Source of the DNA: Acidobacteriota bacterium
Lineage (GTDB): Bacteria > Acidobacteriota > Terriglobia > Bryobacterales > Bryobacteraceae
Assembly: GCA_026393985.1 (NCBI GenBank)
Contig: JAPKZB010000076.1
Span: 1 to 57,198, forward strand
Direction of reading: 5' to 3'
Length of the DNA stretch: 57,198 nucleotides
In this document: one piece after another, positions 1-57,198 of the stretch
Numbering within the stretch: position 1 is the stretch's first letter
Layout of the letters: each line of letters opens with the position of its first letter
Notes under the pieces: model-generated
What the model saw: the letters and a program-made list of their open reading frames with translations, nothing else
Databases searched by the model: none
Told to the model about the DNA's origin: nothing
Position numbers and translations under genes: made by a program

Positions 1-121
1 CACCACCTCGGGGAGGGTGCGAAAGTGGTCAAATTGTCCCGACGACTCGTTCAAATCGTTCCCGAGGAAGTTTGGCCGCAATCCATTGATTCCGCTATAT
101 TTACGGCCCGCTCGAGAAATG

Positions 122-150
122 TTTACCGGACACTAGTGAGGTAGTATAAC
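122..150 (+). promoter_or_regulatory. Predicted sigma70-like promoter for the pyruvyl transferase gene
   Basis: TTTACC at 122-127 and TATAAC at 145-150 are separated by 17 nt, a good match to a housekeeping -35/-10 pair. Transcription would start near 157, giving a leader of about 40 nt before the GGAGG ribosome site at 187-191. Seen in the sequence; activity is inferred. Confidence 0.45.
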
Positions 151-153
151 GAA

Positions 154-175
154 CTGCGGGGGGAATAGCCCGCAG
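154..175 (+). other. Hairpin in the 5' leader
   Basis: CTGCGGG (154-160) and CCCGCAG (169-175) form a perfect 7-bp stem with an 8-nt loop, just ahead of the ribosome binding site at 187-191. It could be the end of an upstream transcript or a leader structure. No T-run follows, so a classical terminator is unlikely. Confidence 0.3.
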
Positions 176-197
176 GGTTTAGTTCCGGAGGTAGGGG

Positions 198-1517
198 ATG
201 CAGAGAAGAACGATGCTGATGGCGCTGGCAGGTAGGCGGACCGCTCCGCAGATCCTGCTGCGCAGTTCGTGGCAGAGCGTCAACATCGGAGATATCGGGC
301 ATACGCCGGGGGCGTTGAGCCTGCTCGAAAAGTATCTGCCGGAGGCCGAGGTTACGCTGTGGCCGGGCAGGCTCGAACATGGATCGCGCGGCCTGCTCGA
401 ACGGGGATTCCCGAAGTTGAAGATCGTCGAGGGAGCCGTGGGGGAGGACGGGAAGCCCACCACGCCGGAGTTAGCCCGGGCCTGGGCCGAGACGGATCTG
501 TATGTGAGCGGTTCGGGATCCGGCTTCCCGGCGAGCGCGAATGCGCTGGCGTTTCTACAGGCGACGGGTAAGCCGGTGGGGGTGTTTGGGGTAAGCCTCG
601 ATCCGGTCTCCGGCCTGACGCCGGGCCGCGATGCCGGGGGCGGGACGCTCCAGAGTCTGCGGGCGCGGGCGATGGCTCTGCCGGCGGGGCATCTGGAGGC
701 CGATCTACGCACGGTGATTGATCGCGTCGCGTTCTTCTACTGCCGGGATACGATTACGCGGGACTATCTCCGGCAGCAGCGGGTGAAGTCGCCGGTGGTG
801 GAGTTCGGGCCGGACGCGCAGCTGGGCATGAAGCTGCGGGATGACGAGAAGGGATGGGCTTGGCTGCGGAGCCGGGGCCTGCAGGAGGGGCGGTTCATCA
901 GCGTGATTCCCCGCCTGCGCTACACGCCCTACTACAAGATTCGCAATGTACCGCGGGTGCCGGCTGACGACGTGCGGGATGCCATCAACAACCGCACGAC
1001 AGAGGCGGACCACGCCAAGCTCCGCGAAATGATGGTGCGCTATGTCCGCGCAACCGGTCACAAGGTGATGGTGTGCGCGGAGATGACCTACGAGGTCGAG
1101 TTGGGCAAGCAGGTTTTGGTGGATCCGCTACCGGAGGACGTCAAAAAGAACGTCGTTTGGCGCGAGAGCTACTGGCTGCCGGATGAAGCGGCGTCCATTT
1201 ACGCCAAGGCCGCTGCAGTGGTGAGCGTGGAGTGCCACTCGCCGTTGATCGCCTACAAAGTGGGCACCCCGGCGTTCTACGTGCGGCAGCCGACCGACAC
1301 CTGCAAGGGACAGATGTACCGGGACATGGGGGCCGATGATTGGTTTTTTGAGGTGGACGAGACGAGCGGGGCCGAACTGTGGCAGAGGCTCGAGCGCGTT
1401 GTACGGCGCCCGGCCGAGGCGCGGGCGCAGGTGAAGCGGATCATGGCCGGAGTCGAGACGCGGCAGAAAGCGATGGTCGAGCAGGTGCGGCGAGCGGCTA
1501 GCGGACTACGCCGTTAA
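198..1517 (+). CDS. Polysaccharide pyruvyl transferase family protein
   Basis: This 439-residue protein resembles the polysaccharide pyruvyl transferase family (PF04230), which adds pyruvyl ketals to sugars of exopolysaccharide or cell-wall polymers, usually in the cytoplasm. The N-terminal stretch SWQSVNIGDIGHTPG (about residues 24-38) is the family's typical 'N-GD' start. The C-terminal segment ECHSPLIAYKVGTPA (about 350-364) matches the conserved region that precedes the end of the fold. No signal peptide is convincing, although MALAGRRTAPQ looks faintly like a degenerate one. The start is supported by GGAGG at 187-191, 6 nt before the ATG. The 3' end overlaps the convergent dehydrogenase gene by 20 bp. 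No glycosyltransferases are adjacent, so the sugar acceptor cannot be guessed. Confidence 0.8.
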   Translation: MQRRTMLMALAGRRTAPQILLRSSWQSVNIGDIGHTPGALSLLEKYLPEAEVTLWPGRLEHGSRGLLERGFPKLKIVEGAVGEDGKPTTPELARAWAETDLYVSGSGSGFPASANALAFLQATGKPVGVFGVSLDPVSGLTPGRDAGGGTLQSLRARAMALPAGHLEADLRTVIDRVAFFYCRDTITRDYLRQQRVKSPVVEFGPDAQLGMKLRDDEKGWAWLRSRGLQEGRFISVIPRLRYTPYYKIRNVPRVPADDVRDAINNRTTEADHAKLREMMVRYVRATGHKVMVCAEMTYEVELGKQVLVDPLPEDVKKNVVWRESYWLPDEAASIYAKAAAVVSVECHSPLIAYKVGTPAFYVRQPTDTCKGQMYRDMGADDWFFEVDETSGAELWQRLERVVRRPAEARAQVKRIMAGVETRQKAMVEQVRRAASGLRR

Positions 1518-2508
1518 CCACGTTCCGCAGCGGGAGGCCAAGCAGGGCGCGGCGGCAGGTTTCGGCTCCTTTACGGTGCATTTCGAGTAGCCCCTCTTCG
1601 CTGTAAAAGGCGGTGTGGGCGTTGAGGATGACGCGCTCGTAGGCCGGATGGCTCGGGTCGCGCCAGGCGACCAGGAGCGGGTCGTCATCGGGGGGCGGCT
1701 CCTGCGCGAGGACATCGAGCGCGGCGCCGGCCAAGTGGCCCGAAGCGATGGCGGCGGCAACGGCGCCGGTATCAACGAGGCCGCCGCGTGCCGTGTTGAC
1801 CAGATAGGCGCCAGCGGGCAGGCGCGCCAGCGTCTTGTCCTGGATCAGGCGCTCGGTCTCATGGGTTAGCGGACAGTGGAGGGTCAGAACCGCGGAGGTG
1901 TCGAGCAACTCTTCGAGCGTTTCGACGCGATGGAGGCTTAGCGCCTTGTCGTAGCCGTCGGGTTTGTACGGATCGAAGAAGGCGACCTGCATGCCAAGCG
2001 CGCGGGCCCGCAGGGCCACGGCGGTACCGATGCGTCCCAGGCCCACAATCGACAACTGGCGGCCGCGCAGCCGGTGCAGCGGCGCGGCGGCAGTAAAGGC
2101 CCACGGCGGTGTCGCGTCGCGTAGCCGGGTGTTCAGCCGGTTGATGCCGCGGGTCATCGCGAGCATCAGGCCGATGGCGGTGTCGGCCACCTCGTCGGTG
2201 CCGTAGTCGGGCACGTTGGCCACCGGGATGCCGTACTCGCGGGCGCAGGCGTGGTCCACGTTGTCGTAGCCCACGCCGCACCGGACGAGGACGCGGCACT
2301 TTTTGAGCTTGCTGATGGTTTTCTCCGTAATCCGCATCGTGTGGTAGACGAGCACGGCATCGGCCTCGGCGAGTCCTTCGTGTTGCAGCAACTGGTCTTC
2401 GCTTTCGGCTTCACAGGCATCGACGTGCGCCAGGCCATCGAATAGGTTCAGTTGGTGGCTGGGGGTGATGGGACGGCCATCCGTGACGAAGACGCGATAG
2501 GGCAGCAT
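1498..2508 (-). CDS. D-2-hydroxyacid dehydrogenase (CtBP-like)
   Basis: A 336-residue NAD-dependent D-isomer-specific 2-hydroxyacid dehydrogenase. Visible hallmarks are the Rossmann motif GLGRIGTAVALRARALGM (about 157-174), the catalytic Arg in NTARGGLVD, the Glu in AQEPPPDDDP, and the His in NAHTAFYSEEG. The family interconverts 2-oxoacids and D-2-hydroxyacids (glycerate, lactate, phosphoglycerate or similar) in the cytosol. The early sequence (GVGYDNVDHACAREYGIPVANVPDYGTDEVADTA) is of the CtBP/C-terminal-binding-protein-like branch rather than SerA, and there is no ACT domain. It lies 51 bp downstream of the GntR regulator on the same strand, so it is probably co-transcribed with and controlled by it. 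The substrate is unknown. Confidence 0.88.
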   Translation of the reverse strand: MLPYRVFVTDGRPITPSHQLNLFDGLAHVDACEAESEDQLLQHEGLAEADAVLVYHTMRITEKTISKLKKCRVLVRCGVGYDNVDHACAREYGIPVANVPDYGTDEVADTAIGLMLAMTRGINRLNTRLRDATPPWAFTAAAPLHRLRGRQLSIVGLGRIGTAVALRARALGMQVAFFDPYKPDGYDKALSLHRVETLEELLDTSAVLTLHCPLTHETERLIQDKTLARLPAGAYLVNTARGGLVDTGAVAAAIASGHLAGAALDVLAQEPPPDDDPLLVAWRDPSHPAYERVILNAHTAFYSEEGLLEMHRKGAETCRRALLGLPLRNVVNGVVR

Positions 2509-2559
2509 AGCTTTACTTTATCGCCTGATTCCGTCCGGCGCGGCGACACGGTGCGGCCA

Positions 2560-3303
2560 TTAGCCGGGCTGACTGGTCTTACCAATGGCCGACCCCGGTG
2601 GTTGCACAAGCGCGGCGGTGTAGCGCAGGTGGGCTTCCATCTCGACGCGGGCGCGGTCGGCGTCCTGCGAGCGGATGGCTTCGACAATCGAAAAGTGGGC
2701 GCGCTTGGCGCGGTCCCAGGCGATGGGAACTCCGGTGCCCCAGCTTTCCGCCTGCACGGAGATGACGTGGCGCGAGATCACGTTGAGCAGAGTCGTGATG
2801 AGAGGGTTCTGCGTCGATTGCGCGACCTGGAGGTGAAACTCGAGATCGGTACGGGGGTAATGTCCGGCGACGAAATCCTGGCGGGCGTACTCGTTGGCGA
2901 GCTCTTCCAGGCGATCGAGGTTGGCGCTGGTCCGGCGCAGGGCGGCCAAGCCCGCGGCGGGAACTTCGAGGGCCAGGCGAACTTCGAACACTTGGCCGTA
3001 GCTCGAAGCGGGCTCGAGGGCGCAGACGAGGGGAAGAATGCGCTCGAGGAGGTCGGTGCCCACCTGGCGGACGATGCTTTTCCGCCCGTGTCCGGTATCA
3101 AGCACGCCAAGCGACCGGAGCATGAACAGCGCCTCGCGCAAGGCGATGCGGCTGACACCCATCTCCTGGATCAGTTTGCGTTCGCTCGGAATGGCCTGGC
3201 CGACGGGCCACGCCCCGGTCTGAATGCGCAGGAGCATCTCTTCAAACAGCGTCTGGCTGGTAGTGAGGCGCATCGGGTAGCTACCAACATCGCGCAAATG
3301 CAC
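2560..3303 (-). CDS. GntR/FadR-family transcriptional regulator
   Basis: A 247-residue regulator with an N-terminal winged helix-turn-helix (about residues 14-80; PSERKLIQEMGVSRIALREAL is the recognition region) and a C-terminal all-helical FCD effector domain (about 100-230). The FCD domain carries the metal-binding style Asp and His residues expected of FadR-type regulators, such as D in RTDLEFHLQVA. These proteins usually bind a small organic acid and release an operator. GTG at 3303 is the longest start. ATG at 3273 fits the family's usual beginning better and would place a GGTAGCTACC palindrome (3276-3285) immediately upstream. It probably controls the downstream hydroxyacid dehydrogenase and may touch the divergent operon at 3414 through a palindrome at 3356-3371. 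Confidence 0.87.
   Translation of the reverse strand: MHLRDVGSYPMRLTTSQTLFEEMLLRIQTGAWPVGQAIPSERKLIQEMGVSRIALREALFMLRSLGVLDTGHGRKSIVRQVGTDLLERILPLVCALEPASSYGQVFEVRLALEVPAAGLAALRRTSANLDRLEELANEYARQDFVAGHYPRTDLEFHLQVAQSTQNPLITTLLNVISRHVISVQAESWGTGVPIAWDRAKRAHFSIVEAIRSQDADRARVEMEAHLRYTAALVQPPGSAIGKTSQPG
3276..3285. promoter_or_regulatory. 10-bp perfect palindrome at the regulator's start
   Basis: GGTAGCTACC lies 2 nt upstream of the ATG at 3273. If translation starts there, the palindrome sits where an autoregulatory operator would be expected. If translation starts at 3303 it is coding and may be chance. Confidence 0.25.
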
Positions 3304-3355
3304 AAGCCAGTCCAGAGGGCGGTTTTGCCGGTTCCGCAGTGTCGATCACCGTTTT

Positions 3356-3371
3356 TGATCTGGTAAGATCA
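3356..3371. promoter_or_regulatory. Putative GntR-type operator between divergent genes
   Basis: TGATCT-GGTA-AGATCA is a perfect 6+6 inverted repeat. An overlapping ATCTG/CAGAT repeat is also present (3358-3374). It lies in the 110-bp gap between the GntR regulator (minus) and the DUF1549 gene (plus), the usual place for an operator of this family. Binding is inferred. Confidence 0.4.
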
Positions 3372-3413
3372 GATCGTCACATCGAGTGAGGATCCACTCG
3401 AAGGAGCAGCAAG

Positions 3414-5861
3414 GTGAAGATAGCCGGCCGGGCACTAAGTGTCCTTGTGTTTGCGTATAACCTGACCGCCGCGGCGCAGAGCCTGCGGCTGTATCCGGGA
3501 ACCGTTTCCTTAGCCGGACCCGGGTCCACGCAGCGCTATGTGGTGATGGCGACCGGCGCGGACGGTATCGACCGGGATGTAACGGCCGAGGCGGCGCTCC
3601 GTTCCTCCAACGCGCAGGCGGTGGCGGTCGATGCGACGGCCGGGACGCTGCGGGGCGGGCGGGAAGGCACGGCCCGGATCGAAGCCCTCTACCGCGGCCA
3701 GCGGGCCTCGGCCGATGTGCTGGTCGGCAGCAGCCGCGCCGATTTGACGGTCAGCTTCAACCCGGACATCCTCTCGATCCTCACCACGAAAGGCTGCAAC
3801 ACTGCGGCCTGCCACGGCTCGATCGCGGGCAAGAGCGGATTCAAGCTATCTCTCTTCGGTTATGACAGCGAAGCCGACCACGACATGATCGTGAACAAAC
3901 ACGGCGGCCGGCGCGTGCAACTGACGAAACCGGAAGAGAGCCTACTGCTCAGAAAGCCCTCTTTTCAAACACCGCACGGTGGCGGCAAGGTGTTGCCCGT
4001 GGGTTCGCATGACTACGAGACCATGCTCAAGTGGCTGCGCCAGGGCGCCCCGATCCGCGCCACCGGCCCCCGCCTGCTACGGCTCGAGGTCTATCCGCCG
4101 GAGCAGACGCTGGTTGGCCGGGCGGGTGGGTCGCGGATCATTGTAATGGCACGCTTAAGCGATGGCACCACCCGGGATATGACGGGCGAAGTGCGCTTTG
4201 AATCGGCAGACGAGGGTGTCGCCAAGCTGGACGGGGCCGGGTTGTTTCAACCGGGCCGCAGCGGTATGACCACCATCCGCGCGCGCGGCCTCGGCAAGGC
4301 CGTGACGGCGCAGGTGGCGGTCATCACGGCCCCGGCCGGGACGGAGTTCCCAACCGCCCGCACCGCGAACTTTATCGATGAGCTGGTCTATCGCAACCAG
4401 CGCCGGCTGAACGTGCCGCCCGCCGCGCGCAGCACCGACGAGGAGTTCCTGCGGCGCGTCTACGTCGATGTGGTGGGCCGCGTGCCCAAGCCCGCCGAAC
4501 GGCGCGCGTTTCTAGCCGCGCCGGACCGGTCGCGGTTGATTGACCAACTCCTCGCCGACCCGGAGCACCTCTCCTACCGCACCCTGAAGTTTGAAGACTG
4601 GTTCCGCAATACGCAGCTCTACAGCCAGGGCCGCGCCATGGGCACCTTCAAAAGCTGGATCCGCGACCAGGTGGAGATCGACCGGCCCTATGACGAGTTT
4701 GTGCGCGAACTGCTCACCGCTAGCGGCGACACCAATCGCAACCCCGCGGCGGGCTTCTGGTTTCCGGCCGTCGACTTCATGAACAACAAGTTCGAGGTCA
4801 AGCAGATCACGCCCACGGTGACGCGCCTGTTTCTGGGTCTGCGTCTCGAGTGCGCCGAGTGCCACAACCATCCGCTTGAAAATTTTACGCAGAACGACTT
4901 CTACGGCACCGCTGCCTTCTTCGGCCAGATGCGCATGAAGGTGGGCAACAGCGTATTCCGCCGTATCTGGTATCAGGACGACTCCGCGCAGGTGGAACAC
5001 CCGGCTACGCACCAGCCCGTGGCGCCGAAGTATCTCGGCGGCGAGGAGCCGGCTATCCCCGCAGGCGCCGACCGCCGCGTCTACTTTGCCCGCTGGCTGA
5101 CGTCGCCCCAGAACCCCTACTTCGCCCGGGCGATCGTCAACCGGATCTGGCATGAGTACATGGGCACCGGCATCGTCGAACCGTTCGATGACATGCGGTC
5201 GACTAACCGCCCGACCAATCCCGAGCTACTGGCCCGGCTGGCGGCTTACTTTGTCGACCAAGGCTTCCGCTTGCGCGAACTCGAACGCCTGATCCTGAAC
5301 TCGGAGACCTATCAGGCCTCGTCCACCCCGCCCGCAGCCAACGGCGCGCCCGAAGAGTTGGCCCGGCTCTTGTTTGCCCGCTACTTCCCCCGCAAACTGC
5401 CCGCCGAAGCCCTACTCGATTCCATTAGTCAGGTGACCGAGGCGCCGCAGAAGTACGGCGGCCATCCGCTGGGTACCACGGCCAAGGATTACGAGATTCC
5501 CGATGCTCCCTCCTACTTCCTGGCGACCTTCGGCTTCCCGCGCCGCGACGTGTTGGCTCACCGCAACGAAGAGCCGACGCTGGCGCAGGCGCTGCATCTG
5601 TTCAGCCGCACCACGCTCGAGTCGAAGTTAACCGCCAAAGAGGGTTTGATCAGCCGCCTGCTCGCCCGCGGGGCCGGCGACGACGAGGCGGTCAACGAGT
5701 TTTACGAGCGGGCTTATGCCCGTCTGCCGCGTGAGAGCGAGCGGGCTGCCGTGCGGACCTATCTCGACTCCGAGCGCGCCGCCGGACGCTCCCCCCGGCG
5801 TGTTTACGAGAACCTGCTCCTGGTGTTGCTCAACACCAAGGAATTCCAACTGAACCACTGA
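3414..5861 (+). CDS. DUF1549/DUF1553 domain protein with bacterial Ig-like domains
   Basis: An 815-residue exported protein. The GTG start is supported by AAGGAG at 3402-3407 and opens a signal peptide (about residues 1-21, ending AAAQ). Bacterial Ig-like (BIG2) segments follow at about 25-105 and 215-300. The motif CNTAACHG near residue 127 is the family's usual CX4CH form. DUF1549 spans about 320-530 and contains a CAECHNHP CXXCH motif near 479. DUF1553 spans about 550-800 (ARWLTSPQNPYFARAIVNRIW). Such proteins are abundant in planctomycetes and acidobacteria and are probably periplasmic or surface haem proteins of unknown function. It is the first gene of a three-gene unit: the DUF1501 gene starts 12 bp downstream. 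Confidence 0.85.
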   Translation: MKIAGRALSVLVFAYNLTAAAQSLRLYPGTVSLAGPGSTQRYVVMATGADGIDRDVTAEAALRSSNAQAVAVDATAGTLRGGREGTARIEALYRGQRASADVLVGSSRADLTVSFNPDILSILTTKGCNTAACHGSIAGKSGFKLSLFGYDSEADHDMIVNKHGGRRVQLTKPEESLLLRKPSFQTPHGGGKVLPVGSHDYETMLKWLRQGAPIRATGPRLLRLEVYPPEQTLVGRAGGSRIIVMARLSDGTTRDMTGEVRFESADEGVAKLDGAGLFQPGRSGMTTIRARGLGKAVTAQVAVITAPAGTEFPTARTANFIDELVYRNQRRLNVPPAARSTDEEFLRRVYVDVVGRVPKPAERRAFLAAPDRSRLIDQLLADPEHLSYRTLKFEDWFRNTQLYSQGRAMGTFKSWIRDQVEIDRPYDEFVRELLTASGDTNRNPAAGFWFPAVDFMNNKFEVKQITPTVTRLFLGLRLECAECHNHPLENFTQNDFYGTAAFFGQMRMKVGNSVFRRIWYQDDSAQVEHPATHQPVAPKYLGGEEPAIPAGADRRVYFARWLTSPQNPYFARAIVNRIWHEYMGTGIVEPFDDMRSTNRPTNPELLARLAAYFVDQGFRLRELERLILNSETYQASSTPPAANGAPEELARLLFARYFPRKLPAEALLDSISQVTEAPQKYGGHPLGTTAKDYEIPDAPSYFLATFGFPRRDVLAHRNEEPTLAQALHLFSRTTLESKLTAKEGLISRLLARGAGDDEAVNEFYERAYARLPRESERAAVRTYLDSERAAGRSPRRVYENLLLVLLNTKEFQLNH

Positions 5862-5873
5862 GGCGCCAATCGC

Positions 5874-7142
5874 ATGAACCTGAACATTACAACCGGGCAA
5901 GGCCTTTCGCGGCGAAATCTGCTGCGGGTGGGTGGGCTGGGAGCGGCCGGATTAACGCTGCCGGCCGCGTTGCGCGCGGCCGGCGGGAAAGCCACCTCCT
6001 GCATCGCCATCTTCCAGTTGGGCGGCTGCTGCCAGCTCAGCTCCTGGGATCCGAAGCCGGAAGCGCCGCCCGAGATGCGGGGTAGCTTCGGCCACATGCC
6101 TACATCGCTCCCGGGCGTCCATGTCTCGACGCTGCTGCCGCAGTGCGCCAAGCGCATGCACAAGATGGCACTCATCCGGTCCATGACCTCCGAGGTGGCG
6201 ATTCACGACGTCGCGCAGCGCTACATGTTCAGCGGCACCCGCCCCCGCACCGAACTGCAGCACCCGAGCTTTGGCGCCGTGTTGAGCCGGGAAATGGGTT
6301 CGCGCGACGGCTTGCCGCCGTTTGTCGTCGTCCCGGACCGCCAGGCGGCGGCCGAGGCGGGCTTTCTCGGATCAGGCTATGACCAGTTCGTCGCCGGAGA
6401 TCCGAAAGACAAGAACTATCGCGTGCGCGACGTGGCGCTGCCGGACGGCATGAGTTTTGATGAGGCGGTGGCCAACAAGAACCTGCTGCGGCAGTTGGAC
6501 AGCGAATTTGTCCGCGCCGAGAAATCGCCGCTCCTGGACAGCATGGACCTGTTCTACCAGAAGGCCTTTGAACTGGTCTCTTCCTCGAGCACCCGCCAGG
6601 CTTTTCAGATCGAACAGGAACCAGCCAAGCTGCGCGATGCCTACGGACGCAACACCACGGGGCAGGGAGCGCTGCTGGGCCGTCGCCTGGTCGAGGCGGG
6701 CGTGCGCCTGGTGAGCGTCTTTCAGGGTGGATACGACACCCATACCGGGCACGAAGCAGCCTACAAGCGAATTCTGCCCGAGTTCGATGCCGCCTTCAGC
6801 ACGTTGGTCGACGACCTGGAGCAGCGGGGACTGCTCGAGACCACGCTCGTACTCGGCGTCGGAGAGTTCGGAAGAACGCCGCAGATCAATCCCGCCGCTG
6901 GACGCGACCACTGGCCGGGCGCTTGGTCGATGGTGATGGCCGGGGCGGGGATCGAGAAGGGGGCGGTGATCGGCAAAACCGACGCGCGCGGAGCTTATCC
7001 CACTGAACGGCCCGTCTCGATCGAAGATATCGGCGCAACCATCTACAAGGTGTTTGGCATCGACTACCACAAAGCCTACGAGGGTCCGAACCGTCCGGTG
7101 CCGATCAGTACCGGGGTGCCGGTGAAGGAGATCCTGGCGTGA
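5874..7142 (+). CDS. DUF1501 domain protein with Tat signal
   Basis: A 422-residue protein beginning with a twin-arginine export signal, SRRNLLRVGGLGAAGLTLP (about residues 13-31). The remainder matches DUF1501, a family distantly related to alkaline phosphatase/sulfatase folds: HPSFGAVLSREMG, GGYDTHTGHEAAYKRILPEF, GVGEFGRTPQINPAAGRDHW near the C-terminus. The conserved D and H residues in YDTH and GRDHW are the likely metal or active-site residues by analogy. No biochemical function is established for the family. DUF1501 genes almost always follow a DUF1549/DUF1553 gene, as here, and the two products are presumed to work together outside the cytoplasm. It overlaps the next gene by 4 bp (GTGA), which suggests translational coupling. 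Confidence 0.87.
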   Translation: MNLNITTGQGLSRRNLLRVGGLGAAGLTLPAALRAAGGKATSCIAIFQLGGCCQLSSWDPKPEAPPEMRGSFGHMPTSLPGVHVSTLLPQCAKRMHKMALIRSMTSEVAIHDVAQRYMFSGTRPRTELQHPSFGAVLSREMGSRDGLPPFVVVPDRQAAAEAGFLGSGYDQFVAGDPKDKNYRVRDVALPDGMSFDEAVANKNLLRQLDSEFVRAEKSPLLDSMDLFYQKAFELVSSSSTRQAFQIEQEPAKLRDAYGRNTTGQGALLGRRLVEAGVRLVSVFQGGYDTHTGHEAAYKRILPEFDAAFSTLVDDLEQRGLLETTLVLGVGEFGRTPQINPAAGRDHWPGAWSMVMAGAGIEKGAVIGKTDARGAYPTERPVSIEDIGATIYKVFGIDYHKAYEGPNRPVPISTGVPVKEILA

Positions 7143-9307
7143 GCATCGGACAGCGGTGGCTGATGGGGATGTTGCTTCCTGCCGTGTTCTGGGGCGCGCC
7201 GGCGATCACTAAGATGAAGCCGCTGGGCGGGCTGCGCGGCGCCGCCGTGCGTATGGAGCTATCGGGCTCCGAGTTGGCTAACGTTGTGGGCGCCGACTTC
7301 GATACCCCGGAGATTCGCTGGCAGCGCACCCTGTCGGCGTCGAGTCGGCAGGTGGAAGGCGAGATCGTCATCGGCGCCGGGGCGGGGCTTGGGCCGCACC
7401 TGATGACCCTGCGCACCCTCGATGGCCATGCGGAAACCATGCTCTTCTACGTGGGCCAATTCCCGGCCGTGCCCGACACCGAGCCTAACGACACGCCGAG
7501 CAAAGCGCAGCCGATTCCGGCCCTTCCGGCTGAAATCTACGGCGAGATCGGCGCCGTCGAGGACTCGGACTACTTCGCCTTCGACGTGCAGGCCGGCGAA
7601 AGGCTCAACTTCGAACTGCGCGCCTATGAGTACGGTTCGCAACTGGAAGCCAAGCTCCACCTCTACGATGCCGGCGGACACCGCGTGGCGTTCAACGATG
7701 ACTCCTCAGACTTTGATGACAACCCGGCCCTAACCCATCGCTTCGCCGCCGCGGGCCGCTACTTCGCCCACGTTGACCTGTACCGCGGTCCGCGCGCTTA
7801 CGGCGCCCGCGTCAATAACTCCTATGTGCTGCGGATCTCGCGGCTGCCCGCGCTGCACCACCTCTCGCGCCTCGGCGCGGCGCCCGGCGCCACCGTCCGG
7901 TTCACCGTGGGCGGGGAAGGCCTCGACGGCGCTTCCGGTGGAATGCTCACGCAGGCTCGGCGCGCCGAGTACTTCCGCATGACCTATCCCACGACGATCC
8001 CGATCGCGGCCGAAGCGACGCGCCCGCAGCTTCTGCGGGGTGAGATCGTGCGGCGGCAGGCGGATCAGATTGAGATGGAGTTCCGTCTACCCGCCGGGAT
8101 GCCGCCCGGCTTGTGGCGGCTCTCGGTCGCCGGTAAGGCGGGCGTGGCTGAAGGCGGCCTGTTCGAAATCGCGCCGGCGGCCGAGTTCGGCGAAGGGATG
8201 GAGCTCGACGCCCGCGGCGCCGGGGAGATTGCCGTCAATGGGATTCTCGCCGCGCCCCGCGAAAAAGATGCCTACCGGCTTCGCGTCAAGGCGGGCCAGC
8301 CGCTGCACATCTGGACCCTCTCGGCGCAACTGGGCCAGCCGGAATTGGATACGGTTATCGAACTCCGTTCGCTCGACGGCAAACTGCTGCAGGAGAGCGA
8401 CGATGCCGTCACCGGAATCGCCTCGCTGGGCAACGCCGATAGCAGCCTGTTCTATACGCCCGCGGCTGACGAGGTGCTGCTGCTGACCCTCCGCGACCGG
8501 CAAAATCGCGGCGGTCCCGCCTATGCCTACCGTCTACGGCTGCGGCCGGAAAGCCCGCGCTTTCAACTCTGGACCCTGCCCGAAAATCTGACGATCTCGC
8601 GCGGCGGCAGCGCCGAACTGACGGTGCAGATGGCGCGGGAGCCAGGATTTGAAAAGGAGGAGGTGAGCGTGTGGGTGGAAGGGATACCCGGCATGGCGGA
8701 GCCTCCCCGCGCCCGGTTTCGCGCGGACCAGGCCTGGGAACCCGGCGCCGATCTCCTCCAACAGATTACGCCGGAGGTCCAGATCCCGCTCCGGATTCCA
8801 GCCGGCGTCGCCCCCGGGCAGTACACCATCCGCGTGTTGGGGGTTGCCGCGAAAGAAGAGCAGCAGCCCGGTCGCCGGATTATTGAAGCGCATGCGAACC
8901 TGAAACGCGGTCCGTTAAATGGCCTGTTCAACTATACGCGGCGGCCCCTCGCGGCGGTGACGTTGAGCGTGGTGGAGCCCATGACGGCCGAACTCAAAAC
9001 CGAGATGACCGCCCTCGAGGTACCGGCCGGTGGAGCGGCGCGCCTCCGGCTGGGCTTGACGAACGTGCCCGGCGGGTCGCCGGTGGTGCTGCGCGGGCTG
9101 CCGGAGACGGTAGCGTGGCGGCAGGTGGCCAGTTCGCCGCAGAGCGTCGAGTTTGAACTCGTGGCGTCGCCCGCGCTGGCCGGTAAGAGCTTCTCCTTCA
9201 CGGCGGAGGCCAGCATCCGCGGACGCTGGACGGCCTCGCGCGAGGTGCAGTTGAAAGTCGATGTAGCACCGGCCTCCGCCCCCACCGAATCACGCGGCGT
9301 GCGCTAG
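7139..9307 (+). CDS. PPC-domain exported protein
   Basis: A 722-residue protein starting at a GTG that overlaps the stop of the DUF1501 gene. A short signal peptide (about 1-20) is followed by a bacterial pre-peptidase C-terminal (PPC) domain at about residues 112-235, recognised by PDTEPNDTPSKAQPIP and DSDYFAFDVQAGERL. A second PPC-like segment is at about 360-470 (REKDAYRLRVKAGQPLHIW, DSSLFYTPAADEVLLL). The C-terminal 200 residues look like beta-sandwich modules. PPC domains are beta-jelly-roll modules on secreted proteins, often carbohydrate- or matrix-binding. No catalytic domain is visible. Together with its two upstream partners it probably forms an exported or surface complex. Confidence 0.8.
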   Translation: MSIGQRWLMGMLLPAVFWGAPAITKMKPLGGLRGAAVRMELSGSELANVVGADFDTPEIRWQRTLSASSRQVEGEIVIGAGAGLGPHLMTLRTLDGHAETMLFYVGQFPAVPDTEPNDTPSKAQPIPALPAEIYGEIGAVEDSDYFAFDVQAGERLNFELRAYEYGSQLEAKLHLYDAGGHRVAFNDDSSDFDDNPALTHRFAAAGRYFAHVDLYRGPRAYGARVNNSYVLRISRLPALHHLSRLGAAPGATVRFTVGGEGLDGASGGMLTQARRAEYFRMTYPTTIPIAAEATRPQLLRGEIVRRQADQIEMEFRLPAGMPPGLWRLSVAGKAGVAEGGLFEIAPAAEFGEGMELDARGAGEIAVNGILAAPREKDAYRLRVKAGQPLHIWTLSAQLGQPELDTVIELRSLDGKLLQESDDAVTGIASLGNADSSLFYTPAADEVLLLTLRDRQNRGGPAYAYRLRLRPESPRFQLWTLPENLTISRGGSAELTVQMAREPGFEKEEVSVWVEGIPGMAEPPRARFRADQAWEPGADLLQQITPEVQIPLRIPAGVAPGQYTIRVLGVAAKEEQQPGRRIIEAHANLKRGPLNGLFNYTRRPLAAVTLSVVEPMTAELKTEMTALEVPAGGAARLRLGLTNVPGGSPVVLRGLPETVAWRQVASSPQSVEFELVASPALAGKSFSFTAEASIRGRWTASREVQLKVDVAPASAPTESRGVR

Positions 9308-9314
9308 AACAGCG

Positions 9315-10637
9315 CTACCGGGTGAGCGGATCCGTCATGCCGGCGCGCCACCGCCCGTACTCGCCCTCAAGATTGCTTACGATCTCTGGCCGTTCGGCGG
9401 CCATATCGTGCTGCTCGCCGGGGTCGGCGTCGAGATCGAACAACTGCCAATCGGTATCCTCGGCCAGCCGGATCAGCTTCCAACGGCCCTGGCGGATCGC
9501 GCGGTTATACTTGCCCGGCACCGGGCGCTGCTTGCCGCGCGGACCCAGCCACGGGCGGTTCTCCCAGCAAAGCACCGGGTGGGGGACGGCCGGGTTCGCT
9601 CCCGTGAGATAAGGCAGCAGGTCGACGCCGTCGAACGGGCGCTCCGCGGGTGGAGAGCCGCCCGCGGCGGCCAGCAGCGTTGGTGCAATGTCCATACTCG
9701 AGACGACCCGCGAATAACGGCGACCCGCGGGCACATGGCCGGGCCACGCCACGATCATCGGCACGCGGATGCCGCCTTCCCAGAGGTCGAATTTGTAGCC
9801 GCGAAGCGGGGCGTTGCGCGCGGTGTTCCGGGTGTGCGGCGGCGTATGATTGCCGCCGCCACCGTTGTCGTTGACGTAGACAATCAGGGTGTTGCGTTCG
9901 AGCCCGAGTTCCCGGACCGCCTCGAGCACCCGGCCAATGTTACGATCCATGGCGCGCACCATGCCGGCGTACGTGCGCCGGTCCGGGCTGGTAGACTCGC
10001 CGCCCGTGCGGTCCCCCTCCGGCGCCTCGAGCGGGGCGTGTGGCGCGTTGAAGCCGAGATAGAGAAAGAACGGCCGGGCGCAACTCTTCCGGATAAACCC
10101 CACCGCCTCCTTGCCGAAGAAATCGGTCAGATACTCCGGCGTTGAAAATGGCTGGTTGTTTCGGTAGAGCCGGGCGGGAGGAAAGTAGGCGGACATGCCC
10201 CCTTCGATACCGACCCACTCATCGAAGCCCCGTTGATCGGGCGTGGGTCCGTTGGGAGGGAAACGGTTTCCGCTCAGGTGCCATTTACCCACCAGTCCGG
10301 TGGCGTAGCCCAGCTTTTTGAGGTGCATCGCCAGCGTGGTCTCTTCAAAAAAGAGACGCACCTCGTGGGGCTCGTACAGGTTGTCGTAGATGCCGAACCG
10401 CTCGTGGTAGCGGCCCGTGTTGATGCCCATGCGCGAGGGGACGCAGATCGGCGCCGTCGAGTAGGCCTGCGTGAACAGCGTGCCCGCTCTGGCCAGACGG
10501 TCCAGGTTCGGAGTGGCAATCTCAGAGGCGCCAAATAGCGGCAGGTCCCCGTAGCCAAGGTCGTCCGAGAGGATCAGGATCAGATTGGGCCGCGCCGGCC
10601 GCGCGGCCAGAGATGCCAGGAAGGATCTTCGCGTCAT
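9315..10637 (-). CDS. Sulfatase (arylsulfatase family)
   Basis: A 440-residue type I sulfatase. The formylglycine site is C65-V-P-S-R69, followed by MGINTGRY. The N-terminal metal-binding Asp pair is in LILSDDLGYGD (about 21-31), and NDNGGGGNHT near residue 258 supplies further metal ligands. A short Arg-containing signal (MTRRSFLASLAARPA) suggests export. It hydrolyses sulfate esters, probably from sulfated sugars. A formylglycine-generating enzyme must be encoded elsewhere. It converges with the PPC gene with only 7 bp between stops, and a terminator separates it from the upstream formaldehyde dehydrogenase, so it is likely transcribed on its own. Confidence 0.9.
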   Translation of the reverse strand: MTRRSFLASLAARPARPNLILILSDDLGYGDLPLFGASEIATPNLDRLARAGTLFTQAYSTAPICVPSRMGINTGRYHERFGIYDNLYEPHEVRLFFEETTLAMHLKKLGYATGLVGKWHLSGNRFPPNGPTPDQRGFDEWVGIEGGMSAYFPPARLYRNNQPFSTPEYLTDFFGKEAVGFIRKSCARPFFLYLGFNAPHAPLEAPEGDRTGGESTSPDRRTYAGMVRAMDRNIGRVLEAVRELGLERNTLIVYVNDNGGGGNHTPPHTRNTARNAPLRGYKFDLWEGGIRVPMIVAWPGHVPAGRRYSRVVSSMDIAPTLLAAAGGSPPAERPFDGVDLLPYLTGANPAVPHPVLCWENRPWLGPRGKQRPVPGKYNRAIRQGRWKLIRLAEDTDWQLFDLDADPGEQHDMAAERPEIVSNLEGEYGRWRAGMTDPLTR

Positions 10638-10663
10638 GACAGAGCAGGCTCCAGAATAAGAAA

Positions 10664-10705
10664 CCCGCTCCCGCCTGCGGTTCGCAAACCACGGACGGGA
10701 GCGGG
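10664..10705 (-). terminator. Predicted intrinsic terminator of the formaldehyde dehydrogenase gene
   Basis: CCCGCTCCCG (10664-10673) and CGGGAGCGGG (10696-10705) form a perfect 10-bp GC-rich stem with a 22-nt loop. Read on the minus strand the stem is followed by TTTCTTATTCT, a U-rich tail. It lies 25 bp past the stop of the dehydrogenase gene. Confidence 0.6.
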
Positions 10706-10730
10706 CGGAAGCAACCAGACCGAGAGCGGC

Positions 10731-11933
10731 CTAGTGGACCATGTTGTGCGGGTCGATCACGAACTTCTTGGCCGCGCCCTTGTCGAAGTCGAGATAGCCC
10801 TGCGGAGACTGATCGAGGCCAATCATCGTGACGCCCACCGCCTTGGCCGGATGCACCTTGCCGTAGAGAATCGCGTTCATCAGGTTCCGGTGGTAGCGCA
10901 TCACCGGGCACTGTCCGGTGCAGAAGGTGTGGGACTTGGCCCAGCCGAGACCGATGCGGATGCCCAGCATGCCGATCTTGGCGTTGGCGTCCACGCCGCC
11001 CGGGTCGCCCGTAACGTACAGCCCGGGGATGCCGATGCCGCCGCCGGCCGCCGTAACCTCCATCAGCGAATTCAGCACCGTCGCCGGCCGCTCGACGCTC
11101 GATTCCGCCCCATGGCCGCGCGCTTCAAAGCCCACGCAGTCCACCGAACAATCCACTTCCGGCACGCCAACAATCTGCGCGATCTGTTCGGCGACGCTCG
11201 CGCTCTTCTTGAGGTCGATGACTTCGCAGCCGAAGCTCTTGGCCTGGGCCAGCCGCTCGTCGATCAGGTCGCCGACAATCACGCACGCCGCGCCCAACAG
11301 CTGGCAGCTGACCGCGCAAGCCAGACCCACCGGCCCGGCGCCGGCCACATAGACGATGCTGCCCGGGCCCACGCCCGCCGTGACGGCGCCGTGGAAGCCG
11401 GTCGGGAAGATATCGCTCAGCAGCGTCAGGTCGCCAATCTTGGCCAGCGCCTGGTCCCGGTCCGGGAACTTCAGGAGATTGAAGTCGGCGTAGGGCACCA
11501 TGACGTACTCGGCCTGTCCGCCGATCCAGCCACCCATATCGACGTAGCCGTAAGCGGCGCCGGGGCGGGCAGGGTTCACGTTCAGGCAGATGCCCGTTTT
11601 GCCGGACTTGCAGTTCTTGCAACGCCCACAGGCGATGTTGAACGGGACGCTCACAATATCGCCCTTCTGGAGGTACTCGACGTCACGGCCGCACTCGATC
11701 ACTTCACCGGTGATCTCGTGGCCCAGGACCAGACCGGTGGGCGCTGTCGTCCTTCCGCGCACCATGTGCTGGTCGCTGCCGCAGATATTCGTAGTCACGA
11801 TACGCAGGATGACCCCGTGCTGGCAGGGCCGGGGCAGGGCTCCCGGGATATCCAGCTCCAGCTTCGGGAAATCAATTGACTGGACCTCGACCTTGCCGGG
11901 TCCCATATAAACAACGCCACGATTAGTTGCCAT
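10731..11933 (-). CDS. fdhA: Glutathione-independent formaldehyde dehydrogenase, zinc-type
   Basis: A 400-residue zinc- and NAD-dependent medium-chain dehydrogenase that closely follows the Pseudomonas glutathione-independent formaldehyde dehydrogenase family (formaldehyde + NAD+ to formate). Visible features are the catalytic-zinc Cys in TNICGSDQHMVRGRT, GHEITGEVIECG with the zinc His/Glu, the four-Cys structural zinc lobe CGRCKNCKSGKTGIC (about 99-113), and the NAD motif GAGPVGLA (about 195). The long insert with NPARPGAAYGYVDMGGW is typical of this branch rather than of ordinary alcohol dehydrogenases. It stands alone, bounded downstream by a terminator, and probably serves detoxification or one-carbon oxidation. 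A related long-chain or dismutating alcohol dehydrogenase is the alternative. Confidence 0.87.
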   Translation of the reverse strand: MATNRGVVYMGPGKVEVQSIDFPKLELDIPGALPRPCQHGVILRIVTTNICGSDQHMVRGRTTAPTGLVLGHEITGEVIECGRDVEYLQKGDIVSVPFNIACGRCKNCKSGKTGICLNVNPARPGAAYGYVDMGGWIGGQAEYVMVPYADFNLLKFPDRDQALAKIGDLTLLSDIFPTGFHGAVTAGVGPGSIVYVAGAGPVGLACAVSCQLLGAACVIVGDLIDERLAQAKSFGCEVIDLKKSASVAEQIAQIVGVPEVDCSVDCVGFEARGHGAESSVERPATVLNSLMEVTAAGGGIGIPGLYVTGDPGGVDANAKIGMLGIRIGLGWAKSHTFCTGQCPVMRYHRNLMNAILYGKVHPAKAVGVTMIGLDQSPQGYLDFDKGAAKKFVIDPHNMVH

Positions 11934-11970
11934 TTCGCCCTGATCTCATCACAATCCGGGGCTCAGGTCA

Positions 11971-11996
11971 AGCGGCCTTCTCACAGCGGCCTTCTC
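11971..11996. repeat. 12-bp direct repeat upstream of a receptor promoter
   Basis: AGCGGCCTTCTC occurs at 11971-11982 and again at 11985-11996, a 14-nt period. The pair ends 35 bp before a -35 box at 12032. The spacing is close to 1.5 helical turns, so an activator site is possible, but this is inference. Confidence 0.3.
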
Positions 11997-12031
11997 CCCC
12001 GGGTCCTGTACGGCCCTCCCAAATCATTCTC

Positions 12032-12060
12032 TTGACATACCCTTGGTGGTACTGATATAG
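12032..12060 (+). promoter_or_regulatory. Predicted sigma70 promoter of the 12.1-kb receptor
   Basis: TTGACA at 12032-12037 is a perfect -35 box, followed after 17 nt by ATATAG at 12055-12060. The ATG is at 12078, so the leader would be only about 10 nt and no Shine-Dalgarno is visible. Confidence 0.6.
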
Positions 12061-12077
12061 CTGTTCGCACCCATTCC

Positions 12078-15000
12078 ATGCTTCGCCTAACTCTCGTAAC
12101 CCTTCTTAGTGCGTTAGCCCTTCAAGCTCAAAACGCGCAACTACGTGGCTTCGTCTCTGATCCCTCCGGCTCTTCCATCCCCGGTGCGGCGCTGACAATC
12201 ACCAACATGGCCACGGGAGTTGCCCGCGCCACCGCTTCCAACGAACAAGGCCTCTACACCCTGCCCACCCTCCCCCCCGGCAAGTACATGATTGCCGTCA
12301 CCCGGGAAGGCTTCAAATCGGTCCAGCAGAAAAATCTCGTCCTCCAGATCGGCGACCTCATCACCCTCGACATCCGCCTCGAAGTGGGCGCCTCCTCCCA
12401 ATCCATCGATGTCGTCGCCGAGATGCCCCTGCTTCGCAAAGATGACGCTCAAACCGGCCTCGTCATCGACAACAAGCGCATCCAGGAACTGCCCCAGTAC
12501 AACCGCAACGCCCTCGCCTTCGCCCAACTCGCGCCTAACGTCAACGGCACCGCGGACCAGCAGGGCTACTCGACCGACTTCCGGATCAACGGCGGGCGCA
12601 CCGCCAAGGCCGAATACATCATCGACGGCGTCGCGGTCACCACCGGCTTCCGCCACGACGTTCCTCCGTCGGTACCTTCCATGGAGGCGGTGGGCGAGTT
12701 CAAGGTCATCACCAACGGACTGTCCGCCGAGTACGGACGCCTCTCCGGTGGCGCCGTCACGCTGGTCACCCGCAGCGGCACCAACGAATTCCACGGTTCG
12801 GCCTATGAGTTCTTCCGCAATGACAAACTCAACGCCAACGACTGGAACTCCAACCGCTTCGGCCGTGCCAAGGGCGTCTTCCACGACAACGTCTTCGGCG
12901 GTGCCCTCGGCGGACCCGTCTGGATCCCCAAAATCTACAAGGGCAAAGACCGCACGTTCTTCTTCGTCAACTACGAAGGCACCCGCCGCCGCACCGGCTC
13001 AAACGCCCAATTGGCCGGTGTGCCCTCCGACCTCGAACGCGCCGGCGACTTCTCCCAGTCGCTGATCGACAATGGCGCCCGCGTGCAAATCTCCGATCCC
13101 CTCACCGCCCGCGCCGAAGGAGGCCGCGTGGTCCGCTCCGCCTTCCCGGGTAACCGCATCCCGGCCTCACGCATCGATCCCCTTTCGAAGATCTTCCTCG
13201 ACTTCTACCCGCGTCCCAACACCCCGCCCCGCCCCAACTCCTCGCACGACCAGAACTTCATCGGCTCGGCCTCCACGCCCCTCGACAACGACCGCTGGAC
13301 CGGCCGCCTCGACCAGAACTGGTCCTCCAAACACAACTCCCACTTCACCATCACCCAGTTCTCCGAATTCTCCGCCGGCGTCCGCTGGCTCTCGGCCCTG
13401 CAGCCCGTAACCACCAACGATACGCGCGCCTTCACCATGGCCTTTGACCATAACTACCTGCTCAACTCCTCCACCATCCTGAACTTCCGCCTCGGGGCCG
13501 TACGCTCGGTGGCCTTCTCCGGCGCGCAGGTGGATGCCGACGGGTCCGCCTGGGGCCTTTCTCCCGAGGTCATCAACCTGTTGGGCGGCACGAAGAATCG
13601 GGTGCCTTCGCTGGGCACCGCCGATACGATCAACGCCCTCGGCGGTGGTTCCGTCGCCGATAACCGCGACACCACCTACTCCGGCCAGTTCTCCGTGCAG
13701 AAACTCACCGGCCGCCACACCCTCAAGTTCGGCTACGAGCACCGGCGCTACTACTCCAACATCTACTCGGGCGGTTCTTTCTCTTCGTCCTCCATTCGCA
13801 GCGCTACCAGCCAGTTCTTCGATGCGCCCAACAACGGCCAGGGCTCGGGGTTTGCCTCCTGGATGCTGGGCGTGGTCGGTGGCGGCTCCGGAACCCAACT
13901 CGCCGGCCCCGCCTCGCTGCAGAACTACCACGGTCTCTTCATCCAGGATGACTTCAAAGTAACTAAGAATCTCACCATCAACGCCGGCCTCCGCTGGGAT
14001 TATGAACCGCCGCGCACGGAGCGCTTTGACCGCCAGACGTTCTGGGACCGCAGCTATAAGTGGCCGGTCAATCCCGCGGCCGGCTGGAACTGGAATGCCG
14101 CGCTGGCCCAGGCCGGCGCCACCGGCGCTAACGCACCGACACCCGAATGGACGCAGCAGGGCATCCTCGGCCGCGTTGCGCTGATGGGCACCAAAGAGTA
14201 CCCCGGCCGCACCATGCAGCAACAGCAGTGGGACCGCCTGGGACCGCGGCTCGGCGTAGCCTGGTCGGTCAATCCCAAGACTGTCATCCGCGGCGGCTAC
14301 GGCCTCATCTGGATGACCCTCACCGGCAGCTTCCACCTGAACGGCTCCCCCTGGAACATCGGCTACGGAGACGCCGCCCGCCTGATTCAGGGCGGCACGC
14401 CCGATGGCGGTTTGACCTTCCCGCTGCGCTTCTCAAACCCCATGCCGGGTGGCGCGGGCCTCGTCCGGCTGACCCGCGATATTGATGCCCTCAACCGCTC
14501 CGTCATGGGCAACTGGTTCGTCTCCTCGGCCACCAACCTGAGCCCGGGCTACGAGCACGCCTTCCACTTCGGCCTCCAGCGCGAAGTCGGCTCCGGCGCC
14601 AACGCCTGGCTGCTCGAGGCGAACTACACGGGCAACCTCGGCCGCACCCTCCCCTACTACCTCGGTACCGGCGAGCACATTCTGCCCGACGCTTACAGCA
14701 AGATCGGCCCCCTCGGCCTGCGGCTGAACAATCAAGTCGCCAATCCCTACGTTGGCTTCGTTCCGCAATTTACCGGTATGGGCTCGGCGACGATTCCCTT
14801 CGGACGGCTCTTCCAGCGCAATCCGCTCTGGACCGAAATCTGGACTCTCGGCGAACCGCTCGGTACCTCGAACTACCACGCCGGCTACGTCCAGGCCGAA
14901 CATCGCTTCTCGCGCGGCTTCGGCTTCCTGATCAACTACACCTTCTCGAAGCTGCTCAATGACGTCGGCTCCTACGACGGCGGCTTCGGCATGCCCTATC

Positions 15001-15668
15001 CGCAGGCGGGCCTCCCGGTCTCGAATACCTACGGTGTGGCCACCACCGACATCACGCCCAAGCTGCTGTTCAACTACTCCGTCGAACTCCCGTTTGGCCG
15101 CGGCCGCAACTTCCTCAACTCCCCGAATGGTTTCGGCGCCAACGTCCTTGATCACGTCGTCGGCGGCTGGACGCTGGCCGGGACCACCACCATCCGCTCC
15201 GGCGTGCCGATTACGGCCCGTACCCCCTCCAATACCGTGGGCGGCCTCGGTTCGAACTGGTACAACATTGGCCACGGGCGCGATTCGCAGCCCGTGTTCG
15301 TGCCCGGCGTCGACTATCGCAACAACGTGAGCGGCCATACGGCGCTCGAAGGCGCCCCCGGCTTCCGGCCGTTCTTCAACCCGGACGCCTTCCGCGTGGT
15401 CCGCGATTTCGAGATCGGCGATGTGCCCTCGACGATGCCGAACTACCGGGCGCCGGGCTTCTCGCAGTGGGATCTGTCACTGCTCAAGAGCTTCCGCCTC
15501 TTCTCGGAGAAGCGGTCGCTACAGCTGCGCATGGAGGCGCAGAACCTGTTTAACGAGATGAATCCCGCCAGTCCCGGAAATGCAATTCTTTCGCGGACTT
15601 TCGGCGTGATCACCGGCCAGCAGGGCACGCCGCGCCGTATCATGGTGGCCGCTAAGTTCTACTTTTAG
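12078..15668 (+). CDS. TonB-dependent receptor, Oar-like, with carboxypeptidase-regulatory domain
   Basis: A 1196-residue outer-membrane protein. A short signal peptide (about 1-18, ending LQAQ) is followed by a carboxypeptidase-regulatory-like beta-sandwich (about 20-105, GFVSDPSGSSIPGAALTI), a plug domain (about 115-235, QELPQYNRNALAFAQLAP) and a large beta-barrel. The barrel shows repeated aromatic-alternating strands and the typical GKDRTFFFVNYEGTRRR segment near 295. It ends in an aromatic residue (AAKFYF), as outer-membrane barrels do. These receptors import or bind large substrates using TonB energy; acidobacteria carry many, with unknown ligands. No clear TonB box was identified. The gene stands alone downstream of a strong-looking promoter. 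Confidence 0.9.
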   Translation: MLRLTLVTLLSALALQAQNAQLRGFVSDPSGSSIPGAALTITNMATGVARATASNEQGLYTLPTLPPGKYMIAVTREGFKSVQQKNLVLQIGDLITLDIRLEVGASSQSIDVVAEMPLLRKDDAQTGLVIDNKRIQELPQYNRNALAFAQLAPNVNGTADQQGYSTDFRINGGRTAKAEYIIDGVAVTTGFRHDVPPSVPSMEAVGEFKVITNGLSAEYGRLSGGAVTLVTRSGTNEFHGSAYEFFRNDKLNANDWNSNRFGRAKGVFHDNVFGGALGGPVWIPKIYKGKDRTFFFVNYEGTRRRTGSNAQLAGVPSDLERAGDFSQSLIDNGARVQISDPLTARAEGGRVVRSAFPGNRIPASRIDPLSKIFLDFYPRPNTPPRPNSSHDQNFIGSASTPLDNDRWTGRLDQNWSSKHNSHFTITQFSEFSAGVRWLSALQPVTTNDTRAFTMAFDHNYLLNSSTILNFRLGAVRSVAFSGAQVDADGSAWGLSPEVINLLGGTKNRVPSLGTADTINALGGGSVADNRDTTYSGQFSVQKLTGRHTLKFGYEHRRYYSNIYSGGSFSSSSIRSATSQFFDAPNNGQGSGFASWMLGVVGGGSGTQLAGPASLQNYHGLFIQDDFKVTKNLTINAGLRWDYEPPRTERFDRQTFWDRSYKWPVNPAAGWNWNAALAQAGATGANAPTPEWTQQGILGRVALMGTKEYPGRTMQQQQWDRLGPRLGVAWSVNPKTVIRGGYGLIWMTLTGSFHLNGSPWNIGYGDAARLIQGGTPDGGLTFPLRFSNPMPGGAGLVRLTRDIDALNRSVMGNWFVSSATNLSPGYEHAFHFGLQREVGSGANAWLLEANYTGNLGRTLPYYLGTGEHILPDAYSKIGPLGLRLNNQVANPYVGFVPQFTGMGSATIPFGRLFQRNPLWTEIWTLGEPLGTSNYHAGYVQAEHRFSRGFGFLINYTFSKLLNDVGSYDGGFGMPYPQAGLPVSNTYGVATTDITPKLLFNYSVELPFGRGRNFLNSPNGFGANVLDHVVGGWTLAGTTTIRSGVPITARTPSNTVGGLGSNWYNIGHGRDSQPVFVPGVDYRNNVSGHTALEGAPGFRPFFNPDAFRVVRDFEIGDVPSTMPNYRAPGFSQWDLSLLKSFRLFSEKRSLQLRMEAQNLFNEMNPASPGNAILSRTFGVITGQQGTPRRIMVAAKFYF

Positions 15669-15722
15669 TCCGGCTGGTCCAGCCAGCGCTCGCTCGGCTC
15701 CCGGCGTGGGTTTGCCGTATCC

Positions 15723-15746
15723 CGGTGGATGCACCCGCATCCACCG
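15723..15746. terminator. Hairpin between convergent genes, possible bidirectional terminator
   Basis: CGGTGGATGC and GCATCCACCG form a perfect 10-bp stem with an ACCC loop, 55 bp past the receptor stop. It lacks a T-run. The rest of 15669-15980 shows only a weak AAAAAG/CTTTTT inverted repeat near 15826-15848 and no supportable gene. Confidence 0.4.
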
Positions 15747-15980
15747 AACCCCCCGGGCGCCCGAGCGGCGCAAGTTCGAGTTTCGGCACGCGCCAGAATC
15801 ACCCGAGCCGTAGCTAGGCATCAAAAAGTTGGGGGACGGCTTTTTGCGCCCCCAGATAGATACGGAATCTGGCAGAAGTTTTCTGAGTTCTGCACCGCGT
15901 CCTAACTTGAATTGCCGCCAAAGCCCGGTGGCCTTTTGACGTTGGGCCGGCTCTTGACCGTTGTCTTGACCTTGCTCCCT

Positions 15981-17294
15981 TCAGCCCGCGCGCTTCCGGC
16001 CCGGCAGATCCCAGAAAAGCCACAGCGCCACGGCCGACACGAGGATCGGAATCGGCCCGGCGAGGAACGCCAGATCGTACGACCCCGTACGGTCAATGTA
16101 CGCCCCCAGCGGCTTCTGCAGGCTCGAACCGCTGATCCAGGCAATAAAGCTCAACAATCCTGTAACCAGCCCGATGTGGCGTTGCGAAAGCTCCTGCGTA
16201 AAGGCGTAATAGCACGGGAACACCCCCAGGCTGCCCGCTGCCGTCATCATCAGTACGGTCAGCGCGGCCGCCACCGGGGGCACTCCCGGAATCGTCCACT
16301 CCCCCCGCGACAGCGCCGGCAACTGCGTCGCCGAAAGCACCAGTACCGCGCAAACCGAAAAAACCCACCGGCGGGAGTTCAGCACCGAAAAGCCCTTCCG
16401 ATGCAGCCATAGCGTGGCCGCCCCGGCGCCCAGGCAGCCAATGTCGGTCAGGATGTAATAGGCCGGTAGAATCTGCCCCAGCGTCTGCTGCTCCGTAAAC
16501 GCGAGACCGGCCTTGTCCTGCAGCGCCAGCGGCAGCCAGACCCGGTAGATCGACCACGTCGTGTTGATCGAGCAAACCACCACCACCAGGAGCCAGAAAC
16601 GGTGGTCGCCGACCAGCTGCTTCAAGCCGGCCAGCCAGTGGGGACGCTCCTGCTGCTGCTCGGCGGCAGGCAGTGCAAAGCTCGCGCCCCGCATCGTCCA
16701 CACCCACGCCGCCACCCAGAAGACGCCCATCGCGCCAATCGCGATGAAGGGCAGACGCCAGCTTCCCGGTGCCGGGGTGAGCATCGTGTTGATGATCAGC
16801 GGCGTCACAATCGCGCCAATCGAAACGCCCGACTGCAGGATCGAGTTCCCCAGCGCGCGCGCCTCGGGCGGCAACAGCCGCTGTGTCGTCTGCAGCGCGC
16901 AGGGCCAATGGCCAGACTCAAACAGCCCCAGCAGCGTCCGGCAGAGCAGCAGACTCGAAACCGTGTTCAGCCCCCCGAACTCGCCGGCGTATGCCGTCAG
17001 CACGCCCATCGCCGACCACAGCGTCAGCACGATCGGGTACACCCACCTCGGGCTGAACCGGTCCACCAGCGGGCCAAAAAACAGCGCGCCAAACGCAAAG
17101 GCGTAGCCAAAGAACTGCTCCACCATGCCGTAGTCGGCGTTGGTCAGCCGGAGCTCGTCAATCACCCGCCGCGAAACGCTCGCCAGCGTCATGCGGTCCA
17201 TGTAGTTGATCGTGCTCGCCAGCAGCAACAGGCCGCACACCCACCACTTCCAACTCTTCGCGCTCCGGTCTACAGCCAACTGTGGCCATCCCAA
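15981..17294 (-). CDS. MFS transporter, anion:cation symporter-like
   Basis: A 437-residue inner-membrane transporter of the major facilitator superfamily with about 12 hydrophobic segments. Segment 1 begins at WWVCGLLLLASTINYMDRMTLASVSRRVIDEL, the N-terminal signature of the anion:cation symporter (hexuronate/sialate/phthalate-type) branch. GPLVDRFSPRW is the loop 2-3 motif. The annotated start is TTG at 17294. A second in-frame TTG lies at 17279, and both overlap the creatininase stop (17270). It is the last gene of a minus-strand run beginning with the receptor at 26417, so it probably carries a hydrolysis product such as an organic acid. Confidence 0.85.
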   Translation of the reverse strand: MGWPQLAVDRSAKSWKWWVCGLLLLASTINYMDRMTLASVSRRVIDELRLTNADYGMVEQFFGYAFAFGALFFGPLVDRFSPRWVYPIVLTLWSAMGVLTAYAGEFGGLNTVSSLLLCRTLLGLFESGHWPCALQTTQRLLPPEARALGNSILQSGVSIGAIVTPLIINTMLTPAPGSWRLPFIAIGAMGVFWVAAWVWTMRGASFALPAAEQQQERPHWLAGLKQLVGDHRFWLLVVVVCSINTTWSIYRVWLPLALQDKAGLAFTEQQTLGQILPAYYILTDIGCLGAGAATLWLHRKGFSVLNSRRWVFSVCAVLVLSATQLPALSRGEWTIPGVPPVAAALTVLMMTAAGSLGVFPCYYAFTQELSQRHIGLVTGLLSFIAWISGSSLQKPLGAYIDRTGSYDLAFLAGPIPILVSAVALWLFWDLPGRKRAG

Positions 17295-18013
17295 GCCGCC
17301 ATGCGGCGCACGAAGTCAACCACTCCCTGCGAGAACTGGCCCAGCAGCGCTTCGCCCTTCTCCGGGCTCGCAAAGCGGGGGGAGCCGATGTGGCCGGTCG
17401 GCGTGCGCTCTTTGGTAATCCAGCCGCGGTAGGCCGGATCGAACGCGTAGCCGTTCGGGACGTCGGCCAGCTGCGTCACGTCGCCCTGCACGAGGCCAGG
17501 CGCAATCACCATCATCATCGACGTCTCCCATTCGCAGGCATGGCCCATGTAGTTCTGCTCGTAGCCGGCTGGCGCGGCCAGGTCCCAATACGAAGAGAAG
17601 AGCAGCAGCAGGTCCTGCCGCTGCCGGTACTGCTGGCGCAGTTCAAACACCACCTGCTTGGCCGGGACGATGTTGCCGCCGTGGCCGTTGAGGAAGTAAA
17701 TGCGCTGAAACCCATGCTGCAGGTAGTTTTCCGCCAGCGCCGCCAGCAAATCGAGATAGAGCCGCGGCGGCGCGGAGACCGTGCCGGGGTAGTCCGTATG
17801 GTGGTGCGAATTGCCGAGCCACTGTAGCGGCGCGAACAGGGCTTCCGCGCCCAGCACGCCCTCGGCGCGCCGGACCACTTCGCCCAGCAGGAAGCTGTCC
17901 GTGTAGACGGGCAGATGGTGCCCGTGTTGTTCCACGGCGGCGATCGGCAGGATGACGGGAGTCGACTTCGGGATAGCCTGCACCTGCTGCCAGGTCAGAT
18001 TCGCGGCGTACAT
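17270..18013 (-). CDS. Creatininase-family amidohydrolase
   Basis: A 247-residue protein of the creatininase family (PF02633), metal-dependent cyclic-amide or amide hydrolases. Signatures are the metal-binding segment PIAAVEQHGHHLPVYTD (about residues 26-42) and FLNGHGGNIVPAKQ (about 115-128). The ATG at 18013 opens the family-like sequence (MYAANLTWQQ) and lies 4 bp after the stop of the S15 hydrolase. The open frame continues further upstream but that part only mirrors the neighbouring gene. The family includes creatininase, formamide-releasing deformylases and the mycofactocin peptidase MftE, so the reaction is not fixed by homology. It overlaps the following MFS gene by 10-25 bp, and the whole run is likely one transcript. 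Confidence 0.85.
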   Translation of the reverse strand: MYAANLTWQQVQAIPKSTPVILPIAAVEQHGHHLPVYTDSFLLGEVVRRAEGVLGAEALFAPLQWLGNSHHHTDYPGTVSAPPRLYLDLLAALAENYLQHGFQRIYFLNGHGGNIVPAKQVVFELRQQYRQRQDLLLLFSSYWDLAAPAGYEQNYMGHACEWETSMMMVIAPGLVQGDVTQLADVPNGYAFDPAYRGWITKERTPTGHIGSPRFASPEKGEALLGQFSQGVVDFVRRMAAWDGHSWL

Positions 18014-18017
18014 AGGG

Positions 18018-19772
18018 TTATCGTTTCCTCGTGGGGATAACGGGCAGCACAACGTAGGATGGTGTTGCTTTGCTGTGCTGGATCGTCTGGGTGGCAATGC
18101 GGGTTTTCGTCGACGTGCCGAAGGCTTCGCCGGTGTTGGGGTTGCGGTCGAACTGCGGGAAGTGGGAGCTCGTGATGTCGATGCGAATCCGGTGGCCGGG
18201 CTGGAACTCGACGGCCGTTCCCACCAGGTCGATCGTGAACTCATACGTCTTGCCCGGCTGCAGCAGTTGCGGCTTGTCCGCCCCGGCGCGGTAGCGGGCG
18301 CGGATGATGCCTTCGGCCATGTTCAGCGCGCGGCCATCGGGATACACATCGATGAGCTTGGCGACGAAGTCGGTATCGGGCCCGTCCGAGGCGGCATGCA
18401 GCACCACCTTGACGGGCCCCGCGATCTCGACCGGTTCGCGGAGGTACTCCGAGGTGTAGCGCAGGATGTCGCCACGCGAGTCAAACGGGCGCTGATCCTT
18501 GGGCCCGGCGGGCGTCGGCGTGCCGCAGCAGTTGTTCCCGCCCAGCGAGGGCACCGGGTTCTGCGGGTCGTAACGATAGCTGGCCGCCGGCGCGGCGGCG
18601 GCCGGTTCGGCCCAGTCGAGTTTGCCGCCGGCGTGCAGATACATGTTCTTATACTGCGTGCGGGCAATGGGATATTCGTTCTCGCCGACCCACTCGTTGC
18701 GGCCCATCACGAACAGCTTCACGGGCGGCTCTTTATCGAGGCCATTGGCCAGGCCTTTGAGGTGATAGTCGAAGTACTGCAGCTCGAGCGAGTGCTGGTC
18801 GACGTGCGCGTGGGCGCCGAAGTCGAGGTCGCCAAATTTCTGCGACGAGCCGTGGCCCCAGGGGCCGATCACCAGCCGGGATTGCTTCCGGGCCTGTTCC
18901 GTCGCGCCCTTCTTCGACAGCAGCGCATAGCCGCGCAGCGTGCCCTGGCTGAAGATATCGAACCAGCCGCCAAACGTATGTGCCGGGGCCGTGATCTGGT
19001 CCATCACCTCTTCGGCGTTGAGCTTCTTCCAGTAGTCATCGTAGTCGGGATGCGCAATCCAGTCTTTGTAGAACTGCGCGTTACGGCCGGCCAGCTGCTG
19101 CATGGTGTTGAGCGGCAGGTGGCGCTGCATCTGATCAAAGTGGATCGCGTCGACGCCGCCAATCGTGTGGGGTCCCGTGTTCTGCATAATACGGGACTCC
19201 TGCCGCACCGGGCCCCAGCCGAAGTTGAAGCTCAGCCGCCAGCCGCCGTTCAGCGTAATCCAGTCGTGGTAGAGGCTCGTGGCGGCCACGGCCGGGAACA
19301 TGGCCACCAGATGCGGCGGCTTGGCCATCGCCGCGCGCCACTGTACGTGGCCGAGGTAGGAGCCGCCTTGCATGCCCACCTTGCCGTTGGACCAGGGCTG
19401 CGCCGCGGCCCATTCCACTGTGTCGTAGCCGTCGTTGATATCGTCGCGGAAGGGCTCCCAGCGGCCTTCGGATTCGTGGCGGCCGCGGACGTCCTGGAAG
19501 ACGAACACGTAGCCGCGCTGTGCAAAGAATACCGCGGCGTCGTAGGCCGCAGGCGCGCGCTCGGTGGAGTAGGGCGTCCGGCAGACGATCACCGGATACT
19601 TGCCCGGCTTCACCGGCCGGAACACATCGGCGTACAGCTTCACCCCGTCGCGCATCGGAATGCCGACGAGGTTGTCCATCACAATATCGTTGGTGGGCGC
19701 GTAAGCCTTCGGGAAGGTGGCCTGCGCCAGCAGGTGGAACGAAAGGGCGGCGAGCAGAAGTAAGAGGCGCAT
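18018..19772 (-). CDS. CocE/NonD-family (S15) hydrolase, exported
   Basis: A 584-residue alpha/beta hydrolase of the X-Pro dipeptidyl-peptidase/cocaine esterase family. The start at 19772 opens a clear signal peptide (MRLLLLLAALSFHLLAQ); an 11-codon upstream extension is possible but unneeded. The nucleophile Ser is in GGSYLGHVQW (about residue 148). The catalytic Asp is probably in FGGWFDIFSQG (about 275) and the His in GPWGHGSSQ (about 315). A C-terminal jelly-roll domain (about 390-580, ending in the FDRNPNTGE region) is typical. Such enzymes cleave esters or amides of acyl or prolyl groups. Export to the periplasm places it upstream of the cytoplasmic steps of the cluster. A 48-bp gap separates it from the preceding gene. 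Confidence 0.87.
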   Translation of the reverse strand: MRLLLLLAALSFHLLAQATFPKAYAPTNDIVMDNLVGIPMRDGVKLYADVFRPVKPGKYPVIVCRTPYSTERAPAAYDAAVFFAQRGYVFVFQDVRGRHESEGRWEPFRDDINDGYDTVEWAAAQPWSNGKVGMQGGSYLGHVQWRAAMAKPPHLVAMFPAVAATSLYHDWITLNGGWRLSFNFGWGPVRQESRIMQNTGPHTIGGVDAIHFDQMQRHLPLNTMQQLAGRNAQFYKDWIAHPDYDDYWKKLNAEEVMDQITAPAHTFGGWFDIFSQGTLRGYALLSKKGATEQARKQSRLVIGPWGHGSSQKFGDLDFGAHAHVDQHSLELQYFDYHLKGLANGLDKEPPVKLFVMGRNEWVGENEYPIARTQYKNMYLHAGGKLDWAEPAAAAPAASYRYDPQNPVPSLGGNNCCGTPTPAGPKDQRPFDSRGDILRYTSEYLREPVEIAGPVKVVLHAASDGPDTDFVAKLIDVYPDGRALNMAEGIIRARYRAGADKPQLLQPGKTYEFTIDLVGTAVEFQPGHRIRIDITSSHFPQFDRNPNTGEAFGTSTKTRIATQTIQHSKATPSYVVLPVIPTRKR

Positions 19773-19820
19773 GATCAAGGGAAAGTATATATCGCCCCGA
19801 ACCAACGCCCCAACCGAACG

Positions 19821-21440
19821 CTACTCTCCCAGATAGCGGCTCAATACATTGGCGGTGATCCGCGAAACCTGCGGGTCGACGAGCAGCGACGCGGGCCAGG
19901 TAATCGAGCTGGCCGCAAACACCGCACCGCCCGAAGGCGTCTCATAACACGCCATCTCCGCCCCTCCGTTCTCCGGGTTCAGCCCCTTGGCCAGCAGCTC
20001 CGTTCCCGGCGGGGCATAGCGGCTGATCCGGTCCATCTCGTGGCCGGAGGCGCCGCCCGGACAGCGCTCCTGCAAGCTCGCCGCACCGAACAGATCGCCC
20101 TCCCGCAGACCCGTTCCGGCGAAGACCCAGTGGTCCGGCTTCACCACCCGGTATGGTGCGCCGGTCATCAACCCCAATGCCGAACAGGTCACGCCCAGCA
20201 GCGAGCCATCCGGCTCGTGAACCATGTGCATGCGGCTTTCATAGCAGGCGGGGTCGGTCGGATCGACGAGATAGCCGGTTTCGTCCTCCTTCATCATCTG
20301 CGTCTTGCAGCGCATGGTGCCCTCGTCAAGAAACTCAACTTCGCACGAATAGCCGTTGGCCCCGAGGTACAGGAACCGCCCGCCCCGCTCATGCACCCAG
20401 GACTTGATCCGGTCAAACATCGGCACCGTGACGTACTCCGGATGCACGCTCGCAATCAGCACGCGGTAGCGGTCCAGATCAAGCTGGCCAAAGTGCAGGT
20501 GCGACTCGGCATAGAGGTCGTACTCGTAGCCCTCGCGTTCAAGCCAGCCCAGCGTGCGCCATTCAGCCGGCGCCAGATGGCTCGCCTGCCGGCCCGCGAT
20601 CGGATCCGTCACCTGCGTCTGTTCCGGTACGTGGCAGCCGATCTCCGGCCGCTCAAACGAGATCGGCGGATAGTGGTCGTTCGGGTAGCGGAAGCCCGAA
20701 AAGCCGGTTTTCTGGTAGCGTTCGAGATCGAGCCGCGCGTTCAGCGGAGGCGCCGCCGGCAGGCCTTCGGGATGGATGTAGTTGCTGCGTCCCCCGAAAT
20801 TGTTGTACGCGTTCCAGTTGATGTTCGAGCAGAGCACGGCGATCTTCGCTTTCGGCGCCGCCGGGGCGACAATCCACGGGAACGAGAAGAACGCCCCGGA
20901 CTCGCCCTTGGCGTGCAGATAGTACAAGCCGCTTCGCTCGGGGCCGGTGACAAACTGCGTATGGTGCGGATTGTCGTAGCCGCGTTTGTTCCATTCGACG
21001 CCGGTCTGCGCGTAGTCGCCGTCCGGCGTCACCTGCATCGTCGCCCGCGGACCGTGCTCATCAAACCAGCCGATATCGCGGATATGCTCCTTGCGATAGC
21101 CGTACCGCCAGACGCTCAAATGATACGGCTCCACCGCGTGCACCCGGAACTCGCTCCGCTCCCCGCTCCGTACCCACTTCGGCCACACATAGCCCAGCAG
21201 ACTGTCCGACAGCAGTCGGAACTGATATGGCCTCGCCGCATCGGCCACCATCTCCACGCTCTTTGCGCCATAGCCGCGGCAGCACAGCGACACGCGATAC
21301 GGCCCCGGTTCGAGGTCCGCATAGACCGCCCCTCGCGGCGTCGACCGTACCACCGCCACCGATTCGCCCTCCCGCTCGAACTCCACCAGCACCTCGCCGA
21401 TCGCAAGGTACCGCTCATCGCTCACGTAGCCAACCAGCAT
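19821..21440 (-). CDS. N,N-dimethylformamidase beta-subunit-like protein
   Basis: A 539-residue protein matching the large-subunit family of N,N-dimethylformamidase. Recognisable pieces are SGLYYLHAKGES (about 170-181), SNINWNAYNNFGGRSNY (about 203-219), and the glutamine-amidotransferase-like core segment LIASVHPEYVTVPMFDRIKSW followed by GGRFLYLGANGY (about 330-370). The true enzyme uses a mononuclear iron site to hydrolyse dimethylformamide to dimethylamine and formate, and needs a small subunit that is not seen here. The N-terminal 100 residues look like a beta-sandwich. No signal peptide. The start codon abuts the stop of the MFS gene (0 bp gap). The substrate is unknown, and the family is widespread in bacteria that do not use dimethylformamide. 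Confidence 0.78.
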   Translation of the reverse strand: MLVGYVSDERYLAIGEVLVEFEREGESVAVVRSTPRGAVYADLEPGPYRVSLCCRGYGAKSVEMVADAARPYQFRLLSDSLLGYVWPKWVRSGERSEFRVHAVEPYHLSVWRYGYRKEHIRDIGWFDEHGPRATMQVTPDGDYAQTGVEWNKRGYDNPHHTQFVTGPERSGLYYLHAKGESGAFFSFPWIVAPAAPKAKIAVLCSNINWNAYNNFGGRSNYIHPEGLPAAPPLNARLDLERYQKTGFSGFRYPNDHYPPISFERPEIGCHVPEQTQVTDPIAGRQASHLAPAEWRTLGWLEREGYEYDLYAESHLHFGQLDLDRYRVLIASVHPEYVTVPMFDRIKSWVHERGGRFLYLGANGYSCEVEFLDEGTMRCKTQMMKEDETGYLVDPTDPACYESRMHMVHEPDGSLLGVTCSALGLMTGAPYRVVKPDHWVFAGTGLREGDLFGAASLQERCPGGASGHEMDRISRYAPPGTELLAKGLNPENGGAEMACYETPSGGAVFAASSITWPASLLVDPQVSRITANVLSRYLGE

Positions 21441-22676
21441 CTACTCTCCTTTCCGCCCCGCCCGGCTGCCGGCCACACCCAGCGTCAGCGCGCAAAGCAT
21501 TCCGAACAGCGACAGGGCGCTGAAAACGAACAACGTACCATAGGCCGGCCGCAGCGCACCGACCAACAGCGGCGCCAGCGTCCCGCCCAGCGCCGAGATC
21601 ATGTTCACCGATCCCACGGCGAGTCCACGGCAATCCTCGGGCACCACCTCGAAGGCGAATGCAATGTAGTTGGCCGAGTAGAAGCCCTTGAAGATGGCGT
21701 AGAGCGCCGTGGCGGCCTGCACCTGCGCCAGGCTCTCCCCGGCGCCGATCCCGTAGAAACACCCGCACGCCAGCAGCAGCCCGCCCACCATCACCGCCAG
21801 CCGCCCTCGCCGGTACCGCATCGCCACCCAGTCGCCGAGACAGGCGCCCAGAAACATCCCCGTGATCATCGGCACCTCAATCGCCGTCGTCGCCGCCACG
21901 GCCGCCTGCGTCATCGGCAGTTGAAACCGCGCGTGCAGAATATCGGGCAGCCACGTGTAGAGCGTCCACACGTTCGACCCCACGGCCACCGCGCACAGGC
22001 AGATCAGCGCATAGGACGGAATCGCCAGCATGCGAAAAAAACCGGTGCGCGGCGCGGGTGGGCCGCTTGCTGCCGGGGCCGCTGCCGCCGGCCCCGCCTC
22101 GCGCAGCACCAGACGCAACACCAGCGCGTAGGCCGCCGTTACCCCGGCCAGCCCCCATAGCATCGCCCGCCACCCCAGGCTCTCCGCCCCCGCCGCGCCG
22201 TAGTATCCGCCCGCCATCACCCCCACGCTCTGCCCCGTCGAATGCAGCGCAATCGCCCGGGCCCGCGTCTCCGGTCCGTGCATCGTGCCAATCAACGCCA
22301 GCGCCGCCGGCACGTAGAACGACTGCGCCAGGCCCATCAGCGACCGCCCCGCCAGCAGCCACTCCGGCGTCGACGCCAACCCCGTCAGCGCCAGTGCCGC
22401 GCCGGAGCACAGCAGACTCGCGGCGATCAACCGCTGTTTCGACACGCGGTCCGCCACCCCGCCGCCGAATGCGTTCGCCACCCCGTAGACCCAGCCGAAA
22501 ACCGTCGTCGTCAGCGCTAGCTGCATCTCCGTGAATCCCAGCTCCGAACGCAACACCGGGAAGATGGAGTACAGCGACTGCCGGGCCATGTACGCCAAGG
22601 CAAAGGCCACCCACAGGAAGACGATCAGACCCCAGCGGCCGCCCCACCGCGCTACCTTGCTGCCGTCTTCACTCAT
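21441..22676 (-). CDS. MFS transporter
   Basis: A 411-residue major facilitator superfamily permease with about 12 membrane segments. The loop 2-3 signature appears as GGGVADRVSKQRL (about residues 72-84). A central cytoplasmic loop near 200-220 is Ala/Pro-rich. It differs clearly from the other MFS protein of this cluster, so the two probably move different compounds. The gene follows the receptor at 57 bp and precedes the dimethylformamidase-like gene with no gap. Its position right after the outer-membrane receptor suggests that it imports the substrate, or a periplasmic hydrolysis product, across the inner membrane. Confidence 0.85.
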   Translation of the reverse strand: MSEDGSKVARWGGRWGLIVFLWVAFALAYMARQSLYSIFPVLRSELGFTEMQLALTTTVFGWVYGVANAFGGGVADRVSKQRLIAASLLCSGAALALTGLASTPEWLLAGRSLMGLAQSFYVPAALALIGTMHGPETRARAIALHSTGQSVGVMAGGYYGAAGAESLGWRAMLWGLAGVTAAYALVLRLVLREAGPAAAAPAASGPPAPRTGFFRMLAIPSYALICLCAVAVGSNVWTLYTWLPDILHARFQLPMTQAAVAATTAIEVPMITGMFLGACLGDWVAMRYRRGRLAVMVGGLLLACGCFYGIGAGESLAQVQAATALYAIFKGFYSANYIAFAFEVVPEDCRGLAVGSVNMISALGGTLAPLLVGALRPAYGTLFVFSALSLFGMLCALTLGVAGSRAGRKGE

Positions 22677-22700
22677 GGAACCTGCCCATCATAACTCCAT

Positions 22701-22721
22701 CCCGGGCCTCCCCCACCCGGG
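22701..22721 (-). other. Small hairpin between receptor and MFS genes
   Basis: Two CCCGGG palindromes (22701-22706 and 22716-22721) can pair across a 9-nt loop in the 57-bp gap after the receptor. It could lower read-through into the downstream enzymes, a common way to make more receptor than enzyme. Weak evidence. Confidence 0.2.
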
Positions 22722-22733
22722 CGGGTTATTCCG

Positions 22734-25700
22734 CTACCACGTCAGCCGCAGCGTTAGCTGCAGATTGCGCGGCGTGTTGTTCGAAAAGCGGGTCAACAGA
22801 ATGCCGCTCGTGCTGTCGGGCAGCGGCAGTCCCGGATTGTTCAACACGCCGAAGAAGTCCACGTTCAGGCGGGCCACCAGGCTCTCGTTGATCCGTACCG
22901 ATTTAAATAGCGACGAGTTCAGCGCAAACACCCACGGCGCGGGCAGAAACTGGTTCCGCCACGGGTGCAGGTTCGTGTTCACCGAGGTCTGCTGCAGCGC
23001 GCCGTTGGCGAGCCGCACAAAAACAGTGTTCGTCTCGTAGAAGCGGGCGTTGGGGTCGTTCGGATTCGGCGTCGCCGGCGTCGGCCAGACCGGCTGGCTC
23101 GAAGGCTGGTAGCTCGAAGGAACGCCCATCACCCCGTTCGGCTGGCCGTTGGCCGCCGTCGAGTTGATCCGGTTGGCCGGAATGTAGCCGTTGTAGTAGA
23201 GCCAGCCGTCAAAGCACACGCCGCTGCGGCAGTCCTTCACCGGCACGTTCCGGTCGTTCAGCTGCACCGTGCCCAGGCTCCCCCAGTTGCCGGCGCCGAG
23301 TGTGAAGTACCGGCTGAACCACTCGCCGTTGCCGCCCACCTGCCAGCCGCCAATCAGGGCGTCCACGGCGCGATTGGCGTTCCGGCCCCAGTGCTTGCCT
23401 TTCCCGAAGGGCAGATCCGCCACCCAGTTCCAGTTCAGGCGGTGCTTCGGTATCGAAGGGTCGCGCCGGTAGTTCAGGAACCGGTTCAACTGGTTGTAAT
23501 CCTCGGGTACCGCGCCGCGCAGATAGAGATTCGGCGTCAGCATGTTGTCATCCCGCCAACCGTCGCCGGCCACCCGCATTGCATTCGAAAGCGTGTAGAA
23601 GAACTGGAAGCCCAGGCCTTGCGCATAGCGCCGCTGCACTTCGAGGGTGATGTTGTTGCTGTTCGACCAGCCCGTCTTCCGGTACTGCTGAATGGTGCCA
23701 AGCGTCTGCCGGTCATGGTTGCGGCGGATCACCCCGGCAAACTCGCCCGAAGGCAGCGGCTGCCCCGTATTGGAGAACCAGACGTAGTCGTTCGGGGCGT
23801 TGTTGTAGCTGTACCACTGGCTCAGTCGCATGCCGTGCGTGCCGACGTAGGCCACCCGCAGGCTCGTGTTCGCGAACAGCTCCCGCTCCACTGCCAGGTT
23901 CCACTCGTGGGCCCGCGCCGTCGGCTGGTTCGGGTCGAAGTGGTACATCACGCCCGCCCCGCGGGCAATCGTCAGCCGGCGATTGATGTCAATCACGTTC
24001 GCGCTGTTCTGCCCCGCCACCACCGTGGGAACCGAACGCAGCAGGAAATTAGGCAGGCCGTCCGGACTCGTCTGCGCGTTGGTCGGGTTGAATTCCAGCA
24101 CCGCCTGTCCCGGCGCATTCTGCGCCATCGTGGCGTTGTACAGCCGCAGCGACTCCGGAAAAGCAAACAGCGCGTAGCCGCCCCGGATCACCATCGGTCG
24201 GCTCCCATCCCGCAGCCGGTAGGCAAATCCGGCCCGGGGGCCGAAGTCCAACCGGTTCGGGTTGACAAACCGGGAAGGCAACCCGGACTGCTCCACCTGC
24301 TGGTAACGGATATTGATGGCATCGTAAGCCTGCACGATGGACGGCAGGGTCAGGCCCAACTGCGCCAGGTTTTCAAGCGGCCGCCCCAGCACCACCGTGC
24401 GGGCGTCCATGTTGTATCCGATCAGGCCGTTGTTGGCCTCCACCGGGGGCACGTTGTACTCATAGCGCAGACCCAGATTCAACGTCAGCCGCGGACGCAC
24501 CTTCCAGTTGTCTTGAAAATAGAGGGCCCGTTCGCCGGACCGCATCCGGAACCAGCCGCGGTTGAACCGCGCGTTGTAGTTGGCCAGCCCCATGTGGAAG
24601 TTGGCGCTGTTATGGCCGGTCAGCGGCAGCGAGCTAAACGCTGAACCCGTCGAAGGATCAAACAACCCGCTCGCATTGGTCGCAAAGTTGTGATTGCCAG
24701 CGGCCTCCGTCTGGTCCACCAGCGTATCGAGCCGCTCATAGCGGAACCGCCCGCCGAACTGAAATTCGTGCCGGCCGCTCACCTTCGTCAGGTTCTCGTC
24801 AATCATCACCACATTCGCGTAGTTCAGCGTGTAATTGATCCCCGTGTCCCAGTTCATGCGGAAACCGGCGTTCTGAATGCGCGGATGTCCGCCCCCGTTG
24901 AAGGGGTTCGGCAGCCCATACTCCCGGGCGATGTTCGACAGGCCTCCCAGCGGAATCTGCCCGCGATAATCCCGCGCCACGCTCACCACCGTCTCGCTGA
25001 AGAACGTCGGAGAGAAAGTGTGCGTCCACGAAGCTACCCCGTTGTCGTTCTGCCCTTCGTCAATCGCGCCATTGGCTCGGCCGTCGAGCGAGGTGGGTGT
25101 CCCCGCATCAATGCCGCTCGACGTACGCCACGCGTAGGAGCGGTTCGAGGAGTAACGGAAAAAAATCTGATCCTTGTCCGAAAGCCGGTGGTCGACGCGC
25201 GCCGTCACCGTCCAGTCGTTCCGGTTGCTGAAGCCGGTTCCGAACCAGTTATCGGTCACCAGCGGATTCACATCTGGCTGCGTGGGCAGCGGCGTGATGT
25301 TATAGAGCGCGGTGGCCAGCGGACTGCGCCGGTTGGCCGGAATCCGGTTACCCACAAACGGTACCCGGCTCCAGTTCTGCTCCCGGCCCGCCGTGCTCCA
25401 CGGGTCATACAGCGTAAACCGGCGCCCCGCGCCATCGATCAATCCGCTAAAGTCGCCCTCTCGCATCGCGGCCGTCGGCATCGTAATCGCCCGCGTCGCC
25501 GCCGAACGCAGCCGCAGCCCCTCGTAGGCTGCGAAGAAGAACGTCCGGTCCTTGCCCTTGTACAGCTTCGGCAGCGTGATCGGCCCTCCGGCCGAGGCCC
25601 CAAACTCGTTCCGAATCAGCTGCGGCGGCTTGGTGAAGAAATCCTGTCGCGCCCGCGCCACCCCCAGCCCACTGTTCCGGTGCGTTTCAAACAGCGCTCC

Positions 25701-26417
25701 GTGAAATTGATTCGTCCCCGCCTTCGTCGTGATCACAATCGAACCCGGCCGCGGCATCTTCGCCGACGAGTTACTCGTCTCCACCAAAAACTCGCCAACC
25801 GTATCAATCCCCGGAGGACGGTTCGGCAGCGACGCCCAGTCGCGGTTCGACAACAGCGCCCCGTCCTGCACATACTCCATGGCATAACGAAGGCCGAACA
25901 ACCGAGGCACCGATCCGGACTCCAGCCCCGGCGTCGTCATCAGCACCAGGTTCTGCAAAAAACGCCCGTTGATCGGCAGCTGCTCTATGCGCTCCCGCTC
26001 CAGCACATTCGACAGCGTCGGTCCCGTGGTTGTCACGAGCGGCGTCACATCGCCCGCTACCGTAATCGCCGTCCCCGTCTGCCCTACCTTCAGAGTCGCG
26101 TCAATCTGTGCCGCCTGCCCCACCACCAAGGTCAAACTCGCCTTCCACGTCTCCATGCCCGCCGATTCCACCGTAAGTTCGTACGGGCCCCGCTGCACGG
26201 CCGGAAACACATAGAAGCCGGCGCTGTTAGTCTGGCCGCTGAAAGTAACCGCGGTCTGGCTCTGGACGAGCACTACCTTGGCCCCGGGAATGACCGCTCC
26301 GGTCGTGTCCCTTACCGTTCCCTGAATACTGCCCGTACCGGTCTGCGCGCGCACTAAAACCGACGCCAGCACCCAACTGATCAAAGCACCGCGAGATACC
26401 CACTGAAACAAACCCAT
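22734..26417 (-). CDS. TonB-dependent receptor, Oar-like, first gene of the amide/ester cluster
   Basis: A 1227-residue outer-membrane receptor. I place the start at 26417 (MGLFQWVSRG) because a TATCCT box lies 7 nt upstream, and a longer frame back to 26447 would include that box. Signal peptide about 1-25 (ending VRAQ), carboxypeptidase-regulatory domain about 28-110 (GTVRDTTGAVIPGAKVVLV), plug about 120-235 (EQLPINGRFLQNLVLM), then a barrel ending LRLTW. The GKDRTFFFAAYEGLRLR segment near 270 is shared with the other receptors here. It is followed on the same strand by five genes with gaps of 57 bp or less, so it is probably the uptake component for the cluster's substrate. Confidence 0.9.
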   Translation of the reverse strand: MGLFQWVSRGALISWVLASVLVRAQTGTGSIQGTVRDTTGAVIPGAKVVLVQSQTAVTFSGQTNSAGFYVFPAVQRGPYELTVESAGMETWKASLTLVVGQAAQIDATLKVGQTGTAITVAGDVTPLVTTTGPTLSNVLERERIEQLPINGRFLQNLVLMTTPGLESGSVPRLFGLRYAMEYVQDGALLSNRDWASLPNRPPGIDTVGEFLVETSNSSAKMPRPGSIVITTKAGTNQFHGALFETHRNSGLGVARARQDFFTKPPQLIRNEFGASAGGPITLPKLYKGKDRTFFFAAYEGLRLRSAATRAITMPTAAMREGDFSGLIDGAGRRFTLYDPWSTAGREQNWSRVPFVGNRIPANRRSPLATALYNITPLPTQPDVNPLVTDNWFGTGFSNRNDWTVTARVDHRLSDKDQIFFRYSSNRSYAWRTSSGIDAGTPTSLDGRANGAIDEGQNDNGVASWTHTFSPTFFSETVVSVARDYRGQIPLGGLSNIAREYGLPNPFNGGGHPRIQNAGFRMNWDTGINYTLNYANVVMIDENLTKVSGRHEFQFGGRFRYERLDTLVDQTEAAGNHNFATNASGLFDPSTGSAFSSLPLTGHNSANFHMGLANYNARFNRGWFRMRSGERALYFQDNWKVRPRLTLNLGLRYEYNVPPVEANNGLIGYNMDARTVVLGRPLENLAQLGLTLPSIVQAYDAINIRYQQVEQSGLPSRFVNPNRLDFGPRAGFAYRLRDGSRPMVIRGGYALFAFPESLRLYNATMAQNAPGQAVLEFNPTNAQTSPDGLPNFLLRSVPTVVAGQNSANVIDINRRLTIARGAGVMYHFDPNQPTARAHEWNLAVERELFANTSLRVAYVGTHGMRLSQWYSYNNAPNDYVWFSNTGQPLPSGEFAGVIRRNHDRQTLGTIQQYRKTGWSNSNNITLEVQRRYAQGLGFQFFYTLSNAMRVAGDGWRDDNMLTPNLYLRGAVPEDYNQLNRFLNYRRDPSIPKHRLNWNWVADLPFGKGKHWGRNANRAVDALIGGWQVGGNGEWFSRYFTLGAGNWGSLGTVQLNDRNVPVKDCRSGVCFDGWLYYNGYIPANRINSTAANGQPNGVMGVPSSYQPSSQPVWPTPATPNPNDPNARFYETNTVFVRLANGALQQTSVNTNLHPWRNQFLPAPWVFALNSSLFKSVRINESLVARLNVDFFGVLNNPGLPLPDSTSGILLTRFSNNTPRNLQLTLRLTW

Positions 26418-26424
26418 GGCCGTT

Positions 26425-26430
26425 AGGATA
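26425..26430 (-). promoter_or_regulatory. -10 box for a leaderless start (minus strand receptor)
   Basis: TATCCT on the minus strand ends 7 nt before the ATG at 26417. No Shine-Dalgarno lies between, so transcription would begin at or next to the start codon. No convincing -35 hexamer is seen. Confidence 0.45.
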
Positions 26431-26487
26431 GCGCGTCCGCCCATCATCTCGAAGACACTCCTCCCCGTCTTTCGTGCCCGAAGCGAT

Positions 26488-26493
26488 TAAACT
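26488..26493 (+). promoter_or_regulatory. -10 box for a leaderless start (plus strand receptor)
   Basis: TAAACT ends 6 nt before the ATG at 26500 with no Shine-Dalgarno between. With the box at 26425-26430 it makes an 82-bp divergent promoter region for two receptors. Confidence 0.45.
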
Positions 26494-26499
26494 TACAGG

Positions 26500-29400
26500 A
26501 TGCGTCCCCTCCTCGTCGCGCTCGCCCTTGCCCTTCCCGCCCTCCCCCAAACCTTCACTTCCCGCCTCACCGGCACCGTCACCGACCCCTCCAACGCCCT
26601 CGTCGCCCGCGCCACCATCACCGCCACCAATACCGGCACCGGCGTCAAAAAAACCGCCGTCACCGATGCCTCCGGCGTCTACAGCATCCCCCTCCTCCTG
26701 CCCGGTGTCTACGATGTCCGCATCGAAGCCGCTGGCCTCCAATCCCAGCTCCGCGCCGCCGTCACCCTCGAAACCAATCAGACCGCCACCCTCAACTTCG
26801 CCCTCGCCCTCGCCACCACCACCGCCGAAGTCACCATCACCGCCGACGCCCCCCTCCTCCAGTCGGAAACCTCCGGCGTCGGCGCCACCCTTGAAACCAA
26901 ACTCATCGAACGCTTCCCCCTCCCCCAGCGCGACGTCATGGGCCTCGTCCGCTCCCTGCCCGGCATCATCGCCGGTTCCCAGGTCGGCGACGCCCGCGGC
27001 GGCCGCAACGTCTTCAACTCCAACTTCTCCGTCGGCGGCGGCCGCACCTCCACCAACGAAGTCCTCCTCGACGGCGCCCCCAACACCGTCGGCGACTTCA
27101 ACGGCGTCGCCATCGTCCCCCCGCAGGACTCTGTTCAGGAGCTGCGCATCGAAACCTCTTCCTATTCCGCCGAGTTCGGCCGCACCGGCGGCGGCACCGT
27201 CAACATGGTCACCAAAGCCGGCACCAACCAGTTCCGCGGCAACGCCTTCTACTACGTCCAGAACGACGCCTTCAACGCCAACAGCTTCGTCAACAACCGC
27301 AACTCCGTCTTCACCGTCGATGGCCGCGCCGTCGCCAAGCCCGTCGTCCGCCGCCACCAGTACGGCTACACCTTCGGCGGCCCCGTCCTCATCCCCCGCC
27401 TCTACAACGGCCGCAACAAAACCTTCTTCTTCACCGCCTACGAAGGCCGCCGCGACACCGACCCCACCCAGGGCTTCAACTCCATCCCCACCGCCCGCGA
27501 ACGCTCCGGCGACTTCTCCCAAACCGTCTTCGTCCGCCCCGGTGCCGCCACCGGCGACCTCATCCGCCTCTTCGACCCCCTCACCAGCCGCACCGTCAAC
27601 GGCGCACGCACCCGCGAAGCCTTCCCCGGCAATCTCATCCCCGCCAGCCGCATCAACCCCATCGCCCGCAACGTCCTCGCCCTCCTCCCCGCGCCCAACC
27701 AGCCGGGCGACCCCATCACCCAGCGCCGCAACTTCTTCTTCAACGGCAAAAACTCCTACACCCGCGACGTCTTCTCCGCCCGCGTCGACCAGTTCTTCAA
27801 CGAAAAACACCGCCTCTTCGTCCGCGTCAACTGGCAGGAAAACCTCTCGGAAGTCCCCAACTCCGCCATCCGCCTCCCCGACTCCGGCACCGTCTACGAC
27901 GCCTTCCGCAACGTCGGTCTCGACGACACCTGGCAGCTCTCCCCCCGCTGGACCAACGTCTTCCGCGCCAGCTTCGCCCGCTTCCTCGCCAACCAGCTCC
28001 CCCGCGGCCCCTTCCCCTTCGACCCCACCTCGCTCGGCCTGCCCACCTACTACCGCGACAACGCCAATATCCCCATCCTCCCCAACTTCTCCTTCGGCTT
28101 CGTCGACGTCGGCGGCCGCGCCTACAACTACCAGCCCCGCGACACCCCCTCGTTCCAGAACCAGCTCGTCCGCAGCTCCGGCAAGCACAACACCCGCCTC
28201 GGCTTCGAACACCGCATCTACAAGTTCTACCCCTTCCAGGTCTTCAACCCCACCGGCTCCTTCTCCTTCGGCTCCAACTTCACCCAGCAGGACCACCTCG
28301 CCGCCGCCCAGCCCGGCCAGGGCCTCGGCCTCGCCTCCATGATGCTCGGAGCCGGCTCGTTCGGCTTTGAAAAGGTCGAACCCCTCACCGCCCTCAACAA
28401 ATACTGGGGCGGCTACCTCCAGGACGACTACCGCCTCTCCTCCCGCCTCACCCTCAATCTCGGCCTCCGCTGGGACACCGAAAGCGGCGCCATGGAATCC
28501 CACAACCGCCTCAGCTACTTCGATCCCACCGCCAGCCTCAACCTCCCGGGCGGCTACAAAGGCGCCATGTACTTCACCGGCAACGGCCGCCCCCGCTCCA
28601 TCCGCCAAGCCAACTACGGCAACTTCCAGCCCCGCATCGGCTTTGCCCTCCGGCTGACCAACAAAATCGTCACCCGCGCCGGCTACGGCATCTTCTTCCT
28701 CCCCGTCGCCACCGAAACCGGCATCGTCACCACCCCCTTCAACTACTCCCTCGCCGCCGACGTCCTCAACCCCGACTACACCCCCCGCAACACCCTTTCG
28801 AATCCCTTCCCCGCCGGCCTCCGCCCGCCGGAATCCGCCAACCGCATCGAAGACGGCACGTACCTGCTCGGCAGCTTCCCCGGCGCCGGCACCGTCCTCC
28901 GCGATCAGAAGCCCGGCTACATCCAGCAGTGGAACTACGCCCTCTCCCGCCAGGTCGGCCGCTCCAGCGTCATCGACGTCACCTACTTCGGCTCCCGCGG
29001 CGTCCACCTTCCCATTCCCTCCATGCAGCTGAACCAGATCGACTCCCGCTATCTCGCCCAGGGCAAGGCGTGGCTCGAAACCCCGGTCGATAACCCCTTC
29101 TTCGGCCGCTTCAGCTCCGGCATGCTCTCCACGCGCCAGGTCCCCCGCCTCCATCTGTTGAAGCCCTTCCCGCAGTACGGCGCTGCCGGCACCGGCCTCG
29201 CCGCCGCCTTCGCCGGCGCCCTGCTCTACAACCGTCCGCCCGTCGGCGACTCCATCTATCACGCCGTCACCGTCAAGTTCGAACGCCGCTTCGCCGCCGG
29301 CCTCTCCGTCAACGCCCACTACACCTTTTCAAAGCTCATCGATATCGGCGGCGTCGGCAACGGCAACGCCTTCAACGATCCGTCCGCTCTGCGCGATATC

Positions 29401-30006
29401 TACAACATCCGCCTCGAACGCGCCGTCTCCACCTGGGACGTCCCCCAGCGCTTGATTCTCACTTACAGCTACGCCCTCCCCTTCGCCAAGGGCAATCGCT
29501 TCCTCGGCGGCTGGGAGCTTTTCGGCTTCCATACTTATGAATCCGGCCGCCCCGTCGTCGTCGGCGGCCCGGACCTGTCCCGCCTCGCCGGCGCCGGGCC
29601 CTCCCGCGCCTTCCTGACCGGCGCCGAACCCCGCCTCGCCTACCAGACCGCCATGGCCAACGCCCGCGACTTCGACCCCCGCTGCGCCTGCTCCAAGCCC
29701 TGGTTCAACACCGCGGCCTTCGTCACCAACGCCGCCCAGATTCCCGAATACGTTATCCCCAACGGTCCCCGCACCATGCCCAACCTCCGTCAGGATTGGA
29801 CCCGCAACGTCGACGCCGTCCTCACCAAACGCTTCCGCGTCACCGAAACCATCAACGCCCTGCTTGATATCCGCGCCTTCAACCTCTTCAATGCGGTCTG
29901 GTTCGCCGGCCCCAACGCCACCGTCACGTCCAACACCTTCGGCTCCGTCACCGCGGTCAACTCCGCCCCGCGCCGCCTCGAAATGGGCCTGAAGCTGAAC
30001 TTCTAG
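26500..30006 (+). CDS. TonB-dependent receptor, Oar-like
   Basis: A 1168-residue outer-membrane receptor with signal peptide (about 1-17), carboxypeptidase-regulatory domain (about 20-105, GTVTDPSNALVARATI), plug (about 115-225, ERFPLPQRDVMGLVRSLPG) and barrel ending MGLKLNF. The coding strand is extreme in C at the third position. It is divergent from the receptor at 26417, and the two barrels differ, so this is not a recent duplication. The sulfite dehydrogenase pair begins 44 bp downstream on the same strand with only a weak promoter-like box between, so part of their expression may be shared. The ligand is unknown. Confidence 0.9.
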   Translation: MRPLLVALALALPALPQTFTSRLTGTVTDPSNALVARATITATNTGTGVKKTAVTDASGVYSIPLLLPGVYDVRIEAAGLQSQLRAAVTLETNQTATLNFALALATTTAEVTITADAPLLQSETSGVGATLETKLIERFPLPQRDVMGLVRSLPGIIAGSQVGDARGGRNVFNSNFSVGGGRTSTNEVLLDGAPNTVGDFNGVAIVPPQDSVQELRIETSSYSAEFGRTGGGTVNMVTKAGTNQFRGNAFYYVQNDAFNANSFVNNRNSVFTVDGRAVAKPVVRRHQYGYTFGGPVLIPRLYNGRNKTFFFTAYEGRRDTDPTQGFNSIPTARERSGDFSQTVFVRPGAATGDLIRLFDPLTSRTVNGARTREAFPGNLIPASRINPIARNVLALLPAPNQPGDPITQRRNFFFNGKNSYTRDVFSARVDQFFNEKHRLFVRVNWQENLSEVPNSAIRLPDSGTVYDAFRNVGLDDTWQLSPRWTNVFRASFARFLANQLPRGPFPFDPTSLGLPTYYRDNANIPILPNFSFGFVDVGGRAYNYQPRDTPSFQNQLVRSSGKHNTRLGFEHRIYKFYPFQVFNPTGSFSFGSNFTQQDHLAAAQPGQGLGLASMMLGAGSFGFEKVEPLTALNKYWGGYLQDDYRLSSRLTLNLGLRWDTESGAMESHNRLSYFDPTASLNLPGGYKGAMYFTGNGRPRSIRQANYGNFQPRIGFALRLTNKIVTRAGYGIFFLPVATETGIVTTPFNYSLAADVLNPDYTPRNTLSNPFPAGLRPPESANRIEDGTYLLGSFPGAGTVLRDQKPGYIQQWNYALSRQVGRSSVIDVTYFGSRGVHLPIPSMQLNQIDSRYLAQGKAWLETPVDNPFFGRFSSGMLSTRQVPRLHLLKPFPQYGAAGTGLAAAFAGALLYNRPPVGDSIYHAVTVKFERRFAAGLSVNAHYTFSKLIDIGGVGNGNAFNDPSALRDIYNIRLERAVSTWDVPQRLILTYSYALPFAKGNRFLGGWELFGFHTYESGRPVVVGGPDLSRLAGAGPSRAFLTGAEPRLAYQTAMANARDFDPRCACSKPWFNTAAFVTNAAQIPEYVIPNGPRTMPNLRQDWTRNVDAVLTKRFRVTETINALLDIRAFNLFNAVWFAGPNATVTSNTFGSVTAVNSAPRRLEMGLKLNF

Positions 30007-30050
30007 CTTCGCTCCGCCGCGCCGGCAGTAGTATGCTGTGGACCTAAGGC

Positions 30051-31232
30051 ATGAAAGCTCCCCGCCGCAAATTCCTCGCCCTCTCGGCCGCCCTCACCGC
30101 CTCCTGCAAAAAGGCCGAAGTCCCCTCCGAGTCCGGCGCCCACATGCGCCCCTACGGCGAACGCGCCCCCCAGGAGCAATCCGTCCGCATCATCCGCGAA
30201 CTCTCCAAAAGCCCCGGCACCGGCTCCTCCCGCACCCCGCTCCACGAAATCTACGGCATCATCACCCCCTCCGCCCTTCACTTCGAACGCCACCACGCCG
30301 GCGTCCCCGCCATCGACCCCGCCACCCACCGCCTCCTCATCCACGGCCTCGTCGACCGCCCGCTCTCCTTCTCCCTCGCCGATCTCAAATCCTTCCCCTC
30401 CCTGTCCCGCATCTGCTTCCTCGAATGCGGCGGCAACAGCGTCGGCGACTACAGCGGCAACCACCAGCCTACCGTCCAGGGCAGCCACGGCCTCCTCAGC
30501 TGCTCGGAATGGACCGGCGTCAAACTCTCCCGCGTCCTCGCCGAAGTCGGCGTCCAGCCCGATGCTCAATGGATGATCGCCGAAGGCGCCGACGCCTCCA
30601 TGATGACCCGCAGCATCCCCATGGAAAAGGTCCTGCACGACGCCATGCTCGTCTACGGCCAAAACGGCGAAGCCCTCCGCCCGGAACAGGGCTACCCCCT
30701 CCGCCTCATCCTCCCCGGCTGGGAAGGCAATACCAACGTCAAATGGCTCCGCCGCCTTGAGTTCACCCGCGAACCCGCCCAATCGGCCAAGGAAACCGCC
30801 AACTACACCGAACTCCTGCCCAACGGCCAGGCCCGCCAGTTCAGCTTCGTCATGGACGCGCGCAGCGTCATCACCAGCCCCTCCGGCGGCATGAAACTCG
30901 CCCGCAAAGGCTTCCACGAAATCACCGGCTTCGCCTGGACCGGCCACGGCAAAATCGCCCAGGTCGAAGTTTCGGTCGACAACGGCCAAACCTGGGCCCT
31001 CGCCGAACTCCAGGAACCGGTCCTCTCCCTTGCCCTCGTCCGCTTCCGCTTCCCCTGGCGCTGGGACGGCGCGGAAACCAGAATCATGTCCCGCTGCACC
31101 GACGAGACCGGCTACGTCCAACCCACGCACGACGAGCTCCTCTCCGTCTACGGCCCCAACGCCGGCTATCATTACCACGCCATCCGCCCCTGGCGCGTCC
31201 TGCCCTCCGGCGAGGTCGTGTCCCATGTCTAA
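30051..31232 (+). CDS. soxC: SoxC-type sulfite dehydrogenase, molybdenum subunit
   Basis: A 393-residue molybdopterin enzyme of the sulfite oxidase family, SoxC-like. An N-terminal RRKFLALSAALTASC carries a twin-arginine and also resembles a lipobox. The core spans about 60-260, with the molybdenum-ligand Cys126 in FLECGGNSVG. The Mo-co dimerisation domain spans about 270-390 (VEVSVDNGQTWALAEL, FPWRWDGAETRIMSRCTDETG). SoxC with SoxD oxidises sulfane sulfur or sulfite in the periplasm and passes electrons to cytochrome c. It overlaps the cytochrome gene by 8 bp. No soxXYZAB genes are in the window, so it may act as a free-standing sulfite dehydrogenase. A TATGCT box at 30032 gives a possible promoter. 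Confidence 0.88.
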   Translation: MKAPRRKFLALSAALTASCKKAEVPSESGAHMRPYGERAPQEQSVRIIRELSKSPGTGSSRTPLHEIYGIITPSALHFERHHAGVPAIDPATHRLLIHGLVDRPLSFSLADLKSFPSLSRICFLECGGNSVGDYSGNHQPTVQGSHGLLSCSEWTGVKLSRVLAEVGVQPDAQWMIAEGADASMMTRSIPMEKVLHDAMLVYGQNGEALRPEQGYPLRLILPGWEGNTNVKWLRRLEFTREPAQSAKETANYTELLPNGQARQFSFVMDARSVITSPSGGMKLARKGFHEITGFAWTGHGKIAQVEVSVDNGQTWALAELQEPVLSLALVRFRFPWRWDGAETRIMSRCTDETGYVQPTHDELLSVYGPNAGYHYHAIRPWRVLPSGEVVSHV

Positions 31233-31770
31233 GGCCGCCCTCCTCCTCCTGCTGGTCCTCGCCGTCCGTGCTCAGGACAAGCCCCTGGGTCTCGGCCGCC
31301 CCGCCACCGCCGCCGAAATCGCCGAGGCCGCCCTCACCGTCTTCCCCGATGGCCGCGGCCTGCCCTCCGGTTCCGGCACCGCCGCCCGGGGCCGCGCCGT
31401 CTACCAGGCCCAGTGCGCCTCGTGCCACAACGACAATGGCGAAGGCCGCGACGCCCAGTATCCCGCGCTTAAGGGCGGCATCGGCTCCCTTGCCACCCGC
31501 TCACCCAGGAAAACCGTCGGCAGCTACTGGCCCTACGCGACCACCGTCTTTGACTACATCCGGCGCTCCATGCCCTTTGACCATCCGCGCTCCCTCACGG
31601 CCGACGAAGTCTACTCCGTCACCGCTTTCGTGCTCTTCCTCAACGGCATCGTCGCCGAGACTGCCGAGATGAACGCCAAAACGCTCCCCGCCGTCAAAAT
31701 GCCCAATCGCCACGGGTTCATCCGCCACGACGAATCGCCCGTCTCCCGCGCCCGCCGCGGCACGAAGTAA
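31225..31770 (+). CDS. soxD: SoxD-like cytochrome c
   Basis: A 181-residue exported c-type cytochrome. The ATG at 31225 lies inside the end of soxC (ATGTCTAA overlap), signalling translational coupling, and opens a signal peptide (about 1-16). One haem site, C64-A-S-C-H68, is visible, and a Met ligand is likely in SMPFDHP (about 118). This is the size and arrangement of the cytochrome partner that takes electrons from SoxC; full-length SoxD proteins often have two haem domains, so this is the short form. It converges on the next gene with a 7-bp gap. Confidence 0.83.
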   Translation: MSKAALLLLLVLAVRAQDKPLGLGRPATAAEIAEAALTVFPDGRGLPSGSGTAARGRAVYQAQCASCHNDNGEGRDAQYPALKGGIGSLATRSPRKTVGSYWPYATTVFDYIRRSMPFDHPRSLTADEVYSVTAFVLFLNGIVAETAEMNAKTLPAVKMPNRHGFIRHDESPVSRARRGTK

Positions 31771-31777
31771 CCGGGCG

Positions 31778-32569
31778 TTACTCGCAGGCAAACACCCGGT
31801 TCACCGCCGCCACGCTCCGCCGCTCCGAGTAATGGTGCACCCGCGTTATCTCCTTCCCACCCTCCGTAATCCCCGTCGGCGCCTCCAGAATGAAGTCCGC
31901 GCTCCCCGGCCCGTTAAACGCCACAAACGCCAACCGCAGCGCCTCCCCCGTCTGCGCATAGCGCCGCGACAGATCCACAAACGCCACCGGCCCCGTATCC
32001 ACCTGATATAAGTCCCGCCCATCGTGAATGTTCATCGTCTTCACCGGAAACTCGTAAATCGCCCGCAGCCCCGTCCCCGCGTCCATAACCTCCGTCTGCG
32101 CCACCAGCGGCGTCCCCGCGTCCGTCGCCGCCCGCATCTCCCGCGTCGTCTTCAGCAGCCGCACCTTCCGCGGCCGCACGATCTTGTAATCCTGGCCGCC
32201 CCATAACTCCCCCGCCTTCCGCACCTGCCGGTAGTTCCCGTTCAGCCACGCCTTCCGCCGGAAGATCACCCCGTCCTCCGGCCCGAAAATCGGTAGAAAG
32301 TCATAGTTATCCGCGTGGAACAGCTCTTTCGGGGCAAACGTATTTTCGCTCTTGCACGAACCACACTGGTAGTAGTCGATCGGCGCCGTCCGCTGCGGGT
32401 CAATCACCCGCGTCCGCGACTCCACCCAGAACCGCACCCGGTTCTCCACCCACCTCCCCTGCAAAAACGACCGCCCGTAGTCAATCGGCGCCATCCCCGC
32501 CTCCGCGCCGGCCAACGCCCCCGCTGCCCATGCGCCCACTCCCAACCGCCAGAAATCACTCCGTGTCAT
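31778..32569 (-). CDS. Exported protein of unknown function with CxxC
   Basis: A 263-residue protein I do not recognise. The first 25 residues (MTRSDFWRLGVGAWAAGALAG) resemble an export signal. A C69-G-S-C72 pair sits after DYYQ. The remainder is rich in Tyr, Arg and beta-type patterns, without repeats or membrane segments. AAGGAG about 10 nt upstream supports the start. It is divergent from the DUF1552 gene and convergent with soxD. The CxxC could bind a metal or form a disulfide. The consistent start, ribosome site and length argue for a real gene. Confidence 0.65.
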   Translation of the reverse strand: MTRSDFWRLGVGAWAAGALAGAEAGMAPIDYGRSFLQGRWVENRVRFWVESRTRVIDPQRTAPIDYYQCGSCKSENTFAPKELFHADNYDFLPIFGPEDGVIFRRKAWLNGNYRQVRKAGELWGGQDYKIVRPRKVRLLKTTREMRAATDAGTPLVAQTEVMDAGTGLRAIYEFPVKTMNIHDGRDLYQVDTGPVAFVDLSRRYAQTGEALRLAFVAFNGPGSADFILEAPTGITEGGKEITRVHHYSERRSVAAVNRVFACE

Positions 32570-32623
32570 CGCCTGCTCTCTCCTTCCGCTGCCGGGCCTC
32601 GCCCCTGCGTCAACTGCGCCAGC

Positions 32624-32649
32624 GTATCAGAATCGAGTATCAGAACCGA
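32624..32649. repeat. Tandem 13-bp direct repeat at a promoter
   Basis: GTATCAGAATCGA (32624-32636) is followed at once by GTATCAGAACCGA (32637-32649), one mismatch. The pair abuts the -35 box at 32650. Head-to-tail sites next to a -35 box are typical of activator binding; this is inference. Confidence 0.4.
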
Positions 32650-32678
32650 TTGTCGCTGCCCGGCAATTCCGATAAGCT
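32650..32678 (+). promoter_or_regulatory. Predicted promoter of the DUF1552 operon
   Basis: TTGTCG (32650-32655) and TAAGCT (32673-32678) are 17 nt apart. The ATG is at 32692, leaving a leader of only about 7 nt and no Shine-Dalgarno. Confidence 0.45.
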
Positions 32679-32691
32679 TGACTCATTCCGT

Positions 32692-33939
32692 ATGCCTACA
32701 TCCCGCCGCCGCTTCCTCCATTCCAGCCTCGGTTCGCTCGCCCTGCCCACCCTCGAAGCCTTCGCCGCGCCCGCCCCCCCGCCCGTCCGTACCTTCGTCG
32801 CTGTCGGCGCCTACCTCGGCTGGCACGCCCCCGCCTTCTATCCCAAGCAATCCGGCGCGCACTACGACATCCCGCCCCTCCTCGAACCCCTCGCCCCTCA
32901 CCGCGACCACTTCACCATCTTCTCCGGCCTCGACCATCGCGCCCCCAACGGCCACGACGCCTGGAATAACTTCCTCTGCGGCAAAGTCCCCGGCTCCTAC
33001 TCTCTCGATCAGATCATCGCCGACCGCATCGGCCAGCAGTCCCGCATCCCCTCCCTCCACCTCATCGCCGGCGCCAGCGAACACACCAACGGCCGCCAGA
33101 TCAGCTACACCCGCCAGGGCGTCCCCCTGCCCGAAATCGAACGCCCCAGCCTTCTCTACAAGCGCCTCTTCATGTCCCGGGCCGACCGCGCCCGCGTCGC
33201 CTACCTCCTCTCGAGCGGCCGCAGCGCCCTCGACGAAGTCCTCGCCGACTCCAAACGCCTCCACGCCACCCTCCCCGCCTCCGACCAGGCCAAACTCTCC
33301 GAATACTTCGACTCCGTCCGCACCGTCGAACGCCGCATGGCCCGCCAGATCCAAACCATCGACGAACCCGTCCCCCAGCCCAACTACCAACTCCCCGAAA
33401 CCGACCCCATCACCCCCAATCTCATGATGGAGGCCGAACAGGTCCTCTACGACCTCATGGCTCTCGCCATCGAAACCGAATCCACCCGCGTCATCACCTT
33501 CGGTCTCTATGGCCTCGGCCAGGTCTTCTCCATCGACGGCCAGCCCCTCTCGGCCGGCTACCACGCCCTCTCTCACCACGGCAACGACCCCGGCATGGTG
33601 CGCGACCTCGTCAAGCTCGAACGCTCCCACATGGCCCGCCTCGCCGGCTTCCTCGAGCAGCTCCGCACCAAAAAAGACGCTCAGAATCGCCCCCTGCTCG
33701 ATTCCACCATCGTCCTCGTCGGCACCGGCATGGGCGACGCCAGCCGCCACAGCAACCAGAACCTGCCCACCCTTGTCGCCGGCGGCGGCTTCACCCACGG
33801 GCGCCATCTTGCCATCGACCGCAACGCCCCCAACGCCCCGCTGCTCGGCGACCTCTACATCACCCTCATGCAGCGCCTCGGCATGGAAGCCGGCGCCTTC
33901 TCGAACGCCTCCCGCAACCTGAACGAGCTCTTCTCCTAA
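32692..33939 (+). CDS. DUF1552 domain protein
   Basis: A 415-residue exported protein beginning with a Tat-like signal, SRRRFLHSSLGSLALPTLEAF. The rest follows DUF1552: HGNDPGMVRDLVKLERSH, LLDSTIVLVGTGMGDASRHSN and the closing HGRHLAIDRNAPNAPLLGDLY are typical. The family is distantly related to DUF1501/alkaline-phosphatase-like folds and has no proven activity. DUF1552 genes characteristically pair with DUF1592/DUF1588 multi-domain genes, and here that partner begins 6 bp downstream. The start at 32692 is chosen because it opens the signal peptide and lies just after a promoter; the frame extends further upstream without likeness to protein. Confidence 0.87.
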   Translation: MPTSRRRFLHSSLGSLALPTLEAFAAPAPPPVRTFVAVGAYLGWHAPAFYPKQSGAHYDIPPLLEPLAPHRDHFTIFSGLDHRAPNGHDAWNNFLCGKVPGSYSLDQIIADRIGQQSRIPSLHLIAGASEHTNGRQISYTRQGVPLPEIERPSLLYKRLFMSRADRARVAYLLSSGRSALDEVLADSKRLHATLPASDQAKLSEYFDSVRTVERRMARQIQTIDEPVPQPNYQLPETDPITPNLMMEAEQVLYDLMALAIETESTRVITFGLYGLGQVFSIDGQPLSAGYHALSHHGNDPGMVRDLVKLERSHMARLAGFLEQLRTKKDAQNRPLLDSTIVLVGTGMGDASRHSNQNLPTLVAGGGFTHGRHLAIDRNAPNAPLLGDLYITLMQRLGMEAGAFSNASRNLNELFS

Positions 33940-33945
33940 CCGGTC

Positions 33946-36546
33946 ATGACCCGCCTCTCTCCGGCTCTCCTCCTGACCTGCCTCGGGCTCGCCGCCGAAC
34001 CCCTGCCCCCCGGCCCCGCCCAAACCCTCCGCGCCAACTGCCTCGGCTGCCACTCCGCCGCCGCCCGCAAAGGCGGCGTCAATCTGCAACACACCAACCT
34101 CGACTGGTCCGCCCCCGCCGTGCGCGCCCTCTGGCAGCGCGCCCTCCGCGCCGTCGACGAAGGCCGCATGCCGCCCCAGCCCTTGCCCCGCCTCGCCGCC
34201 CCCGCCCGCCAGGCCCCGCCCGCCCACCCCTCCAGCCAACCGACCCGCCATACCCCCCTGACCCGCCATACCCCCTTCGGCGGCGAACTCCCCCGCCGCC
34301 TCAACGGCGCCGAATACCAGGCCACCATCCGCGAACTCTTCGATCTCCCCAAGTTCCGTCTCCCCCTGGGCTTCCCCCCCGATGTCTCTCTCCATGGCTT
34401 CGACAATCTCGCCGCCGGACTCACCCTCTCCGCCCCCCTCCTCGAAGCCTACGCCGCCACCGCTTCCGAAATCGCCGACACCATCTTCCCCCCGCCCGGC
34501 CGCCCGCCCCAACCCCGCCGCTGGCAGGTCCCCCCGGATGACATGGTCATCAGCTTCTCCGCCTCCACCGTCCGCAACGGCATCCTCCGCATGGCCTCCC
34601 GCGCCGAAGATGTCATGCGCAGCTGCACCTGGCCCGCCCGCGTCGAAATCGTCGACTCCGGCGTCTACCGCCTCACCATCACCGCCTCCCGCTTTGCGCC
34701 CCGCCCCGGCCAAGCCATGACCCTCGAACTCTGGGCCCGCGAGGTCGACGCCACCGACCGCTCCAAAATCCACGCCTTCCGCCGCCTCCACGCCGTCCCG
34801 GTCACCGCCGATTCCCCCCAAACCTTCACCTTCGAAGCCGAACTCTACGCCGGCCAAACCCCCCTCATCCGCTGGGCCGACGCCGAACTCGACCACACCA
34901 GCGAACAACTCCCCGCCCTCTTCCGCGAACGCTTCGCCCGCAACCCCCGCCTCCTCGCCGCCTACCTCCACGCCCTCTACCCCCCCGACGGCACCCCCCA
35001 ATCCCCCGCCCGCCTCCGCGGCCGCAACGGCTACGACCTCATCAACCGCCTCATGCTCGACCCCAACCTCGACATGACCCACGCCACCCTCGACTCCGAC
35101 CGCACCCGCCGCATGCTCCAGATGATCGGCACCATCGGCGGCCTCAACAACCTCCACGACACCCTCGCCCACGAGTACTTCGACCACGGCCCCTCGCTCC
35201 AGATCCACGGCCTCACCGTCGAAGGCCCCCTCCGCCCCGTTCCCGGCCCTAAAGACAAGCAGCGCCAGCGCATCCAGCTCTCGCTCGCCAACCTCCCCCC
35301 GGGCTCCTCGCCCCACTCCCTCCCGCCCGCCGAATACGCCCGCCGCCTCGTCGATCACCTCCTCCCCCTCGCCTTCCGCCGCCCTGTCGACGAAGCCACC
35401 CGCGACACCTTCCGCAACATCGCCACCCGCCACTGGCAGCAGGGCCACTCCTTCGAGGAAGGCATGCATCTCCTCCTCCGCTCCATTCTCATCTCCCCCC
35501 GCTTCCTCTACCGCGACATGCAGCCCGGCGCCCTCGACGCCTACGATCTCGCCTCCCGCCTCTCCTACCTCCTCCGCCTCGCCCCGCCCGATGCCCCCCT
35601 CCTCGCCGCCGCCCGCTCCGGCCGTCTGCTCACCCCCGCCGGTCTCCGCGCCGAAGCCGAACGCCTGCTCCCCGCCAAGCCCGATTCGCCCTTCGTCCGC
35701 AGCTTCACCAGCCAGTGGCTCGATACCCGCAAACTCGCCTCTCTCATGCCCGACCCCTCCTTCAACTTCCCGGAAGCCGACCTCGCGCTTGCCCGCCAGG
35801 AAGTCGAATGGTTCTTCACCGAAATCCTCTCGCGCAATCTCCCGCTGTCCACCTTCATCGATCCCTCCTTCACCTTCACCACCCCCCAGTTCGCCGCCCG
35901 TAACTACGGTCTCCCCGCCGCCGGCCCCGACCAGCCCCGCGCGATCACCCGCCTGCCGCTTCCCCCGGGGGGCCGCCACGGCGGTCTCCTCGGCATGGCC
36001 GCCACCATGCTCGCCACCGCCAATGGCGTCGATACCCAGCCCGTCCTCCGCGGCGTCTGGGTTCTCGACAAAATCCTCGGCATGCCGCCCCCCGCCCCAC
36101 CGGCCGATGTCCCCGCCCTCACCCCCGATGTCGCCGGCGCCACCACCCCGCGCGACCTCCTCGCCGCCCACACCAAAGATGCCCGCTGCGCCTCCTGCCA
36201 CACCCGCATCGATCCCTTCGGCCTCGTCCTTGAAAACTACGACCCCGTCGGCCGCTGGCGCGACCGCTGGCCCAAATCGAACCGCCCCATCGCCTCCGCC
36301 GTGGTCCTCCCGGATGGCGCCTCGATCCGGGACGCCGTCGAACTCAAGCGCTGGCTCGTCGCCAACATCGACCTGTTCGCCGCCAGCTACGGCGAAAAAC
36401 TCCTCACTTACGCCACTGGCCGCGTCCCCAATTTCGCCGAACGCCAGGAGATCCGCGCCCTCGTCGCCGCCCTCCGCCGCCGCGGCGGCGGAGCCCGCGA
36501 CTTCACCCTCGCCCTGCTCAACTCCCAAAACTTCCGCACCCGCTAG
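33946..36546 (+). CDS. DUF1592/DUF1588 multi-domain cytochrome-like protein
   Basis: An 866-residue exported protein with the planctomycete-type series of domains. After a signal (about 1-17) comes a C31-L-G-C-H35 haem site in a PSCyt-like domain, then DUF1587 (RLNGAEYQATIRELFDL, about 115-180), a carbohydrate-binding-like insert (about 185-310), DUF1595 (about 400-490), DUF1592 (about 495-630, RSILISPRFLYRDMQ), DUF1588 (about 650-770, GLLGMAATMLATANGVDTQP and a second CASCHTRIDPFG site near 747) and DUF1585 (about 785-860). The two CXXCH sites indicate covalent haem. Function is unproven; it is thought to work with DUF1552 outside the cytoplasm. Third positions are almost all C. Confidence 0.87.
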   Translation: MTRLSPALLLTCLGLAAEPLPPGPAQTLRANCLGCHSAAARKGGVNLQHTNLDWSAPAVRALWQRALRAVDEGRMPPQPLPRLAAPARQAPPAHPSSQPTRHTPLTRHTPFGGELPRRLNGAEYQATIRELFDLPKFRLPLGFPPDVSLHGFDNLAAGLTLSAPLLEAYAATASEIADTIFPPPGRPPQPRRWQVPPDDMVISFSASTVRNGILRMASRAEDVMRSCTWPARVEIVDSGVYRLTITASRFAPRPGQAMTLELWAREVDATDRSKIHAFRRLHAVPVTADSPQTFTFEAELYAGQTPLIRWADAELDHTSEQLPALFRERFARNPRLLAAYLHALYPPDGTPQSPARLRGRNGYDLINRLMLDPNLDMTHATLDSDRTRRMLQMIGTIGGLNNLHDTLAHEYFDHGPSLQIHGLTVEGPLRPVPGPKDKQRQRIQLSLANLPPGSSPHSLPPAEYARRLVDHLLPLAFRRPVDEATRDTFRNIATRHWQQGHSFEEGMHLLLRSILISPRFLYRDMQPGALDAYDLASRLSYLLRLAPPDAPLLAAARSGRLLTPAGLRAEAERLLPAKPDSPFVRSFTSQWLDTRKLASLMPDPSFNFPEADLALARQEVEWFFTEILSRNLPLSTFIDPSFTFTTPQFAARNYGLPAAGPDQPRAITRLPLPPGGRHGGLLGMAATMLATANGVDTQPVLRGVWVLDKILGMPPPAPPADVPALTPDVAGATTPRDLLAAHTKDARCASCHTRIDPFGLVLENYDPVGRWRDRWPKSNRPIASAVVLPDGASIRDAVELKRWLVANIDLFAASYGEKLLTYATGRVPNFAERQEIRALVAALRRRGGGARDFTLALLNSQNFRTR

Positions 36547-36585
36547 CCCCCTCCCCTCCACCCGCGTTATCGTGTTACTGCACCC

Positions 36586-37884
36586 ATGCTTCGCCTAACC
36601 CTCTTCGCCCTCCTCGCGCTCCCCCTCCTCGCCCAGGACCGCATCGCCACCCTCCAACTCCGCGTCTCCACCGACCACGCCGATTGGCGCTACGCCCCCG
36701 GCCAACCCGTCCGCTTCCGCATCCTCGCCGTCGAAGACGGGCACCCCGTCGCCGGGCTTAAAATCACCTACCGCATCGGCCCCGAAATGCTCCCCCCACT
36801 CATCGACCAGACCGTCGCCCTCCCCGCCGAGGGCCTCACCGTCGAAGGCGGCACCCTCTCCCAACCCGGCTTCCTCCGCTGCATCGCTACCGTAGAAAAG
36901 AACGGCAAAACCTACCGCGCCCTCGCCACCGCCGCTTTTCAACCCGACAGCATCCAACCCACCCAAACCGACCCCTCCGACTTCGACCAGTTCTGGGCCG
37001 CCAACAAAGCCGCCCTCGCCAAACTCCCCATCGACGCCAAACTCACTCTCCTGCCCGAATACGGCAACGCCGACGCCAACTGCTATCACGTCAATCTCCA
37101 GAACGTCGGCGCCGGCCCCGCCCCCTCCCGCTTCTACGGCGTCCTCTGCGAACCCAAAGCCCCCGGCAAATACCCCGCGCTCCTCAGCGTCCCTGGCGCC
37201 GGCGTCCGCCCCTACCGCGGCCTCGCCGACCTCGCCGCCCGCGGCATCATCACCCTCCAGGTCGGCATCCACGGCATCCCCGTCACCATGGACCAGTCCG
37301 TCTACGACTCCCTCGGCGCCGGTGCCCTCTCCGGCTACAACACCTTCGGTCTTGATAATCGCGACCGCTACTACTACCGCCGCGTCTACCTCGGCTGCGT
37401 CCGCGCCAACGACTTCCTCACCACCCGCCCCCACTGGGACGGCCGCAACCTCGCCGTCACCGGTGGCAGCCAGGGCGGCGCCCTCTCCCTCGTTACCGCC
37501 GCGCTCGACCCCCGCGTCCGCGGCCTCGCCGCCTACTATCCCGCCCTCGCCGACGTCACCGGCTACCTCCACAACCGCGCCGGCGGCTGGCCCCACATGT
37601 TCCGCGCCGCCGAAGGCCCCGCCTCCCACCGCTCCCCCGACAAAATCGCCACCTCGGCCTACTACGACGTCGTCAACTTCGCCCGCCGCGTCAAAGTCCC
37701 CGGCCTCTACTCCTGGGGCTTCAACGACGAAACCTGCCCGCCCACCTCTATGTACGCGGCCTATAACGTCATACCCGGCGAAAAGAAGCTCCTCCTCGCC
37801 CTCGAAACCGGCCACAATAACATCCCCGAACAGGTCGCCGCCGTGCAGTCCTGGCTCCAGAACTTCCTTTCGGTCGCCCAATAA
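36586..37884 (+). CDS. Acetyl xylan esterase/cephalosporin deacetylase-like hydrolase
   Basis: A 432-residue exported alpha/beta hydrolase of the AXE1 family. A signal peptide (about 1-16, LPLLAQ) and a beta-sandwich N-terminal domain (about 20-125) precede the catalytic domain (about 130-430). The nucleophile Ser lies in GGSQGGALSL (about 293). The catalytic Asp is in WGFNDETCPPTS (about 385) and the His in ETGHNNIPEQ (about 412). It removes acetyl groups from xylo-oligosaccharides or related esters. It starts 39 bp after the DUF1592 gene; a GTTACT box 6 nt before the ATG could be a separate leaderless promoter. Its presence suggests a role of this run in plant polysaccharide use. Confidence 0.85.
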   Translation: MLRLTLFALLALPLLAQDRIATLQLRVSTDHADWRYAPGQPVRFRILAVEDGHPVAGLKITYRIGPEMLPPLIDQTVALPAEGLTVEGGTLSQPGFLRCIATVEKNGKTYRALATAAFQPDSIQPTQTDPSDFDQFWAANKAALAKLPIDAKLTLLPEYGNADANCYHVNLQNVGAGPAPSRFYGVLCEPKAPGKYPALLSVPGAGVRPYRGLADLAARGIITLQVGIHGIPVTMDQSVYDSLGAGALSGYNTFGLDNRDRYYYRRVYLGCVRANDFLTTRPHWDGRNLAVTGGSQGGALSLVTAALDPRVRGLAAYYPALADVTGYLHNRAGGWPHMFRAAEGPASHRSPDKIATSAYYDVVNFARRVKVPGLYSWGFNDETCPPTSMYAAYNVIPGEKKLLLALETGHNNIPEQVAAVQSWLQNFLSVAQ

Positions 37885-37888
37885 CCCT

Positions 37889-38470
37889 ATGCCCCACCAC
37901 CGTCACTTCGCCGCTCTTCTCCTCCTCGCCCAACTCTTGCCGGCCCAACCCCCGGCTGCCCCGCACTTCGAGTTCACCGCCAACCAGCGCCTCGCCTTTC
38001 CCGGTAACTACCGCGAATGGATATTCCTCTCCGCCGGCCGCGGCATGACCTACGGCCCCACCGCCGATCCCCACGGTCCGCCCCAGTTCGATAACGTCTT
38101 CGTCAACCCCTCTGCCTACCGCCACTTCGTAAAAACCGGCAGGTGGCCGGAGCAGGCCATCTTTGTCCTCGAAATCCGCGAGGCCAAATCCGAAGGCTCC
38201 ATCAACAAAGGTGGCGAGTTCCAGGGAGCCGTCACCGCCATCGAAGTGCTCGTCAAGGACCCCAAACGCTTTGCCGCCACCAGTGGCTGGGGCTTCTTCG
38301 AATTCGACAAGAAGCAACAGCCCGCCGCCCAACTGCCCAAGACGGCCACCTGCTACGCCTGCCATGCGCAGAACGGAGCCGTCGAGCACACCTTCGTCCA
38401 GTTCTACCCCACCCTCCTCCCAATCGCCTCCGCCAAAAACACCCTCAAGTCGGCGGCCCCAGGTCACTAA
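37889..38470 (+). CDS. Cytochrome P460 family protein
   Basis: A 193-residue exported c-type haem protein of the cytochrome P460 family, starting 4 bp after the esterase. Signal peptide about 1-18. The family core runs FPGNYREWIFLSAGRGMTYG to GGEFQGAVTAIEVLVKDP and GWGFFEFD, with a single haem site CYACH (about residue 154). P460 enzymes oxidise hydroxylamine or related N-oxides in nitrifiers and methanotrophs; in acidobacteria the role is unknown, and many homologues are only distantly similar. Being last in this row, it may be an electron carrier or oxidase for the neighbouring exported proteins. Confidence 0.82.
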   Translation: MPHHRHFAALLLLAQLLPAQPPAAPHFEFTANQRLAFPGNYREWIFLSAGRGMTYGPTADPHGPPQFDNVFVNPSAYRHFVKTGRWPEQAIFVLEIREAKSEGSINKGGEFQGAVTAIEVLVKDPKRFAATSGWGFFEFDKKQQPAAQLPKTATCYACHAQNGAVEHTFVQFYPTLLPIASAKNTLKSAAPGH

Positions 38471-38474
38471 GCCG

Positions 38475-38492
38475 CCCCGCTTCTCCGCGGGG
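38475..38492 (+). terminator. Short GC-rich hairpin after cytochrome P460
   Basis: CCCCGC/GCGGGG with a 6-nt loop begins 5 bp past the stop codon. No T-run follows, so termination is possible but weakly supported. Confidence 0.3.
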
Positions 38493-38536
38493 ACGAAGGG
38501 TGGTAGACTCGGCTCCAGCAAACGCCGGAGGAACCG

Positions 38537-38986
38537 ATGAACAGCACAAACGCTGCCCGGCCCCGCACCCCGTGGCACCTCTGGGCCGTCGGTGGCGTGG
38601 GGCTCTTGTGGAACGCCTATGGCGCCGTGGACTACTTTCTTTCGAAGACCCAGGGCGACGTCTATCTCCGGAGCGCCGGGATGAGTCAGGCCCAGATCGA
38701 CCACTTCCACGCCATGCCGGCCTGGATGACCGCCGTCTGGGCGGTGGGCGTCTGGGGCGCTGTGTTAGGATCCGTCCTGCTGCTGCTCCGCCGCCGCTTC
38801 GCCGCACCGGTCTTTGTCGCTTCTCTGCTCGGCTTCGTCCTGAGCCTCGTCTACGCCTACGGCATCGCCCCGCTGCCCGAGAGTAACAACCAAATGATGA
38901 TGACCATGCAATCCGTCATTCTCACCGGCTGCCTGCTCTTCGTCTGGTATGCGCAGGCGCAGTCCAAGGCCGGCGTCCTACGTTAA
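38537..38986 (+). CDS. Small integral membrane protein, unknown function
   Basis: A 149-residue protein with four hydrophobic segments: about 14-34, 62-84, 90-110 and 118-138. GGAGG lies 5-6 nt before the ATG, a strong ribosome site that contrasts with the leaderless genes nearby. I do not recognise a named family; similar four-helix proteins occur widely as hypothetical proteins. It is probably an inner-membrane protein expressed alone, since a 66-bp gap with a hairpin separates it from the upstream run and degenerate DNA follows. Confidence 0.7.
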   Translation: MNSTNAARPRTPWHLWAVGGVGLLWNAYGAVDYFLSKTQGDVYLRSAGMSQAQIDHFHAMPAWMTAVWAVGVWGAVLGSVLLLLRRRFAAPVFVASLLGFVLSLVYAYGIAPLPESNNQMMMTMQSVILTGCLLFVWYAQAQSKAGVLR

Positions 38987-39025
38987 GCCGTTTCCGCGGC
39001 CCTACCCAACCTCACCCCGCAAAGC

Positions 39026-39412
39026 CTATCCCGGCAGTGCGCTCCGTACATCCGTCTGCGCGAAGTCCCTGCCAACGTCTAGCAGGCAGCATCGCCGCTC
39101 CATCGTCAGGGAACACGCAGAATAATCGCCGAAGTTCAGGCCCGCCCGATGCATTCTCCTCCCCCACCGCTCAGAAGCAAAAGCAACTCCCCGGGCGGAG
39201 GCCGCCGTCACGCTGACCACCGCAAGGCCAATCCCCACAAACAGGCGGTCCACTTCATCACCGGCAGTCCCACGTGTCGCGACTACCAAGACCTCGGCCA
39301 ACGTCGCGCTTGAGATGACTGCATTAGATTCTTTTGCCAGCGCCACAATACAATCCGCCGCTCACGGCTCACTGAGTAAGATCGCCATCAGTGTGGAAGC
39401 GTCTACCATCAT
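39026..39412 (-). pseudogene. VapC-family PIN-domain toxin with one in-frame stop
   Basis: The minus strand encodes a full VapC-length (128-codon) PIN-domain frame from ATG 39412 to TAG 39026, interrupted only by a TGA at 39364-39362 (codon 17). The N-terminal part MMVDASTLMAILLSEP carries the first catalytic Asp. After the stop, the same frame continues with SATLAEVLVVATRG and HRAGLNFGDYSACSL, which holds the later acidic active-site residue. VapC toxins are PIN-fold RNases that cut tRNA or mRNA. With the partner antitoxin also broken, the nonsense change would have inactivated the toxin. Translation restarting at the GTG near 39345 would lack the first Asp. Confidence 0.65.
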
Positions 39413-39583
39413 CAGATCCGCGTGCCGTCATCGCCTTAGAGAAAGTCCTGGCTGCGCATGGTACTCGGGCCGCTGGTTATCCTCGCGGCGGCCGTGGCGT
39501 GTCAAGAATCTCTCCTCTCCTTGCTCGGCCCGCCTTACCTGATCAGTTAACTGTGCCTATGCATCCGTCACCGATACCTGCAT
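39413..39583 (-). pseudogene. Degenerate Phd/YefM-type antitoxin gene
   Basis: Reading the minus strand from ATG 39583 gives MQVSVTDA, a TAG at 39559-39557, then AQLTDQVRRAEQGEEIL. This is the usual N-terminal helix pattern of Phd/YefM antitoxins (AKAQLTELVRRAEAGEE). After that the similarity hops frame (LTRHGRR in one frame, PAARVP in another), so at least one stop and two frameshifts are present. It lies directly upstream of the broken vapC, the normal antitoxin-toxin order. The rest of this gap (39584-39722) shows nothing I can support. Confidence 0.5.
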
Positions 39584-39725
39584 GCCCTTCTCCGTTACGG
39601 AGTCCTAACTCCCTTCACTATGTAACAAAGTTAGACCATCCAGCGGTCTACATCCTTGTCCGCCTGGTTTTACCCGACGATTCCCACCCGCCTCCCACCC
39701 GCCTGATAGCATAGTTCCCACTGTG

Positions 39726-40689
39726 ATGCGTCTCCTACCCCTGCTCCTCGCCCTCCTCCTCACCTCCTGCCGGACCATGGTCCTCGAACCCGTCCCCGCC
39801 TGGGCCTACCCCACCAACCCTCCGCCCCCCCCCCGCCCCCCCCCCCCCCCCCCCCCAGGGCCCCCCCCTCCAAATCCCCACCAGTAAACTCTCCTTCACT
39901 CGCAAAGAGCTCAGCAACCTGTTTGCCGCCCCCGACTGGCAACCCGATTCCCATCCCCCTATGCCCTCCGTCGTCTCCTACGGCCGCGCTCCCGAAGTCC
40001 GCGCCTGCGGCTACTGCCACCTCCCCACCGGCAACGGCCGCCCGGAGAACGCCCGCCTCGCCGGCCTGCCCGTCGAATACTTCATCGCTCAGGTCAAAGC
40101 CTTTCGCGAAGGCACCCGCAAATCCTTCGTCGACGGCCGCGCCCCCACTATCAATATGACCAAAACCGCCGTCGCCATGCAGGACCAGGAAATCGCCGCC
40201 GCCGCCACCTACTACGCCTCCCTCCGTCCGCAGTCCTTCGTCCGCGTCGTCGAAGCTGCCGAGGTCCCCCAAGCAGAAATCGCCGGCTGGCTCTACAAAT
40301 TCAATACCGTAGCCCCGCGCCAACCCCTCGCTGACCGCATCCTCGAAGGCCCCGAAGACTTCACCCAGTTCGAGCTCCGCGACCCGGACTCCCGCTACAT
40401 CGCCTATGTCCCCCCCGGCAGTCTCGCCCTCGGCAAACGTCTCGCCCAAACCTGGGGTGACCACCAGGAACTCGAGTGCTCCAGTTGCCACGGCCCTGGC
40501 TACAAGGGCAAGGATCAGGTGCCCGGTATCGCCGGCCGCTCTCCCACCTCCCTCGTGCGCCAGCTTTACGATTTCAAGTCCGGCGCCCGCCGAGGCGGCC
40601 AGAGCTCCGAAATGGACAAGGTCGTCAAGTACATGAAGAACAGCGACATGCTCGCCCTTGCGGCCTATCTCGGCTCCCTGGCCCCATAA
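39726..40689 (+). CDS. Di-haem cytochrome c lipoprotein, frame broken in a poly-C tract
   Basis: The ATG at 39726 opens a lipoprotein signal (MRLLPLLLALLLTSC, lipobox Cys15). The same protein clearly continues as KLSFTRKELSNLFAAPDW and from 39961 to 40689, but in the +1 frame. The shift happens in a C-rich stretch (39825-39868). As written, the first frame ends at TAA 39885-39887 after 53 codons. Without the lipoprotein start, translation could begin at ATG 39961 but would lack export. The mature part has two haem sites, CGYCH (about 40008) and CSSCH (about 40479), like cytochrome c4-type di-haem electron carriers. A tract one base shorter or two longer would restore a single frame of about 320 residues. 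Confidence 0.65.
39825..39868. repeat. Poly-C tract (C10-G-C21-AGGG-C8)
   Basis: Runs of 10, 21 and 8 C lie between codon 33 of the cytochrome lipoprotein and its mature domain. Such a run is prone both to slipped-strand mispairing in cells and to miscounting in sequencing. It encodes a Pro-rich linker in any frame. Confidence 0.9.
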
Positions 40690-40696
40690 GGTAGGG

Positions 40697-41608
40697 TTAA
40701 CCTTGGCGCCTGCGCCGGAACACCACCCCGGCTGCACCCGCCAATATCCCCGTCAGCAGCATACCGCTCGTCCGCGGCTCCGGAATCGGCAGCAATGACA
40801 TTCCAAAGGCAACATTGTTCCCGCCCAAACCGTTGAGCGAGATCCCCAACGTCGAACTGGCCGTCAAATTCCCCACCCCGGTAAAGTTCGGGTTCAACCC
40901 AAAAGGATTAGGGTTGCTGGTCCCGTAGATGGATTTGATAGCGTTGAGATCGAAAAACATCTGGTAGCTGTCGCTCTGCGCAAAAGCCCGGAACGGAAAG
41001 TCGTAGCTCACGCCCGACCCGATGCCCCCCACAATCCACTGCGGATTGTTGGACGTCGGCCCGCCGTAACTCGTCCCGTTACCCGCCTGCATCGTAATCG
41101 TGCCGCCGCGCCACCCGTTGCCGCCCTCGAACTGCACCGTAAAATCCCGAAACTCCGACCACTCGGAGAAAGCCGTCCGTCCATTGGTGCCGCCCACCGT
41201 CGTGGCCGCCTGATAGCTATCATTATCCAGGTCAAACCGCACCGTCGGGACAAAACCACTCACCGCGGCCCCGCTGATCCGCCGCACCCCGATGCCCGCA
41301 ATCTGGTTTCCATTGGCGAAAGCACCCGCCGAAAACGAACCCGTGCCGAATCCGGTCGCCCCACCGGTCGGTCCTCCGCCGGTCGGGGCCGGCAAGCCGC
41401 TAACGGCGTTGTTGTTGAAGGCGAAAACCGTCGTAAACACCTCATACACATCCGTCGTAGTCCCGGAGCCGTATACCCCGAGTTGGTTAGAGTTTCCTTT
41501 GCTCGTCCATCCGTTCCAGCTCAGCCCACCATCAATGCTGATAGGGATACAAAAGGCACACGGGGTTAGTAGAAAGGTACTCAGTGAAAACAGCAGGCTT
41601 CTTGTCAT
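40697..41608 (-). CDS. PEP-CTERM sorting domain protein
   Basis: A 303-residue exported protein with a signal peptide (about 1-20) and a C-terminal PEP-CTERM sorting signal: PIPEPRTSGMLL, a hydrophobic helix, then RRRRQG. Such proteins are processed by an exosortase (not in this window) and delivered to the surface or exopolysaccharide. The central 240 residues are Gly/Asn/Ser-rich beta-type sequence without a recognised enzyme domain. AAGGAG 6 nt before the ATG supports the start. It converges with the cytochrome gene, 7 bp between stops. Confidence 0.83.
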   Translation of the reverse strand: MTRSLLFSLSTFLLTPCAFCIPISIDGGLSWNGWTSKGNSNQLGVYGSGTTTDVYEVFTTVFAFNNNAVSGLPAPTGGGPTGGATGFGTGSFSAGAFANGNQIAGIGVRRISGAAVSGFVPTVRFDLDNDSYQAATTVGGTNGRTAFSEWSEFRDFTVQFEGGNGWRGGTITMQAGNGTSYGGPTSNNPQWIVGGIGSGVSYDFPFRAFAQSDSYQMFFDLNAIKSIYGTSNPNPFGLNPNFTGVGNLTASSTLGISLNGLGGNNVAFGMSLLPIPEPRTSGMLLTGILAGAAGVVFRRRRQG

Positions 41609-41686
41609 CGGAATCTCCTTGGGATTCCGAGCTTAGCGGATCAAGACCAAAAAAACGAATCCCTCAAAGGTCCCGATTTAATTTGG

Positions 41687-41710
41687 TACCCCGGTCCTGC
41701 GCCAGGGGTA
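41687..41710 (-). terminator. Possible terminator of the receptor-phytase operon
   Basis: On the minus strand TACCCC and GGGGTA (6 bp, 12-nt loop) lie 20 bp past the phytase stop and are followed by an A/T-rich CCAAATTAAATC. The T-run is poor. Confidence 0.35.
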
Positions 41711-41729
41711 GGCCACTGGGCCTGCCTTC

Positions 41730-42698
41730 CTAGTCCAGGCTGGCTATAATTGCCTTCCAGTCCACCAAAATGAAGTTATGGCGGCTATTATTCATCGCCA
41801 CCAGAACTCCGAACGGCGCAATCTCAATCCCGTCCGTCGAATCCGCTCCTACCCGAAATATCCCCAACTCTCGTAACGTATCCCGCGAAAACACGTGGAA
41901 CTCGGAGTTCCCCCGCAACTGGTCCGTCGCCACAACGTAGTTTTGGTAGACCGCAATCCCTTCCCGGTCGCCCTTCCATCCGCTCTGCGCAAACACCGTC
42001 AGCTCCTCGCCCGTCGCCGCCTGCGCCGGGTCCGCCGCATACTTCCGGATCCCCGCCCCTTCGTCAGCGTAATAAACATGCTCCCGTTCAGCGTCCACGG
42101 CCACCGCCTCAATCTCTCCCGTCCCGCTGAACCGGCCAAACTCCCGCACCTTCTCCGCCCGGATCCGGCCCCCGGCCTCTCCCGTCAGCCGGTATTGCCA
42201 AAGGTAACTGCCCGATGGCCCGCTCTTCCGGCTCACAATCGCAAACAATACCCCGTCCCGCCTCCGCCGGTAGAGCGCAATGCCCATCGGCTGCGCCCGC
42301 GCCCCCGCCTCACCCACAAACACCGGCGCCGCTCCCATCTCCCGCAAGCCCACCTCGGGAACCACCTCAAAAAAACGCAGTTGACCCTTGTTCCGTTCCG
42401 TCACTACCGCGATATCCACCGTCCGGCCTCCCACCCGGAACCCGTACGCCACGTCCACATTATTCGGCCGGTCCAGGTTGCGCACCGTCATCAGCCGCGA
42501 ACCATCCATCCGGTAGACGGCGACACCGCCCTCCGGCGCCGCCATCTTGATCGTTCCCAGAATCAGACTCCGGCGCCGGTCCCGCGGATGCACCCACACC
42601 GCCGGATCGTCCGTCTGGTGCGCCTCGCTCGCCGTCTCCCCCAACGCGGCTATATCCACCTGCGCAAGCAAACTCAGCGAAAAGAACAACGGCAGCAT
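41730..42698 (-). CDS. Beta-propeller phytase
   Basis: A 322-residue exported 3-phytase of the beta-propeller (BPP) family. A short signal (LPLFFSLSLLAQ) is followed by the family's hallmark DDPAVWVHPRDRRRSLILGT (about 29-48). RPNNVDVAYGF, ADEGAGIRKY and the closing MNNSRHNFILVDWKAI segment also match blades of the six-bladed propeller. BPP enzymes use calcium to release phosphate from phytate outside the cytoplasm. The ATG overlaps the stop of the upstream receptor by 1 bp (TAATG), so the two are translationally coupled and the receptor is very likely dedicated to phytate or a phytate product. Confidence 0.88.
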   Translation of the reverse strand: MLPLFFSLSLLAQVDIAALGETASEAHQTDDPAVWVHPRDRRRSLILGTIKMAAPEGGVAVYRMDGSRLMTVRNLDRPNNVDVAYGFRVGGRTVDIAVVTERNKGQLRFFEVVPEVGLREMGAAPVFVGEAGARAQPMGIALYRRRRDGVLFAIVSRKSGPSGSYLWQYRLTGEAGGRIRAEKVREFGRFSGTGEIEAVAVDAEREHVYYADEGAGIRKYAADPAQAATGEELTVFAQSGWKGDREGIAVYQNYVVATDQLRGNSEFHVFSRDTLRELGIFRVGADSTDGIEIAPFGVLVAMNNSRHNFILVDWKAIIASLD

Positions 42699-45619
42699 TA
42701 GAAATTCAGCCGCAGCATGAATTGAATCTGCCGTGACGTCCCCGACCCCGTCGAACCATCGTTGGCAGTGGACAGAATCTGCCCGAACGTCGCGTTCTGC
42801 CGCCCGTTCACCGGGTTGCCGTACTGCGCCCGGTTAAACAGATTGAACATCTCCGCCCGGAAGTCCAGGTTCACCCGCTCCGTCACCCGGAACCGCTTCG
42901 CCAAGCCCACATCCGCCTGCCACAGGCCCGGCCCCCGGAATCGGTTCCGGCCCGAATTCCCATAAGTACCCGCCGCCGGCAACACAAACGCCGCCGGGTT
43001 CAACCACTGCGCCGCCGACCGGTTCGTCGCATACGGATTCCCGCCCACGTACTCCGCCCGCTGGCTCTGCGTCTGCCCCGAAGGCACCGTCCCCGCCGCC
43101 CGCGCAATCGTCACCGTCAACGGCAGCCCCGTCCGCGCGGTATAAATCCCGCTCAGGTCCCACCCGCCAAACCACCGCTTCCGCGCAAAGGGCAGCTGGT
43201 AAACCCCGTTCAGCGTCGCCGTCTGCCGCACATCGTAGTCCGCATCGCCCCGGTCGCACGCCCGGCACGTCACATCCTGAATCTGCCCACCCTCTCCCGA
43301 TCCCGCGTTGTCGCTGATCGCATGGCCCCACATATACTGAGCCTGGAACAGCAACCCCTTCGAAAACGACCGCGTCAACGAACTCTGCAGCCCATTGAAG
43401 TTCGTATTCCCGTCAAACCGCTTCTCATCAATCTGCCCAAACGCCCCCAGCGGTCGCTGCCGCGTCACCGGGTTCAGCGTGTTCACGTACGTCCGCGTCA
43501 ACTGGTTCCGCCCCACGTTGCCCACGTACGCCACCTGCGCCACGAATCCCTGCGGCAGCTCCCGCTGCACCGATAGCGTCCACATGTGGCTCTCCGGCTC
43601 CTTCCGGTCCCGCTGCACGCTCCGCGGCGTCTGCCCCTGCCCCCGTAACTGCGCCAAAAACGGCGCCGGCGGATAGCTCAACGTCGGTGCGTCCGCCGCC
43701 GTCAGCGAAAAATTCTGCGGCAAACTATCAATCGCTGCCGTGACGTCGTCATTCTGCCCCGGGCCTATGTAGCGGCCATAGCCCGTGCGGATCACCGTCT
43801 TGCCGCCCAGCGCCCGCGGCGTCCACGCCATCGAAATCCGGGGCGCGATGTTGTCGTTATCCGGGAAGAACCACGGCGTCCCCGCCGCGCAAAAACCCTG
43901 GCACCGCACAAGATCAAACACCCGCCCCCGCCCGTACACATCCTTCGACACCGTGTACTGCTCATACCGCAGCCCCAGGTTCAACGTAAACTCCGGGCTG
44001 AACCGGATCTCATCCTGGAAGTAGATCGAATGGAACGTCCGCCGCACCCCCACCGTATCCAGCTGGCTCCCCACCGTGACGCTGTTCAACGAGTTCCGCA
44101 AAAAAGCGTCCAGGTTCGCAAAAGCCACGCTCGTCGCCGGCCCGTTACCCACGTTCAGATGAATCCGCCGGATCTCCCCGCCCATCTTAATCGTGTGCCG
44201 CCCCCGGATCCACGAAAAGTTATCCACCACCGAGTAAGTGCTCGGCTTCTCGATGATATAACTCGTCGGCTGCGTCGAAGTAAACCCCGGAATCGCCACC
44301 CCCTCCGGAATCCGTCCCACGTCGTTCCGCGTCAGCGCCGACCGGTTAAAGCCCAGCTTCACCTCGTTCACCATCGCCGGGCTCCAGATCTGCTGCCACT
44401 GCGTTGTCACATTCGTCGGCCGGATCGACGAGTCACGCGTCTCAAGCAAACCGTTCCGGATCTGACTGATCAACCCGTCCGTCATCGCAAACCGGAAAAA
44501 CAGGCTGTGCTTGTCGTTGATCCGATGATCCACCCGCGCCATCCCGCTGTGTTCATCCCGCCGCTCCGGCGTCTCGGCCACCAGCCGGTCCACGTTCGCA
44601 TTCGGCCCCGGCCCCGTACCCGCCGGGAACAGGTTGATCAATCCCTGCAGCGCCGCCGGCGTCCGCGCCCGAAACGCCGCCGAGGGCACCAGCCCATCCG
44701 CCCGCGCAATCGTCAACCGCTGCGCCAACCCCTCATAGTTCGCAAAGAAGAAGGTGCGATCTTTCACAATCCGCCCACCCAGGTTCCCCCCAAACTGGTT
44801 TAGCCGGAACGGCGGCGGATTCGCCCCGTCAAACGGCCGCCGCGCGTCCAGCGCGCTGTTGCGGAAAAACTCATACCCCGACCCGTGAAACTCGTTGGTC
44901 CCCGTCTTCGACACCAGATTCACCTGCGCCCCGCCGCCCACTCCCCCCTCGGCCGTAAACGGCAGCGAGTTCACCCGGAACTCCGCAATCGAGTCCGTCG
45001 AAATCACCAGCCGCAGGTTCCCCTCCTGCCGCGGGTCTTTAATCCCGGTCGCGTCCACCCCGTCAAACGTCCAGTTGTTGTCATCCCGCGGCCGCCCGAA
45101 AAACCGGATCGAGTTCTGGTTGCCCTCTCCCACATTCACCGCCCCCGGCGCCAGCGCCATCAGCGACGCCCAGTGCCGCCCGTTCAGCGGAATGTTCCGG
45201 ATCTGCTGCTCCCCAATCACCGTCCCGATCTCGGCGCTCTTCTGCTCAAGCGGCGTCACCTCGGCCACCACCTCCACCGCCGCGCTCACCGTCCCCACCA
45301 CCAACTGCACGTCCACCGTCCGCGACTGCCCCACACCCAAAACCACCTGCTCAATTTTGACCGTGTTAAATCCCTGCTTGGCCACACTCACCGTGTACTG
45401 CCCCACCGGCAACCCCGGCAGTTGATACGCCCCGCCCGCCCCGGTCAACCCCGTCCGGCGAAATCCCGTCGCCCCCGCAACCACCGTTACCTCGGCGCCC
45501 GCCACCGTCGCCCCCGTCGCATCGGATACCGTTCCGCTCAACGTCGCCCGGTCCACCTGCGCCGAACAAACCGATCCCACCGCCACCGCGGATAAAACAA
45601 TCCAGCCAAACATTCGCAT
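42698..45619 (-). CDS. TonB-dependent receptor coupled to phytase
   Basis: A 973-residue Oar-like receptor. GGAGG (45629-45625) sits 5 nt before the ATG at 45619, fixing the start at MRMFGWIVLS rather than at the longer frame to 45643. Signal peptide about 1-21 (VCSAQ), carboxypeptidase-regulatory domain about 25-105 (GTVSDATGATVAGAEVTV), plug about 110-220 (RNIPLNGRHWASLMALAPG), barrel ending QFMLRLNF. It is shorter than the other three receptors. Unlike them it has a real ribosome binding site. Coupled translation with the phytase gene implies that the receptor takes up an inositol phosphate, or a metal freed from phytate. Confidence 0.9.
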   Translation of the reverse strand: MRMFGWIVLSAVAVGSVCSAQVDRATLSGTVSDATGATVAGAEVTVVAGATGFRRTGLTGAGGAYQLPGLPVGQYTVSVAKQGFNTVKIEQVVLGVGQSRTVDVQLVVGTVSAAVEVVAEVTPLEQKSAEIGTVIGEQQIRNIPLNGRHWASLMALAPGAVNVGEGNQNSIRFFGRPRDDNNWTFDGVDATGIKDPRQEGNLRLVISTDSIAEFRVNSLPFTAEGGVGGGAQVNLVSKTGTNEFHGSGYEFFRNSALDARRPFDGANPPPFRLNQFGGNLGGRIVKDRTFFFANYEGLAQRLTIARADGLVPSAAFRARTPAALQGLINLFPAGTGPGPNANVDRLVAETPERRDEHSGMARVDHRINDKHSLFFRFAMTDGLISQIRNGLLETRDSSIRPTNVTTQWQQIWSPAMVNEVKLGFNRSALTRNDVGRIPEGVAIPGFTSTQPTSYIIEKPSTYSVVDNFSWIRGRHTIKMGGEIRRIHLNVGNGPATSVAFANLDAFLRNSLNSVTVGSQLDTVGVRRTFHSIYFQDEIRFSPEFTLNLGLRYEQYTVSKDVYGRGRVFDLVRCQGFCAAGTPWFFPDNDNIAPRISMAWTPRALGGKTVIRTGYGRYIGPGQNDDVTAAIDSLPQNFSLTAADAPTLSYPPAPFLAQLRGQGQTPRSVQRDRKEPESHMWTLSVQRELPQGFVAQVAYVGNVGRNQLTRTYVNTLNPVTRQRPLGAFGQIDEKRFDGNTNFNGLQSSLTRSFSKGLLFQAQYMWGHAISDNAGSGEGGQIQDVTCRACDRGDADYDVRQTATLNGVYQLPFARKRWFGGWDLSGIYTARTGLPLTVTIARAAGTVPSGQTQSQRAEYVGGNPYATNRSAAQWLNPAAFVLPAAGTYGNSGRNRFRGPGLWQADVGLAKRFRVTERVNLDFRAEMFNLFNRAQYGNPVNGRQNATFGQILSTANDGSTGSGTSRQIQFMLRLNF

Positions 45620-45827
45620 ACGTACCTCCAGCCTACGAATCACCCAAAACGAATCCGTGACAAAACTGTTTCAAGTCCGTGAATTCTGGCGCCCGGATCG
45701 CCGCCTCCATGCCGCACGACGGACACAACGGATCCGCCGCCGGCCAAGCCACCATCGAAAGTGGGGAGGCTTCGTCATCGCCTACCCCATCCCCCCTGCT
45801 AGAATTACAGGCCTGGAGCAAACTGGC

Positions 45828-47497
45828 ATGGTGGAATGGACCCGGAAGATCGCACAGAAGGCTCTGGCGAACCGGTTTGGCACGCCCCTCTACATTCTCA
45901 ATCCGGATCAGCTAACCCGCAATGCCCGGGATTTCATCGCCCTCACGGGCGACCCCGCCTCTGTGGCCTATCCCGTTAAGTCCAACCCCTCCCTCGCCGT
46001 CCTGCGCGTTCTCGCCTGCCTCGGTTGTGCCGCCGATTGCGCCGCCGAACAGGAAGTCCGCCTCGCCCTGATGGCCGGAATCCCCTACTCCTCCATCGTC
46101 TACAACTCACCCGTCCCCGACCGTGCCCTCCTCGCCAGCCTCTATCTCGCCGGCGCCACCGTCGTCGCTGACTCCGAACCCATCCTCCGCGATCTCGCTC
46201 TCCGCGTCGCCGCCGCCCCCCACCATGGCAAACTCCTCCTCCGCGTCAACCCCTGCGAACCGGTCGAGTATCTCCATCACGAAGACTGGCAATCCCTCAC
46301 CTCCCACTCCTCCTCCGCCGCCAAGTTCGGCATCCCCTCCGAGGAACTCCCCGGCATCGCCGCCACCTGCCCCTTACCCATCGACGGCCTGCACATCCAC
46401 GTCGGCACCCAGATGGATCATCTCGCGCCCTTCGAACAGGCCCTCGCGCTGCTCCACCACCTCGCCGATGAGATCGCCGCCCGCACCGGACGCCCGCTTT
46501 CGCTGTTTGACCTCGGCGGCGGCCTCGGAATCGGCTTCCAACCCGGCCAGCAGTTTCCCTCCCCCGCCGCCTATGTCGAAGCCTTGCGGCCCGCGCTCCG
46601 TCCCGGCTGCCGCTATCTCGTCGAACCCGGCCACGCCCTCGTCGGCAATGCCGTGGCCCTGCTCGCGCAGGTTCGGGAGATCAAGCAGATTCGCGGACGC
46701 CGTTGGGCGCTTCTCAACGTCGGCACCGATCAATTGGCCAAAGTAACCCTCCTCCACTGGCCCCATCAGATCCTCGGACCCAACGGGCAACCCCTCCCCT
46801 CCTCCGGCCCGGACGCCATCGGCGGGCCGCACTGCTTTGCCGGCGATGTCCTCCTGCCCCAAACCCGCCTCGACAGCCTCGCCATCGACGATACCGTGCT
46901 CATTCAAAACGTCGGTGCCTATTGCTTCGCCCTCGCCAACCATTTCAATGGCCTCCTCGGGCCCGCCCACGTCGCCGTCGATGACTCCGGCGAATGCCCC
47001 ACCCTCCACCAACGCGCCGAGGACTGGTTCTTCGAACCCGGCTCGGTCGGATACACCTGGCCCCACTCCCTTGCCGGCCCGGGCCGCTCACTCGATCCGG
47101 CGCTCGTGCAAACCTCGGCAGCCCCTACCTCCGCCTCCACTCCGCCCAGGACGAGTACTCGTTTCTCTCCGTCGAAGAACTGGCCCCGCACCACTTTCGC
47201 TTCCTCGTGCAGGCAGCGAGCCCGCTCGGCCTCGTCACGATGCCGTTCGCCATTCGCATCGCCGGCGACGCCTCCATCATCGCCGCCCTGCACAGCCTTG
47301 GCAAAAGCGCCAAGGATCTCTCCGTCTGGGGCACCCGCCTCGCCATGACCGCCGAAGCCACGCTGCCCACCGATTCTCCCCTCGAACTTCGACTCACTAC
47401 CACCCCGCCCATCCACCGGAACGCCCGGCCCCGCGCGACCGCCCATTGGGAGTTCAACGGCGGCGTGTTTCATGGCTCCTTCCGCATGACCTGGTAG
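45828..47497 (+). CDS. PLP-dependent decarboxylase (diaminopimelate decarboxylase-like), frameshifted near the C-terminus
   Basis: The first 430 residues form a type III-fold PLP decarboxylase of the diaminopimelate/ornithine type. The PLP Lys is in VAYPVKSNPSLA (about residue 49), HIHVGTQMDH is at about 189, the Gly loop FDLGGGLGIGF at about 228, and the second-subunit catalytic segment ENV-like IQNVGAYCFALANHFNG at about 362. At about 47108-47111 the frame breaks: ALVQTSAAP is read, but the adjacent frame continues as ANLGSPYLRLHSAQDEYSF to a stop at 47497. One missing base (or two extra) would give a single chain of about 556 residues with an extra domain of roughly 125 residues that I do not recognise. 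GGAG 9 nt upstream supports the start. The unshifted frame would end at 47348. Confidence 0.75.
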
Positions 47498-47569
47498 CCG
47501 GCAACCGTCCGCCCCAGCCGCGGATTACTCCCCGGCGCGATCCCGGCAACCCGGACGCCCCGCTTCCAC

Positions 47570-47575
47570 TATCCT
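47570..47575 (+). promoter_or_regulatory. -10 box for a leaderless sulfatase gene
   Basis: TATCCT ends 6 nt before the ATG at 47582, with no Shine-Dalgarno between. It is the same arrangement as at 26425, 26488 and 51091. Confidence 0.4.
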
Positions 47576-47581
47576 ATTCCC

Positions 47582-48940
47582 ATGCGCCCTCTCTCCCGCC
47601 GCGCCTTCCTCGCCGTCGCCGCCACCCTCCGCGCCCAGCCCCCCCGCCCCACCCTCCCCAACTTCGTCTTCCTCATGGCCGACGACCTCGGCGTCTTCGA
47701 CCTCGGCTGCTACGGCCAAAAACTCATCCGCACCCCCCACATCGACCGCCTCGCCGCCGAAGGCATGCGCTTCACCAACTGCTACGCCGGTGCCAATGTC
47801 TGCGCCCCCTCCCGCAGCGTCCTCATGACCGGCCAGCACTCCGGCCACACCACCGTCCGCTCCAACGCCTCCGTCCGCACCGGCGCCCGCGTCGCCCTCC
47901 AAAGCACCGACGTCACCATCGCCGAAATCCTCAAAGGACCCGAATGGCGCGACGCCTTCGACGACACCCGCGCCTACTCCACCGCCCTCTTCGGCAAATG
48001 GGGCCTCGGCGAACCCGGCACCACCGGCCTGCCCAATGACCACGGCTTCGATGAATGGTTCGGCTTCCTCAACCAGCAGCACGCCCATAGCCACTACCCC
48101 CAATACCTCTGGCGCAATAAAACTAAAGAGGTCATCCACGGCAACCGAAACGAACTACGCCGCGAATACGCCTCCGACCTCTTCTGCCGCGAAGCCCTCC
48201 ACTTCATCGACCGCCATCGCTACCAGCCCTTCTTCCTCTTCTTCTCCCCCACCGTCCCCCACGCCCGCTTCGAATCCCCCGACCTCGGCCCCTACGCCGC
48301 TGAACCCTGGCCCGATGACGCCAAAAACTACGCCGCCATGGTCACCCGCATGGACGACTACGTCGGTCGCATCCTCGCCAAACTCAAAGAATGCGGACTC
48401 GATAGCAACACCCTCGTCTTCTTCACCTCCGACAACGGCGGCATCTTCAACTTCGCCCCCTTCCAAACCATGGGACCCCTCCGCGACCGCAAAGGCTCCC
48501 CCTACGACGGCGGCACCCGCGTCCCCATGATCGCCCGCTGGACCGGCCGCATCCGCCCCGGCGCCGTCAGCGATTACCCCTGGACGTTTTACGACGTCCT
48601 CCCCACCCTCGCCGACCTCGCCGGCGTCCGCGGCATCCCCCACAACGTCGATGGCGTCTCCGTCGCCCCCACCCTCTTCGGCAAAGCCCAGGACCCCAAC
48701 CGTCCCCTCTATTGGGAGTCCTTCGGCGGCCCCGAAGGCTTCCATCAGGCCGTCCGCATGGGCCGCTGGAAGGCCGTCCGCCACGGCCTGGACGGCCCCC
48801 TCGAACTCTACGACCTCACCGCCGACCCCGGCGAAAAAAACAACGTCGCCTCCGCCCACGCCCCCGTCGTCCGGAAAATCGAAGCCTTCCTCGCCCACGC
48901 CCGCACCGACGCCCCGGACTACCCCGTCCCCCGCCGCTAA
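47582..48940 (+). CDS. Sulfatase (arylsulfatase family)
   Basis: A 452-residue type I sulfatase with formylglycine site C74-A-P-S-R78 followed by SVLMTGQHSGH, and metal ligands in FLMADDLGVFDLGCYG (about 30-45) and FFTSDNGGIFNF (about 282). A Tat-like LSRRAFLAVAATL at the N-terminus indicates export. It differs strongly from the sulfatase at 9.3 kb, so it probably acts on another sulfated substrate. It stands alone. Downstream is about 1 kb of decayed sequence on the other strand. Confidence 0.9.
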   Translation: MRPLSRRAFLAVAATLRAQPPRPTLPNFVFLMADDLGVFDLGCYGQKLIRTPHIDRLAAEGMRFTNCYAGANVCAPSRSVLMTGQHSGHTTVRSNASVRTGARVALQSTDVTIAEILKGPEWRDAFDDTRAYSTALFGKWGLGEPGTTGLPNDHGFDEWFGFLNQQHAHSHYPQYLWRNKTKEVIHGNRNELRREYASDLFCREALHFIDRHRYQPFFLFFSPTVPHARFESPDLGPYAAEPWPDDAKNYAAMVTRMDDYVGRILAKLKECGLDSNTLVFFTSDNGGIFNFAPFQTMGPLRDRKGSPYDGGTRVPMIARWTGRIRPGAVSDYPWTFYDVLPTLADLAGVRGIPHNVDGVSVAPTLFGKAQDPNRPLYWESFGGPEGFHQAVRMGRWKAVRHGLDGPLELYDLTADPGEKNNVASAHAPVVRKIEAFLAHARTDAPDYPVPRR

Positions 48941-48982
48941 CCCCTGCAGAAACGCCGCCTTCCCCGCTCCGTTCGTCCCCGT

Positions 48983-49960
48983 CTACACCAGCGTCCTCCC
49001 CAACGTGCCCGTCACCGTCGGCCTCACCAGCGGCGGATCTTTGTCCGCCCGCAAACCCACCGGCCAGCCCACCGCAAGCCCCGCTCCGTTCGTCGCCGCG
49101 CAGGGGAGCGTCACCCCCGGCGGGTTCTCCACCCCGTCCACCCTGCCGCACGCGTTGCTGCTCGCCATGCCCGTCTCCGGATCACTCTGGTTCCCACTCA
49201 GCAACACCGTGCTCCTCCAACACCCGTTCGCGCCCGCCACCCCGCCCCCCTGGTAATCCAGGCTCAGGCGGTAGTGGGCCGTTCCCCGCCCGTCCAAACG
49301 CAGCAGAAAAATCTTCTCCACCCGGCCCCAGGACCTCGTGCCCCGGCAGGTCTCCGGATAATCCCCGTCGCTCTTCTGGAAGGAAAACGCCAGCGCATGC
49401 GTCGCCGGGTAGGAAGCAGACCGCGCAGAGGAATGGTCGTTGAGCTGCGCTTCTCCCGGCGTCAGATTGAACGGGAGTGTCGTCGTCCTCCCCCGCCGTC
49501 AGCGGATCGAGCGACCCCATCCGGCGCCCGTTGCATTCATCCAGCCACAGCAGCGGAAGCATCGCGCTGCACGGATAAGGCTGCCCGGGGAACGCCTCCG
49601 TCTGCCGGAACTCCAGCGTGTAAGTTACCGTATTCTCAGCCGGGCTCGCCGGCGTCTTCACCCCTCGGCCAACATACTCATCGTGCCGGTTGATCCCCAC
49701 TTCCGCCGCCGAATGCGCCACATCGTCCGGCGACTTCGGAATGTAAGTCCCCGGCACCGTGTAAGTGGAAAGATCAGACCTCCGCCAGTTATATCCCGCC
49801 AACGGAAACGGACATGGGTGTGGATGCAGAAACTACGCAATTACCCCGTTCAGCTTATCCGGATACAGGAAGAAATCGTGCCGGTCGATCAGCGAATCTC
49901 TGTTGCCATCGCTGGCTGGAAACAACGGCGTCTCCGGCACACACCCCTCGCCGCCCCGCC
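48983..49960 (-). pseudogene. Decayed gene of unknown function
   Basis: Protein-like sequence on the minus strand runs through this whole gap but no single frame is open. It begins near 49955 (CVPETPLFPASDGNRD, DRHDFFLYPDKLNGV), meets an in-frame TAG at 49835-49833, and resumes as YNWRRSDLSTYTVPGTY to LTAGEDDDT. It then shifts frame near 49475 and continues as LPFNLTPGEAQLNDHSSARS and VEKIFLLRLDGRGTAHYRL down to a stop at 48983. Allowing for these two lesions it would be a protein of about 320 residues. I do not recognise the family. It lies just downstream of a methyltransferase on the same strand and may once have followed it. Confidence 0.45.
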
Positions 49961-50896
49961 TTACCCCTTCACCACCTCCAGAAACACCACGTTCCCCTCC
50001 GTCTCATGAAACGTCCGCACCGACGCCACGTCCCGCTTCCCCTCCAGCCCCGCCTCCGCCAGCGCCATCATCGCTGGCGCATCCCGGTACAGCAGCCACC
50101 ACTCCAGGATCGCCTCCATGAAGCCCACATCCGGAATATCCGGCACAAAGTTCGCCGTCCAAACCCGCCCGCCCGGCTTCAGCATCCCGTACAGGGCCGA
50201 CAGCAGCTTCGCCGCCACCCGGTCCGAGAGATAGTCGTACAGCCCCGCCGTGTAGATGAAGTCAAACCGGCCCCACTCCCGCAAACCCCGCGCCAGCAAC
50301 GACTTCACCGAACCAACCCCCGCCTCTACCCCCAACGCCCCGTAATCCCGCCGTACCGACTCCACGCTCTCCTCGTCCTGATCGAGCGCCACGAACCGCC
50401 CGAAGCCCCCCTCCGCCAGCGCCGCGCTGTGCTCCGCCTCCCGCAGATGGCCGCAAGCCAGCGACAAAATCTCCGCCCGCGGGTGCCGGCAGCAGACCGC
50501 GTCAATCTCCTCGGCCAGCCGCCGGCACCGATTCCGCACCGCCCGCGGCGCCGGCGACGTCAACCCCGCCTCCATCAACTGGCGCCCTCGCGTCGTCGCC
50601 TGACTCGCCAGCGGCTGTATCGCCGGGTGCCGGTAGATAAGATCCAGCAGCACCGCATCTCCGGCGTAGCCTCTCGGCTTGACATAACACCGGTGCACCA
50701 GCGGACTCTCGTGCGAGTAAGTCAGCACCGGGTGCGGCCGAACCTGCCGGTCAATCTCGGCTCGCCAGGAGTCCGTCGATTCCGCCGCCCGCCGCGCCTG
50801 CCGCAAGCCCCCGCGCGGCTGGTCTACCGAGGCGGCCAGTTGGCCCCGCTCGGCCAGAGTAATCGAAGTATTCACAGTATCTGCAATTGGCAACAC
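49961..50896 (-). CDS. SAM-dependent methyltransferase
   Basis: A class I methyltransferase of about 311 residues. GTG at 50896 is chosen because AAGGAG lies 8 nt upstream of it; a longer frame to 50914 would put that site inside the gene. The N-terminal third (SPLVHRCYVKPRGYAGDAVLLDLIY) is a helical lid seen in a subgroup resembling PhcB-type fatty-acid methyl ester synthases. The SAM-binding core shows ILSLACGHLREAEH as motif I (about 145), RFVALDQDEESV as motif II, and YTAGLYDYLSDRVAAKLL with LKPGGRVWTANF as the later motifs. The substrate is not clear. It is divergent from the unknown protein at 51103, with 206 bp between. Confidence 0.78.
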   Translation of the reverse strand: MLPIADTVNTSITLAERGQLAASVDQPRGGLRQARRAAESTDSWRAEIDRQVRPHPVLTYSHESPLVHRCYVKPRGYAGDAVLLDLIYRHPAIQPLASQATTRGRQLMEAGLTSPAPRAVRNRCRRLAEEIDAVCCRHPRAEILSLACGHLREAEHSAALAEGGFGRFVALDQDEESVESVRRDYGALGVEAGVGSVKSLLARGLREWGRFDFIYTAGLYDYLSDRVAAKLLSALYGMLKPGGRVWTANFVPDIPDVGFMEAILEWWLLYRDAPAMMALAEAGLEGKRDVASVRTFHETEGNVVFLEVVKG

Positions 50897-51090
50897 CCTG
50901 TCATCTCCTTCCACTTACCCAAGCGCAAACCCGCGCCTCGAAGCGACACGCCCAACAAATAAATTTCTCCCCGCGTCATCCCCCCCACCCCCCGCATACC
51001 CGCGCTGGCCCGCCCCGCCCGCGCAGCGGTACCTGCCTGCACCGCCATCACCATCCCTCCATACCGCGATCTCCCCTCACCGCCCCCCTG

Positions 51091-51096
51091 TATACT
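51091..51096 (+). promoter_or_regulatory. -10 box for a leaderless start
   Basis: TATACT ends 6 nt before the ATG at 51103, a near-consensus -10 with no Shine-Dalgarno between. This is the clearest of the leaderless arrangements in the window. Confidence 0.5.
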
Positions 51097-51102
51097 GTCC
51101 GC

Positions 51103-52440
51103 ATGGAATGGACCCGCCGCTCGCTCCTCCTCTCCCCCCTCCTCACCCGTCTCGACGCCCAGGTCACCCCCGAACTCGTCGCCCTCGCCCCCGAACTCGA
51201 ACCCCTCGCCCGCCTCTTTGAATCCACCCCCCGCGACCGCTGCCCCGGCCTCCTCGCCGCCGAACTCCGCAAAGGCACCCCCTACCGCCAGCTCATGGCC
51301 GCCCTCTTCCTCGCCGGTGCCCGCAACGTCAACCCCCGTCCCCCAGGCTTCGCCCTCCACTGCGTCTTCGTCATGCACGCCGCCCACCAGCTCTCCCTCG
51401 AAGCCCCCGCCCACCTCCGCCACGTCCCCCTCTTCTTCGCTCTCGATCTCTTCAAAGCCTCCCAGGACCGCGACAAAGACTACTCCATGGGCTCCCTCGC
51501 CGGCGCCCTCCCCTCCGCCGCCCACGCCCGTGCCGAATTCGCCGCCGCCTGCGACGCCTGGAACGGTGATCGCGCCGAACGCGCCGCCGCCTCCCTCGCC
51601 CGTCACGCCGGCATGACCGAAGCCTTCGATCTCCTCTGGCACTACGGCGCCCGCGACTTCCGCAACATCGGCCACAAAGCCATCTTCGTCGCCAACGCCT
51701 ACCGCACCCTCCAGGTCATCGGCTGGCACTACGCCGAACCCGTTCTCCGCTCCCTCGCCCTCGGCCTCAACGACTACGGCCCCACCCTCAAAATGAACGC
51801 CTTCGCCATGGACGATCAGACCTGGGCCGCCAACCTCCGCCAACCCCCCGGCCCCCTCCTCCCCGGCCCCTCCTCGGAAGCCGCCGTCCGCGCCCTCCTC
51901 GCCGCCATCCGCACCGCCGCGCCCGCCGCCGCCTGCGCCGAAGCCGCCGCCCGCCTCCGCCGCGGGGAATCCGTCGCCAGCGTCTGGGATGCCGTCCACC
52001 TCGCCGCCGCCGAACTCACCGTCCGCCTCCGCTCCGGCGGCGTCATCACCGGCATCCACGCCGTCAGCGCCGCCAACGCCCTGCGCTTCGCCTACCAATC
52101 CGCCGCCACTCCCGCCACCCGCTGGCTCCTTCTCCTGCAGGCCGTTGGCTGGATGACCCAGTTCCGCATCGACGCCGAACAGCGCCCCGACATCGGGCGT
52201 CACGACCTCCTCGCCGCCCCCGCCGCCACCTCCCGCACCGACCTCGGCGCGGTCCTCGAACAGGTCATCGTCAAAGCCGACGAGGTGCACTTTTATAAAT
52301 TCCCCGTCGCCATCGTCGAAGACTACTACCAGGTCAGCCCGGCCTTCCGCGGCGCCTTCGCCTCCGCCGTCCACCACTACACCAAAAAGCCCACCGACCC
52401 CACCGCCCCCGCCATGCGCCGCGCCCTCGAACTCCTCTAG
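51103..52440 (+). CDS. Large His-rich protein of unknown function
   Basis: A 445-residue protein I do not recognise. The N-terminus (MEWTRRSLLLSPLLTRLDAQ) resembles a short Tat-type signal. The body is mostly helical, with conserved-looking His clusters: H86, H92 and H95 in LHCVFVMHAAHQ, H104 and H107, H180 in LLWHYGARDFRNIG, H191 and H209. The C-terminal part includes GVITGIHAVSAANALRFAY and EVHFYKFPVAIVEDYYQ. The spacing of His residues in helices suggests metal or haem binding, but no CXXCH is present. The codon use is strongly C-ending, as in neighbouring genuine genes, and the gene has its own promoter. A role cannot be stated. Confidence 0.7.
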   Translation: MEWTRRSLLLSPLLTRLDAQVTPELVALAPELEPLARLFESTPRDRCPGLLAAELRKGTPYRQLMAALFLAGARNVNPRPPGFALHCVFVMHAAHQLSLEAPAHLRHVPLFFALDLFKASQDRDKDYSMGSLAGALPSAAHARAEFAAACDAWNGDRAERAAASLARHAGMTEAFDLLWHYGARDFRNIGHKAIFVANAYRTLQVIGWHYAEPVLRSLALGLNDYGPTLKMNAFAMDDQTWAANLRQPPGPLLPGPSSEAAVRALLAAIRTAAPAAACAEAAARLRRGESVASVWDAVHLAAAELTVRLRSGGVITGIHAVSAANALRFAYQSAATPATRWLLLLQAVGWMTQFRIDAEQRPDIGRHDLLAAPAATSRTDLGAVLEQVIVKADEVHFYKFPVAIVEDYYQVSPAFRGAFASAVHHYTKKPTDPTAPAMRRALELL

Positions 52441-52452
52441 CTCCGTCCGTGC

Positions 52453-52671
52453 TTATCGGTCAGATCGCCCTTTACCGCGATCGTAAGGCCCAGCACTGTA
52501 AGGCACGGTGCCCCCGGTGTCTCCAGGCTGCCGGTAAAGCAGATTCGGGGCTTTCCCTTCCGTCTTGCGTTCGTCAGCTTGGTAATCAAACAACAAATCC
52601 AATCCGGACCACGGCCACCGGTTGTCCGCGACCAGGAGCAAACCCGGCGGAAACCCCGGGCACCTCAACAC
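52453..52671 (-). pseudogene. Possible gene remnant in a 445-bp gap
   Basis: The gap 52441-52885 has no convincing intact gene. The minus strand holds a 70-residue stretch with protein-like composition (LLLVADNRWPWSGLDLL, LLYRQPGDTGGTVPYSAG), but it has no ribosome site. The sequence upstream is Arg/Gly-rich low-complexity translation. It may be the tail of a decayed gene or chance. Confidence 0.25.
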
Positions 52672-52885
52672 GCCGCCACCGCCTCGCCCACCTCCGGGCC
52701 GCCCTTCCTCGCGCGAAGTGCCCGTGCGATCCGGCAGGAGCGCCCCCCAACCGCATCCTCATCACGCCCCGTTGCCGCCGCCTTGGGCGGAAAATCCCTC
52801 GGCCGCTCCGGCGCTCCGCCGGCGGGAACCTCCGCGGACGCACCACGTTTCGCCCTACCACCCCCGGCCCGTCGCTCGCCTCACC

Positions 52886-54331
52886 TCACTGCCGCCCCGC
52901 GCCCCCCTCCCCAAATAGCACCCGCGTCCGCGCCTCCAGGCTCGCCGCCAGCGCCTCCAGCAGCCGCATCCCCTCTCCCGCCGCCGCGTGCGTCTGCTCG
53001 GTCAGGTACCGCCCGGCCAGCCCCTCCTCCCCCGCCGCCAGCAGCACCCGCGCCGTCCGTTCAATCCCCGCCTGCGCCGCCACCTGCCGGCCGTCCCACG
53101 CCCGCAGCGCCGCGCTCACCTCGGGCCCAAACTGCTCCCGGTGCTCCTCCAGCAGATACAGCAGCCGCTTCACCGCCCAGTTCACATACCGCGTCCCCTC
53201 CACCGCCCGGTCCTCCGGGCTGATCATCTGCTTCTCCGCCTCCCCCGCCGTCAGGTAGCGATGCCGCCGGTACTCCGCCGGCACCGATTCGACCCCCATC
53301 CGCCACGGCACAAACATCGCCGCCGCCCCCGGCCCTGGCGCCACCCACAGCGTCCGCAGCGCCGCCGGTATCCCCGCCCGTAAATGCGCCACCTGCGCAT
53401 AGCCGGACGAGTCCTTCCCGGTCCGGTGCATCTGCTCCATCAGCACCTGCACATTCACCCGCGGCGCCGCCGCCCGCACCGCCGCCTCTACCTCACGCGC
53501 CTCCGGTCCCATCTGCTCGCTCGTCCGCGCCCGGCAGTAGACCGCAATCACGTGGAACGGCTTCCGCGCCGCCGGGTTGTACCATCCCTGCTCGGTAGCG
53601 AACGAAACAAAGTTCCGGGAAACCCGGTAGTCCGGATGGCCTGCCAGCTGCGCCGGCAGCTCCTGAATGTAGCCCATGTCCGTATTGCCCCGCCAGTTCA
53701 GCCAAACCTCGTTCGGCCCCAGCCGCCTGGCCGCCCACAGCCCCTTCCCCCCGGCGAAGGTGAGAAACACCCAGCCCTCCTCGGCATCGGCGAACAGGTG
53801 CGAATTCCCCCCGTAGCTGAAGTCGCCGTACCGCTCAACGAGGTCGATGGCGATCTCCACCGCCTCCCGCGCCGTCCTCGCCCGTTCAAGCACGATCCGC
53901 GCCACGTCACTGTAGTTGACGCCCTGCTGATCCTTCGGCGTCATCTCCACGAGCTCCCGGCGCGAGTTCAGCGCCACGTCCCGCACAGCCACGCCGTGCT
54001 CATTCATCCCGCCGTTGGTGATCGGCGCCGGGAAGCCCGCGAAGGCCGAGTAATCCATCGAGAGGTACCGATTGGTCTGCGCGGCCTGCGGGATCTCCCG
54101 CAGTTGCCCCGGCATCCGCGCCGCCCCGGTCCCGCCCACCGTAATCTTTGCCCCCGGCGGATGCTGCCGGCGCGGCGCGATCACCATCCAATGGCTCGAC
54201 GGTTCATCCCCATAGCCGGCAAGCAGCGCGCTGCCGTCCTCCGTCAGATTCTTGCCCACATAAACGGCAACGCTCCCCCGCGCCCCCGGCAGAAGAACCA
54301 GTGCGGCAAGCGCTATGCAAATCCAATTCAT
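52886..54331 (-). CDS. Peptidase C69-family (dipeptidase-like) Ntn hydrolase
   Basis: A 481-residue exported protein of the C69 family, Ntn hydrolases that cleave dipeptides. AGGAG about 9 nt before the ATG supports the start. After a signal peptide (about 1-19, LPGARG) the mature chain starts SVAVYVGKNLTEDGSALLAG, matching the family's ACxxxxVGKxATxDGS beginning, then PRRQHPPGAKITVG, ITNGGMNEHGVAVRDVALNS and YGDFSYGGNSHLFADAEEGW. In most members the first mature residue is the nucleophilic Cys; here the aligned position appears to be Ser20. It could be active with Ser, as other Ntn hydrolases are, or be inactive. The gene stands alone, preceded by a leader hairpin. Confidence 0.83.
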   Translation of the reverse strand: MNWICIALAALVLLPGARGSVAVYVGKNLTEDGSALLAGYGDEPSSHWMVIAPRRQHPPGAKITVGGTGAARMPGQLREIPQAAQTNRYLSMDYSAFAGFPAPITNGGMNEHGVAVRDVALNSRRELVEMTPKDQQGVNYSDVARIVLERARTAREAVEIAIDLVERYGDFSYGGNSHLFADAEEGWVFLTFAGGKGLWAARRLGPNEVWLNWRGNTDMGYIQELPAQLAGHPDYRVSRNFVSFATEQGWYNPAARKPFHVIAVYCRARTSEQMGPEAREVEAAVRAAAPRVNVQVLMEQMHRTGKDSSGYAQVAHLRAGIPAALRTLWVAPGPGAAAMFVPWRMGVESVPAEYRRHRYLTAGEAEKQMISPEDRAVEGTRYVNWAVKRLLYLLEEHREQFGPEVSAALRAWDGRQVAAQAGIERTARVLLAAGEEGLAGRYLTEQTHAAAGEGMRLLEALAASLEARTRVLFGEGGAGRQ

Positions 54332-54360
54332 GGTTGAGAACTCCTAAAGAGAGTCGAACG

Positions 54361-54386
54361 GGACCGGCGTCGCCCCCCGCCGGTCC
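54361..54386 (-). other. 9-bp stem hairpin upstream of the C69 peptidase
   Basis: GGACCGGCG and CGCCGGTCC pair perfectly around an 8-nt loop, about 15 bp upstream of the peptidase's ribosome site. It could be a leader structure or a terminator of the incoming HicA transcript. Between it and hicA (to 54594) nothing else was found. Confidence 0.35.
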
Positions 54387-54594
54387 TCGATCATTGTGAA
54401 CTTAACCTAACCCGCCCCCGCCCCGCCACCCACCCGGCTTTATCCTCGCTGCGATGCCGCCTCCCCCGTCTCCGCGACCCGCGCAAACAACTCCTCCGGC
54501 CCAACTGGTCTGCTTTCTCCGTGCCGGTCAGGAACCTTGAACTCCACGGCTCGCGGTTCAGGGGCCGTCGCCGATCAACATCGTCGAGCGGAGG

Positions 54595-54816
54595 CTACAG
54601 GAAATCCAGCAGATCTTTGCGCTCCATCGAGCGTTCGGCCAAAATCTTCCGCAACAAACCAAGGCCCAGCGTGCGGCTGCCCACGGGAACGACCGTGGCG
54701 CGGCCATCCCGATGCCGAAGGAAACAGTGACTGCCTCTGGTACGTTCGGCCACAAAACCTACACGTTCCCGGGCGCTGACCAGCTCTTTTCCCGTCGGCC
54801 GCGGGAGAGTGCTCAT
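54595..54816 (-). CDS. hicA: HicA-type mRNA interferase toxin
   Basis: A 73-residue toxin of the HicA family, a double-stranded-RNA-binding-fold RNase that cleaves mRNA. The start at 54816 opens MSTLPRPTGKELVSARERVGF. The catalytic His is in GSHCFLRH (about residue 31), where most members read GSHxxxxH, and TVVPVGSRTLGLGLLRKIL is the usual C-terminal strand and helix. It overlaps hicB by 4 bp (ATGA), so the toxin is translated after its antitoxin. Frames extending further upstream are antitoxin shadow. Confidence 0.85.
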   Translation of the reverse strand: MSTLPRPTGKELVSARERVGFVAERTRGSHCFLRHRDGRATVVPVGSRTLGLGLLRKILAERSMERKDLLDFL

Positions 54817-55028
54817 GCGGCGATGGTCACCCGTTGCATGCCGATGAATTCCAAGGGCGCGGGCGCCAGGCCCTGTGCCTCCAGACATAACGCAAGGGCC
54901 TCATGGATCTCCGCCATCAACTCATCGAGCGACGCGGCATCGGTGTGGCAGCCAGGCAATTGGGGAACCGAAGCCACGTACATGCCTTCTTCATCCCGCT
55001 CAATCACAACATCGAATTGATGCGCCAT
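54813..55028 (-). CDS. hicB: HicB-type antitoxin
   Basis: A 71-residue antitoxin of the HicB family with the partial RNase H-like fold: FDVVIERDEEGMYVASVPQLPGCHTDAASLDELMAEIHEALALCLE. This is the short form without a C-terminal DNA-binding domain, so it may not repress its own promoter by itself. An AGGA about 8 nt upstream favours ATG 55028 over the in-frame ATG at 55037. It precedes hicA with a 4-bp overlap. The pair sits beside a transposase fragment and terminase-like genes, a common location for such modules. Confidence 0.83.
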   Translation of the reverse strand: MAHQFDVVIERDEEGMYVASVPQLPGCHTDAASLDELMAEIHEALALCLEAQGLAPAPLEFIGMQRVTIAA

Positions 55029-55271
55029 GTTTTTCATCCTACTTCGTCCGGGCAGGGTTGTCCCAGTGACCCCGCGGATAATGGCCAAGTGTTGACGACA
55101 CCTTTCCGCTTGAACAGCGATTCGTGATCCGAAGACGAAATAACGCCGGATTCCCCCGAACGCCCGATTCCACGGAGCACGCGTTGCAGGATATGTTCTG
55201 CCTCGGTTGAAAGCGGAAAAATCCGCTAAAGCCGTACAGAAACCCGTCGAAGAACTTTGCAGAGCGAGACC

Positions 55272-55982
55272 GTGAACAAAGAAAAAAAGCATTGGACCCC
55301 GGAAGACAAACTGAGACTCCTCCGCCTCCATCTCATCGAAAAGCAGCCCGTATCAAAGATCTGCCAGGATGCCAACCTGTCGCCCCCCCAGTTCTACGCA
55401 TGGCAGCAACAGCTCTTCACCAACGGCAGCGTGGCGCTGGCCTCCAAACCCGCTCTCGACCACAAACACGAAGTTCCCGACCCCAACCAAACAAAGCAAC
55501 GTCTCGACGAACTGGAAGCCGCGCTCCGCCAGAAAGACGAGGTCATCGCCGCACTCCTCACCGAGCACATCGCCCTCAAAAAAAGAGTCTGGGGTCCGCT
55601 CCACGGTAGCTGGGTCCAGCCCGAAACGCGCGACCAGATCGTGGACTTCATCACCCACTGGGCCGAACGGACCCACCGCCCCATCGAAGCACTCCTCGCC
55701 GCCGCGGGCCTCGCCGTCGGCAAGTTCTACGACTGGCGCAAGCGCTACGGCGCCAAGAACCAGCACAACGGCCACATCCCCCGGAGTTTTTGGCTCGAAG
55801 AGGGCGAAAAGCAGCGCATCCTTGCTTTCCAGGAGCTGCACCCCGGCATCGGCTACCGGCGCCTCACCGAAATGATGGTGGCCGCCGATCTGATAACCGC
55901 CAGTCCCGCCAGTGTCTGGCGCGTCCTTGGCCAGGCCGGCCGTCTGCGCCAAAAAAGTGCGTCCTCCGCGCCCCCCGCCTAA
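55272..55982 (+). CDS. Truncated IS3-like transposase (helix-turn-helix part only)
   Basis: A 236-residue protein with an IS3-type OrfA helix-turn-helix (WTPEDKLRLLRLHLIEKQP, SKICQDANLSPPQFYAWQQQ, about 7-50), a coiled coil (about 75-110, RLDELEAALRQKDEVIAALL) and the OrfB-type HTH_21 region (about 165-215, GIGYRRLTEMMVAADL). It ends at SVWRVLGQAGRLRQK without the integrase (DDE) domain, so it is not an autonomous transposase. An A6G run at 55953-55959 lies just before the end, but the other frame continues only about 19 codons without DDE likeness. GTG 55272 is preceded by GAGCGAGA; a TTG start at 55257 is possible. The gap 55029-55271 shows no gene. Confidence 0.7.
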   Translation: MNKEKKHWTPEDKLRLLRLHLIEKQPVSKICQDANLSPPQFYAWQQQLFTNGSVALASKPALDHKHEVPDPNQTKQRLDELEAALRQKDEVIAALLTEHIALKKRVWGPLHGSWVQPETRDQIVDFITHWAERTHRPIEALLAAAGLAVGKFYDWRKRYGAKNQHNGHIPRSFWLEEGEKQRILAFQELHPGIGYRRLTEMMVAADLITASPASVWRVLGQAGRLRQKSASSAPPA

Positions 55983-56106
55983 GCTGTTCCCACACCGTTT
56001 CGATTTTTTTAACACCCCCTAACCCCATCAATCCAATTAACTTCTTCGTTCCGCCCCGCCGCCCGCGTCCGGAATGCGCTTGACCCGCATGCTACGTTTC
56101 TAAGCA

Positions 56107-56147
56107 AAGGCGTTCCTCTTTCCCAACCGGAAAGCGGGACGCCTTTT
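56107..56147 (+). terminator. Strong predicted intrinsic terminator
   Basis: AAGGCGT (56107-56113) pairs with ACGCCTT (56139-56145), and inside it CTTTCC pairs with GGAAAG around a CAACC loop. A TTTT run follows. It ends the transposase-side transcript before the next gene at 56189. Confidence 0.6.
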
Positions 56148-56151
56148 CCAT

Positions 56152-56181
56152 TGAAGCGCCAAGAAATGAAGCGCCAGGAAA
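56152..56181 (+). repeat. 15-bp tandem direct repeat ahead of a gene
   Basis: TGAAGCGCCAAGAAA is followed directly by TGAAGCGCCAGGAAA with one mismatch. The second copy creates the AGGAA ribosome site used by the ATG at 56189. It may be a regulatory iteron or a small duplication. Confidence 0.4.
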
Positions 56182-56188
56182 TTTCACC

Positions 56189-56968
56189 ATGCCAAGCAAA
56201 GAATTGACCGACGAACAGCGCCAGCGCCGCGCCGAAATCGCCCGGCAAAACGGAGCCAAAAGCAAAGGCCCTGTCACCGCCGAAGGCAAATACCGCAGCT
56301 CCATGAATGCCATCGCCACCGGCGAACACGTCGAACTCCACAAAGAAGATCTCCCGCCCTTCTTTTTTCTGCTGTCCACCGACGATCGGTCTGCCTATCT
56401 GCGTGCCTTCCAGGCGCAAATGCGCCATCTCAAACCACAATCCGAGTTCGAACAAGGCCTCGTCCGGCGCATGGCCATCGCCCTGTTTCAACATGACCGC
56501 CTCACGAGCTTCCAAGCCGAAGCCATGCAGCGCGAAGTCGATACCATCGTCCGCGAATTCCCGGCGCTCGGCCTGTCCGAACACTTCTTCCAGTCGCACA
56601 AACGAGCCACCCTCGAAAAAGAGGTCCAGCAGTTCGTCATCCGCGGCCAGCGCCATCACATGGCTACCTTCCGCGGTTTACACAAAACGCTGATCGACCT
56701 GCGCAAGCATACCCCCATCCAGCCGCCGGAGCCAGTCGATATCACCGCCGACTCCAAACAGATCAAACTCGAAGACCCGGATCCCGAAGTCACCCGGGAG
56801 GTCCTCGCCTTGGCCGACCGGGCCAAAAAGGAACCCAACTTCGAACTCCCTGGATACGTGCTGAACTTCTTGCAAGATAACGACTTAATGGAGCGTCTGG
56901 CCCCTGGTTACGATGCCGGCGACCTGCTCGAGCGCTTCGGTCGAACCCCGGTTCCCAAGGCGGCTTGA
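56189..56968 (+). CDS. Conserved protein of unknown function, terminase-associated
   Basis: A 259-residue soluble protein. Its N-terminus (RRAEIARQNGAKSKGPVTAE, then GKYRSSMNAIATG) matches a widespread but uncharacterised family in acidobacteria and planctomycetes whose members start with an 'N-G-KS-GP-T-GK-S-N' basic motif. The middle is helical (LRAFQAQMRHLKPQSEFEQGLVRRMAIALFQHDRL). The C-terminal part is acidic. The next gene, a terminase-like ATPase, begins 2 bp downstream, so the two are one unit; a small-terminase-like or adaptor role is conceivable but not shown. AGGAA about 6-8 nt upstream supports the start. Confidence 0.7.
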   Translation: MPSKELTDEQRQRRAEIARQNGAKSKGPVTAEGKYRSSMNAIATGEHVELHKEDLPPFFFLLSTDDRSAYLRAFQAQMRHLKPQSEFEQGLVRRMAIALFQHDRLTSFQAEAMQREVDTIVREFPALGLSEHFFQSHKRATLEKEVQQFVIRGQRHHMATFRGLHKTLIDLRKHTPIQPPEPVDITADSKQIKLEDPDPEVTREVLALADRAKKEPNFELPGYVLNFLQDNDLMERLAPGYDAGDLLERFGRTPVPKAA

Positions 56969-56970
56969 CC

Positions 56971-57198
56971 ATGGTGGAGCAACAAAATCAATGGCGGTCG
57001 ATCCCGCAAAAGCCGCCAGGGCAACCGGCGCTCAAAGAATCCAAGGCATCGCTCATACCGCCGGACGACCCCGTAGCCTGGGCCCGGCAAGCCCTCGGCT
57101 TCCACCCCGATCCCAAACAGGAATCCATCCTCCGCAGTAATGCCCTCCGGCTCATCCTGCTGTCCGCCCGCCAGGTCGGCAAAAGCACCATCGCGGCC
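56971..57198 (+). CDS. Terminase large-subunit-like ATPase, 5' part only
   Basis: The frame opens at ATG 56971, 2 bp after the previous stop, and is still open at the window edge (76 codons). The translation includes DDPVAWARQALGFHPDPKQE and ends LILLSARQVGKSTIAA. The motif SARQVGKST is a Walker A of the phage terminase large-subunit type, preceded by the usual 'P-x-Q' adenine-contact segment (DPKQESIL). Terminases package DNA into procapsids using an N-terminal ATPase and a C-terminal nuclease. Whether a nuclease domain or phage structural genes follow cannot be seen. It could belong to a prophage remnant or to a stand-alone element. Confidence 0.7.
   Translation, partial: MVEQQNQWRSIPQKPPGQPALKESKASLIPPDDPVAWARQALGFHPDPKQESILRSNALRLILLSARQVGKSTIAA

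Follow-up and report, generated by a model that had tools for sequence, protein, structure and literature searches.

The closest described counterpart of the central protein of this locus is the large subunit of N,N-dimethylformamidase (DMFase; PDB 6lvb, 6lvd, and 6lve) of Paracoccus, a three-domain chain of ~760 amino acids with a pentraxin-like domain II (residues 74 to 337). According to the available excerpts of the paper on this enzyme (PMC7686228), its domain III is ThuA/glutamine-amidotransferase-like, the large subunit is inactive alone, and N,N-dimethylformamide (DMF) was introduced as a solvent in 1893. A second counterpart is N-acetyl-(R)-beta-phenylalanine acylase (PDB 8huy, 8i59, and 8i5a; ~770 amino acids), on which our literature search found no paper; the likeness to it suggests, from PDB names only, that N-acetyl amino acids are also among the substrates of this fold. 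Two further genes of the locus belong with the creatininase family (creatininase, MftE, IolN, and ArfB) and with cocaine esterase. The earlier statement that no described pathway has this gene set agreed with our findings, as no paper joining "dimethylformamidase" and "creatininase" was found in the literature searched; none joining dimethylformamidase with Planctomycetes was found either, and among the matches listed for creatininase-family gene clusters, judged by title and start of abstract, nothing concerned this system. Here, the window is the whole 57,198-nucleotide stretch of acidobacterial DNA that was analyzed.

Layout of the six-gene run

All six open reading frames (ORFs) were confirmed on the minus strand, between positions 15981 and 26447 (or 26417 with the later receptor start). 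Their families and spacing, which had been reported in the earlier note, were borne out by ORF listing and by Pfam and NCBIfam searches, with gaps in gene order of 57, 0, 48, and 4 bp followed by a 25-bp overlap. The features, in gene order, are as follows.

22734..26447, minus strand: outer-membrane receptor-like protein (CarboxypepD_reg and OMP_b-brl_4), which opens the run 57 bp before MFS1; a later start lies at 26417
21441..22676, minus strand: MFS1 permease (MFS_1); top NCBIfam match TIGR00893, 85 bits (cut-off, 395)
19821..21440, minus strand: DMFase-like putative Fe(III) amidohydrolase, 539 amino acids; PF20254, alignment to 6lvd/8huy fragments, structure model and Foldseek
18018..19772, minus strand: CocE/NonD S15 alpha/beta-hydrolase with likely signal peptide; Pfam/NCBIfam, alignment with cocaine esterase
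17270..18013, minus strand: creatininase-family hydrolase (PF02633), outside the main clade of creatininases linked to DMFase-like genes
15981..17294, minus strand: MFS2 permease (MFS_1); top NCBIfam match TIGR00893, 135 bits (cut-off, 395); 25-bp overlap with the creatininase-family gene
15832..15853, minus strand: terminator-like stem-loop with T-run after MFS2, a possible transcript end found by consensus scan

The scan found 11 such sites in all versus 7.9 ± 2.9 in shuffled sequences, and the site after MFS2 is thus not strong. Compared with their counterparts in two genomes of the same genus (G010 and G016; dS, ~0.03 to 0.23), the genes had dN/dS ratios of 0 to 0.15 in all 11 scored comparisons of 12 possible, that of the DMFase-like gene with locus L032 being left unscored because of alignment gaps. 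The six ORFs are therefore selected genes rather than shadow ORFs, and purifying selection acts on them.

The S15 protein belongs to the CocE/NonD subfamily (TIGR00976, 485 bits; cut-off, 66.3) and scored far below the cut-offs of X-Pro dipeptidyl-peptidases. It aligned with cocaine esterase over nearly its whole length, including the motifs GGSYLG, GWFD, and GPWGH, which we take to carry the catalytic Ser, Asp, and His; unlike cocaine esterase, it has an apparent signal peptide (judged by eye). Both permeases only resemble the D-galactonate transporter subfamily defined by TIGR00893, as their scores show. Of the Pfam models, only OMP_b-brl_4 and CarboxypepD_reg matched the receptor-like protein; the plug domain that marks TonB-dependent transporters gave no match at an E value of 0.001. 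The protein is of a generic, abundant type and is the weakest member of the run. Receptor-type genes lay within 5 kb of the DMFase-like gene in 11 of 104 loci (10.5 expected), so the receptor was rejected as a specific member of the run; we retain it as a weak one, since in the acidobacterial subset, to which the control regions belong, the count was 11 of 37 loci versus 4.0 expected from the control, a modest excess over a background rich in such genes. In 8 of these 11 loci, the receptor and the DMFase-like gene share a strand.

The DMFase-like protein

Membership of the DMFase superfamily is well supported (PF20254 [DMFA2_C], 187 bits; cut-off, 27). Among solved sequences, the best profile match was the beta-phenylalanine acylase (3e-26), and the nine top Foldseek matches in the PDB were all chains of DMFase or of this acylase. 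The structure model used for that search was built from 59 rows and had a pLDDT of 91.5, whereas an earlier 22-row model was poor (pLDDT, 70.9). Identity in structural alignments was low, at 17% to 6lvb and 16 to 20% to the acylase.

The match covers the catalytic domain III, and alignment to DMFase placed predicted iron ligands at Y212, Y242, and E335 and the catalytic His and Asn at H333 and N362. An initial pairwise HMMER alignment had put the equivalent of DMFase Y440 at a nonconserved residue; it was superseded by an alignment of the family plus bridging sequences, which gave Y242. In 50 of 99 full-length rows used for the count, the equivalents of Y399, E521, H519, and N547 were invariant (50/50), and that of Y440 was Tyr in 49 and Phe in 1. 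All five active-site residues were also retained in 22 distant relatives, except N547 (21 of 22). From these residues, the protein would carry a 2-Tyr-1-Glu Fe(III) site like that of DMFase, with the metal and amidohydrolase activity predicted by alignment.

The architecture differs from that of both counterparts. The protein has 539 amino acids, compared with the ~760 and ~770 above, and its profile match begins at DMFase residue 355, beyond domain II as delimited in the excerpts of PMC7686228; the shorter N-terminal beta region is not long enough to hold domain I as well as domain II. At this locus, the intergenic spacing leaves no room for a DMFase small-subunit gene between the six genes, and the neighbors are S15, creatininase-family, and MFS genes instead.

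Mosaic make-up and the creatininase-family partner

To place the run among its relatives, we compared 104 DMFase-like loci: the window, 32 of the 36 loci with at least 51% identity (G010:C193, G013:C618, and G089:C185 were left out), and 71 further ones. To obtain the latter, two peptide patterns were used, which gave 492 confirmed relatives; the best 80 of these, a set biased to the window's branch, were taken, minus 9 duplicate contigs. Several loci are cut by contig ends, and they are not independent of each other; counts of clusters accompany those of loci. Neighbors were named by Pfam searches with one or two representatives of each cluster and by clustering for the remainder. The control comprised 20 regions (400 kb) at evenly spaced or arbitrary places in four genomes from the same family as the window.

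Apart from the window, only G010 and G016 had the exact six-gene order, and the tight same-strand spacing was identical in loci L031 and L032. Conservation of the six-gene cluster throughout the order, which the earlier note had proposed to check in relatives, was therefore rejected. The run is instead a mosaic of three units, each of which occurs apart elsewhere. The creatininase-family gene and MFS2 were adjacent in all seven genomes with a close MFS2 homologue (61 genomes searched). Four further close loci had an MFS gene beside the DMFase-like one, namely, L065 and, as MFS1 homologues of 59 to 61% identity, L033, L034, and L048. S15 homologues with 65 to 81% identity stood apart from the other genes of the run in the six contexts read, three of which were contigs of less than 6 kb; S15 genes also occurred within 5 kb of DMFase-like genes in L075, L084, L106, and L136. 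S15-type genes are common, however: the window genome has 14 matches to PF02129, a density at which ~2 loci were expected to have one in their flanks, and 7 were found.

The creatininase-family protein is a superfamily member (PF02633, 205.4 bits; cut-off, 31.3), but the identities of creatininase (TIGR04448, 85.3 bits; cut-off, 235), MftE (TIGR03964, 101.9 bits; cut-off, 172; still the top NCBIfam match), and IolN (61 bits; cut-off, 245) were rejected by the NCBIfam cut-offs, and ArfB gave no match at an E value of 0.001. The creatininase motif NGHYEN reads NGHGGN in this protein. Of the 104 loci, 30 had a creatininase-family gene within 5 kb (16 of the 49 clusters formed at 80% identity), whereas none was detected in the 400-kb control, which represents the window's own family only; by genome counts, 19 of 33 loci of the relatives had such a gene versus 0.18 expected. 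The adjacency of the two gene types is thus beyond chance.

In a tree of linked creatininases from 29 of the 30 loci (L077 was missing, presumably under a 150-residue filter) and 20 unlinked rows chosen among the matches listed, 24 of the 29 fell on one branch (support, 100/99), and the window's homologue fell outside it. The unlinked rows were all from the window's class, two being picked for a nearby S15 match, whereas many linked ones came from other phyla; with midpoint rooting and a long-branch warning in addition, the clear separation may in part be a product of sampling. The position of the window's homologue points to a second recruitment, by which a creatininase-type partner would have joined the DMFase-like enzyme at least twice. 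On the DMFase-like tree, the linked state required at least 14 changes (25 in shuffles), indicating that the linkage was often gained or lost.

Other neighbors of the relatives were of the FmdA, Amidohydro_2, and aspartoacylase types and, in a varied set, enolase-superfamily, DapA, QueC, and others, so the DMFase-like family may act on several substrates.

Possible function of the run

Our preferred reading, which we consider to have an even chance of being right, is that the run would be a catabolic operon, specific to this lineage and probably assembled recently, for an organic acid with an amide group. The receptor-like protein may, as its weakest element, carry the compound through the outer membrane. 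The CocE/S15 hydrolase, probably exported given its family and apparent signal peptide, would remove an ester or acyl group, and the two MFS permeases, whose top match is a sugar-acid transporter subfamily below threshold, would bring the product inwards. The DMFase-like enzyme would hydrolyze an N-acyl or N-formyl amide at its conserved putative iron site, and the creatininase-family hydrolase would open a second, perhaps cyclic, amide. The operon would have been assembled from [MFS1-DMFase-like], [S15], and [creatininase-MFS2]; we infer this direction, from separate units to operon. Of the pathway for an amide-, ester-, or cyclic-imide-containing compound put forward previously, the three hydrolase families and the amide or cyclic-amide theme stand (the active site is intact, and genes near the relatives include creatininase-, FmdA-, Amidohydro_2-, aspartoacylase-, and, in two loci, hydantoinase-type ones), but a conserved, complete six-gene route does not. 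Against the preferred reading count the abundance of S15-type and receptor-type genes, the varied partners of the relatives, and the inactivity of the isolated DMFase large subunit, given that no small subunit is encoded between these genes.

Since the full order is known from three close genomes, it may be a recent chance assembly, and a DMFase-like/MFS unit, an S15 gene, and a creatininase/MFS unit for different substrates could simply lie side by side without a common pathway, as their separate occurrence elsewhere would allow. We consider this unlikely, because the tight junctions (gaps of 0 and 4 bp and the 25-bp overlap) are kept in three genomes at the dS values given above and because linkage of creatininase-family to DMFase-like genes elsewhere, if via a different clade, is far over chance. 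Catabolism of peptides or cyclic dipeptides, with a peptidase-type S15 protein, an MftE-like peptidase, and a DMFase-like N-acyl-amino-acid deacylase, is improbable: MftE is the top match of the creatininase homologue, the acylase is the best profile match of the DMFase-like family, and dipeptide-type ABC permease-like genes occur near 4 of 104 loci (by sequence reading rather than family search), but the MftE score is under its cut-off, the S15 protein is of the CocE/NonD type, and the MFS proteins resemble organic-anion transporters.

Creatinine and DMF are disfavored as substrates by the subfamily cut-offs and the architecture. A creatinine or hydantoin degradation operon is very improbable; a creatininase-family member is present, and hydantoinase-type genes lie near DMFase-like genes in two loci, L106 (type A) and L136 (A by clustering, B by Pfam), but the run contains no creatinase, deaminase, or hydantoinase gene, the creatininase score and motif deviate as described, and the HyuA profile matched in only 2 of 104 loci. 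Use of DMF or formamide as in Paracoccus is likewise very improbable and was rejected on architecture and context. The conserved active-site residues might suggest it, as might a gene of the FmdA type (NCBIfam, 70 bits; cut-off, 500) that follows the DMFase-like one in L065, a close relative. However, the protein is much shorter and lacks an intervening small subunit, and a small solvent, introduced in 1893, would hardly call for a receptor, an S15 hydrolase, and permeases.

Beyond the operon reading, the DMFase-like protein may represent a group of short Fe(III) amidohydrolases, possibly of one subunit, that spans several phyla and has not been described. Its members would act in a natural pathway of amide catabolism together with a dedicated partner of the creatininase family and, often, an enzyme of the enolase superfamily; in the lineage of the window, a creatininase from a different subfamily, bringing its own permease, would have replaced that partner. 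We hold this wider view with middling confidence. Relatives are assigned by their sequence records to Acidobacteria, Planctomycetes, Chloroflexi, Latescibacterota, Gemmatimonadota, Poribacteria, and others. As far as its excerpts go, the paper on this iron site (PMC7686228) concerns an enzyme that destroys a solvent of 1893. The short form, by contrast, is found in gene clusters of many bacteria, most of them uncultured according to their record titles, where its neighbors are genes for creatininase-type, enolase-type, and other hydrolases; these neighbors point to natural amide substrates. They also provide a short list of genes for testing, comprising one putative iron amidase, one creatininase homologue, and one transporter.

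The six-gene run

The six minus-strand genes of the earlier note are present, at 15981-26447; the spacers between them measure 57, 0, 48 and 4 bp, and the last two genes overlap by 25 bp. Pfam and NCBIfam profiles upheld the family claimed for each. In 5' to 3' order, with flanking features, they are as follows.

22734-26447, minus: receptor, outer-membrane barrel with CarboxypepD_reg domain
minus: MFS1, one of two separate MFS proteins
minus: N,N-dimethylformamidase (DMFase)-like DMFA2_C (PF20254) protein
minus: CocE/NonD S15 hydrolase, signal peptide apparent by eye
minus: creatininase-family protein
minus: MFS2, the other MFS protein
15853-15832, minus: terminator-like site after MFS2 (consensus scan)
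26500-30006, plus: receptor-like gene back to back with the receptor gene

The same scan listed no terminator-like site in the intergenic gaps of the run; such sites were not clearly commoner than in shuffles (11 versus 7.9 +/- 2.9). Compared with two relatives, dN/dS was 0 to 0.15 in all scored gene pairs (11 of 12 scorable). For MFS1 and MFS2 the nearest subfamily was a sugar-acid transporter, but well under its cut-off. Creatininase, MftE and IolN were each rejected as the identity of the creatininase homologue, which fell below all three cut-offs. The start codons of the two back-to-back receptor-like genes (26447-26500) are 52 bp apart. Further window genes (5877-7142, 9318-11933, 32530-37881 and 42701-45643) encode DUF1501, sulfatase, zinc alcohol dehydrogenase, DUF1552/DUF1588-type, acetyl-xylan-esterase-like and another receptor-like protein.

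Active site and fold of the DMFase-like protein

The best profile matches among solved proteins were N-acetyl-(R)-beta-phenylalanine acylase (8huy; 3e-26) and DMFase (6lvd/6lvb; 4e-23 to 5e-23). The Fe(III) ligands of DMFase are Y399, Y440 and E521; H519 is indispensable, and N547 is depicted with the active-site residues (PMC7686228). When 50 of 99 subfamily rows were aligned with 22 distant relatives and with the printed 6lvd and 8huy fragments, Y399, Y440, E521, H519 and N547 corresponded to Y212, Y242, E335, H333 and N362 of the window protein. All five positions were kept in 50/50 subfamily rows, except that Y242 was F in one, and in 22/22 distant rows, except for D at the N547 equivalent in one. 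An AlphaFold2 model (59 rows) had a mean pLDDT of 91.5, and its nine best PDB matches were all DMFase or acylase chains (TM-scores 0.51 to 0.59 by query length; 16 to 20% identity). The window protein has 539 aa, versus about 760 in DMFase, and none of the gaps in the six-gene run could hold a small-subunit gene. The DMFase large subunit was inactive by itself (PMC7686228).

Gene order in relatives

The window's own genome and 150 relatives were searched with the DMFase-like protein, which matched in 57 of the 151; 36 loci reached at least 51% identity, and the window and 32 others were examined. Scanning one genome per species (84,980 species) yielded 492 confirmed relatives, and the best 80 of these served as named records; they were titled Acidobacteria, Chloroflexi, Planctomycetes, Poribacteria, Latescibacterota, Gemmatimonadota and a few others, and 78/80 were marked MAG. 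With nine duplicates dropped, these records together with the window and the 32 other examined loci gave 104 loci in 49 clusters at 80% identity.

Conservation of the gene order, the check proposed in the earlier note, did not extend beyond the genus: the complete order occurred only in the window and in loci L031 and L032 (genomes G010 and G016), of the same genus, with proteins 97 to 100% identical, and was absent from all further named loci among the best 80 of 492. The MFS-DMFase-like pair alone was kept in L033 (G006), L034 (G017) and L048 (G001), where the DMFase-like protein was 80 to 84% identical, and in named record L065 (86%), where the pair is followed by a receptor gene and one of FmdA type. 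The DMFase-like gene of L048 (9713-11003; G001:C182) appears as two pieces in different frames, reaching the contig edge. The creatininase homologue adjoined MFS2 in 7/7 genomes with a close MFS2 (E <= 1e-90; 61 genomes searched), and in G015, G026 and G098 the 20 kb surrounding this pair held no DMFase-like gene by profile search. In L208 (G014:C245:1-10600) the pair is 98 to 99% identical and G014 lacks a close DMFase-like match; the creatininase gene is cut by the start of the contig, so this may reflect a gap or a contaminant contig. Close S15 homologues (65 to 81%) were located elsewhere without the other five genes (six contexts examined). The creatininase-MFS2 end is thus a separate unit and, given the partial sets, free pairs and solitary S15 homologues, the operon is a mosaic, each of its three pieces being found on its own as well.

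Neighbours and creatininase partners of DMFase-like genes

Families encoded no more than 5 kb from the DMFase-like genes (841 kb of flanking sequence) were counted by profile and set against 400 kb of control.

Table. Families near DMFase-like genes (loci of 104; clusters of 49; control hits). Named records are from the best 80 of 492 relatives.
MR_MLE (enolase superfamily): 32; 19; 1
Creatininase: 30; 16; 0
MFS: 24; 11; 2
Amidohydro_2: 18; 10; 0
DapA-family: 16; 9; 2
Receptor: 11; 6; 5
FmdA: 10; 5; 0
Aspartoacylase-like: 10; 5; 0
S15: 7; 5; 0

With 14 PF02129 matches in the window genome, this broader count would predict about 2 S15-type loci. A creatininase gene lay within 5 kb in 19/33 relatives' loci versus 0.18 predicted from genome-wide counts (loci not independent; 17 genomes), and DMFase-like, creatininase and MR_MLE genes occurred together within 5 kb in 14/104 loci. 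The receptor, an abundant type, was modestly enriched near DMFase-like genes in Acidobacteriota (11/37 loci versus 4.0 expected), 8/11 of these receptor genes being on the same strand.

Other neighbourhoods were also seen. In L096, L101, L115 and L121, and in part L126 and L108 (Planctomycete-titled clusters), FmdA, MFS, Amidohydro_2, Kelch/NanM-like, DapA-family and DMFase-like genes share a common order, followed in L096 and L101 by creatininase and MR_MLE; these clusters perhaps represent a longer related pathway. In one branch (Latescibacterota/Gemmatimonadota titles), queC-type (L103, L105, L109, L111, L122, L134, L138) and queF-type genes (L107, L111, L122, L134, L138), assigned by Pfam on L134 and otherwise by clustering, directly adjoin the DMFase-like gene; the QueC profile was found in 8/104 loci (including the best 80 of 492 relatives) but in 2 clusters only. 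Hydantoinase-type genes lie near DMFase-like and S15 genes in L106 and L136: hydantoinase A at L106:3842-5962 (nearest NCBIfam caprolactamase alpha, 611 bits, cut-off 1000), hydantoinase B at L136:14898-16616 (nearest a caprolactamase subunit, below the NCBIfam cut-off) and hydantoinase A at L136:11738-13822 (by clustering).

In a midpoint-rooted tree of 29 linked creatininases (within 5 kb of a DMFase-like gene) and 20 unlinked ones, 24 linked sequences formed one group (support 100/99), although this split may be sharpened by sampling because the unlinked rows are all from the window's class. The group spans Acidobacteria, Planctomycetes, Chloroflexi and one Rhizobium-titled MAG, whereas the window creatininase and two copies fell outside it, beside unlinked ones of the same genus and family. 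A second DMFase-like gene of the window genome (L049; G000:C54:180000-199999; 56% identical) adjoins a main-group creatininase on the opposite strand. Two kinds of CREATININASE partner appear to accompany DMFase-like genes, the main linked group and the window's creatininase. In a quick-method DMFase-like tree, the window's group stood weakly beside the acidobacterial creatininase-linked group (SH-aLRT 87, an open fork), and the linked state changed at least 14 times. On a simple reading, the window's branch would have lost the usual partner, or never had it, and a different creatininase would have been acquired later together with its permease.

The enzyme families themselves are already known. 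Literature searches, with most subscription papers outside their reach, found no paper naming both 'dimethylformamidase' and 'creatininase' or both 'dimethylformamidase' and 'Planctomycet', nor did they turn up any account of a short DMFase-like form, the creatininase partnership or the mosaic operon.

The best-supported reading is that the operon imports and stepwise hydrolyses a putative amide-bearing organic acid, from which an ester or acyl group would be taken off outside the cytoplasm. The pairing of DMFase-like with creatininase-family enzymes in two separate cases suggests that their reactions belong together.
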